DNA of 64,000 nucleotides from Watersipora subatra. Taxonomy: Eukaryota > Bryozoa > Gymnolaemata > Cheilostomatida > Watersiporidae. The stretch is taken from assembly GCF_963576615.1 (NCBI RefSeq), contig NC_088717.1, positions 13,708,108 through 13,772,107 on the forward strand. The letters are read 5' to 3'. Shown one piece after another: positions 1-64,000 of the stretch (its first letter is position 1; the number at the start of each line of letters is the position of its first letter). The notes beneath the pieces were generated by a model. The model was not told the origin of the DNA and made no database searches. It was given only the letters and a program-made list of their open reading frames with translations. Position numbers and translations under genes: made by a program.

Positions 1-156
1 AGTTGATTTTTACAGCATGAATATTCACCAGTTGCATTGCTATAAATTTCTTTTGCTAAATAGATTGTTAGCTTTTGCCTAGTCAAAAAATTCAGAAGAC
101 AATTTATGCAACAAGTGCGTTTAAAATAATTACATTCATTGTATGATTCATTGTAG

Positions 157-269
157 GTCCAGGTCTTGCGTTTGTGGCCTACCCCGAGGGAATCTCACAG
201 ATGCCTGTTGCTCCCCTATGGGCTATTCTCTTTTTCTTTATGCTTTTCACGCTCGGTCTTGACAGCCAG
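157..269 (+). CDS. SLC6 exon A (TM8)
   Basis: Acceptor TTGTAG ends at 156 and donor GTGAGT starts at 270. The exon starts by completing a Gly codon and ends in phase 0 with GLDSQ. It codes the extracellular entrance and TM8. Confidence 0.92.
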
Positions 270-3200
270 GTGAGTCAGCATTAGCTAGATTGATCCGATG
301 GAAGCGTTTCGTGTGCTGAAGTGTTTCTGTGTGCAGTCAATAATTGTGGCCATATACTAGAATAATCGGTTGACTGAAATCACTTTTAAAGGCATGTCGC
401 TGGATTTTGGCACGCTCCTGTAGGGATTTTTTTATTATGAGAATCGCCAAATTTTGGAACCGCTTACAAAAATTTGACTGAAAATTCACTTTAACATGAA
501 ATTTTACAAAAAAAACTATTTAATTTCATGATCGCCTGTCATAAACTGTACAATCTAATAAGTATTAATTTTAAAATCAAATGTTTTGTTAGTCATTGAG
601 CTTGCGATGGTAGTGCATCCAAATGTATCCTTCAGTTGTTCTCATTGTTGTTCTCTGTATGAAGATGGAATATAAATTCCAAAAAGTTACTGAATAGAAT
701 GAAGCAATTTTTGTTAGTTTAAATATCATTTTAAACTGCATCTTAATCTCTGAACACCAGTTTTCTCATAATTCTCATATAAAATCTCACCCTGTTAGGC
801 TAGCAAATAGCTAGAAGCTTATATTATTCAGAATTAGAAGTAGATCTCTGCATTTACTTTTGCCAGCAGCTCTTTAAGTAGAAAAGCCTGTGGACTATAA
901 ACTCGCAACTGATCTGTAGCCGATTTCATGTTCTTCAGTTTGCCATGATGGAGGCTGTAATCAGTGGGCTCGTCGATGAATTCCCTGTACTGGCCAGTGG
1001 AAGCTTCCGCTTTGCTAAATACAAGTACGCCAAGATTCCAAAGAAAATTTGCTTCACAGGTGGACTCTGCCTTTTCATGTTCATCGTTGGCCTGCCAATG
1101 TCGACAAACGTGAGTGCTGTTGTCAATAGGGATAACTCCTTTGTTGCAGAGATGACTAAATAATGTCAGAGATACAATTGAGTACGATTGTGTTAATCGA
1201 TAATTAAATCATCCATTTTTTATGGTTCTACGACATTAGTGTTCTTATATTTCAGGCTGGCGTCTACTGGTTTCAACTGCTCGATTGGTACTCAGCTTCC
1301 CACTGTCTTCTGGTTATTGTCTTCTTTGAACTAGTTGGCCTCGTTTATGTCTATGGTAAGTGTTGCCTCGTGACATTCTAGTTTGCATTTTAAGAGCTAG
1401 ACATTGTTGCAAATAGCGCATCCGATATTACATGATCAACATTTATAGAAATGACGTATCTATTGCAGGATGGAGGCAGTTCATTTCAGACATCGAGTTG
1501 ATGGTCGGGCAGAAATCACTAGGCTACTGGATGTACTTTATCGTATGTTGGCTGGTACTTTCTCCTGCAGGAATTTTGGTGAGTGAAATATATAGACACA
1601 TGACTTCATGGTTCCGCTTTTCTGCAGTTTGGTGAAGACCTGCGAGCACTCAATTTACGGTACAAATATTCATTGATAGCAAGATTTGAATGAGCAAAGG
1701 ATAATAAAAATTATTTGATAAGAGATAATTTATGAAAAAACAAATGACTTAAAATACTATAGTATGGTAGTCAAACCTGATGAATATGAATGAATGAATG
1801 TTAACTCTCGATTAGATAGTCTGCAGCGCTTGTTTAGGTTTTCAACACGATTTGCTCCACTACTTTCGCGACAACAATCCATGAGCGCATTTATTCATTA
1901 ATTTTCTTTATTAATTATAATTATCAATTATTCTTAATGTATGTGAAGGAGTATTCTTGAGTTTTTAATCATACGCTTTTCAAGAAGCTAGTTTTCAAAA
2001 ACCAGGCCAAGATTTGAAACCAAATATTTTTGGCGATCTGTTAGTAGGCGGAGAGCATGCGCATGTAAAATTTGAACAAAATCGACAAAAAAAAATGTAG
2101 CCAGACGATGGCGAAGTGGGATTTATTGCCGTCGTTAGGGAACCACTGCATCAAGTTTTCAGAAAATACTAGCACAATTCATCGAGGACAGTCTATCATG
2201 CCATCAAAGTTTTTGAGCCTAAATGATGTGAAAATGAAAAGCGAGGCAAAAGTTTTAAAATTTTATTAGCTTTTCACAGAAAGACAGATTTTTATTAGTA
2301 AGCACAATCATGCATTGATGCCGATATTACTGTCAAATTACTAGTAAATTTAAATATACGCAAAGCTGGCAGTGCACTAATTTAAACCCTTGTTGTTGCA
2401 GTTCATCCTAGTATTTGCATCATACGACTATGAAGCTGTCAGCTATAATGGAGTTGAGTATCCTGCATGGGCGGAGAGCCTTGGCTGGCTTGTAGCTTTG
2501 TCAAGCATGTTGATGATTCCCCTCTGGGCCTGTGTAGTCTACTGTCAGAAGTCCAACCATTTTGAGGTATGTATAAACTTCTCCCTAAGTTTAACATAGG
2601 GAAGATGCTCCTATAATGTCAATCTCCTACAACGTAGATTCCACGTAACAAGGAATTTATGTAAATTGTTGCTTTGTATTGCTTGAGAAATTGCCCGTGT
2701 GAGTATCAAGTGTCAGAAGTGTCAGTGTGATTTGACACAAAGTGTCAAGTCAGTGCAAGTTCTCAATTTCAATTTGGAAAACGAAAGTCAAGTAACTTGC
2801 CTTACTGCTTGTGTACAAATTGGTTGGATAATTTAATTTGTTTCACCAGAAACCTATTCTTGATGTTCAATAAAGCCATCAGCCCTATAACTTTGTTGAC
2901 AAAATGTGTAGGCTTGACTGCTAAAATATCTCCATTAAAAGATTAGAATACAGTGTGCATACACTATAATAAATATCAGGTATACATGTGGGTGGGTCTC
3001 TCTATCATATATACTAGTACCCTTGCAGTCTAGTGTGCCAACAGAGATCAGCAAGTGTGCCGAAAATGCAAAGAGAATCATTAGCTGCTCAATTATTCAA
3101 AAATGGTGCAAGTGTTGGTCTGATGTAGTTGGTCAACCAATCTTGATGCCATGAATTGGAATTCCGTTAAAATCAATCTTTCATCTTTTAATCTTAACCC

Positions 3201-3859
3201 CTAACCCTGACTTTGGACAAATGAAATGACAGACTTTTTGATCTTATAACAGGAAATAAGTATTTTTGATTTCTTTAATGTTCTCTTTACAGCAGACCTA
3301 ATGAAAAGTTGTACACTCTCCTTAACTTAATGTGAAGTTACCGTAATCATAAACCCTGAACTAAAGCAAAAGTGATAAGAGAAAAGTTGTTGATACAAGC
3401 TAATAACAACACAGTTACTGTACAGTCATTAAATTAAAAAGTTTGGTTTTTATTTATTTTAAGGGCCAAGTTTGGGATGATATTGTAATGTATTAGGCAT
3501 TATTGTTAGTATAACCTAAAATCCCTATGGATAGCGTAAGCGTTATCGGAACGGATTATTTACATTGTAGGAAAGTCTACATGGAGTTGATAAGCTTTAT
3601 TGAAACATTGAGAATGATAGAATTGCGGAATTTTTTTACTTGGGGGCTAGTTAAAATGCTCTACATTACAAACTATGCTATTATATGCCACTATTTCTTG
3701 CAGTATATAAAGATGGGAATCACTTCAGAACCAAATTGGGGACCAGCTCTAGAAGAGAATCGCGAAAATACAAAATATGAAACAAAACCTGACAGTGAAA
3801 TGGTTCATATGCCCTCCAATGGAAATGGAGCAGCTAATGTAGATAACACTCATTTATAG
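157..3859 (+). CDS. SLC6-family Na+/Cl- dependent transporter, 3' half (six exons, 5' truncated)
   Basis: Plasma-membrane symporter of the neurotransmitter/osmolyte (SLC6) family, which uses Na+ and Cl- gradients to import GABA, taurine, betaine, creatine or related substrates. Exons 157-269, 939-1109, 1256-1355, 1469-1578, 2402-2566 and 3704-3859 join in phase into 271 residues ending at TAG 3857-3859. Visible family signatures are [17 protein letters not shown] leading into TM8, GLDSQFAMMEA across the first junction (Na+-site region of TM8), the [12 protein letters not shown] loop, and the post-TM12 tail with [11 protein letters not shown]. The GLDSQF motif and WGP tail fit the GABA/taurine/creatine branch. 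Substrate cannot be told because TM1 and TM6 are outside the window. The gene runs head-to-tail into the SLC7 gene. Confidence 0.93.
939..1109 (+). CDS. SLC6 exon B
   Basis: Phase 0 to 0, 57 codons. It begins [16 protein letters not shown], the direct continuation of LDSQ. Acceptor TTCTTCAG, donor GTGAGT. It covers the end of TM8, the following loop and TM9, ending at GLPMSTN. Confidence 0.92.
1256..1355 (+). CDS. SLC6 exon C (TM10)
   Basis: Acceptor ATTTCAG, donor GTAAGT. It codes [15 protein letters not shown] and a hydrophobic helix ending YVYG; the last Gly codon is split (phase 1). Confidence 0.92.
1469..1578 (+). CDS. SLC6 exon D (TM11)
   Basis: Acceptor ATTGCAG, donor GTGAGT. It completes the split Gly and codes [13 protein letters not shown] and TM11, ending SPAGIL in phase 0. 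Confidence 0.92.
2402..2566 (+). CDS. SLC6 exon E (TM12)
   Basis: Acceptor GTTGCAG, donor GTATGT, 55 codons, phase 0 to 0. It holds [16 protein letters not shown] and TM12 with a Cys/Pro-rich hydrophobic end. Confidence 0.92.
3704..3859 (+). CDS. SLC6 exon F (C-terminal tail and stop)
   Basis: Acceptor TTCTTGCAG. It codes the cytoplasmic tail starting [15 protein letters not shown] and ends at TAG 3857-3859. The tail is polar (Asn/Glu/Lys-rich) as in other SLC6 proteins. Confidence 0.9.
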   Translation, partial: YIKMGITSEPNWGPALEENRENTKYETKPDSEMVHMPSNGNGAANVDNTHL

Positions 3860-4142
3860 GAAGTTCATTTAGTGAATGTTGTGTTTTATTATTAATATTA
3901 TATTCTATGTTATGTCACCATTTTTGTACAGTTTTATACTTAAAGGTTTTCTGAAAATTTCTTACAAAAAAAATAGTTTTTTTAGTCAACTTTCTATCTA
4001 TAAATTATATTAAAGTGCTCGGTTTTCAGTTTGATAGAAATTGGTCTCTTTTGATGTTATTAACTCAAGTCAGCTGTTTTATCTTAAATTTTCTTTTAAC
4101 CAATGTTTTATATTACACTTTGCTCACTCCAACCTCATCATC

Positions 4143-4148
4143 AATAAA
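4143..4148 (+). terminator. Possible SLC6 poly(A) signal
   Basis: AATAAA about 285 nt after the SLC6 stop codon. Position is plausible, but the motif is common in AT-rich DNA. Confidence 0.4.
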
Positions 4149-4711
4149 AATCCAACTTTTAATTGATGCCTTGTCTATGACTGTTGCTTTCATAACGTTC
4201 TAACAGATTTCCTAAATTCATAGAAAAATACCCAGAAACTATTTGGGTACATTCGCACGTGTTAGCAAAGTATAGTTTACAGGCTGACTCATATAAGCAT
4301 GTGCTCAGATGCTAAAAATCACAAGAGTCAGCAGCTGCCGCTACAAACTGTATTGAAAGGAAGTTTACATAGGGATTTATTTACCTCTTGATATTGCTAA
4401 ACCATTAATTCCTCATGAATCAGACTTTGGCCAATTGTTGGTTGGGTCACATGATATAGTCACATGACAGGTCACATGATATAAACACTTGCTTTTGATT
4501 AGAACAAAAAATAATAAGTTATTACAAGTTTTAATTTTCGTGAGATCAATTGAATTCTCTTAAGTAACGATATATTTATATATATTGATTGCTCTTATAG
4601 CCTATATATAAATGCGAGTGTCAATCCATCTAGTTATAGTGATAAAGTTTTAGTAAGAAAAAATACACTTTCTTGAGGATTTGAATTTATGACATTCAAA
4701 TCACATGTTAA

Positions 4712-5169
4712 AGCACATCAATTACATAAGTACTTTTATTATATATTTCAGTACATCAGAGTCTTGGCTTTCGAATGAGTTTATATTAAATACACAAAGA
4801 ATAATAGAACTATGAGAAACAGGGTGTTAAAAGTATGTCTTGCAATAAAAAAAACAGTTGGTCGTGGTTCCTACAATGTGATGTCACAATTATCATTACC
4901 AAGATATTGAAGAGCCTGAGTTAGCTGAAATAGTACTTACCGGTATGTAATTACTTACCTGTAAGAATATGTAAGTACTTACCGGTATTTAATTACCTAC
5001 CTGTAAGTATATGTAAGTACTTACCGGTATGTAATTACTTACCTGTAAGTATATGTAAGTACTTACCGGTATGTAATTACTTACCTGTAAGTATATGTAA
5101 GTACTTACCGGTATGTAATACTTACCTGTAAGTATATGTAAGTACTTACCTGTATGTAATTGATATGCT
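4712..5169. mobile_element. TTAA-flanked element with inverted ends
   Basis: The left end AGCACATCAATTACATAAGT is matched inverted at the right end (ATGTAATTGATATGCT). TTAA stands on both sides (4708-4711 and 5170-5173), the target typical of piggyBac or Kolobok transposons. A second family member is at 61647-63013. The centre of this copy is replaced by a 42-bp satellite. No transposase is visible. Confidence 0.6.
4932..5160. repeat. 42-bp tandem repeat, about 5.5 copies
   Basis: The unit begins AGTACTTACCGGTATGTAAT and ends CTGTAAGTATATGTA. Each unit contains the palindrome GTAAGTACTTAC and several splice-donor-like GTAAGT words. One unit is slightly shortened. Confidence 0.95.
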
Positions 5170-5552
5170 TTAATAAACGATCACGAGTAACTACTAGGCT
5201 AAGCCTTTCTTAGTATTTAACTTTTTATTTGTTATTATTATGATTGCAGGTTACAAGCTATATACATTGTATGTATTTTTATTATTAATTAATAGTATCT
5301 TACACGTTTTTTTTTTGTTTAGAAGTTTAAAAAGCTATTTCAAAGTTCATTATCTATTTTTGTTATTTGTAATTTTAAAATGTGCCATTTCAATTTCAAA
5401 TGTGTTGTTGCACTCTTATTTCTGGTTTCTCTTAAAGGGGATAGATAAACCTAAAAAATACAAAAACAAAGTACCCTCTTGCGCTTCGCTCTATACGTTT
5501 GTACTAGTATTGAGAAGCATCGGCATTAGTTCATTAAAACCTCGAATACAAT

Positions 5553-5720
5553 AAGCTTCTGCTGCAACAGAAAGCTTTTTTATACAGAAACTTATATGTA
5601 GTTATTATTATTAGTAATTCATCATATTAATGATTTTGTTTTCTTAGTTCATATTATTTGTATCAGTATCAAATAACTTTTCATTGTAATAATTATAGCA
5701 AAACAAACTATCTAGCCATT
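5553..5720 (+). repeat. Interspersed repeat, copy 1
   Basis: Starts near AGCTTCTGCTGCAACAG and shares long stretches with 14165-14350, including TAGTTCATATTA and TTTTCATTGTAATNATAGCAAAAC. Family unknown. Confidence 0.65.
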
Positions 5721-8363
5721 ACTTGATAATTATTTCACATTTAAACACCTTTACAGTTGTTATATTGTTTCTGTGAATTATTTGGAACTGCTCAAAACAC
5801 TTTTTGTATAACATAAAATTTAAAAGTTAGATGGTAAATGCAAAATGAAAATTAATTTTCTGTGCAACGACTTTTTCATTACGCGGGCAATGTCGAGCAT
5901 TCAGCTAGCTGTAAATACAGGTAGGTTTTTAGGAGCAGTTGTTAGTTATTAATATTATCATATAATACCATTATTACTATTTTCATCAATAATTTTATTA
6001 AGTAAACCCAAATATTGCTATGACCACAAAATTATCTATTTTGTGGTCCGTTGTAACAAACGCTGTTAATTTCTGACAGCTAGCACATATGGCTGATTTT
6101 CTGAAGATTCCAGGCCATCTTTTGCATAAATAACTACGTAGCTCGTGTCATGCCACCCTCCTTAATCCCCACACCCTTTTTAAAAATTCAGCCTCTAGTA
6201 CAACAGCTTTTTTACTACCTAAGCTTTTAAAACCTTTAAAGGGAAGTCGTCAAAAAAGTATTTGAAAACTACAAACTCGCCTGTCATTTTTCATTTTGTT
6301 CCATTTTGAGTATCTTTGTGTTTGTTGAAACTTTGGATAAGAAATATTACGTGTTGGTTGATTATAAGCAAGCATGAAATGATGCAAAAAGTATTAGCTG
6401 ATGCCTATAATTATGTTACACATGTATATACAAAATATAAATCAGAATTTTATCACCATTACCTGAATGGACAAAGGTGGAGTTATCTTCTCTTTTTTAA
6501 CAATAGTAGACAAATCCTAATTTCAGTTGACTTGAGGCGGTAAGGTCAGGTATCAGCTTTAGTGAAGTGTTATGTTGGTTAACAAATAACTATGACTACA
6601 GAATGTTGAAGATTTCAAAGTAATAAAAGGGTAATTACAACTTTATCAAAAGACTTGCTTGAATTTCTTTTAGTTTCGAGTGTTGATTCTTGTTCTCTTT
6701 ATTTCAGCAACAACCAGTCTGAAGCATTTCAACAGAAAACTCCATCGCAACCAAAAGTAGAAGCTGCCTGAGTGATATTAGCATTTTTATTGATTTCTGT
6801 TACACCAAAGAGTGTGAATTTAATGCTATCTCCAGGTTCTTTTAGCTGATCAAATGATTACAGGCCACTTAGTAGATGCTAAGTCCAGATAAAGATAATA
6901 AACCCACAGCAGCGCGCCGTATCATGTCCCAAACCACGAGTGCCAAGGCATACAGGGTTGACATTTTAAAACATCGTTTTATCTTTAGTGCCACTTAGGC
7001 GTGAGCATTGAGCGCAATAACCTTGAAAAAAATCTGTTCAAAAATTTTCTAATCTTGTTAAGCTTCAGTAAGTTTTTCCCACAGCTAGTGGCCTTCACAC
7101 CTTTCCAGTATGAGATTTGCCAACATTTTACTGACATTGTTCTTTTTAGGCCTTTTCCTCTTTTTACCTTCCACTTTATCATAAATTAATACTACTGATG
7201 CTTTGAACAGGCTTACAGTTCATCTGCTGAAGAGTTGTACTCTCGGCTAGGTTTTATTTTCTAAGACTTGCCAACAGTTCTAGCATCTTCTGCTTAAAGA
7301 TAGTTTTGAAGTAAACTTTCACATATATAAATAGACTATATATGAAAAAACATTATACGCCTCAGCCACAGCTTCCTTTATTTAGTTTCTGCTTTATAAA
7401 GCTGTGAAATTAAATATCGACCTTCTATTTGAGTCTGCACTGCTTGTAAATGATTTCCTTTAAACACTGTGCATTGGTGAGAAATTTTTTGTATTCTCAC
7501 AGTTTTTTCGCTTTTATTTACTGTTGCATTTTATTTGGTCTAACTTTATATAATAATTTATATAATTCTTTATATAATACTTTATATAATACTTTATATA
7601 ATTAGAGAAATGTACAGTTGTGAGTGAAATAAACTGGAATCATTAACTAAAAAATTAAAATTCTCATATACAACTTTGTTACTCATTGTGGATTTAGTCA
7701 ATAACCATAAATTATCTATTAAATTAATACTCATTTTGTCCTGATTTTGAATATGTAAACCAACAAACTGAAAAAATTAATTTTGTTTTTGAATAATTAT
7801 TTAAGCTAAAGTTTAGAAAAATTAGTTTTCCAACAACGAGGTCCAGTTTATTCCACACACCGCTGCATATACTGCATCAAAAATAGGGGGTATTTTTTTA
7901 AAAACGAAGCTTATTAAAAAATTACTATTGGGTGTTTGTTCTGAGTAAATGACAGTTCAAAATTTTGGTTCAAAATTGCACACATTAGTTTTATTTTAAT
8001 TTATCAAACATGGTTTGCTGCAGCTTTAACCCCGCGGTCTATATATTATAAGTGCCATTCAAGAAGGAGAATTTCTATAAGTGATCAAAATGTAAGAAGA
8101 CACGGCTGGTTCTATAAAATTTAGCAAGTCCTCATTGGTCTGACATTAAGCAGACGTTCACAGTGTAGGGAAAACAGTATCGTGTTTCCGTATCTAATTG
8201 AACCCTGATTTATCAGCTGTTGCCTCAAATTACAGATACATGTATATAACTATCTGCTATCAGTTAGATAGCAAGGACAGATCAGGCGACCCACGTAAAT
8301 GGGCTACTCCTGAACAGACAGTTGTAGCATTCCTACTACTTAGACTGTCTCAAAGGGACATCA

Positions 8364-22115
<13,752 letters not shown>

Positions 22116-22178
22116 CAAGCCCTGAATCATATTTTTATGGATTTCCATTTACTGTTTCCTTCTACTGCCGAATATTGT

Positions 22179-22184
22179 AATAAA
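22179..22184 (+). terminator. SLC7 poly(A) signal
   Basis: AATAAA 64 nt after the SLC7 stop codon. Confidence 0.6.
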
Positions 22185-22458
22185 TTACAGAATTCAATCG
22201 TAAAAAATAACCAAATGGAATTGCATTTTGGTGCTATCTAGGTCACGTCTGGATATGTTAGTACTTTATGAATGGTTCAGAGTACAGAGAAGCCAGAATG
22301 GTACTGCGTATCCTTTTTGCCTTGCTTGAAATTTTAGGACCCCTATAGATGATAAGCTGTTAGCATGCAGTAATCAATTGCTGTTCGAGCATAATTAGTA
22401 CTTTTTGTTTTATGATAAATATAATCTCTGTGGCTTATCAAACCTATCACTTTCCAAT

Positions 22459-25400
22459 TTCATCATATTCATATTTGCAAATTCATCATATTCATATTTG
22501 CAAATTCATCATATTCATATTTGCAAATTCATCATATTCATATTTGCAATTTCATCATATTCATATTTGCAAATTCATCATATTCATATTTGCAAATTCA
22601 TCATATTCATATTTGCAATTTCATCATATTCATATTTGCAATTTCATCATATTCATATTTGCAAATTCATCATATTCATATTTGCAAATTCATCATATTC
22701 ATATTTGCAAATTCATCATATTCATATTTACAAATTCATCATATTCATATTTGCAAATTCATCATATTCATATTTGCAATTTCATCATATTCATATTCGC
22801 AAATTCATTATATTCATACTTGCAAATTCATCATATTCATATTTTCAAATTCATCATATTCATATTAGCAAATTCATCATATTCATATTTGCAAACTCAT
22901 CATATTGATATTTGCAAATTCATCATATTCATATTAGCAAATTCATCATATTCATATTTGCAAATTCATCATATTCATATTTTCAAATTCATCATATTCA
23001 TATTTTCAAATTCATCATATTCATATTTGTAATTTCATCATATTCATATTTGCAAATTCATCATATTCATATTTTCAAATTCATCATATTCATATTTGCA
23101 AAATCATCATATTCATATTTGCAAATTCATCATATTCATATTTGCAAATGCATCATATTCATATTTACAAATTCATCATATTCATATTTGCAAATTCATC
23201 ATATTCATATTTGCAAATGCATCATATTCATATTTGCAAATGCATCATATTCATATTTGCAAATTCATATTTGCAGATTCATCATATTCATATTTGTAAT
23301 TTCATCATATTCATATTTGCAAATTCATCATATTCATATTTTCAAATTCATCATATTCATATTTGCAAATTCATCATATTCATATTTGCAAATTCATCAT
23401 ATTCATATTTGCAAATGCATCATATTCATATTTGCAAATGCATCATATTCATATTTACAAATTCATCATATTCATATTTGCAAATTCATCATATTCATAT
23501 TTGCAAATGCATCATATTCATATTAGCAAATTCATCATATTCATATTTGCAAATTCATCATATTCATATTTTCAAATTCATCATATTCATATTTTCAAAT
23601 TCATCATATTCATATTTGTAATTTCATCATATTCATATTTGCAAATTCATCATATTCATATTTACAAACTCATCATATTCATATTTGCAAATTCATCATA
23701 TTCATATTTGCAAATGCATCATATTCATATTTGCAAATGCATCATATTCATATTTGCAAATTCATCATATTCATATTTGCAAATTCATCATATTCATATT
23801 TGTAATTTCATCATATTCATATTTGCAAATTCATCATATTCATATTTTCAAATTCATCATATTCATATTTGCAAATTCATCATAGTCATATTTGCAAATT
23901 CATCATATTCATATTTGCAAATGCATCATATTCATATTTGCAAATGCATCATATTCATATTTACAAATTCATCATATTCATATTTACAAATTCATCATAT
24001 TCATATTTGCAAATTCATCATATTCATATTTGCAATTTCATCATATTCATATTCGCAAATTCATTATATTCATACTTGCAAATTCATCATATTCATATTT
24101 TCAAATTCATCATATTCATATTAGCAAATTCATCATATTCATATTTGCAAACTCATCATATTGATATTTGCAAATTCATCATATTCATATTTACAAATTC
24201 ATCATATTCATATTTGCAAACTCATCATATTCATATTTGCAAATTCATCATATTCATATTTGCAAATTCATCATATTCATATTTACAAATTCATCATATT
24301 CATATTTGCAAATTCATAATATTCATATTTGCAAATTCATCATATTCATATTTTCAAATTCATAATATTCATATTTGCAAATTCATCATATTCATATTTG
24401 CAAACTCATCATATTCATATTTGCAAATTCATCATATTCATATTTTCAAATTCATCATATTCATATTTTCAAATTCATCATATTCATATTTGCAAATTCA
24501 TAATATTCATATTTGCAAATTCATCATATTCATATTTGCAAACTCATCATATTCATATTTGAAAATTCATCATATTCATATTTGCAAATTCATCATATTC
24601 ATATTTACAAATTCATCATATTCATATTTGTAATTTCATCATATTCATATCTGCAAATTCATCATATTCATATTTACAAACTCATCATATTCATATTTGT
24701 AATTTCATCATATTCATATTTGCAAATTCATCATATTCATATTTTCAAATTCATCATATTCATATTTGCAAATTCATCATATTCATATTTGCAAATTCAT
24801 CATATTCATATTTTCAAATGCATCATATTCATATTTACAAATTCATCATATTCATATTTGCAAATTCATCATATTCATATTTGCAAATTCATCATAGTCA
24901 TATTTGCAAATTCATCATAGTCATATTTGCAAATTCATCATATTCATATTTGCAAACTCATCATATTCATATTTGCAAATTCATCATATTCATATTTGCA
25001 AACTCATCATATTCATATTTGCAAATTCATCATATTCATATTTGCAAATTCATCATATTCATATTTGCAAATTCATCATATTCATATTTGCAAATTCATC
25101 ATATTCATATTTGCAAATTCATTATATTCATACTTGCAAATTCATCATATTCATATTTGCAAATTCATCATATTCATATTTGCAAATTCATCATATTCAT
25201 ATTTGCAAATTCATCATATTCATATTTACAAACTCATCATATTCATATTTTCAAATTCATTATATTCATATTTGCAAATTCATCATATTCATATTTGCAA
25301 ACTCATCATATTCATATTTGCAATTTCATCATATTCATATTTGCAATTTCATCATATTCATATTTGCAATTTCATCATATTCATATTTTCAAATTCATCA

Positions 25401-25513
25401 TATTCATATTTGCAAATTCATCATATTCATATTTGCAAATTCATCATATTCATATTTGCAAATTCATCATATTCATATTTGCAAATTCATCATATTCATA
25501 TTTGCAAATTCAT
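22459..25513. repeat. 23-bp AT-rich satellite, about 130 copies
   Basis: Unit TCATCATATTCATATTTGCAAAT with point variants. Because 23 is not a multiple of 3, all three plus frames stay open, giving long frames of QIHHIHI/SSYSYL-type peptides; these are not genes. A variant block at about 22792-22920 recurs at 24047-24175, and TTTGCAAATGCATC units cluster at 23140-23960, showing higher-order duplication. One irregular short unit lies near 23258-23280. Confidence 0.98.
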
Positions 25514-25811
25514 CACTTTCCCGAAAAAAATCAAAAAAATTACTACAATAAAACACTTAAAAATTATATTACAATACCTTACAGATTTGCAAACAACAAG
25601 CATGCCTAATCTACTATCATCCGAGGCAACTGTTACAGTAGAAATATATGTTTAAAAAACCCTTATTTAGCATCACCCTTTCTTAAATCCAATGTTTTGA
25701 AAATACAATGATTTAAAGTTTCAATATAGCAGAATTGCTACTGTAGATGTTGTGACAAAGTTGTAGGTCTTCAAAAAATGTAAAGAATTTCTAGTATTGT
25801 TTATGATATAT

Positions 25812-25886
25812 GCCGTAAAACCTCCAATTGATGCCACTATAGAGAACAAAAAGAGCGTCATGATGTTCAATTAGAGGTTTTCTCCG
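25812..25886. mobile_element. Hairpin MITE, second copy
   Basis: CCGTAAAACCTCCAATTGAT on the left and TTCAATTAGAGGTTTTCTCC on the right form a 75-bp imperfect hairpin. Family of 12566-12663. Confidence 0.65.
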
Positions 25887-26375
25887 TAGATTGCTTTCAT
25901 TGTGATTATGGCTCCTGCTGAAAGACCGGTAAAAAAATTTAACTAAATTTAAAAAGATGTACTCTATACGATGATAAATCCTTGAACCGTTTTCAACCTC
26001 CAAAAACTTTCTAACCAAAACAGAATGCTATAGGCCTACATGAGAATCTAGGCTTCACTTTTGCTTGTTTTAAAAACTGCTGAACGATCTAATTCTTAGC
26101 CTAGATTCACATTTCAAATGAATCATAAACTTATTTAACAAAGCTACAACATTCTTTAGACAATAGTTAGATGTTATGACAACGGTATATAGTTAGAATG
26201 TCGTAAAATAGGAACATAGGCTTTCTGATTAAATACTCTTGGAATAATAATAATCAACAGTTGAAACCAGCCCAGTGAATAAGTCAAACATTACATCACA
26301 TGTTGTAATTATTTGTATCCTCTTGCTCGCTCACTCCTGTGTCCTTCTGAAGGTTACTTTAATGGATGGAACATT

Positions 26376-27034
26376 CACTATGTTTCCATGATGCGCAGTG
26401 CTTCGGAGTTGCGCTATCTCCGAATCATGGAAACGGCGTCTTCGCACTGAAATCACTGCGCACTGATCAGTGCGAAGCCAGTGGAAATTCGCAGCAAGGA
26501 AGCAGCGACTGCGCATAGCTCTCATGCCGTGGAGACGGATTCTTCGAGGGCCATAAACTAGTACAAAGGTTGTCCTGCTAATCTTGGTTTTTCTATTCTT
26601 TCGATCTTCTTTCACCTAAATTTAATTATGGTCTGCATTCACGAGGATGATGAGGTAATTACTTTCCTGGACCTTGTTATCGATGCCAACACTTTTCGAA
26701 AAATAGGTGGCAAGTCCTAAATTAATGTTTAAATAATATATTACTTTAAAATACTTATTAAAAATATATTACTTTGTAAAAAGTGTGTTAAGGTTTGTAA
26801 AACCTTGTGAATGTGTATTGTAAATAAAAGTATAATGACGACAGAATCATAAAAAGACCGTTTCTGACGTTCGGTATCCATGATCGATTCTATTTCTCCA
26901 TCAGGCGATTCGATTTATACAATTTCTCTTCTCTGGCTAATTTGCTAAAAACCACTGCGCAGCATGGGAACGTACAATCCCCTCGACTTCGGAGGGGGCT
27001 GCTTCGCAGTACTGCTCACCATGGAAACATAGTG
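26376..27034. mobile_element. CACTA-like element, 659 bp
   Basis: Left end CACTATGTTTCCATGATGCG, right end complement CACTATGTTTCCATGGTGAG; ATT stands on both sides as a possible 3-bp duplication. CACTA-type ends with a 3-bp duplication fit EnSpm/CACTA. An inner hairpin has arms CTTCGCACTGA / TCAGTGCGAAG (about 26440-26477). No transposase. Confidence 0.7.
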
Positions 27035-27891
27035 ATTGTTAACTCGGACCAGCTGGCGCGGTTGAGTGAACAACTGTAGGAAAATTCGACTAGCAATGGT
27101 TTTGTTGATAGTACTACTGTAGGAAAAGTACGCTAAAAACACTAGGCTCTTCCAAGGCAATTATCACTGATCACGAGCTCGCCGACTGGAAGTTTTAAAG
27201 ATCTATAAAACAGCATAAGATTGGAGAGGAAATAGTGAACCTTAATAAGCTAAACAGCATTTATACACGCCTCATGAATTATGTAAAAAATAAAAACAGT
27301 CTAGATTGAATTAATGAGTTTTATACGAGGAATATAGTTTTTATAACAAAACAAACTTCACTCATATTTTACCAAGCTGATGCATCTTTAGGTATGGAAT
27401 ACTGCTGGTTTAACTCCTACTAATATCAGCATGGTTACCTACATGTAAGGCCTCCCTTTATGATCTTATAGCCTATGACAGTACTGCAATGAACCAAAGC
27501 ACTGACCTTTTCATATGTAAATTTGTACAGATTGTTTGAGGCCTGTACATTCCATGTTAATACATCTGCGAATGTTTTGATGTGAAACCTGTAAAGTGGT
27601 AACTTGGGAGGCCAAGTGCATTAGATACTGCCTTTTGCACTTAATATAGCTTGCTCGAGTGTCACCTTTAGGCTAAGACTTCGAAAGGATTTGAATATTA
27701 AAAATATAGCATTATACTCTTTACCTAAGAATTGCTCTCTTGCTGCATCTTAAAAAGACTTGAAAACCAGAGTGCCATTTTATGAATTCTTTACACCTCA
27801 AACCTATTCTTGAATAATCTTGATAGTAAAATAAAGAGGGCACAACTCCGTGATACAGCTGAATTTTTCAGAATGGGATATTGGTGTGTAC

Positions 27892-28373
27892 TAGTGCTGG
27901 GCACGAGTACTTCCTGGCCAACGAGTTTAGACTCCGTCCCTTCCGTTCAAGTTTTTCGAGTATCGGGTAGCTGGTAGTGCTGGGCACGAGTACTTCTTGG
28001 CCAACAGGTTTTTTTGGGTATCGGGTTTGTTGATATAGGTTTTATGTCTAAAATTTCCAAACATCAGACATCTTAAAATTTACGATGCAATTATAATTTT
28101 ATTCAATTTATTGATTATTTTTTACTATTTTCTATCGACCGATATTCGTGATCGCAGCGTTAACAGGCAAGTTTATAAACGGTGCTTAGAGCACAGGACG
28201 CAATAGACTGAGTTTTTGTCCACTGCATTCGATGGATTTGTGTACCAAAATCAGAAATCGCAAGTCAAAACCCGAACCCTCAAGATCTAAATGCTCAAAA
28301 TTTCTATTACTTGAGACTCGAGAGAAGATAAACTCACGAGTTCAACGGGTTTTATTACCCGTGCCCAGCACTA
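27892..28373. mobile_element. hAT element, 482 bp
   Basis: Ends TAGTGCTGGGCACGAGTA and CGTGCCCAGCACTA, flanked by an exact 8-bp duplication GTGTGTAC (27884-27891, 28374-28381). The left end is itself duplicated in tandem (27892 and 27975). Non-autonomous; no transposase frame. Confidence 0.88.
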
Positions 28374-29890
28374 GTGTGTACACATACGCACACATGAAAA
28401 ATTTAATCAACACATGGCATTATTATCCTAGCAGCTGTATGAATATGTTACTGTCAGCGCAGTGACCAGATTTTTATGAGTCTCTCTCAGCATCATTTGA
28501 ATCAACTTGGCTCGTGGGTACAATAAGCCATCCATCTATTTAAATAGGAGATAAGACAAGAAACCAGGTGACAGATGAACGTATCCCAGAGATGGTTTGA
28601 TTGCATATAATTTAAGACTGTGTCAATTAAAATCAGTCCGTTAGAAATAATATAAGCAAACTAACAGCAATAATGGCAAAGGCTACATTGGCTAGCAATG
28701 TGCAACCTCCCTAACAAAATACAGAGAATATCGCATTACTAGAGGGTTTACTTACTAGATTGGCATAATGGAAGTGCTTGCAGGTAATAAATGCAAACAA
28801 AATATAAATATATTAGACTGCTATTTCATTGTTTCTCTCCTTGTCTATGTTTTAGGCTAACGATGAATAAGTACTGAAGGAACACCTACGAGGTGTACAC
28901 TACATAGCCATATACACTATATGGTAAAATATACCACTAGCAGCGCTGTTCACCGAGTATGCACGCTGACATGAAGGCAGCACTAGAGACTGTTTTGGAA
29001 TGTGTTGAAACAATTTGCTAATTCATGTCTTGGCAATAGTTCAGCTTGATGAGATGAGAGTTACACTTAGCTGGGGGTTGAGCAAAAGCTTTGTCAGCAC
29101 CTTCCCTCATCTGTCATCTCTGAAAAATATTCTATATGTAAGGAGTTGTTTCCTCTATCAACAGAAATGAAAAAGAGCTGTTACCTCTACCATTACAGGT
29201 TACATTATTTTGAACACCATTAATGAAATCTATAAACAAGTTCTAAGTTACAAATCTATCTGAGCTATTAACAGGGTACACCATCTTTTTCTAAACCAGT
29301 CTTCAAAGAGAACACGACTCTAAATATAGCAGGTAAAGAAACAATAGCTGAGGCTATTTATTATTTGATCAAGTCTAAGAACTTCATGTGGGAATTAAGC
29401 CAAGGTAACAAAGCAACAGAAGCGAAAATTCTAATAAGATGCATGAATAATGCAACCATACTCACTCATTCGACTTTTGAAAATGGTGACCCTACGGTCT
29501 GAGCTACAACAATCAACACTTGGCTATCGAGAGAACCTCATCCTCTAGTGATCACAACATGGTTTCGCTTTGTCTAGGCGATTTACTTGTTAACAGTTCA
29601 CCAGACATTAGCTCTAATTTAATTGAATATTGTTTATACGTAATCAGATAGTTACGATTGTCTACCTAATATTATCTTGACATATCAATGCTCCATATGA
29701 TGCAAAATGGAGTAACTATTTAGTTATACACCAAAAATAATTCCCAATGCATAGACCGATGTTTCAAGCTTTTCGAGGTATCACATTTTCATAACTGAAA
29801 TTGAAGCAATTAAATGCAAAAAGCAAAAAAAAATTGTGTAAAGATGAAAAATGCAAAAACAAACTAAGTTAGTTTGATCTTCGCCTAGTC

Positions 29891-30258
29891 CAATACTTCT
29901 CAATTATATTCTCTTGTCTAAAAACAGAATAATTTATTTATATAATTGTTATAAGTACAGCGCTGCATAGCGTTGTATACCTTATTAACACTAAAGAAAA
30001 AAAATGCAGACCAACTTACAACAAGGAACAACTTTATTAACTGTAACAAAAAATATTTAAGACTTCACACTATACTGATAGTGAGAGCGTCAGATGTAGT
30101 AGACATCAATGTAGATGCCAATGTAACTTGCGAGTGCATATATATCTAGTTCAGTAAAAACCTAAGCAAGAAAAAAATTGAAAAACACCGCCTTGATGTA
30201 GCCCCGAGGTCCCTGAGTGGAGGGGGAAGGCGTGAACCCCATTAGTTGAGAAGCACTG
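29891..30258. mobile_element. hAT element, 368 bp
   Basis: Ends CAATACTTCTCAATTA and TTAGTTGAGAAGCACTG are imperfect inverted repeats of the CAGTGCTTCTCAA type. Flanks GCCTAGTC and ACCTAGAC are an 8-bp duplication with two differences, suggesting an old insertion. Confidence 0.6.
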
Positions 30259-30617
30259 ACCTAGACTAAGTTAGAGTAAGTTGCACTCTACCTGTGAACA
30301 TACACGTTATTAAGCCTACATTTCCTGTCTGTAAGACACAACAAAAGTAAAAAGTTCTATTCGTATGAATTACCTACTGCTATATTAATGTACTTAGCTA
30401 TTTTCTTTGTTCTGTTGCTATGCGTAATTATCTACAGTATCTATTAGGAAGCTATGATAGGTTTCCAAGCTGTAGAACAAATCAAACAAAGTACTCTTGT
30501 GGAAATAGTGGGTGAGAAGCGCAATGGTTTTGAGATACGAAGCGGGTGCAGAATGAACTAAATTGCAATGTAGATTGTAGAGGCATAGTTTGTGATTGCA
30601 CTAGCCAAAAAGCGTGA

Positions 30618-30675
30618 AAGAGGGACAGAGAGAGGGAGAGAGAGGAAAGGAGAGAGAGAGAGCGAGGAAAAGGGT
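30618..30675. repeat. GA-rich tract
   Basis: Purine-only run of AGAGAGGG/GGAGAGAG-type units. The minus-strand Leu/Ser frames over it are artefacts. Confidence 0.85.
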
Positions 30676-31605
30676 GAGAGACAACAAGAATGACAATCAT
30701 CAAGAAGAATAACTGCAAAGAGAGTCAACTGTGAAGGTGAACTGAAGTGAGAACCAACTGACAACTATATTCCACAAATTTGAGTTATCTTTTTTAATCA
30801 CAGAAAATCCAGTATAAAGTTGTCGCAATACGTCGCTAGCTACCAGCCTTAACTAATTTTGTTACCCGGAACGTTAATGTTATTGTATTACAATCTCTGG
30901 CTACCTAAATTTTGGACAGGCCACATAAATAGCAAAAGGTGACTCTAACTACTGATGTAGGACATTGTAAGTTGACATGCTGTGTCCTACATTATATCGC
31001 TTTAGACTAGCATCCTCACTTGATATATATATTGGCAGTTTGAAATCCAGTCTCTCCTTGGTGATTACAAATGAAAAATGACTTGTAAACTTAGACAGAC
31101 TTGGATGAAATTGCTTTATAGCCTAAGAGCAACGGGATGCATCACCATTTATTCTCAGACAATGAGTACCGCCCCCAGTTTGTTGATTGTGCCACGCACC
31201 AAGACCATCTGAAAAAGTTTCTTCCCACTAGACATACACAGAGCTGGTGTGCCCCCAAATATTTCATGAAACAAAAATAAAAAAATATTACAGCAGCAAA
31301 GTAACCATATTTTGTTAGGCCCACCAATAAAGAAATTTCCAGACTGCTTCTGTTTTGGGATTGCAGACACTTGATGCACAATACAAATATTCATTCTTTA
31401 CCATCCTACATACAAGGATTAGTGTTCAAAAAACCTGGTAGTATACCGTCAGACAGAAGTTATTTCAGCCAATATTGTGATAAATAGAACTATTATTAAG
31501 TACTAGATCTGCTGATATGAGATAACGAAGTAATTAACCACTTCAAAGCCACTCATGACTGACATGCAAATGCTTCGGTCAAATCGAAATCGTGCCCCTT
31601 TAATT

Positions 31606-32310
31606 ATAGATGTCTACAGTATGTTCACAAATGACAGATCTCTACAGTATGTTCACAAATGACAGATCTCTACAGTATGTTCACAAATGACAGATCTCTA
31701 CAGTATGTTCACAACTGACAGATCTCTACAGTATGGTCACAACTGACAGATCTCTACAGTATGGTCACAACTGACAGATCTCTACAGTATGTTCACAACT
31801 GACAGATCTCTGCAGTATGTTCACAACTGACAGATCTCTACAATATGTTCACAAATGACAGATCTCTACAGTATGTTCACAACTGACAGATCTCTACAGT
31901 ATGTTCACAACTGACAGATCTCTACAGTATGTTCACAACTGACAGATCTCTACAGAATGTTCACAACTTACAGATCTCTACAGTATGTTCACAAATGACA
32001 GATCTCTACAGTATGTTCACAACTGACAGATCTCTACAGTATGTTCACAACTGACAGATCTCTACAGTATGTTCACAACTGACAGATCTCTACAGTATGT
32101 TCACAACTGACAGATCTACAGAATGTTCACAACTGACAGATCTCTACAGTATGTTCACAACTGACAGATCTCTACAGTATGTTCCCGACTGACAGATCTC
32201 TACAGTATGTTCCCAACTGACAGATCTCTACAGTATGTTCACAACCGACAGATCTCTACAGTATGTTCACAACTGACAGATCTCTACAGTATGTTCACAA
32301 CTGACAGATC
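31606..32310. repeat. 28-bp satellite, about 25 copies
   Basis: Unit starts GACAGATCTCTACAGTATGT and ends TCACAACT. Each unit carries AGATCT. It begins about 130 bp beyond the likely kinase poly(A) site. Variation is low, suggesting recent amplification or homogenisation. Confidence 0.97.
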
Positions 32311-32437
32311 CTATTTCTCGCCTTTTGTTCTCAAATACTTCACACCTTCTAGGATTATGACTGGTAGAAGTCTTTTTTTACGAAGTTATCAAAAGACTAT
32401 GTTATATGTGTAGTCTTTCATTCACTCTAATTGGACA

Positions 32438-32443
32438 TTTATT
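32438..32443 (-). terminator. Possible kinase poly(A) signal
   Basis: AATAAA on the minus strand, about 300 nt downstream of the kinase stop codon. Confidence 0.45.
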
Positions 32444-32742
32444 CTGTTAGATTTTTAATGATAACTGCGTAATTATCAGCCCCTCCAATATCTATCACGC
32501 TGTATGATGACCGCCGTTGTTAGAGCTCTAGATTCAATAATGAAGATGATAGCAAGACCAATCACAATATGCGTACCGCATACAGTCTAAAAATAACAAG
32601 AGACTAACGCTATGGAAATCAGAAGTTTGTTACATGCCGAGTTATGAAACAGTCAATCAATAAATATATCCACTCAATATTATCACCGCAAACCTTTCAA
32701 TAAAATGTCACTATGTAATGCTATACTGAGCTCATCAACGAC

Positions 32743-32991
32743 TCACCCAGTCACCCTTGCCGAAGCTTCTGCTAGTTCGTTTGCATTTAAAAAGCTACCA
32801 CCAAGCCTGCTGATGATCTCGGCTACTAGATTCTCACTCAGCCCTGGGTCTGTCTGGTCAACGATCTCGAATGCCCTCTGGAGGTTGTCTAAACCGTCGG
32901 ACGGTCTGCCATGAGCTTCCTGCGCAACCTTGAACTCTCGTATTAGAGGTATTATGGTGTGCGTGAGACATGGAGAGTATCTTGGCGCTGA
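32743..32991 (-). CDS. STK24: Kinase exon 10 (C-terminal domain, stop)
   Basis: Acceptor CATACAG. Residues 379-460 read [17 protein letters not shown] through [20 protein letters not shown] and end VTG-TGA at 32743. Matches the helical GCK-III C-terminal domain that pairs with CCM3 in other animals. Confidence 0.85.
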   Translation of the reverse strand, partial: SAPRYSPCLTHTIIPLIREFKVAQEAHGRPSDGLDNLQRAFEIVDQTDPGLSENLVAEIISRLGGSFLNANELAEASARVTG

Positions 32992-35900
32992 CTGTATGAT
33001 GTAAAAAGAGTGTGAGCATTAGTCTACATATAATAAGCTATGATAGATGGCTGAGTAACAGGGACCAACAGAGTGAGTGGCTTTCTACACGTGGAGGCAT
33101 GAAGTTATAGAAGACCGTTTACAGAGCATAAGCATTTGTCGTATCTCCTTCAGGTTATTGTATACTTACTCCATTGTTCAGCACCAGATAACAATCGTAA
33201 ACAAGTGTAAACCTCTATTTCAAGCGTTATCGACACCTTTCATTGTATTTCTATTGTTCATGAATGAGTGGCGATTCAAACAATCTGGTTAAGATCAACC
33301 CGCGTGTGAACTACCCGTACAAAAGCCTTACTTTGTGATAATCAGTTAATATATTTGAAAGGCTTAAAACATGTAAACTCAAATTTGATTGCCAGGCAAA
33401 AGAGCCCATCATCGAGAATACTGTGTGTGTAAAGGAGCTCACACATAATGACAGAAGTAGAACAAGTTTGCTTAGGTGATACAGAGTGACATCATAACCA
33501 TGCACAGGAGAAGTGATAATGTGACACCTGCAACGGTTGACACATCTGTCATAATCTAGCTGTTCACCAAAGGTCTCAAATCTATAGACTACATAGTTAC
33601 TTGTGATGCTGGATGACTTTAAGGCATAAAACCTGAAGAAGCTAAGTTTGCCATCAAATATTACGAAAACAAAGTATGACATGTGTCACCTCAGTACTGC
33701 GCATAGTTTACTTATTAAGTGCCGCTAAAAGAGGGAAAGGTACAAAAAGAGGTGGAAATTGAGACCATAGCTTACTTACATTTGGCGCTGAAGGAGAGGG
33801 TGGTGGAGAAGGAGATGCAGGTGGAGACGGCTCTTGCTCAGGAGAGGAAGGAGGTGAAGGCTGAGAAGGAGGAGACGACTCTCTCTGCAACTGCCAAAAA
33901 AACAAACAAATGAAATGCTTTTCAACTGCGTGAAGCCAAAAAGCCTGAAAAATTCGTGAGTTTGGGAAAGTGAAAATGAGATTATAAATCTTAAGTGTTT
34001 CATGAATATTTGCTAGCGAAACGAGTTGAATCGCAAAATCTCTAATAGGCATTTGCTGATTTAGAGCTAAAGTTGTGCTTTTGCAAAATTGTGAAAACCA
34101 GCACGAAATGCTTCCAGATAGCAACACACCACCTGCTGTTTTAAAATACCTATAAACTTGATATGGCAGTAAAAGTAATTCAATGAATCCATGATGAAGC
34201 GGTTTCTAGCAGTTATAATAACAATTATCATAGTTTATTTCCTTTGTAAAATGAGCATCTAGCTATCGTCGCATGGTTGGTGAATGAAACTAATCTTACA
34301 ACCCATTTCTGTCCGTCATCTTGTCTAGAAAAACAGTTGCGATATTTTCCAGTCTCAAGTATCCTTAAATTATAGAGGGAAAGATGAGATTACAAAAAAT
34401 AGTCTAATTCGAAGTTGTCCTCTTTTGAGGTTTCTTTGATAGAAATTTAGGAAATCAGCGCCCACTTAGTAGAGATCAAGGAACCGTATTCATACACCAG
34501 TTAGTAGCTTTTAGACTCAGCATGGTTATTAATCTGCATAAAAAATTAGTGTTCTGGTTATACATGTAGACTGAAGCGAGGCGGTTGCTTGTTCTGGTTA
34601 TACATGTAGACTGAAGCGAGGCGGTTGCTTGTTCTGGTTATACATGTAGACTGAAGCGAGGCGGTTGCTTGTTCTGATTATACATGTAGACTGAAGCGAG
34701 GCGGTTGCTTGTTCTGGTTATACATGTACACTGAAGCGAGGCGGTTGCTTGAGCAATATTGGTTTTATTTCTTGAATGTTTTCAGTACAGTTTACAGTTG
34801 TTATCAAGGCAAGAAGTACTGTTGGAGTTTCGGCATTTGAATCATTGCTTGATAAGTTAAATCTTTTTCAAAAAATTATAAAGTTAAATTTTTTGATTTA
34901 ATAATTTCATGTAATCATATTTTTTTATTTAGTAATTTTAAGTAATCCTTTCCCTTTTATGAAAGCTGATTTGTTTGGTTGCTGCCACACGGCTTCATGG
35001 TTCAGGCAGCAATATATCAACAAGATATTATATTAGACATGTAACACATTCTGCAATGAAGCACCTTTGAAATGACATATTTATGTAAGTCACTTGACAC
35101 AAAGAATAATGAACTTTCACGACCTCGTATACCTGCTTTAGACTCATCAACTCAGTTTTGATGGGAGAGTTACCTCATCTCTAACAGTACACCAACATAA
35201 ACATCAGACCTTATATTCAGATAAAGATCCACCGGCGCGTAAGGATAATATCAAGGTACAATCACTGTCCTAGATGAATCAAAGAAATGTATAAAGCACA
35301 CACCTGATTATTAGAGTCATTGTATATAGAGGGAATTCTCTTGTCTGGGTGAGTATCTTTCACCTTTACAGTGAAGACCCATGGTTCTATTTTGAGATTG
35401 GGGTCATCTTCTCTGCAACCATTCAATATGGATATCAAAGCTCCAATTTACAATAAGTGTCAGAAATGAGTAATGCTCTACTTTGATGAAAAGCAATGCG
35501 TTCAGCATAATAAAAACTGGGCTTATCTCTCACACCAGCAAGTGCTTTTCAAGCTATAATACAATGAAAATGTGAAGACAGTTGATACCCAAATTGGCGA
35601 GAAAGGAGTTATTGTCATAAGGTATAATAGTCAATAGTGCTGGTCAAGACCTCATTTCAGAAGCAGAAATAGGTGATGCTACCAATTGGTCAGCATTATA
35701 AACAAGCAAATCCAAGTCATCCGATGAGTTGAAAGGTGTCTATGTGGAGCAAGAGCAGCGGACAGTAACTTACATGTCAGCTGGTTCGTCATCGCTGTCA
35801 GACCCGCTGTCATTCCTGTCCTGCGCCTTGTAGATCCGAAACCGATCTATCATTTCAGTGAGAAAGGAAGTCTTACCAGCCCGCCTAATAAAGCGACTCT

Positions 35901-38900
35901 TGAGGAGATCTTTGGCATTAGGTCGCTGCAACAGCAAATGATAATATCAACATCAAAATCATTAGCAAAGGAGAAATAAAACTGGAAACCTTGTCCACTA
36001 ATTGCAGTTCAGGCTTATTTTCTCACAGTTGTCTGTGCATGTTGACCTCTCTAGGTGAGATGGTGCTGATTCTTAGCTGTTTATTTATTACCTGTAAAAT
36101 GAGCATGGCAGGAAAGTTTATCGAATAACCAAGGCTCAAGAATGGTTCACACTGTATCGTTGTATGGTGGCGTTAATCTCACACCGGTGATCGTCTGCAG
36201 TAACAATGTTCACACTATCACAAACCAACCCGCACTTACATCAGTGGAATAGGCCGCGTTTTCATTATACAAAGCGCTTGCGGAAATGATGAAATACTAG
36301 CCCTGCAGCAACTATTATGAAAGAAAATATATAACAAGCAATCCGCGAAGGGTAATCACCATCACCGAAGTGGTGCACATTGCACAGGCTGTCATGGATG
36401 TTTGGTGAACTATCAAGCAAGTTTGACAGCTGCAAACTTTCCCAACATATCCGTGTTGCCTCGACGATGCTATCGGTTCACGGCGCACATAGTTGATGAG
36501 TAATTGATGGGACGACAACACCAACATACTACAGTATAATGTGAACAAGCCCTCAGACAGCCAGTACCCTCAGCCCCCTCTCGTATCAACCTGTATAGTA
36601 TCATCGTTACACAAAGTGTCCAAGGCCTCCCGAGATCGAAGAAGAAGCTCATTTGAGCAGAACTTTAAGGTCTTTATATTCTAATATAAGTTAGAATAAT
36701 AACTTCTAAATTCTAATAAAAGTTAAATACTCTAATATAGTCTAACTTTATAAGGTCAACGCCTAAATAACTCCAAATTCATTGGAGCAATATGCCTTAA
36801 GAGACCTCTCTAAGCGTGGTTTCATTTATTGGACTGGAGTTGTTTTCTCATTGTGTCAAGCAAACATTTTTTCCATTTTAAAAGTAACCAATCGTTATTT
36901 GTTATGTTTGAAATCCTCTCAATAAAAACATGCTGTCTGCTTTTGCAAAGACAATATTTCAGACCTCTTCATTCCATAAAATTTCAACTACTTAATTCAT
37001 CAATTTATTTCTGTAAGAAACTAATTAACGCAAATTTATTTTATTTTCATAAAATAAATTTGTGTAGGAAACAATCCTGCTTTTAAATGAAAGCAAAATA
37101 AACAATCCGGTTCTAGCATAGCCAAAATGAGAAAGCAACATTTCTATGATAACCATAAACAAGTACATTGTAGTGAGCCTCTGATGTGTGGAACCTGCCC
37201 CCAGAAACATGTGCTTGCAATGACTCCAATTGATGAGGAGCTAACTGCAAGTGTCTCTTCAAGTAGGACTATTTGGACTCCGACCAGAGACTAATAACTA
37301 CATCCATAATACATACCTAAATTGATTTTAAAGATAATTTTCATGTAGTAGTAATTTTTTGAGCAATCGAGTGATTCTAAGCTCGGTGCTGTATTCATGG
37401 CAGTACCGCTGACGCTAGTACAAACCGATGATGACCAAGCATACTTTCACTTAGCTCACACACAACCACATATTACATATTTGTAGACATCTGCAGCCAC
37501 CATGGACCACTAGCATCGTGGATCCAGGTTTGAGGCCAATCGGATAGTGTACGCACAGGTGGTAGTCTGGAGTGTCACAAACGTGTTGTGTGAAGTTGGC
37601 ACAGCATGCAAGAATCTACTTGTTCTCTGCGCTTTACTGAGACACATGACGATCTCCAGCGGCGAACAAAACTGCCAGGGAACTGATATATATATATATA
37701 TATATTAGGGATAATAATCGTTTACGTCATTTTTCCACCCGATTGCGGCGAGGGAGAAAGTAATCTTTTCAAAACTGAGATTTTTATTATTCCAATCGAA
37801 TTTGAGAATTTATACCAATGTTGCACGTTGTATGGAAATTTTACATAATTTGGAGCAAAAACTGAATTTTATGTATTTATGAATTTAAGTTATAAGAGCA
37901 TCTCCTGTACTCATAAATAAAATCAGTTTTTTACCGAATATCGTGACAGGCGATTACCTACAGCCAATGAAAACCCTCCGATTCAGTGATTGCATAGCCT
38001 TGTGCACCCGAATTCAGAAAAAACTATTGTAACTCTTCTACAATTGTGTGTGGTACGCGATTGCTATCTGAACACTAAACACGAACCCATATGGGTGCCT
38101 TCCACGCATACCATCTACGTTTAGCGAATCTAAAAGCAGCCCTAATCGTAACCCTTTATCCAGGTCAAGACATGCAGTCAATGCTTTCAGATAGAGAGGG
38201 CAGAGATGAATGAAGACTAACGACTCGCTAGTAAAGGGTATGTTCTGACCTGTTACTAGCCTGCAGAGTACTCAGAGTGACATTGTCTGGCAGCATTCAC
38301 AGAGCGTATGACGCATACAAAAGGAATACATACACATCAATGTGTATGTATTCCTTACCAATACATATTCGTTATCAATACATACACATCAATGTAGCTG
38401 ACAGACATGCAGATAAATATCACTCACATCCTTAGCGTCTTTGTTGAGACAGAGCTCTACAAACTCCTTGAAGTGCTTGCTATAGGTACCACTGAGCTTA
38501 GGTGGGTCATTCTTGGGAATTAAAAAGAGTACCCTCATTGGATGCAGCTCTGAGTAAGGTGGCTCCCCCTTGGCCAACTCGATAGCTGTGATTCCTAATG
38601 ACCAAATGTCCGCCTGGAAGAGAAAAACGCACAAGCCATTCAGAAGAAACTTGGAGTAAAGCTTTTACACAACATCAACAATGTTGTATGGGTGCGAAAT
38701 TGTAACATTCTGGGTTGGCAGGTAATGAAAGTTTATTCAATGTCATGAAACTTGCATGATCAGCAACTCTTCTGACGCCATTGTTTTTCTCTGTGATCAG
38801 AGCAGATGCATCCCAAATCTTATAAGTACACTTGAATTGCACGATTAGTTGTGCTAGCTACTCCACTTTGCCACTTTCTTTAATTGTTTAACTGGAAACC

Positions 38901-41900
38901 TCTTTCAAGCTACATGCATTTGTTGCCACCAGCTAGGTCAGCCTGGTGGAGGCACTCTTCACACTAGACACACGCTCTTGACATATCAATGAGTAGGTGT
39001 TGAGTTATTAGCCGTCCATACACCTAATTTGAATGCGACTGACTAGAAATGAGGTGTATTTCCATGTGCTCGTGTCACCATGAGCATGATTAGTGTGATA
39101 ATACTGCCATGATTATATATGTCTGTATATCACAAGTTGTAGTTCTTATAGAAAGTTTATACCATAAGTACTTGTCCAATGCGTATGCTATTATTTGCAG
39201 AAATAGTAGCATATTAGCAAGTAATGAAGATCTATTGTTTTATATGAAGCCGCTAAATAGTTATTTGTTACAAGGAATGAGCCAAAGATGACGTTTGGGA
39301 GTTTGTATACTAGAATTTGTATGCTTTAAGAGATAAATAAATATTTAACATGAAATAACTCTTCAATAATAATAAATAAAACGGAAATTTTACCTACAGA
39401 CAGACAAAACTACATATAATATATATGTGTATATTATATATATTATATATGCATAATATATATATTATACATACATGTATATATAAAACACATAATATTC
39501 AGTGAGGGAAGATGACTCCACCATATCTACGAGTGATGAGAACAGCTCATGCTCCATTTTTTAACCGAAAGGAGAATCACAAAGCATCGAGAGCAGCATA
39601 CAAGCTATCGGAGTGTCAATGATGCTAGCTAGACCAGACTGCCATGGTGAGTCATTTACGACTATTTTTGATGAGAAAAAGTTGAAAAAGGAAAAGTTTC
39701 AAACAGGTTTGATGAGCCATCCAGGTGTAAATAATACACCAATAAAAATCAATGGCATTATCAAAAATTGCCAGATGGCGAATTGCTAAAGGCAATCAAT
39801 TCCACATAAGCAATCTTCAGACAACTAGAGATGAGACTGAACTGGATAACTAGACTCAATCATAGAGTGTGTTAATTTGAGGGCATCGCAGAGACAGTGA
39901 ATACTGTACAAATACTTTCAACTTTCCCTTCCAAGCATTCCACTATGAATGAAATTCAGCCTGGACTACCTACTTGCCTTTTTAGGCCATTGCTCAACAT
40001 CAGCAAACAACCATGTAAATGTGCCTTAATGTAGAAGTGCGAGCTCTGTGTTGAGAGACAGACAATCCCGGTGACAATTTCAAGCAACTTGCGTGCAATA
40101 AATAGCCCTGTTTCACTCAATTAGATGTATAAAACATTCTCTTTCTTAATTCCAACCTTATTAAAATCCAAAACTTAATAAAACTGACACCATTACAAAA
40201 GAATTCATAAATTAAATTTGCTTTTACAAAGAAAATGTAAAACCAAGTTGTATACACAGAATGTAAACGGACTCCCAAATGCTTATGGTCAAAAAGAGGG
40301 CTACCAAGTAATATAAACAGGGCAGATGTAAGACTATCATATAAGTGACTGTACATATGCTTGTGGACAGGTACAACATCCAGTAACCGACAGCATCCAT
40401 ACGTGAGCATAGCAGCATGAGAAAACAACGTACCTTGAAATCATATGCCGACTGTTTGATCACTTCTGGAGCCATCCAAAAAGGAGTCCCTACAAATGTT
40501 CGTCTCTTGGACATTGTGTCTGTCAGCTGTCCTGCGACGCCAAAGTCAGCAAGTTTGACATCTCCTTGCTCTGAGAGCAGCACATTGGCAGCTGCAACAT
40601 AGAGCAATCATTTTACAAAAAAGTAACTCTTAAATACTTTTGAGGATTCACTGGAAGGACAACATTGTTTCCTCTGAATAAATGGTTTTATTTAAAAAAC
40701 TACAAAGATATTTCATAGCAGCCATGAAGGACGACTCCAAAAGTAACTAGGGTGTCACTGTACGAGTCTACCGCTTCCTACACTGACGCTCTGACCAATC
40801 GTACTTGTCATTATAAATATAGACGCTAACCGAGATTACAGTTAGTGACTTGACAGTACTAGACATATGTTCTACCGCAAGTCACTGGAGAGCAAAAGGA
40901 TACAACTAAAGCCAGATAAGATATGCAATCTGTTTGGACAAGGCGCACAGGGTGCTCATGATAACGCATGAGTGCTAAGTAAATGCATAAACCTCTGTAA
41001 CTATAAGTGTAAGAGAAGGCTTGAAGATTAAAGGAAGAGATAAGCAAGAATGCAGCCTATTTCTGTTACACGCCCTTTTACATGGACGACTCCTAGACCA
41101 CGCTCAACTCATACATCGGCTAAAACTAGTGTGAGCAATATGCAAAAAGTGTACACAGTTTGTACACATGTTTGACACGACAGAAACATGTCCAGCTGCA
41201 ACGATGTCGACAGCTGAGTGAGATTTACCTACACAAATGTAACAAACAACAACATAATTTCCTCATCATGCTCAATGCTCAGGAAATAATTTTAGTAAGA
41301 TTTTAGACTGGCATGCTTTTTGCATGTTTGAACGGGCAATAAGTCAAGCTAACAAAAACGACTCTCTGCCTTTGAACCCGCTATTTCCATTCACCATCTA
41401 GTACGCAACTGTATGGACAACAATAGCGGCAACATAAAAACTGTGATTATTTGATAAACCTAGTCAAAGCGATCGTATTAACAATAGACCACAGAATGCG
41501 TGTTGTGCCAGTGAGTGATTTTGAGAAATGAACGAATGTTGGTTTTACTGACTGCTCCAGGATATAGGCAGGCAGCAGCTATGAGCCGTAAAAGTTGGAT
41601 CAAAACACAACAACGTTCACAAGACATAGAAATGACATCCATTCCAATGGTAGTGTTACGCTAAAGAGCAGACAATTTTAAAACGAATGAATATGTTTGA
41701 GAAAGCGTTGCTACTGGGTAAACAAATCACCATCATTACAAACGGAGACATGCAAATGACGTGCTTAAAAAGAGATGCCAAGGTTGTGGATTACTTCCCC
41801 TTAGCCCAGACTCCCCCCTACAATCTTCATACCTCCAAAGGCATGAACAACACTTTTGCCAACACTTCAGGTATTAACCCTTTCGTGGGCGAATTTTCAA

Positions 41901-44900
41901 AACTAAATCAGACTCCCATGGGCGAATTAATTTTCCAAAAAATCAATTTTTTCCAAAAGGTTCATACACTTTTCTGTGTGTTATTATGTGCATATCTCTA
42001 TGTTTAAAGGTGCATATGTATACATGTATATGTCCATAGGCATATATATATATATATTATAAACAAATAAAAATGTATAACATAAAATATATGCTTTTCA
42101 TAATAATTGTCTATTTACGAATGATATTTTCGAAAGCATTCTCTTTTACAAAGGCCCACATCACAGTCTTTGCACCATGTACTTATTCGTGTAACAAAGA
42201 GCTATCACAAAAATGTACTTCCTGGATTGACAGGCTCAAAAAACTTTTCAAAATACTCTACTGGTTGAGCATCTACTAGAGTAAATACTGGGCCTGTCAC
42301 TGCTATAAACTGCTGAATTGCAGGAGATTTATCTCTGTTTATGTTGGTTATATTCTTCCAGGCACTGGCATCACTCCTACTCACATCCTCATCATTACTG
42401 CTACCAGCCTTTTCATCACTGTCACTTCTAGATGTAAAGTCATTACAATCACAATTCAAACCTGATTCACTGTCATCTCTTGCTACTAAATCTAAAAGGT
42501 CACTGTCATCTCTGAATCTCTTAGTAATTTCGGTACTAGTACTTGCTTTATGAAAATAATCTCGGCAGGTTCTTTTAGAAGTCGCCATGACGGTAAACTA
42601 AAGTCAAACTCTCAAAAAATTCGGTAAATAAAAGCTAAAACCGAAGCAAGAAAAATAAAAGTTGATAAAATTATTTAGAACAATTTTCTAATTTTTTTCG
42701 AAAGTTTATTTATTAATGACTGCTAAAAACGATCGTTTTTTTTTTCAACCTTGAAGTCAATTTTTGAGGCTAACTGAAACTACTATATCGTAGCTTGCTA
42801 TTGGTGAAAAAAGTAAACAAAAAACGGCATTTAGCTAACCAGAAACGGCAATAATAAAATACGTTACCGAAACGACAAAAACGTCGCACTGCCCATTAGC
42901 AGCCGTATCGCAAAGCGACAAAAACGTCGCACTGCCCACGAAAGGGTTAAGAGAGAGGATCGTTTATGGCGGTTACTTGGTTCTGATTGATCATAAATAA
43001 AACAATACATGTCTCCAATATCAACATGTTCTGTAGGGGTGCCAACACAGCATCTAATTTTTTTGAGGTCAGAAGCTTCGGTAGAGAAAAGTCTCCACAA
43101 CAACTAGAGCTCAGAGGTTTACAACAGAACAGTCACGGTCATGCTCAATCTGATTCGGATAGGCTTAACCGATACTGACATTTCATCAGATTAACTTATT
43201 ATTAGCAAATCCATTATTCTTATTATTTTTTTTACAAACGACTGACTGTATGATTCACAATGCAAAAAGAAGACGCCACCGCAGCAGACATGAAATACGT
43301 GGAATGATGCAATTCCTATATTCAGTTTAAGCGTGGTTCCCATATCGGGTGCGAGATCTCAGTAATAATCTCGAGCATCAAAACACCTGCGGTACTAGAT
43401 GGTTTATATTCACATAGAGCTGCATCGCTGATTATTGCATAAAATGGCCGCTTGCCATGCCGTTTCGAAAGTGCTGACCTTCACCGGTACAGTGTATTTC
43501 GGGAAGGTTTTGCCAGTGGCTCCTTGCAAAAGTTGAAGAGCGCTTGTTCCCATTTCACCGCTGATAGCCCAACAATCCAGCCAACGGTACTTGTGGCGTA
43601 GATGGGAACCAAGCTTTAGACTTGTATGGCTATAACTTGTACGCTGCTACAATGGTTGGGACCAGCATACTTGTGAGGGGTCCAGTTCAGTTGTCACCCA
43701 ATTGCAATCAAATAAATGACATTATACAGACCCTAACCCTACATCCTGATACACACATGACGAACTACAGCTACACAGCTGTACTTTTTGACCCCTGCAT
43801 CATTGCCTATGCATTTTAGCCCTGACATGAAATTTGCCATACAGAGGATATAGGCATAGCAATTTGCCGTCACATTCCGCTCACCTTTGATGTCTCTGTG
43901 CAGCTTCTTTTCGGCATGAAGATACTCTAAGCCCTTTAAAATCTCCCGAAGTATGATGGCTATGAAAGTCTCTGAGAAAGGTCCTGGCTTCATAAGTTCA
44001 AGTGCTGAGCCACCACCCAGGTACTCCATTATAATCCATAGTTTTGTGCCCTGCAAATAGCAGCATCTGGTTGACAGACAGTAAAGAATGGGGCGTGCAA
44101 GAAGAGATTGATAAATGAATGTGTAGAAAAATAGTGCTAACGGGTGGTTAGATAAAATGAAGGAAAAGACTTTAGTTGAAAGAATATGACTGAAATCACA
44201 GACATCAAAGGCACTAAAAGCTGGCTGTGAAGGTAAGAATTGGAGAATTAGGTAAAAAGTCATGAGAGGTTAGGTCGACACCAGCAATGATTACAATAAG
44301 GCAAAACTAAACAATAGAAGAAGCGGTATGGAGAGGTTTGAAAAGATTAATGGAGGGACAAGAGATTGATTGAAGATGGAGAGCTAAAGATCGGCGATGT
44401 GATACATGCTTTTATTGCAAGGTGAAAATGCACTGCAGGTGTAAAAAGTGGAGTTGCGAAACACTAGTATATGTACTAGCTTGCAACAATTGCTATGCAA
44501 AGCAGGCTGGAGATGAAAAACCCCGAATAATAAAATTGGCCAATATATATTCATACATTCTACATGTTATTAATATTACAACAGAGGGAATATAAATTAC
44601 AAAACTTCTTAAACTGCGTTCTGAATTTTATTTTAAAACATTCTCATAGACAACATTGTGAGCTAACGTAATAAATTATACCATCTGAATATGCATCAAG
44701 AACTCCATATGTCACTAGTGTCAGCTGTACCCCTCAAGTACACTTCATCATTAATGCAGCTAGAGAAGAGAATGCTAAATCTACTTCTACGGTATTCGAG
44801 TATGCTTCGTCTTACAGAAGCTGAGACACGAGACGTCTACTAACTTGTCAAAACAACCACAAACTCTTCCTCGTTGTCATTTATCTTAAATCAATTTCAG

Positions 44901-47900
44901 ATATGCTTTCCTCCGTTTGTCCTTTATGCTGCTGCTCAAATGCTGCTGTTAGTGAATTTTAACGCTGTCTAGCTAACACTTTATTTGCATTGATAATGAA
45001 AAATTAGAAACAATTTGCTGTTCCACTATTTTAGTAGAGCGAAAATGAAGGTGTTTAGCTTGCGCCGCTTTGGTAATATTTAAACTAGCTTGATGAAAGT
45101 ATATTAACAGACAACTATTCAACTACAGTGGAACCTCGGTTTATGAATGCCTCGCAGTTCGAACGAATCGGAGTCCGAACAAAAAATTCGAGAAATTCTT
45201 GCTTCGTAGTTCGAACAAAAATCGGAGTTCGAACGCCGGTACGACGCTTGAGTGCGTACGTGAGGGTGGGATGCTGAGCGGCATACGGGTGTAGATCGCT
45301 CTCTCCGTGACCAACTGTTGTCGCATTGTCCGAGATTAAACAAATGTGTAGCAAATGGGCCGAGTTACAGAATTTCGTCGAACTCCACCACCCCGATAAA
45401 GCTGCAGCCGCCAGAGTCATCAATGACTTTAACGACACTATCATGAACCACTTCCGAAAAGTGCTAAAAAGAAGGCAGAAGCAAGTGTGATTGGATAGAT
45501 ATTTTAAGAGAAAAGAACATCCTGTAGCCGAGTAAAAAGTCCTATTCATAATTCTTTTCTTTATCCTTTTTTCTTATTTTTACACGTTCATGTTAGCGTA
45601 ATTTTTCGTATGGAAGATTACGACAACGCGAACGTGCGATTAGCCTGGGTTACATTTATGTTTATGTTATTTGTGTTTTTGCCATTTTGCTTAACATTTT
45701 CTGAGATATACATTGCTTTTTATGTGTTGGTCAGCATTTTAATGTGCAATTTCATGCATAAAATAATGTATAAAATACTGAAAAGGTAAACATTCAGGGT
45801 GTTGGAACGGATTAAAACTTATATATATTAATTCTAATGGGAAAACCTGTTTCGGATCTCAAACAACTCGGTTTTCGACCAACCTTCTGGAATGGATTGT
45901 GTTCGAGAACCGAGGCTCCACTGTAACACCAAACTTTGTGCAGACTTTCGCACGATTGCAATAGTGCATAATATTGCTATTGTTTATGGACAGCGGAGAA
46001 CAAAATGCATACATTACTTGCAAAACATATTTAGAAAATTCAAAATGATAACAATACATCAATAGTTATTTACTATTAACGATTTGCTGTCATGGTAACT
46101 ATTAGACTATCCTAAACCAAGTTTTCCAGGAGAAAAATTGAGAGCAATAATTTGTTACTCAAAACATTAAGCAAATCTACTAGGTATCTATTATGACAAT
46201 TGTCCATGTTTGTTATTCACCCGCGAACCTGGTAATGCTGACAGACGATTATGTATTCTTTCACAACAAAATTACTTATGACTGAAATACGATTTTCGGC
46301 ACCAGTTACTATTTTTACCGTCACACATCCTTTACAGACAGTTGAGAGAGAAATATGCAATACCTGTTTTTTTCAGTCGAAAGAATTAATTATTTTAATA
46401 CCTATTCAGAAAAAATAAAATCAGCCAATTTACAGTACCATTTCTAGTAGGAGTCTAATAGGAACCATGCTAATTCTGCAACTCTACTATGAATGCACTG
46501 CATTTGAGTTCTAAACAATTGTAAGACCTGCTTTTTGTACATGTCGGTAGTCCCGCATGACAGAAAGTAAGCATTTCCAGAGTTTGAAAGACAAAGACTC
46601 AACCAAAGATTGTGGCATAACTTATCTACTTATATTATAGTTGTCAGCCCTCCTAAATCATCCTTGAAAAAGCAACGTTATAATTAGCTCCCCAGCAGGT
46701 GAAATGAGAAAAGGCGCGACAAGCCTCCCTAAACTATAGGCTAAAGATTAGTATGTTGATGGAGGTCAAGGAAACGATTAGCACTCCTGTTCCTTTACGA
46801 GTGTGTTACACCTGTTACACTAATTATTATACACACTTATGTAGGTGAACACCCCTTCCATCATTGCAAGCATTACCAGGTGAGACTTTGCACTCAAGCT
46901 AACAAATAGCTTATGAGCAAACACTGAAGAGAACTTGGCAAACAGTTGAAGGGTGAAAATACAGCAAAGGGTTGTTGGGAAAATAAACTCGACTAATGAT
47001 CACCAGAACCTAGAAATCTTTTGACATGAAACTTAAATTCTGAGCAGATATCTGGCTTGATATACAAAGCAATTTTCAACATACTATCTTGGAAGTTTCT
47101 AGAAACATTGCAGTCCAAGGTGTTTTCCTTCACAATAGCTGGTACTACTGCGTTTGGAAACTAGTAAGTAGCGCTCCATACCAGTTTATAAAGTGTTAAA
47201 ATCATGGATCAAAGACAGACTGGAATGAGTGATGGTGGAGCCAAAAGTGAAGAAGATATGCTTTTTACAGAATAATAAAACCTATGAACAACATATCCTT
47301 TAAAAAGCCTTTGAAACTAAATGGTTGGGTTAAGGGACAAGCTGTACACCAACCCTGTAGGAATTATATCTCATTCTTAAAGGTTGACTTGCAACAAAAT
47401 TCACATTACAGTTATTTGGTATCAAAAGATTCACCATGTCTCAATCTGCTGTGTTGTAGGTGCAAAATACATGGAAATGTGATTAAAAGCTTTTAAAAGC
47501 TCAAAAATGAACAGTCAATCGCCGCCATCACAAAATCGCCGCCATCACAAAATCGCTGCCATCACAAAATCACCGCCATCACAAAACCGCCGTAGATTAG
47601 AATCTCTTTTCAAACCCTAGGACTAATATACTTCAGCACCTACAGCTATACTCTAGGACTAATATACTTCAGCACCTACTGCTATACTCTAGAATTAATA
47701 TACTTCAGTACCTACTGCATACTCTATGACTAATATACTTCAGTTTGAGGAACCCATATGGATAAGGACAATAAAAACTAGAGGAGCATATTACTGACAG
47801 GCCAATCCCTCAGGGCTACTACTTGACCCACCTTGAGATAAGAGCCATAGTATTTAGTGACATATGGACTGTCACATTGTGAGAGCACCATTATTTCCTG

Positions 47901-50900
47901 TTGTATATCTTCTATCTCATCCTCAGCCTCTTCTAAGTCTTTAAATATAACATCAAACACTTCAAGGAATAGCGTGTAGACCATTTTTTGACTAGCAAAT
48001 TCCATGGTATTATTACTTTGGTAAATCTGTTAGAACTTACACAGTTCCACTGACAAGTTGTTAATGACAAAATGGATGCACTAGCGTAAAAGGCTTGCAA
48101 AAGGAGGTAGCTTACTGCTTGCTATTTTTACACGAAAAGATGTAAAGCATATTTCTGTTGACTTTTCCCGGCTGTAGCATGACATACACTGTATGAGATT
48201 TATTAGTATATATAGCGACAATCTATGAATTATGAATAGTTTTCTGAATTCCTTGATACTCGCCAAGCACATCTTTATTTATAACACAAACTAGACCATT
48301 GACTCAATGTTAAGAGGACAACTCCAATCTAATATAAATATATCTATTTTCAATAAGTTTAAATTTAAAACATTTTGAGATTTATATAGCAAGACAATCA
48401 GTGAGATTATTTACAATGGTTCAATTAATTACTCCCTCATATATGTACAGTACTCAGAAGAAAGCCCAACAAAGAGAGTGCGCAAATTGTAGCTGACTCG
48501 ACCCATGGAACAAGGTTGATAATGGTAAGCAATATATGGTAACACCATTAACCCACTCAGGACTGTTCCCGAATACCTCGGGAAGAGTTGTGCTCTCCAG
48601 GGCCCATTCCCGAAGTACTCGGGTTAAACTTTGATTTGCTCTATTGCTTAGCTGTTTAGGTACATCGGTTTTATTAATTCACCAAACGAAGTTTAAGAGT
48701 CTGGGCATCATTTTGATACCAAATATGTGATTGGACAAGAAAGTTTTAACTAACAAATTATGTGATAGATATCAACTGTTTTGGAAATTTGATGATCGCC
48801 ATTTTGGAAAAGGTTTATCCGAACGATGGCAAAATTTTTAGATGAATTAGATGTGGTAATCAGCTCAGGGAAAGAAAATAGCAACAAAAGTAATGTTCAA
48901 GAAGAAAATGAGAATTTTCTGATGGAAGAAGGTAAGTTTTATGTGGCTATTTATAGAATTTTACCGAAAAAAAAAACGATAAAAAGCCAAAATTTTTCTT
49001 GTGAATTTCTAACAAACTTTATTCTAACAGTGTAAGATATGGATTTTTTTTCATGATACACATGATTATAACATTTTCAATCCAATAAAATTTAGATCTT
49101 TTTGCAGCATGAACTCATCACTCTATTACCCCATAATAAACAATAGTTTTATGATTTCCTTGTAGAACTACAAGATAATAAAAATTTCTTATTTCATTTA
49201 TATCCAATTGTTCAACCCACAATTAGTCAAGCATATAGTTCTCAACCTCAACATCTACTATAAACTAGCCCCAACCACTAGGCTCTAATATTGGTCGATA
49301 GGGGACACTTACCACAGTAATCATCTTCATGACTTTTTGTGTTTATATTTACAGTATCAAAAAATATTTGCAATTTGTATTACCAATTGTTAGCTGCAGT
49401 AGACTACTTATTTTCAATTTGTTATCAGGTATTTACCCTGAAAAGCTACTAAAGCACAATTTTTTTAGGCTGTATCATATTTGCTACATGAAGGTGAAGA
49501 CAGTCAAGGGCTTGTGAGTGATGATGCCGTTGATGATGAGCCTAGGGCTTCAACACCAACATCTGATGAATACTGCATCAACTAACTTATAATGGCAGCA
49601 AATATGCATGTGTAGTTGGCATCAAATAACTCTCACCGTGTCATAATTTTTTAATGAACTCACCCTTATTATACATGTATATATTGTTTCGTTTTCATGC
49701 ATTTTCATTTTTACTGTATTTTTTACAATATATTTTACTGCATTTTTACACCTATTTTTTTTGCTGGTAATTGATTGTCTGTTAGCTGGTAACTTGAGTA
49801 TTTTTTATGCATAATATATTCATAATAACCTCTGCAATGCATTTCAATATAAATTAACAAATTGTTTGATTATATAATTGATAAAACTGTCAGTGACGTA
49901 GTGTTGGTTAGAAGCTAGTAACACTTGTTCTATTGCTCGGAATTGAGAAATCTTTTTTTTTATTTGCTGCTGATAAAGTTTGCTATCAATCTAACATAGG
50001 TCCAACAATGTCAGTATCAAAAAACTGCTTGTGAGCTGCTACGAAACATGAAAAACAATTTTGATAAAATAAAAGTTCACAGAATTATTAGAAATTGTGG
50101 TCAGTAGAATTTGTAAAGGTGCACAAAAATTTATATCACATTGTAGCCTGGAATGTCTTTGTTAAGCTGCAAAAAACAAATCAAGATTATTTTGAAAAGA
50201 ACTCTAGTTATACTCAATTTTGTGTAGCTCTATTTTAATTGTAAGGCTAGTGAAAAATTAATTGGGCTGGGGGAGCAGTCAACCAATAACTAATTAGTCC
50301 TGAATGGGTTAAAACTCAAAGCCTAAATAAAGCAATACAAACGGTCTTTGATGCAAATAACATGTATCATCAACAGTTCTGTCTCATGATCGTAACAAGC
50401 AAAGCTATCATTTGTCTGAACAAATAACTGGCGTGTTGCCATTTCAAACTCTAAAAAAACATCTGTCAATACTTCAGACACATACCTATGATTTTTATTG
50501 CTACTGTCTGTTGAGTCTTTTTGTCTATTCCTTTAAATACCTCACCAAAGGAGCCTTTTCCAATTTTTTCCTGTCTTGTAAACCTCTCTTCCGGATCCAC
50601 CTGGCCCGTCTGCAATTATTGAGAAAGAATGAGAAAATGAAAGCTTATGTCCCACCTTGGCTAGCTATCTAGGACTAACAAGGTGAATTTCAAAAAATCT
50701 ATTACGTGTAACTGTATAAATGTTGCAGTGCCCAATACTAATGCTGTTCATCTAGCTATTGTATGCTTTGTAAGTACCATATTACAATATTTTGGTTTTG
50801 TACCAGCAAATGGTTATTTTTCATAAATGAATAATATATATATATATTATGCGTAACTAGTTATATGGCCTTGAGTGTGTACTCTGTTACAAACTTATGA

Positions 50901-52151
50901 TCTGTTAATCAGTAAACAATTGACGTTGAACCTTGTTCTTGTGTGAGTTATGAGAAGCTGAAAAAGCACAACCGCGAAAAACACTACTTTACAATTGGTT
51001 GTTAAAAACACTGACATCTGATGAGTCACATAGTTACAAGTATTCAGTACACTCAAACCTTGATTTACAATTCATTTTATAAAAAGGTCGGTGACACGAA
51101 ACACAAAATCAGAGTAGATATTTGCCTTGAAGCGTGAAATAATTTCTGACATGTTACGTCAAGAAACTTGTGAAACAGCAATTTATAAAGTAAAGAACTA
51201 GTTGAAACTAAAAGTGAAGCTTAAAAAAGATAAAAATTACATCAAGTTGAACTATATTTAGAGTAACTTGTAACGATTTCTATCACTCACTTTGCCGCTG
51301 GACATACACATTGCTGAGCCTACACACCCACTCGTGTCTCCTCAAGGTAAGCAGCAATAAAAACCTCTATAGGCAGATTACTACTTCAATCCATAGTTTT
51401 TTTGACGTCATCAAGTCGTTTGCACATGCGCTCGCTCACGAAAAAGCCGCCATATTTGTAGAAAACCATCGCTTTTCTTTTATTTACTAGTACTTTTAGG
51501 TGTTGTTCTGATACTATAATAAAAAAATTGCAAACAAAAACATCTTTTTCAAATTATCATTGCAAAAGCTTTGTTTTTTTTTAACCGTAAAATTGTCTAT
51601 AAAGATGGCCGACAAAGATAAAATGACATCCCAAAAAAACGAAGGATAGAGTTTTTACATAAAATCTAAGTTTGTAAAATAAGTTTCTATATAACTTTTA
51701 TGTAACGTATTTCTTTAAATACTATATGAAGCTACCCTTGAAGTATTTATCATGGCTTCTTCTAGTTTCGGAACACATCAAACACTTGTTCCAACGTATG
51801 AGAGTTTTGACATATGAAGCAAAGTTTGGAATATATTATCCTTGTATGCTGATGTTTGACTGTACTAACTGTTTCGTCACAGAGAGGATTGATACCAAGT
51901 TATAATAGGCAATACATCCTGAACTCTCTAATCAAGTATACTGGTGATAAGACTCCAGGAAAAATCAAGGACTACATGCGGTTGCTAGAAGACTGCATCA
52001 TGACGTAGCGATGGACTGACTCAGTCTTGTACCAGTGCTTATCAAATGAGTTTTCCTAAAGAGGTAGCTGATAAAGCAACATCTCTAGTAACAACTAGTT
52101 TGATTATTTGACAGAAAGTAAAATACTAACCCGGCCATTTCTATGAGACAT
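32743..52151 (-). CDS. STK24: GCK-III Ste20 protein kinase, STK24/25/26 type (ten exons)
   Basis: Ser/Thr kinase of the germinal-centre kinase III group, which acts with MO25, CCM3 and STRIPAK at the Golgi and in cell polarity. Exons run 52151-52131, 50609-50486, 47938-47832, 44050-43885, 40591-40434, 38613-38428, 35925-35774, 35412-35304, 33890-33780 and 32991-32743, totalling 1383 nt, 460 aa. Kinase residues: P-loop GKGSFGEV 24-31, Lys46 in VAIK, HRDIK 135-139 (catalytic Asp137), DFG 155-157, activation segment [12 protein letters not shown] 171-182 with Thr171 at the autophosphorylation position. A Pro/Ser-rich linker (342-378) precedes the C-terminal dimerisation domain (379-460). An in-frame TAA lies 9 nt before the ATG. 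It appears to be the invertebrate counterpart of all three vertebrate paralogues, so the symbol is approximate. Confidence 0.94.
32992..33779. other. Kinase intron 9
   Basis: No feature seen. A 123-codon minus frame (33682-33311) lacks any family signature and is interpreted as chance. Confidence 0.6.
33780..33890 (-). CDS. STK24: Kinase exon 9 (Pro/Ser-rich linker)
   Basis: Phase 0 to 0, donor GTAAGT. Codes [20 protein letters not shown] and further Ser-Pro repeats. Two in-frame acceptors 6 nt apart (exon starting at 33890 or 33884) allow a two-residue variant. Confidence 0.78.
33891..35303. other. Kinase intron 8
   Basis: Holds only the 40-bp tandem repeat (34551-34750) and AT-rich sequence. 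Confidence 0.65.
34551..34750. repeat. 40-bp tandem repeat, five copies
   Basis: Unit starts GTTCTGGTTATACATGTAGA and ends CTGAAGCGAGGCGGTTGCTT. Copies start at 34551, 34591, 34631, 34671 and 34711, with only two base differences visible. Confidence 0.98.
35304..35412 (-). CDS. STK24: Kinase exon 8 (linker)
   Basis: Acceptor GGTTGCAG, donor GTGTGT. Codes [19 protein letters not shown] and a polar stretch ending DSNNQ. EPWVFTV corresponds to the conserved WSFTT-type segment after the kinase domain. Confidence 0.85.
35774..35925 (-). CDS. STK24: Kinase exon 7 (end of kinase domain)
   Basis: Acceptor GTTGCAG, donor GTAAGT. Starts [13 protein letters not shown] (RP completes the conserved NKD..RP motif), then [13 protein letters not shown] and an acidic Ser/Asp stretch typical of GCK-III. 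Confidence 0.93.
36142..36553. mobile_element. Possible MITE, GTTCACACTGTA ends
   Basis: GGTTCACACTGTATCGTTG on the left and ACAGTATAATGTGAACAAGC on the right are imperfect inverted ends. An inner copy TGTTCACACTAT lies near 36208. Resembles 8931-9384. Confidence 0.4.
37685..37706. repeat. TA microsatellite
   Basis: Eleven TA units. Confidence 0.9.
38428..38613 (-). CDS. STK24: Kinase exon 6 (C-lobe)
   Basis: Acceptor TCTTCCAG, donor GTGAGT. Residues 193-254 read [19 protein letters not shown], then [17 protein letters not shown] and CLNKDAKD. Confidence 0.95.
38614..40433. other. Kinase intron 5
   Basis: AT-rich with a self-complementary TATATAATATATATG-type run at about 39415-39485. No exon was seen. 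Confidence 0.6.
40434..40591 (-). CDS. STK24: Kinase exon 5 (DFG, activation loop)
   Basis: Acceptor ATGTTGCAG, donor GTACGT. Residues 140-192 read [18 protein letters not shown], then [18 protein letters not shown] and SAYDFK. Confidence 0.95.
41878..42946 (-). mobile_element. piggyBac relic, 1069 bp
   Basis: CCCTTTCGTGGGC at the left and GCCCACGAAAGGG at the right are exact inverted ends, flanked by TTAA (41874-41877, 42947-42950). It contains a minus-strand transposase N-terminal relic. Most of the transposase is deleted, so the copy is non-autonomous. Confidence 0.88.
42205..42588 (-). pseudogene. piggyBac transposase N-terminal relic
   Basis: A 127-codon frame starting [14 protein letters not shown], with an acidic Ser/Asp-rich region, then [12 protein letters not shown] and PVEYFEKFF, which match the PF-G-G...P..YF..FF start of the PGBD-type domain. 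It ends before the catalytic DDD core, so it cannot transpose. Confidence 0.65.
43328..43618. mobile_element. Small inverted-repeat element, GTGGTTCCCAT ends
   Basis: AAGCGTGGTTCCCATATCGG at the left, complement of GATGGGAACCAAGCTTT at the right. TTTA-like flanks are possible. No coding content. Confidence 0.55.
43885..44050 (-). CDS. STK24: Kinase exon 4 (hinge and HRD)
   Basis: Acceptor TATTTGCAG, donor GTGAGC. Residues 85-139 read [19 protein letters not shown] through EKKLHRDIK, with the hinge and catalytic HRD. Confidence 0.95.
45126..45923 (+). mobile_element. Tigger/pogo-type Tc1-mariner relic, 798 bp
   Basis: Ends CAGTGGAACCTCGGTT and GAACCGAGGCTCCACTG, with TA on both sides (45124-45125, 45924-45925). 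Inner subterminal words AGTTCGAAC repeat. It contains the last part of a transposase; the DDE core is missing. Confidence 0.88.
45323..45535 (+). pseudogene. Tigger-like transposase C-terminal relic
   Basis: In frame: [20 protein letters not shown], then [16 protein letters not shown] and [13 protein letters not shown], then TGA at 45488, then LDRYFKRKE before TAA at 45533-45535. The helical KW...V...HPDK and RRQKQ..LD.F pattern is typical of Tigger transposase C-termini. Confidence 0.7.
47377..47620 (+). repeat. Interspersed repeat shared with 14520-14745
   Basis: Matches the minus strand of 14520-14745 (see there). This copy carries an 18-bp minisatellite in its middle. Confidence 0.8.
47519..47590. 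repeat. 18-bp minisatellite, four copies
   Basis: Unit CGCCGCCATCACAAAAT-like with single-base changes; the flanks belong to the interspersed repeat. Confidence 0.85.
47615..47745. repeat. 36-bp tandem repeat, nearly four copies
   Basis: Unit GACTAATATACTTCAGCACC followed by TACTGCTATACTCTAG, with a few variants. Confidence 0.9.
47832..47938 (-). CDS. STK24: Kinase exon 3 (alpha-C)
   Basis: Acceptor TTTAAAG, donor GTGGGT. Codes [15 protein letters not shown], then [21 protein letters not shown], a GCK-III hallmark containing the alpha-C helix glutamate. Confidence 0.93.
48552..50308 (+). mobile_element. piggyBac-type relic, 1757 bp
   Basis: Ends CCCACTCAGGAC and GTCCTGAATGGG, flanked by TTAA (48548-48551, 50309-50312). 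A second partial inverted word CCCGAANTNCTCGGG lies just inside the left end. No catalytic transposase core seen; a short acidic frame remains. Confidence 0.85.
48826..49585 (+). pseudogene. Possible piggyBac transposase acidic N-terminus, split
   Basis: ATG 48826 codes [18 protein letters not shown] up to a GTAAGT donor after 48931. An acceptor-like AAG before 49494 would join it in phase to [16 protein letters not shown] ending TAA 49583-49585. Acidic Ser/Asp N-termini are usual for PGBD proteins, but no signature motif is present, so the intron and identity are guesses. Confidence 0.35.
50486..50609 (-). CDS. STK24: Kinase exon 2 (P-loop)
   Basis: Acceptor AATTGCAG, donor GTATGT. Codes residues 8-48: VDPEERF, then [20 protein letters not shown] and VAIKII; Asp49 is split. 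Nucleotide-binding loop and catalytic lysine. Confidence 0.93.
50610..52130. other. Kinase intron 1
   Basis: AT-rich, nothing recognisable apart from a short TA run near 50837. Confidence 0.6.
52131..52151 (-). CDS. STK24: Kinase exon 1 (start, 7 codons)
   Basis: Codes MSHRNGR and ends at donor GTTAGT. It joins in phase 0 to exon 2 ([17 protein letters not shown]). The upstream in-frame TAA supports this start. It is short, so it is the least certain exon. Confidence 0.72.
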
Positions 52152-54134
52152 TTTGCATTAATGTTAAGACATGCGGCATCTAGTAAGTTATACTTCTAAC
52201 TTGTTGCACAAACAGACCACCTGTGCACTAAAAGACTCCTACTTCAACAGAAACCTACAACAAATCACATATATCATAACAAATACTATGTGTTACTCTA
52301 AACATAATTGAGATGATCAAATAACCTATACTGACACTATGCTGATTCGAGTAACCTTACAACAGCATTTTAACCAACATCATTAACTGGTTTTAGTGAA
52401 TTCTAACCTGACGAGTATATCAGGTGATTTATTATTGGATCTTTCTCGATGATGTAAATGGAAAAAATGACAAAGGTCTAGGATGTGCGCTGTTTATTTC
52501 CATATTTGTATATTATTACAAATAAAACTATATGATAGCAAAATACTAACTTTCAAAATGTAAGCTTTTACATATCAGTATGCGATGTGTCCGTCGATGA
52601 GCCAGCTACGAACGATGTTATGGTGTATATTCAAGGTTAAGCCACCGAAACCGTAGCCTAACAAAACTTCAAGAAAGAAATTCAATAGATATAACTTGTA
52701 GTGCCGCTCCTATATGACTGCGCTCACACGTAATGACACCATTGACGAAATACTCGATAACCAGCTTTCATACACCAATTGCACTAACCTGCCAAAAAGG
52801 GCGAATGTGTTGTCGACGATTAACACAAAACTTCTTTAATGTCCTTACAGAATATCCTGCATGATATGATAGATCACGAAATCTTATTTACAGCTCAACG
52901 TTGCCATCAACCTTAGTTTACCACCAACCGATTATCCAACTGGTATCCTGTACGCTGATGTCAAGTCCTGTAGCTCGTTTTAATTGCTGATTAACTTTAC
53001 GCTAAACATGTACTGATGAATTCAATGGTTATCTGGCAGCTTAAGAGATATTCCCGGTCAAATTCTAGTTAGCGCACAAACTTCCTCGGAGTGGTCTCAG
53101 CTTAACCTGTATAACGATATTATCTTTAGAAGTTCAGTTGTTGCCTTGCCACACCATGAAGGGTGTGGCAAGCTATTGCGCAATAAAACATATAACAAGG
53201 TAACAAAGTATTGGTAAATAGAATTACTAAAATTTAAACCAAATTAAAATTTTTGATGTGTGCAGCAAAATTAAATATTTTACTTCAAATAATATATTTA
53301 TTGTATCCCTGCGCCACGACAGCGGCTGGCTGGCTTGCTTACTGCTGTGGTCAGGTATAATTGCAGTGGCTCAAAACCTGGTCAGTTTCTGGGTCGTTTT
53401 GTAGAGGTGGAGCTTAATCCGGAAATGCAAATGTTTGTCGGCACTAAGCGACGAGGTTTTAAGCAAGTGCCAATGTTTAGTCGGTTAGAAACTGAGTCTG
53501 TAATCTTTTTATTTTTTGTAACAAAATAAAGCATAAACATCGTTTTAGACAAATCTTTAATCAAAAATATGAGATCTTTCATCAAACTAGCATAACGTAT
53601 TCACACAGTTGTTTACCGTAGTTTTGTCGTGTTAAGACGAAATAGTAACATGCTCACGAAACAGAAAAAAATCTTCTCAGAAATACATCTTTAATTATTC
53701 TGTATTTGTTTATACAGTGTGTATGAAAAATATCTTACATACGTTGTAATATGATTGCACTTACATGTATGTAACGTGGTATTACATAAGTTATTGAATA
53801 TTTGTGATTATGTTCTAACCAAATAAAATGCACATTGAAACAATTGTCTACTTTGCTACCATTCTGAGAGCTAAAGAAGATTCTATTTCATTTTAGTGTA
53901 ACTATTTATGTTAGCGTATCATAAGACAAAGATTGTGAAAAGGCAACAGAAGACATTAGTCTATCGTATCTTTACTGCAAACACCGACTTCTCCAACAAC
54001 TAACTTTATTTAGATTTTGAACATGACCGCACTTTGTAGGTATTGATTTGTCAATTTGCTTATATATTTATTATTTATGTACAGCATTGTGTAACCAAAA
54101 AGTTTTCTTGATTTGTTGGGCAAAAAATATTTTC
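52152..54134. other. Region upstream of the kinase, with left inverted-repeat arm
   Basis: Holds the kinase 5' leader and promoter region (no clear TATA or CpG signal seen), then the left arm of the long inverted repeat (about 53306-54050). No exon was seen. Confidence 0.55.
53306..54050 (+). repeat. Long inverted repeat, left arm
   Basis: Pairs with 58690-59400 in opposite orientation. The outer block (GTCAGGTATAATTGCAGTGG, then AAAACCTGGTCAGTTTCTGG) is nearly identical. Further in, CTTAATCCGGAAAT, AATCTTCTCA, TAATTATTCTGTATT, AAATAAAATGCACATT, CCATTCTGAGAGC and GGCAACAGAAGACAT occur in the same order with roughly 20-25% divergence. Outer and inner limits are approximate. Confidence 0.85.
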
Positions 54135-54364
54135 TTACTGTTGGCATGATGATGTATTTTCTTGCTCCAATATAAATAATGCATGTGGCAATTGTTGTGC
54201 ATCATTGTTAGCAGCTTTCCCGTTACCTCCACAAGCACAATGTAGCCAGTTCTGGAAAATCAGAGGGCAGCACACAAAACCTTTAGCATGATGTATATCT
54301 ATTGGCATTGTTGACGTTATACAGCATACATTGTTTGAAAAGTCGATGTGCAATGACAAAATGT
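54135..54364 (-). CDS. Unknown gene, exon 6 (Cys-rich end, stop)
   Basis: Acceptor CATCACCAG. 76 codons including the stop; reads ILSLHIDFSNNVCCITST, then HHAKGFVCCPLIFQNWLHC and ACGGNGKAANNDAQQL. Another acceptor at 54378 keeps the same open frame but not the phase from exon 5. The clustered Cys/His could bind metal; this is a guess. Confidence 0.4.
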
Positions 54365-57300
54365 CTGGTGATGGACCACTGGAACAATCATAGGAAGTAG
54401 GTTGTTTCAGTTATTAGACGAATCTATCATGATAAATTGTTAAGTTTAATAATTTTACTTTATTTGATATAAAAAGAAATTGTTGCGCATAACTTAATTA
54501 CTACCACATCAGCACCAAAGCCATAAAAGGCCTTTAACAAGAACAAATGAGAACAGAATAACACAGTAGAAAAGGGCCACATATACTACATGTAGATATG
54601 TGAAAATGAGTGAATATAAGTCTGGGTTATTTAAAAAAAATCAGTGATGAAAGTCCTGAATGTTGTTTGTATGCAGGTATGTTTTAATTGGATCAATATA
54701 TTCACTCAAAATTGAGCACAGTACCTAGCTGAAACAGTTCAAGTTTTTGCATATAAAAGTATTCCTATCTAGAACAAGTTTGTTCTCTATGGCTGCAGAT
54801 GAACTGGCAATGAAGGGAGGGCACGCCAGATGCCGTCTGGCGTGCCCTCCCTTCATTGCCAGTTCACCCACAGCTATAGGGAACAAACTTGTTCTATGCC
54901 TATCTAGATATTGCATGTATTATAAAGCCTCAGGACTCAGGAAGCATTTTTCCTCTGTCATTTCTTACTCCCTGCAAACTCCTCTTGGAGATCCTTGATC
55001 TAGAATAAAGACAATCATAGCATGTGTATTTACATCCCCTTGAACTTGTAAAGTACTGTGAATGCAGTATTTAAGTGGCATTGTTTTGAGGTGATTTTTG
55101 ACTTTGACAGGAATATTATGTGTTAATTTAATGAAGTAAATTGGAAAGTTACATTGGACATTGTGATTAGCTGAAAGTTAATTTGGCGATCTGAAAGAAC
55201 CGGGCAAATCTGCTTTTGCTAGTTCCTGACTTTATTACTGTTTTTACAATAGTTTTATTTCACAATTATTTCCTGGCTTCATATATCTACTCCGATCCTA
55301 CACTGCTCAACCGACTTAGCCCATAGAGTTGACTTGTAGAAGACAACAACGACATTAGTCCAAGTACTCAGTCAACGAATCGGATGGTGTTGTGGCACCT
55401 TGTTATCAACTTCTCAAAGAGTTGATAACAACTCCAAAGATGCTCCCAAATCCCGATTAGAGATATGCAAATCACATCAAATCACCAATCATGAGATTGG
55501 CATCAAAGCACCATAAAAATGAATTGCCCAGCTTGTAAATTAAATCAAATAAAACCATCAATTACATAGTGGATGATGGTTTTAATTTCATTTTTTTTCA
55601 AAGCTGAGTTGTCACCCTTCTAAGTGATTTGATTTGGAGCAAAACGCATGCCAGCGATTTGATATGCTTTACAAATCTGAAATCAGAGATTTGGGAGCAT
55701 CGCTGCACAACTCTCTCCAATTCAGACACTGAGCACTTACACTAAAGTGACACGAAAGCATCATGCAACAGGGTTCTAATTTTAAAACTGAGTTACTGAA
55801 TATTACTCACCAGACTGTTAGGTATGAAAGTAACATCAGGTGTCTCAGTAACATCTATAATGCTGTCGTTTGTGGCGTTTTGTAGATGCTCCCCACATCT
55901 ATGGAAGCTCGCATAGCCTCTGCTCTTACTCCTACCCGTCCTGAGCAAGCACTGCGTTTCCTCCTTATCTTGAGCTATAAATCAGAATGCTCGAGGCATT
56001 GAACGTTTGGCTGGGTATGAACAAGCAACTTAACAAATATCGCAGTTGGCAGCAAATAATTTGTTTCTAAAACCTAATCCTGCATACACAAGGAGTTCTT
56101 CTGCATTATCCTACTATAACTTCATGTTTTTCTAGCTACTAATCTAGGGCTATAAATGGCTTGAAGATCTGCCTACCAATGAAATTCCACATTTAACCAT
56201 AATTAATATTGCACGATTTGCCTAAAATTTTATTGCTGGTTATGTGAGTGAGTACCTCCGTGTTACTATCAGATGTATTGTCTTGAGGATGCGGTCTCTT
56301 TGTTGGATTCTGTGACTAAAAATATAAACAATACGTAAATTATGTATATCGACACCATGTGACAACATATATGAATTTATGCACATGTATAGCATATTTA
56401 TATTTGTGGGCACAATCTAACTAAATTCAAATAGGCAAAAGAGTCCAAACAAAGGCCTTGTTGTCAGGGCTCCAAAATAAGCATTCATTTTATCTTACTT
56501 TTAATGATTGTTTTTGCATATTTTAGGTGTGAAATACTAAATGTAAAATAAAATATTACGTCCAAGTTTAACCAAAGGTGTGAACTGCGATATAATACTA
56601 TCTGGCGCATGTGTGAGGCCTCGGGATGAGAAATTCTCAAGAAAAATGAGACAGATTGCCGTAAACTTCACTGGCTATTGGGTCAAGGATATGGTATCTA
56701 AGCATTCCAATCAAGTCCTTGTTTCTTTGCAATTCTACCAAATTTCTATGAGAGTGTAGATAAATTAAAATAAGAGAAAATGTTTTTGAACGTTGATGTA
56801 CTGTGAGACCGAAAGCAAAGTATCGAATACAACTTAGGCATGTCGCAACCCTCACAGTAGTGTAGACTTAGATTTACTGCATTCTCTGATTTTAGCTTAC
56901 AAGAATATAAATGTGCACACATGCTTTTGTTACAAGATAGCTATTTCAGAAATAAGACAAATTAAAATCCATAAAAGTAATAAATATTATTTATCATCTC
57001 TATGTAAAATCCATACTATACTATCTGTGCATTTGCAAAGACATGGAAGGATAGCCCTGTCTAAATATATTGGACATACAATGACCGAGTTTTGCTGTCC
57101 AAAAACATCCTTTATAATAGGCCGAGTAAAATATTCTTGGTGTACCGGTAACTTACCCTCCGCTGTTCTTTGTACTTTTCCTTCTGGGTTTGCTGTCTTT
57201 TAGGGCCGGACATGCAGCCATACTCTTTTTCTTCGCCATACTCTTTTTCTTCGCCATACATACATAAATAGCCTTGACTGTCATGAATGACGTTCTTACC

Positions 57301-58173
57301 TCTCCAAATATCTTTACCTTGCTAAATTAGAGCAGATAAAATTTTAAAATTAAGAAACATGGTACAGATTTTTTAGATTCATTGGCTGAAGACGTTGTAG
57401 GTTTTTAGCCTTACTTGATTGGTAACACTCAATTGGGAACTAACTGCTGCATGTATATGATGCTTGATACATTTATTGCTTGCTTGATTGTAGTTATTAA
57501 TATATACAATGATTTTTAATGTCATTTAAATTGCATGCCATTGCTTGTACACTGAAGCCCATGTATATCTTCTAATCAAGGCTGCACTATAAGCTTGATT
57601 GTAATCCACTGCATGTCTGTATATACACGAATATCCACTTCGTCAAATTAAGCTTAAGAGTTGAGTGTCTATAGAGAGTAATCCTTTATTGCTGAGAGGT
57701 AGATGGTGTGTATCCAGTGTGAGTTGCTAGTGAACTGATGAAAATTGTGTCAACTCTGCTTCAAGTAGGGCCTGTGACGTCATAGATCACATGGTACAAA
57801 AACAAACCAAAAAGGGCTTCATAAAACTGCAGCATAAAAACATATAAGCTACTATTGACATGTACTTCTATTGCACAACAACCAAGCAGAGGACTACATT
57901 TTACAATCAAGGTTACACTTCACAATCAAGGTTACACTAAAATATCCGAGGTATAAAATGTTTATTTTCAACACAAGATCACAAATTAGGCAGTGGAGAA
58001 AAAGTGCATTAAGGATATGAGATTACCTTCAAAAAGTCTTTCATGCTTGTTGAATATGCCGTCCTCATGGTTTGTGTAAAACTTGTTGCCATATTCGATT
58101 TCATGGGCTTTGATGGCTTGCTCAGCCTCGTCTAACAATGAGGCAAGAAGAAGCGGCATAATGCTTAAATGCA
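54135..58173 (-). CDS. Provisional six-exon gene of unknown function inside the inverted repeat
   Basis: I do not recognise the product. Exons 58173-58027, 57317-57157, 56309-56256, 55963-55811, 54999-54969 and 54364-54135 join in phase; from ATG 58159 they give 762 nt, about 253 aa. The start may instead lie in an upstream exon, since an acceptor precedes 58173. Visible parts: acidic helix SLLDEAEQAIKAHEIEYGNK, then FYTNHEDGIFNKHERLFEGK; a tandem GEEKEY duplication; basic GPKRQQTQKEKYKEQRR; Ser/Thr-rich middle; Cys/His-rich end with FVCCPLIFQNWLHCACGG. Reading through the last donor gives a 180-aa form ending AGSKK. Minus-strand AATAAA follows the stop by about 65 nt (54067-54072). The gene fills the space between the inverted-repeat arms. 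Confidence 0.5.
54770..54896. mobile_element. Near-perfect foldback MITE with hAT-like flanks, 127 bp
   Basis: Arms of about 62 nt pair almost completely (TAGAACAAGTTTGTTC outer, AAGGGAGGGCACGCCAGA inner). Flanks TTCCTATC and TGCCTATC are an 8-bp duplication with one difference. Lies in the last intron of the unknown gene. High arm identity suggests recent insertion or gene conversion. Confidence 0.82.
54958..54999 (-). CDS. Unknown gene, exon 5 with alternative end
   Basis: Acceptor TTATTCTAG. Codes IKDLQEEFAG. A strong donor GTAAGA after 54969 links in phase to exon 6; if unused, the frame ends SKK-TGA at 54958. Confidence 0.4.
   Translation of the reverse strand: MKDLQEEFAGSKK
55435..55705. 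mobile_element. hAT-like MITE, 271 bp
   Basis: Ends CAAAGATGCTCCCAAATC and its counterpart CAGCGATGCTCCCAAATC (complement strand). Flanks AACAACTC / CACAACTC are an 8-bp duplication with one difference. Lies in intron 4 of the unknown gene. Confidence 0.8.
55811..55963 (-). CDS. Unknown gene, exon 4
   Basis: Acceptor GATAAG, donor GTGAGT. Codes EETQCLLRTGRSKSRGY, then FHRCGEHLQNATNDS and IIDVTETPDVTFIPNSL. The acceptor was chosen to keep phase with exon 3. Confidence 0.45.
56256..56309 (-). CDS. Unknown gene, exon 3
   Basis: 54-nt exon, acceptor TCACAG, weak donor GTACTC. Codes NPTKRPHPQDNTSDSNTE. Confidence 0.4.
57157..57317 (-). CDS. Unknown gene, exon 2
   Basis: Acceptor TAGCAAG, donor GTAAGT, 161 nt, ends phase 0. 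Reads GKDIWRGKNVIHDSQGYLCM, two GEEKEY units from an exact 18-bp tandem duplication, then GCMSGPKRQQTQ and KEKYKEQRR. Confidence 0.5.
58027..58173 (-). CDS. Unknown gene, exon 1
   Basis: Acceptor-like AATTGCAG precedes 58173; first ATG is at 58159 (MPLLLASLLDEAEQ). Donor GTAATC. Ends LFE plus a split Gly. Best-looking coding exon of this gene. Confidence 0.55.
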
Positions 58174-58689
58174 CTGCAATTAAAAAATATATTTGGTAGG
58201 CCCTCAGGCTCCTCGTAGAAGTTGACTGTCGTCAGCGATCATGTCATTCAGCTATCGAGGCTTCGATAACCTACCGACATGATTGCCGACTACAGGCACG
58301 GGAGGCCTGTAGGTAGGCCTATATAGAAGATGAAATGATGAATACAAAAAGTCAGTTATGAATACATGATGACCCACTGAGGTCTTGAAGCAATATGAAT
58401 ATGCAGTGCATTTCAATTAATTTTTTAAGACAAATTGCAAGCAGTAAGCGACTCTGACTACTGAGGACTACTGATCACAGGCAGACTGTCTAGTCCGAAA
58501 ATATAACTGCCCTGCATTGCAGAAGACTACAAAAACTTGCTTTACCTTGCCTCCTCTCCTACACTTTTTGTGAACCAAACAGATGAGATACAGCCTAGGC
58601 CTGGCGGTGCTACTGACAGCGCACCATTGTAGTAACAAGTTCAAATAAAATTTGAGATACACAATTAAATGGTTGTTTCTTAGGTAGCT

Positions 58690-59400
58690 ACATACTGTCG
58701 TTGTTTCAAAATGTGCTACAGTTGAGACTTGGTAGTAATATAAAGTTAGTTGTTAAAAAAGTGTGTGCTTGCAGCAAATACAGTAAAGATAAGAAACTGA
58801 TGTCTTCTGTTGCCTTCATTTTTACAATCAATGCCTAACGAGATGCTAATACTAATATTTACAGTGAAATAAAATAGAATCATTTTAGGCTCTCAGAATG
58901 GTAACAAAGTGGACAACCGTTTTAATGTGCATTTTATTTGTTCAGAACATAATCGTAACTTTTCAATATTTTATGTAATACTGCTTTACAAAAATGTATT
59001 CATATTAAAAAAATATATAACTATTTTTCAAATATAAACGAATACAGAATAATTAATGGTGTATTTTTGAGAAGATTTTTTCCGTTTTGTGAGCGTGTTA
59101 CCATTTATTCTTAACAAAAAAACTACGATAAACAACTATGTAAATACTCTATGTTATTTTGCTAAAAGAACTCATATTTGTAATTAAAAATTTGCTTGGA
59201 AAAGATGCTTCCGTGATATTTTGTTAAACAAAAAGATAACTACTCGATTTCTCAACAACTAAACGTTTGCAGTGGTTCGACTAACTTTAAAGCTTTTGTA
59301 TTTCCGGATTAAGCTCCACCCCTACAAAACGACCCAGAAACTGACCAGGTTTTGAGCCACTGCAATTATACCTGACCTACTGCTGTTCATGTACGCACTA
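58690..59400 (-). repeat. Long inverted repeat, right arm
   Basis: Inverted partner of 53306-54050. Colinear blocks run from the CAGGTATAATTGCAGTGG region (outer, about 59375) to AACAACTAACTTTAT (inner, about 58740). Confidence 0.85.
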
Positions 59401-61646
59401 GCGACGGCAGAGACAGAATGACAGCAGCGATTAAACAGTCGTAGCCTTATTAATTACTTGTTAAAATTTATTCAACTAACGTTACTATTATGTAAAGTTG
59501 TAGTAAAAGGTAGTTAATTTAATTTAGTTTACTTAGAGACATCTTAGAATAATGTATTTCAACAACAAAACTTTAGTTTTGGTTTCATTTGACGTTCGTT
59601 GTATTTCCGAAAGTAACAAGCCGCATTAAGCCGCTTCGGAGCGCTCCATTGTTGCATCGGAGTGCGTCCTTAGATACTGATAGGTGGCTTTTGAAACGTT
59701 TACGGAAATTCCGAACGATCATATGGGCAATGCTGCCTAAGTCAGTCGCTAGGAAAAAGTGCAATTTATAAACAATCTATTTCAGCTTGGATGACGTGTA
59801 GACCGCCTATTGTTAAACCGAAACAGTCATGTTTTGATACAAGATTCCCAGGAATTTTGATGGGAGATATTGTGAAAAAATGTCGGCGGTGTTTCTCTTT
59901 TCATTGGAAGAGGCCAACAGCTTTATAAGAAAAAAGAAGCTACAAACAAACATTCAATGGTCGACATACAAAACAGACAAGAAGTTCTCGGAGACTATAA
60001 CATTTGGTGGTATGTAGGACAATGTTGGGGCAAGAACTTATTGTTGGGTTTGGCAATTGACTCCGGATGTGTAGACAATCATTGGAGTAAGTCCTATTTT
60101 ATACTTTAGAGAAGTAAAAAAAAACATCGGTTCAGTATTAGTCTTGCTTGGCAGCTACTCCTTGAATCATTTATCTGTCTAAATAATTTTACTGACATCT
60201 CATTGGTAATCATCTATGCCCAAATAGATTGTTTATAAATTTCAATCCCAGGAAAGGGAGCTTTGAGAGGGCTTGTTTGACGGCGCTGAAAGGCGCAACT
60301 ATCATTTATGAAGTTCAGGCGATGATACAATAGAGGGACATGCATGTAACTGCTTCTTGCATAAAAAGCCAAAGATTTACTCTACGAGTTTTGGTGCTTG
60401 AAGCCATTGAATCTGCAATTTATGCATTTATCACACTTATTGACAAACAATTTTTCTTTTCTGGTAAATAAACCATTAAAAATTCTACTTCACCGGCGAA
60501 TACTTTTCAAATGCCAGAAATGTTTATAAGGCTATAAAATTGTCTCCATTCATTTCAGCTCTCAACAAAAGATTAGCAATTCAATTCCTAATTATTTTGC
60601 ATCATATGTCGTATAAGCATCGATTCAACTCACGATTCATTGCAAAACATCACCATTCAATTCTCAATTCTTTTTCTATCATTACTTCAATGACTCGATT
60701 CAGTTTTCCCAAATAAATGAAAACAGTTCTCTATCAATTCTTACAAAAAATTGACCAACAATTGCTATCAATCGAACAATTGCTAATTTAGTTACACACA
60801 TTAGCTCAGTCTATTGATTGTTTGTATAGCAAGTATCAACCATTTCTCTAGGCATTTCATTGTTTTTTCTGGTAGAATTAAGTCATGCCTACAATTTTTT
60901 GCTGGCTTACATTCGGTACTTTTGCTGCAAAAGTAGAACTCCTGTCATGTAACTTCAATTTAAAGTTTTCTAGAATCAGCAAAAAAGTTCTGCACAAGAA
61001 TCAATGCATTTGAAAAACACAAGAAATGTTTAATGTTTTTGTGACTTTGTGAAACTGGCTGCAAAACCAAAACAGTATTATTTTTGCAGTTTGACTAAAA
61101 CACAAACACCCATTATTTAGAAATGTAGTAGCCAAAAATATCTTTGGTCTTTGAAGAATTTGACTAGCAGAAATACGTTCAAGTCGCTGTTTACAATATT
61201 TCTCTCATTCGTCCTAAACTGAAAAAAAAGTTGTAAGCTTGATTTTATGCCGTGTTTTATGAGTAAAGGAAAAAACTGCAACTGGTTTCTTTGGCACAAT
61301 GATAACCTAACTTTCAAACTTTATTGTGGCAAAGTTTTGGGTGAATCTATTAACACTGCAATCCTTGATCAAGGTTTTTTGGACAAGTACAACGGTGGGT
61401 CGTTATAAAGGCTTTTCGGTAGAATGAATGATATTCGCGAGCAGTTATGAAGCTTATAAATGAGCTTATTGTCAGTACGCAGGCAAACCATAGAGCTAAA
61501 CTATATTATTGTGTAGTACATATTAATGACTAATAAAATATATGCAGTGATATCGAGGTCTTGTAAAAATTCGTGCGGGTGAAAACATGGAACTGCACTG
61601 ACATCTTTTCTTTGACGCACGTCAAGTAACAGATTGGATTATTTGA

Positions 61647-63013
61647 AGCACATCAATTATATCAGTACGGTTTTAGCTTATTCAGGTTCTTCAATATCTT
61701 GGCTTTCAAATGAGCCATTGTTTGACATGGTGATACAGACATTGGTTGGTGTTTATAGGATTTCCCCAAAGCTCTACGGCAGAAATGTTCAATTGTATAG
61801 GCACGGAAATTGAGATGTCACAATTTCCATATTCGGTGTTGTGTGCTCATACTGCTTATTTTTATCGCTTACCGCTTATATTCATTAGCGACGAAAATGT
61901 CGTTAGTAGCAGGCGAAGATAGGACAACTCCAAAGAACCAGTGAAGATGACAAAAGAATCAGTGTCATTAGCTCTCCATGTACAGATTATTTTTATGATA
62001 AATAATTTAGATTCCAAGCACCATATCATATTTTCCCGATGATATTATACACTAGCCCTCTCTTTTTATTGTGATGTTGAGGGGCATGATTGAGGCTAAT
62101 TATTTGCAAGCATTGCGTGATCTCGCAAGAGTGCAATCTACATATAGTCCTAGGACCACGCCACTGCAGGTCGCAACTTAATCAATGTGATTTCATTACC
62201 CTTACCACCATGGATGGTTAACAACCAGGTATGTTGTTAGTAGTCATTTCTGTTCTTGTTTAATTTTGTTGTAGAAGTCAATTGAATTAAGTCAATCGTT
62301 GGGGTTGACTCACTGCACTCCAGGATTGTTCAAAATAGAGACGCCTACTGTAAATAACTTAATCTGCCTGCAAGCTAGTACCATACACAAAGTGATTAAT
62401 TTAACTGTTCAATACACCTGTTTTCTATTTTCCATATACTGTAATTTATTCGAATATAATACAGTATAAATATTTCAACTATTTATATTTTTTCATTTTT
62501 GTTATTTTATTATTAATTAGTTATTAGTTAAGTTACTAATCATTTCTGTATGGGACAAACAATGCCATCATATAAAACAATGTAATAATAATTACTATAA
62601 ATGTTTAAATTTAATGAAATGATGAAACAAGTAAACTCTAACAATCCCTCCGAAATCTATTAACCCAGAACATGTGTTTGTATTAGTCGAGCGTTAGCAC
62701 GATCCCTGGGCATTGTTGATTATCTGGAATGCTAGTTTATTATTAGCGCTCTCTGGGTTTTAAGAGCACCGATTGTCACAGAAAAGCGCAGCCTCAACGG
62801 CCGCGAGAGGAATCGATGACCTAAAGCTAAATGATAATTATGACATCACATTGTGGAAACTACAATCAAATTTTTATTTTATCGCATGACATACTTTTGA
62901 CGCCCTGTTTTTCATAGTTGTATTATTCTTTGTATATTGAATATAAGCTCATTCGAAAGCCAAGACTGATGTACTAATATAAATGATAAAAGTACTTATG
63001 TAATTGATGTGCT
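61647..63013. mobile_element. TTAA-family element, 1367 bp, long inverted ends
   Basis: The left end AGCACATCAATTATATCAGT and right-end complement AGCACATCAATTACATAAGT continue as inverted similarity past ATCTTGGCTTTCNAATGAGC. Flanks TTGA (mutated TTAA) and TTAA. Same family as 4712-5169. No transposase recognised inside. Confidence 0.65.
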
Positions 63014-63570
63014 TTAAGATGTCATGTGAAGGATCGTGAAGGATTTTCTGTCAATGCAGTATTAATAAAGGGAAGCATAGGTGCATTTTGTCTCGGGTTG
63101 TTTTGCTTATTGAAAATAGAGAAATGAGTCGATTCCTCTATGGTGACAGTAAAGAATTCAATTCAATTCTTACTGGTAGGATGCTCTGAGTCAATACAAT
63201 TCTACAGCAAGAACAAGATACCACAGAATCGATTCAAATCAATTCACTTGTGAGATGAGCCTTAAGGCTTACTTGAGTAAGCATGTTACCTCCAGCTCAT
63301 ATCTCTGGCTTCTCAGCTAATTTATTTGAACAGTAGAAAAAAGGATTACAGCGACTATTTTAATTAACTAGTAAATCACATGCAGGGTGATGCAATATCG
63401 AAAAGGAAAAGGGTGTCACTTCCATGTACAAAAACCCACAATTGTGATCTATCCAATACTCTGAATTTTACGAAGTGTTGTGTAGGCATTTGATAGTTAC
63501 TCAACAGTCCTTTTCAATCCGCATTCTCAAACGAGCAGAAACTGTGGTTTACATAGAGGCTTGGTCATTA

Positions 63571-63634
63571 ACAGATATGTATATGACCATATATGGTCAT
63601 ATACAGATATGTATATGACCATATATGGTCATAT
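63571..63634. repeat. 32-bp palindromic duplication with CArG boxes
   Basis: Two copies of ACAGATATGTATATGACC plus ATATATGGTCATAT. Each contains a perfect CCATATATGG (63587-63596, 63619-63628), the SRF/MADS-box consensus, inside a 22-bp palindrome. Confidence 0.9.
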
Positions 63635-64000
63635 AGATGGTCACTGCTGAATACAAACTAAAACTGAATGTGCTGCTGTTCTCCAAGGAGGTCATAACAA
63701 ACATATCTTTGCTAGCAACACATTTCCTCAAGAATAGGGCACCGTAGCTGGAAGAGCAGAATGTATGCCTTTGATGTTGAAGAATGTACATCTGGTTGCA
63801 AAAGGAATACAAAAAGATTAGTTCTTTGACAGCCTCTGACAGTGTCACGTCTTAAGTTTCACAAAAAATAGGGCAATAAAAGGTTGTTCCTGGACTTCCA
63901 GCTTACAGGGGCTCTATCATCGATAAATTTAGAAACACAATTGGTAGTTGATTGTTGATAGTTTGTGTCAATCAAAATTGTAATAACCAACAGGTATTTC

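Follow-up and report, generated by a model that had tools for sequence, protein, structure and literature searches.

A 6,029-bp unit at positions 53349–59377 of the window (the whole 64,000-bp stretch of Watersipora subatra DNA analysed here) is very probably a non-autonomous, internally deleted member of an animal MULE (Mutator superfamily) family, presumably moved in trans. A first-pass annotation had proposed a host-derived or novel gene inside the unit, but what lies there is a MULE transposase gene reduced to its two ends, the catalytic middle having been deleted. A candidate ‘new gene’ is thus removed and replaced by a well-delimited animal MULE family, of which the deletion derivative, the long relatives and the deletion junction are all visible within one genome.

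Termini and genomic copies

The unit is bounded by inverted arms of 661 bp (53349–54009, plus strand) and 638 bp (58740–59377, minus strand), long terminal inverted repeats (TIRs) of the kind found in MULE/Mutator elements, which aligned at 75.9% identity over 677 columns (blastn, E 5e-133). Their local alignment score of 794.5, against maxima of 256 in 200 shuffles and 248 among 53 other window segments, confirmed the pair of long inverted arms that the first-pass annotation had described. It had also suggested aligning the arms and looking for a target duplication; doing so moved its limits (53306–59400) inward to 53349 and 59377, both of them sharp. GGTCAGGTATAATTGCAGTGGC marks the abrupt onset of the well-aligned part at both element ends, the TIRs open with GGT, and TACTGCTGT, an exact 9-bp direct repeat, abuts the element on either side (53340–53348, adjoining the first aligned TIR base, and 59378–59386). 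By chance, an exact 9-mer would abut both ends with a probability of ~4 per million (4^−9), and the length lies within the 8–11 bp of MULE/Mutator target-site duplications. The abrupt shared termini and the exact repeat therefore identify the window unit as a 6,029-bp transposon insertion.

The outer 88 bp are the best-conserved part of the arms. The window ends are identical at 84 of these 88 positions, while further in, agreement between the arms ranges from 52/65 to 74/85 positions per 88-base block, gaps ignored. Both ends together carry 9 changes in the outermost 88 bp against 28.5 expected (P 2e-5), a pattern that would be expected of putative binding sites under selection through successive moves. 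At 6,029 bp the element exceeds the size of a MITE (<~1 kb, non-coding), and the window copy was found to contain a single pair of long arms plus nested short palindromes rather than the internally repetitive inverted repeats of a foldback element. The palindromes are a short MITE-like repeat at 54770–54896, found in other copies too, and an imperfect one at 55439–55701, present as well in a diverged copy described below (L049).

Elsewhere, the window holds two satellite arrays, one spanning 3 kb with a 23-bp unit (22451–25515) and one spanning 0.7 kb with a 28-bp unit (31608–32310), together with two other inverted repeat pairs, 4695–4897/62830–63030 (87%) and 14570–14721/47376–47527 (91%), which are probably short dispersed repeats. 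STK24/25/26-type kinase exons lie on the minus strand at 38389–48029 (one frame holds two stretches that match the solved STK25 structure; the others were recognized by eye), and exons resembling an SLC7-type amino-acid transporter, recognized by eye from the list of open reading frames, lie on the plus strand at 8328–22115. Rfam and tRNA searches of the window gave zero matches.

Many further copies are present in the host genome, which comprises 783.7 Mb in 239 contigs. Allowing up to 3 mismatches, the 30-base end sequence occurs 167 times in forward and 171 times in reverse orientation genome-wide, whereas the reversed control has no occurrence in either orientation; the end sequence was absent from the viral contigs searched. 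For the left arm, the window copy is one of at least 40 (best 40 of 450 candidates scored); the 39 others are 97–99% identical and start at query bases 35–44, base 44 being the element edge. At least 40 places carry the stretch just inside the right arm, those other than the window at 98–99% (best 40 of 197 candidates scored). When the first 100 listed termini, all exact, were paired, 37 pairs were obtained and 26 termini stayed unpaired; some of these may be solo or truncated, as only exact ends appear in the list. Eighteen pairs are spaced at 6,018–6,073 bp, 7 at 5.6–5.9 kb (the shortest of all being 5,641 bp) and 8 at 6.4–7.7 kb; the other four measure 11.3, 12.1, 13.7 and 24.6 kb, and the 24.6-kb pairing is probably accidental.

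Twenty loci were fetched by arm or interior matches. Four (L032, L034, L045 and L047) are partial, with one or both ends missing; 16 carry both ends. An exact 9-bp duplication flanks 12 of the 16, and 5 of the 8 counted as independent insertions; one base of the duplication differs at L033, 5 of 9 match at L030, and the two flanks of L046 do not match. Nine of the two-ended copies (L036–L044, on contigs C3, C5, C9, C11, C15, C20, C108, C115 and C134) have the duplication CCTTCCAAT in common, with one change in L039, as well as their near flanks, and are for this reason a single insertion that has been multiplied with its surroundings inside a larger repeated unit. Further matches on these contigs and others, among the matches listed, are spaced ~0.1–0.9 Mb apart, often in alternating orientation; such arrays are perhaps pericentromeric or part of a large segmental duplication.

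Full or partial copies are 95.6–99.0% like the window copy over aligned bases and form two main subfamilies (~99% identity within, ~96.5% between). Two others, L049 and L050, are 93–95% like it: L049 (7.2 kb) consists of the 6-kb element plus an insert of 1.1 kb, a six-frame scan of this copy found no transposase domain, and L050 is shorter by ~0.36 kb. A clear target duplication was looked for at both and not found. The first-pass annotation had offered a long-TIR transposon as one possibility and had proposed a genome search for further arm pairs, asking if the inner region travels with them: the interior is kept in all 16 fetched copies with both ends, which, with the 9-bp target duplications and the hundreds of termini, bears that possibility out.

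The long relative and its transposase gene

The terminus pair at C1:72429784–72441920 (L054; 12,137 bp) has its ends in common with the window element, an exact 9-bp duplication of its own, TAAACAGGA, and a transposase gene. Bases 1–1147, 2468–3680 and 3677–6029 of the window element match this 12.1-kb element at 95.5, 94.3 and 91.2%, respectively, and the last two matching blocks are separated in it by 7.4 kb that the 6-kb form is without. Both edges of the deletion have in common the 4-bp microhomology CTGT (element bases 3677–3680, window 57025–57028), which places the junction, where the ~7.4-kb transposase core is missing, in the intron after the second exon (E2). In a second core copy, L056, the element runs unbroken from base 1 through 3680 directly into the core at 92–94% identity, so that on this, the left, side of the junction the long form is ancestral and the 6-kb form a deletion of it; the right side is supported by one long copy. 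Between the window and 12.1-kb elements the left bases 1–1147 are 95.5% and the right block 91.2% identical, whereas the left arm differs from the right at a fifth to a quarter of positions. Each arm is thus better conserved between copies than the two arms are mutually, so their divergence predates the spread of the family.

The 12.1-kb copy may itself be defective, because element bases 1148–2467 (the end of exon E4, and E5) are absent from it; they are kept in L056, the sole other long core copy, in which the SWIM exon has 2 stops. A complete, unbroken autonomous copy was not demonstrated among the long copies analysed. The 11.3-kb and 13.7-kb spans were rejected as long forms, the parts read being a match to the 6-kb element beside non-matching DNA, which in the 13.7-kb span contains retroelement integrase domains (four of six frames scanned). 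Inside the 12.1-kb element, a diverged (80%) copy of the element end (L051:4223–4312), perhaps a nested relative, stands beside a 110-bp palindrome.

The 12.1-kb copy holds a minus-strand exon series that opens with counterparts of the window exons E1 and E2 and continues into the core. Concatenated by eye (758 aa, exact joins presumed), these exons matched ALS2CR8 (4.3e-23), the ZSWIM1-3 RNaseH-like domain (PF21056, 3.1e-17), MULE (PF10551, 1.3e-9) and SWIM (4.3e-6), all above the Pfam cut-off; single frames of long copies already match ZSWIM1-3 RNaseH-like, ALS2CR8 and SWIM (minus frames only for L054 and L055). As read from these joined exons, the gene encodes a MULE-type DDE transposase whose N-terminal domain is of the ALS2CR8 type and which also has a catalytic domain of the RNaseH-like/MULE kind and a SWIM finger; what we take to be its catalytic residues were recognized by eye. 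PDB searches with the transposase core and with the peptide deduced from the window gave nothing useful.

The window copy has no catalytic domain of its own: the 7.4-kb core is absent, and no Pfam match was found in the six frames of the element or in the deduced peptide. The first-pass annotation had drawn a six-exon minus-strand gene here (58173–54135), and its exons fared differently. E1 (58028–58159, beginning MPLLLASLLDEAEQ) and E2 (approximately 57157–57317) have transposase counterparts in the 12.1-kb element and stand as first and second exons of the transposase. E2 ends within the ALS2CR8 domain, and the Pfam-matching stretch (65–240) starts inside it, which may explain the null Pfam result for E2 alone and for the window frames. 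Three further minus-strand exons are plausible as the C-terminal part of the transposase: E3 (56256–56315), which has an open frame and splice signals, E4 (55811–55974), of uncertain frame, and E5 (54961–54999), probably the last coding exon, ending in the IKDLQEEFAGSKK stop. The sixth exon, a 91-aa frame on the same strand (54410–54138), fell away: among 14 copies compared (L047 left out) it is whole in 5, stopped early in 1 (L031) and frameshifted in 8, and because it is lost in 9 of the 14 we read it as non-coding and probably 3′ untranslated.

The protein of the SWIM exon had 42 matches in the genome (all 63 first-look candidates scored). Only one is complete and unbroken for the family of the window element and one is 91% identical with 2 stops; two lie side by side on C9 (73–76%, with stops), four are fragments (73, 72, 40 and 40 aa; 81–96%), and the other 34, at no more than 39% identity, belong to other MULE-type genes. 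Three MULE-type SWIM exons occur within ~52 kb at C1:72401984–72453702, that of the 12.1-kb element and two that are 39% and 28% identical.

Selection on the exons and alternative readings

Tree and selection counts drew on 15 sequences, namely 12 of the 20 fetched loci together with the window copy, L049 and L050, with L037 representing the duplicated cluster and L036 and L038–L044 left out; synonymous change in the 6-kb copies was subjected to 18 tests in all. In E1–E5, 3 of 14 changes on internal branches were synonymous versus 4.2 expected, and 32 of 93 on terminal branches versus 25.4 expected (P 0.07), with 3 stops. Internal changes were sparser in E1–E5 than outside the exons (14 versus 23.0 expected, P 0.03), terminal changes were denser (93 versus 69.1 expected), and the terminal changes in E5 were all synonymous (3 of 3, P 0.014). 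The 91-aa last frame gave 6 of 9 synonymous changes on internal (P 0.02) and 13 of 29 on terminal branches (P 0.006), two results among the 18 tests. We found no clear purifying selection in the remnant exons. Between the two long copies, the SWIM exon has 25 synonymous and 24 non-synonymous changes where 14.9 synonymous were expected (P 0.0008), which points to purifying selection on the transposase exon, unlike the remnant exons.

Truncated transposases act as repressors or helpers in some families, and the shortened gene might likewise still yield a small protein, made of the N-terminal half-domain and C-terminal tail. We consider this unlikely. E1, E2 and E3 are open in most copies compared and the 6-kb form far outnumbers the core, as such a protein would lead one to see, and the sparse internal changes and wholly synonymous E5 changes lean the same way; however, the synonymous counts across E1–E5, the 3 stops and the excess of terminal changes inside the exons go against it, and the internal sparseness may date from the era when the gene was whole.

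A second alternative, that the TIRs mobilized a captured host gene of unknown family in the manner of a Pack-MULE, would account for the finding that long TIRs enclose a multi-exon gene lacking any significant Pfam match, but it is very improbable. E1 and E2 have counterparts as 5′ transposase exons in the 12.1-kb relative, element bases 1–3680 adjoin the transposase core directly in L056, E1–E2 and these 3,680 bases on the left are part of the family’s own transposase-bearing form, and clear purifying selection on the exons is lacking; we rejected host-gene capture on the recurrence of E1 and E2 in the transposase gene. The remaining alternative, a unique gene between two independent copies of one repeat, which the first-pass annotation had also entertained and with which arms only ~76% identical to each other would agree, retains almost no probability, since the entire unit occurs in independent copies at many places, several of them flanked by matching 9-bp duplications; full or partial copies show 95.6–99.0% likeness to the window copy, and a left arm 97–99% identical stands at the 39 best-scoring other places.

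We therefore return to the internally deleted MULE, for which the following course of events can be proposed. The ancestor would have been an element of ~12–13 kb with TIRs of ~640–660 bp and a multi-exon minus-strand transposase gene (ALS2CR8-type, RNaseH-like/MULE and SWIM domains). Deletion at the 4-bp microhomology removed the catalytic middle and left both TIRs in place, so that the transposase of rarer full-length copies could recognize the conserved outer ~88 bp and move the 6-kb form in trans. Each move would leave a 9-bp target duplication, and the 6-kb form would have multiplied to become the common one.

ALS2CR8 domains and comparison with known systems

The ALS2CR8 profile had 41 matches in the Watersipora genome, 40 of them above the Pfam cut-off (all 147 first-look candidates scored), and none in any of 14 control genomes. 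Five of the 41 have a SWIM exon of the transposase type downstream on the same strand, 2.5–5.3 kb away, where chance would give ~0.04 pairs within 10 kb on either strand; one of the five is the 12.1-kb family’s own copy and one involves the below-cut-off match. The other 36 have no SWIM exon nearby. In W. subatra, ALS2CR8 domains occur in MULE-type proteins. At C11:27046578–27052405, three stop-free ALS2CR8 matches lie in order on one strand with no SWIM match nearby, possibly a host CARF-type gene.

Human CARF (ALS2CR8) and ZSWIM1/3 are the proteins on which the transposase’s domains are modelled, as the Pfam model names state, and beyond the names we presume a relation; CARF and ZSWIM1/3 are host genes, whereas the transposase sits in a mobile element. 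It is possible, although we lean slightly towards doubt, that the DNA-binding domain of CARF, a vertebrate neuronal transcription factor, descended from an animal lineage of MULE transposases, more exactly from their N-terminal domain; the lineage combines ALS2CR8, RNaseH/MULE and SWIM domains, and the 6-kb/12.1-kb family would be a mobile member of it. If true, this link makes the origin of a host transcription factor open to testing. We found no ALS2CR8–transposase link in the open-access literature, where absence is not absence in print. Judged by title only, open-access articles on ALS2CR8 with SWIM or transposable elements dealt with cancer topics and those on CARF and transposons were off topic; among the matches listed, none on ZSWIM and transposases concerned a transposase origin by title, and in two looser searches the articles listed left ALS2CR8 unmentioned in one and ZSWIM in the other.

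The family resembles Mutator/MULE elements in general, which are described as having long TIRs, 8–11-bp target duplications and a MULE catalytic domain, and among which named clades include Phantom, Ghost and Spectre (PMC6446971). Arthropod MULEs, as surveyed, encode a DDE transposase, have TIRs of 13–1193 bp, most with a conserved G/C at the first bases, and measure 1.4–10.0 kb, mostly 2.5–5.0 kb (PMC13359780). The Watersipora family likewise has a DDE transposase, TIRs within that range and a G at the TIR start (GGT), but its full form, at ~12–13 kb, exceeds the surveyed lengths, and the main text of the survey makes no mention of SWIM, FLYWCH or introns (PMC13359780). Close in organization to the elements described here is Tm1, a Mutator/Foldback family of root-knot nematodes described as having composite TIRs, 9-bp target duplications, non-autonomous members and a longer member, with common TIRs, whose MULE transposase gene contains introns (PMC3169594); the Watersipora family is likewise an animal MULE with composite TIRs, 9-bp duplications, non-autonomous members and an intron-containing transposase in a longer, TIR-sharing member. 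The two differ in that Tm1-A is 2.6 kb long and encodes a 496-aa FLYWCH-MULE transposase, whereas the Watersipora full form of ~12–13 kb has an ALS2CR8-type N-terminus and a SWIM finger, and in that Tm1 is called low copy, whereas the Watersipora derivative is a simple internal deletion present in many copies (PMC3169594).
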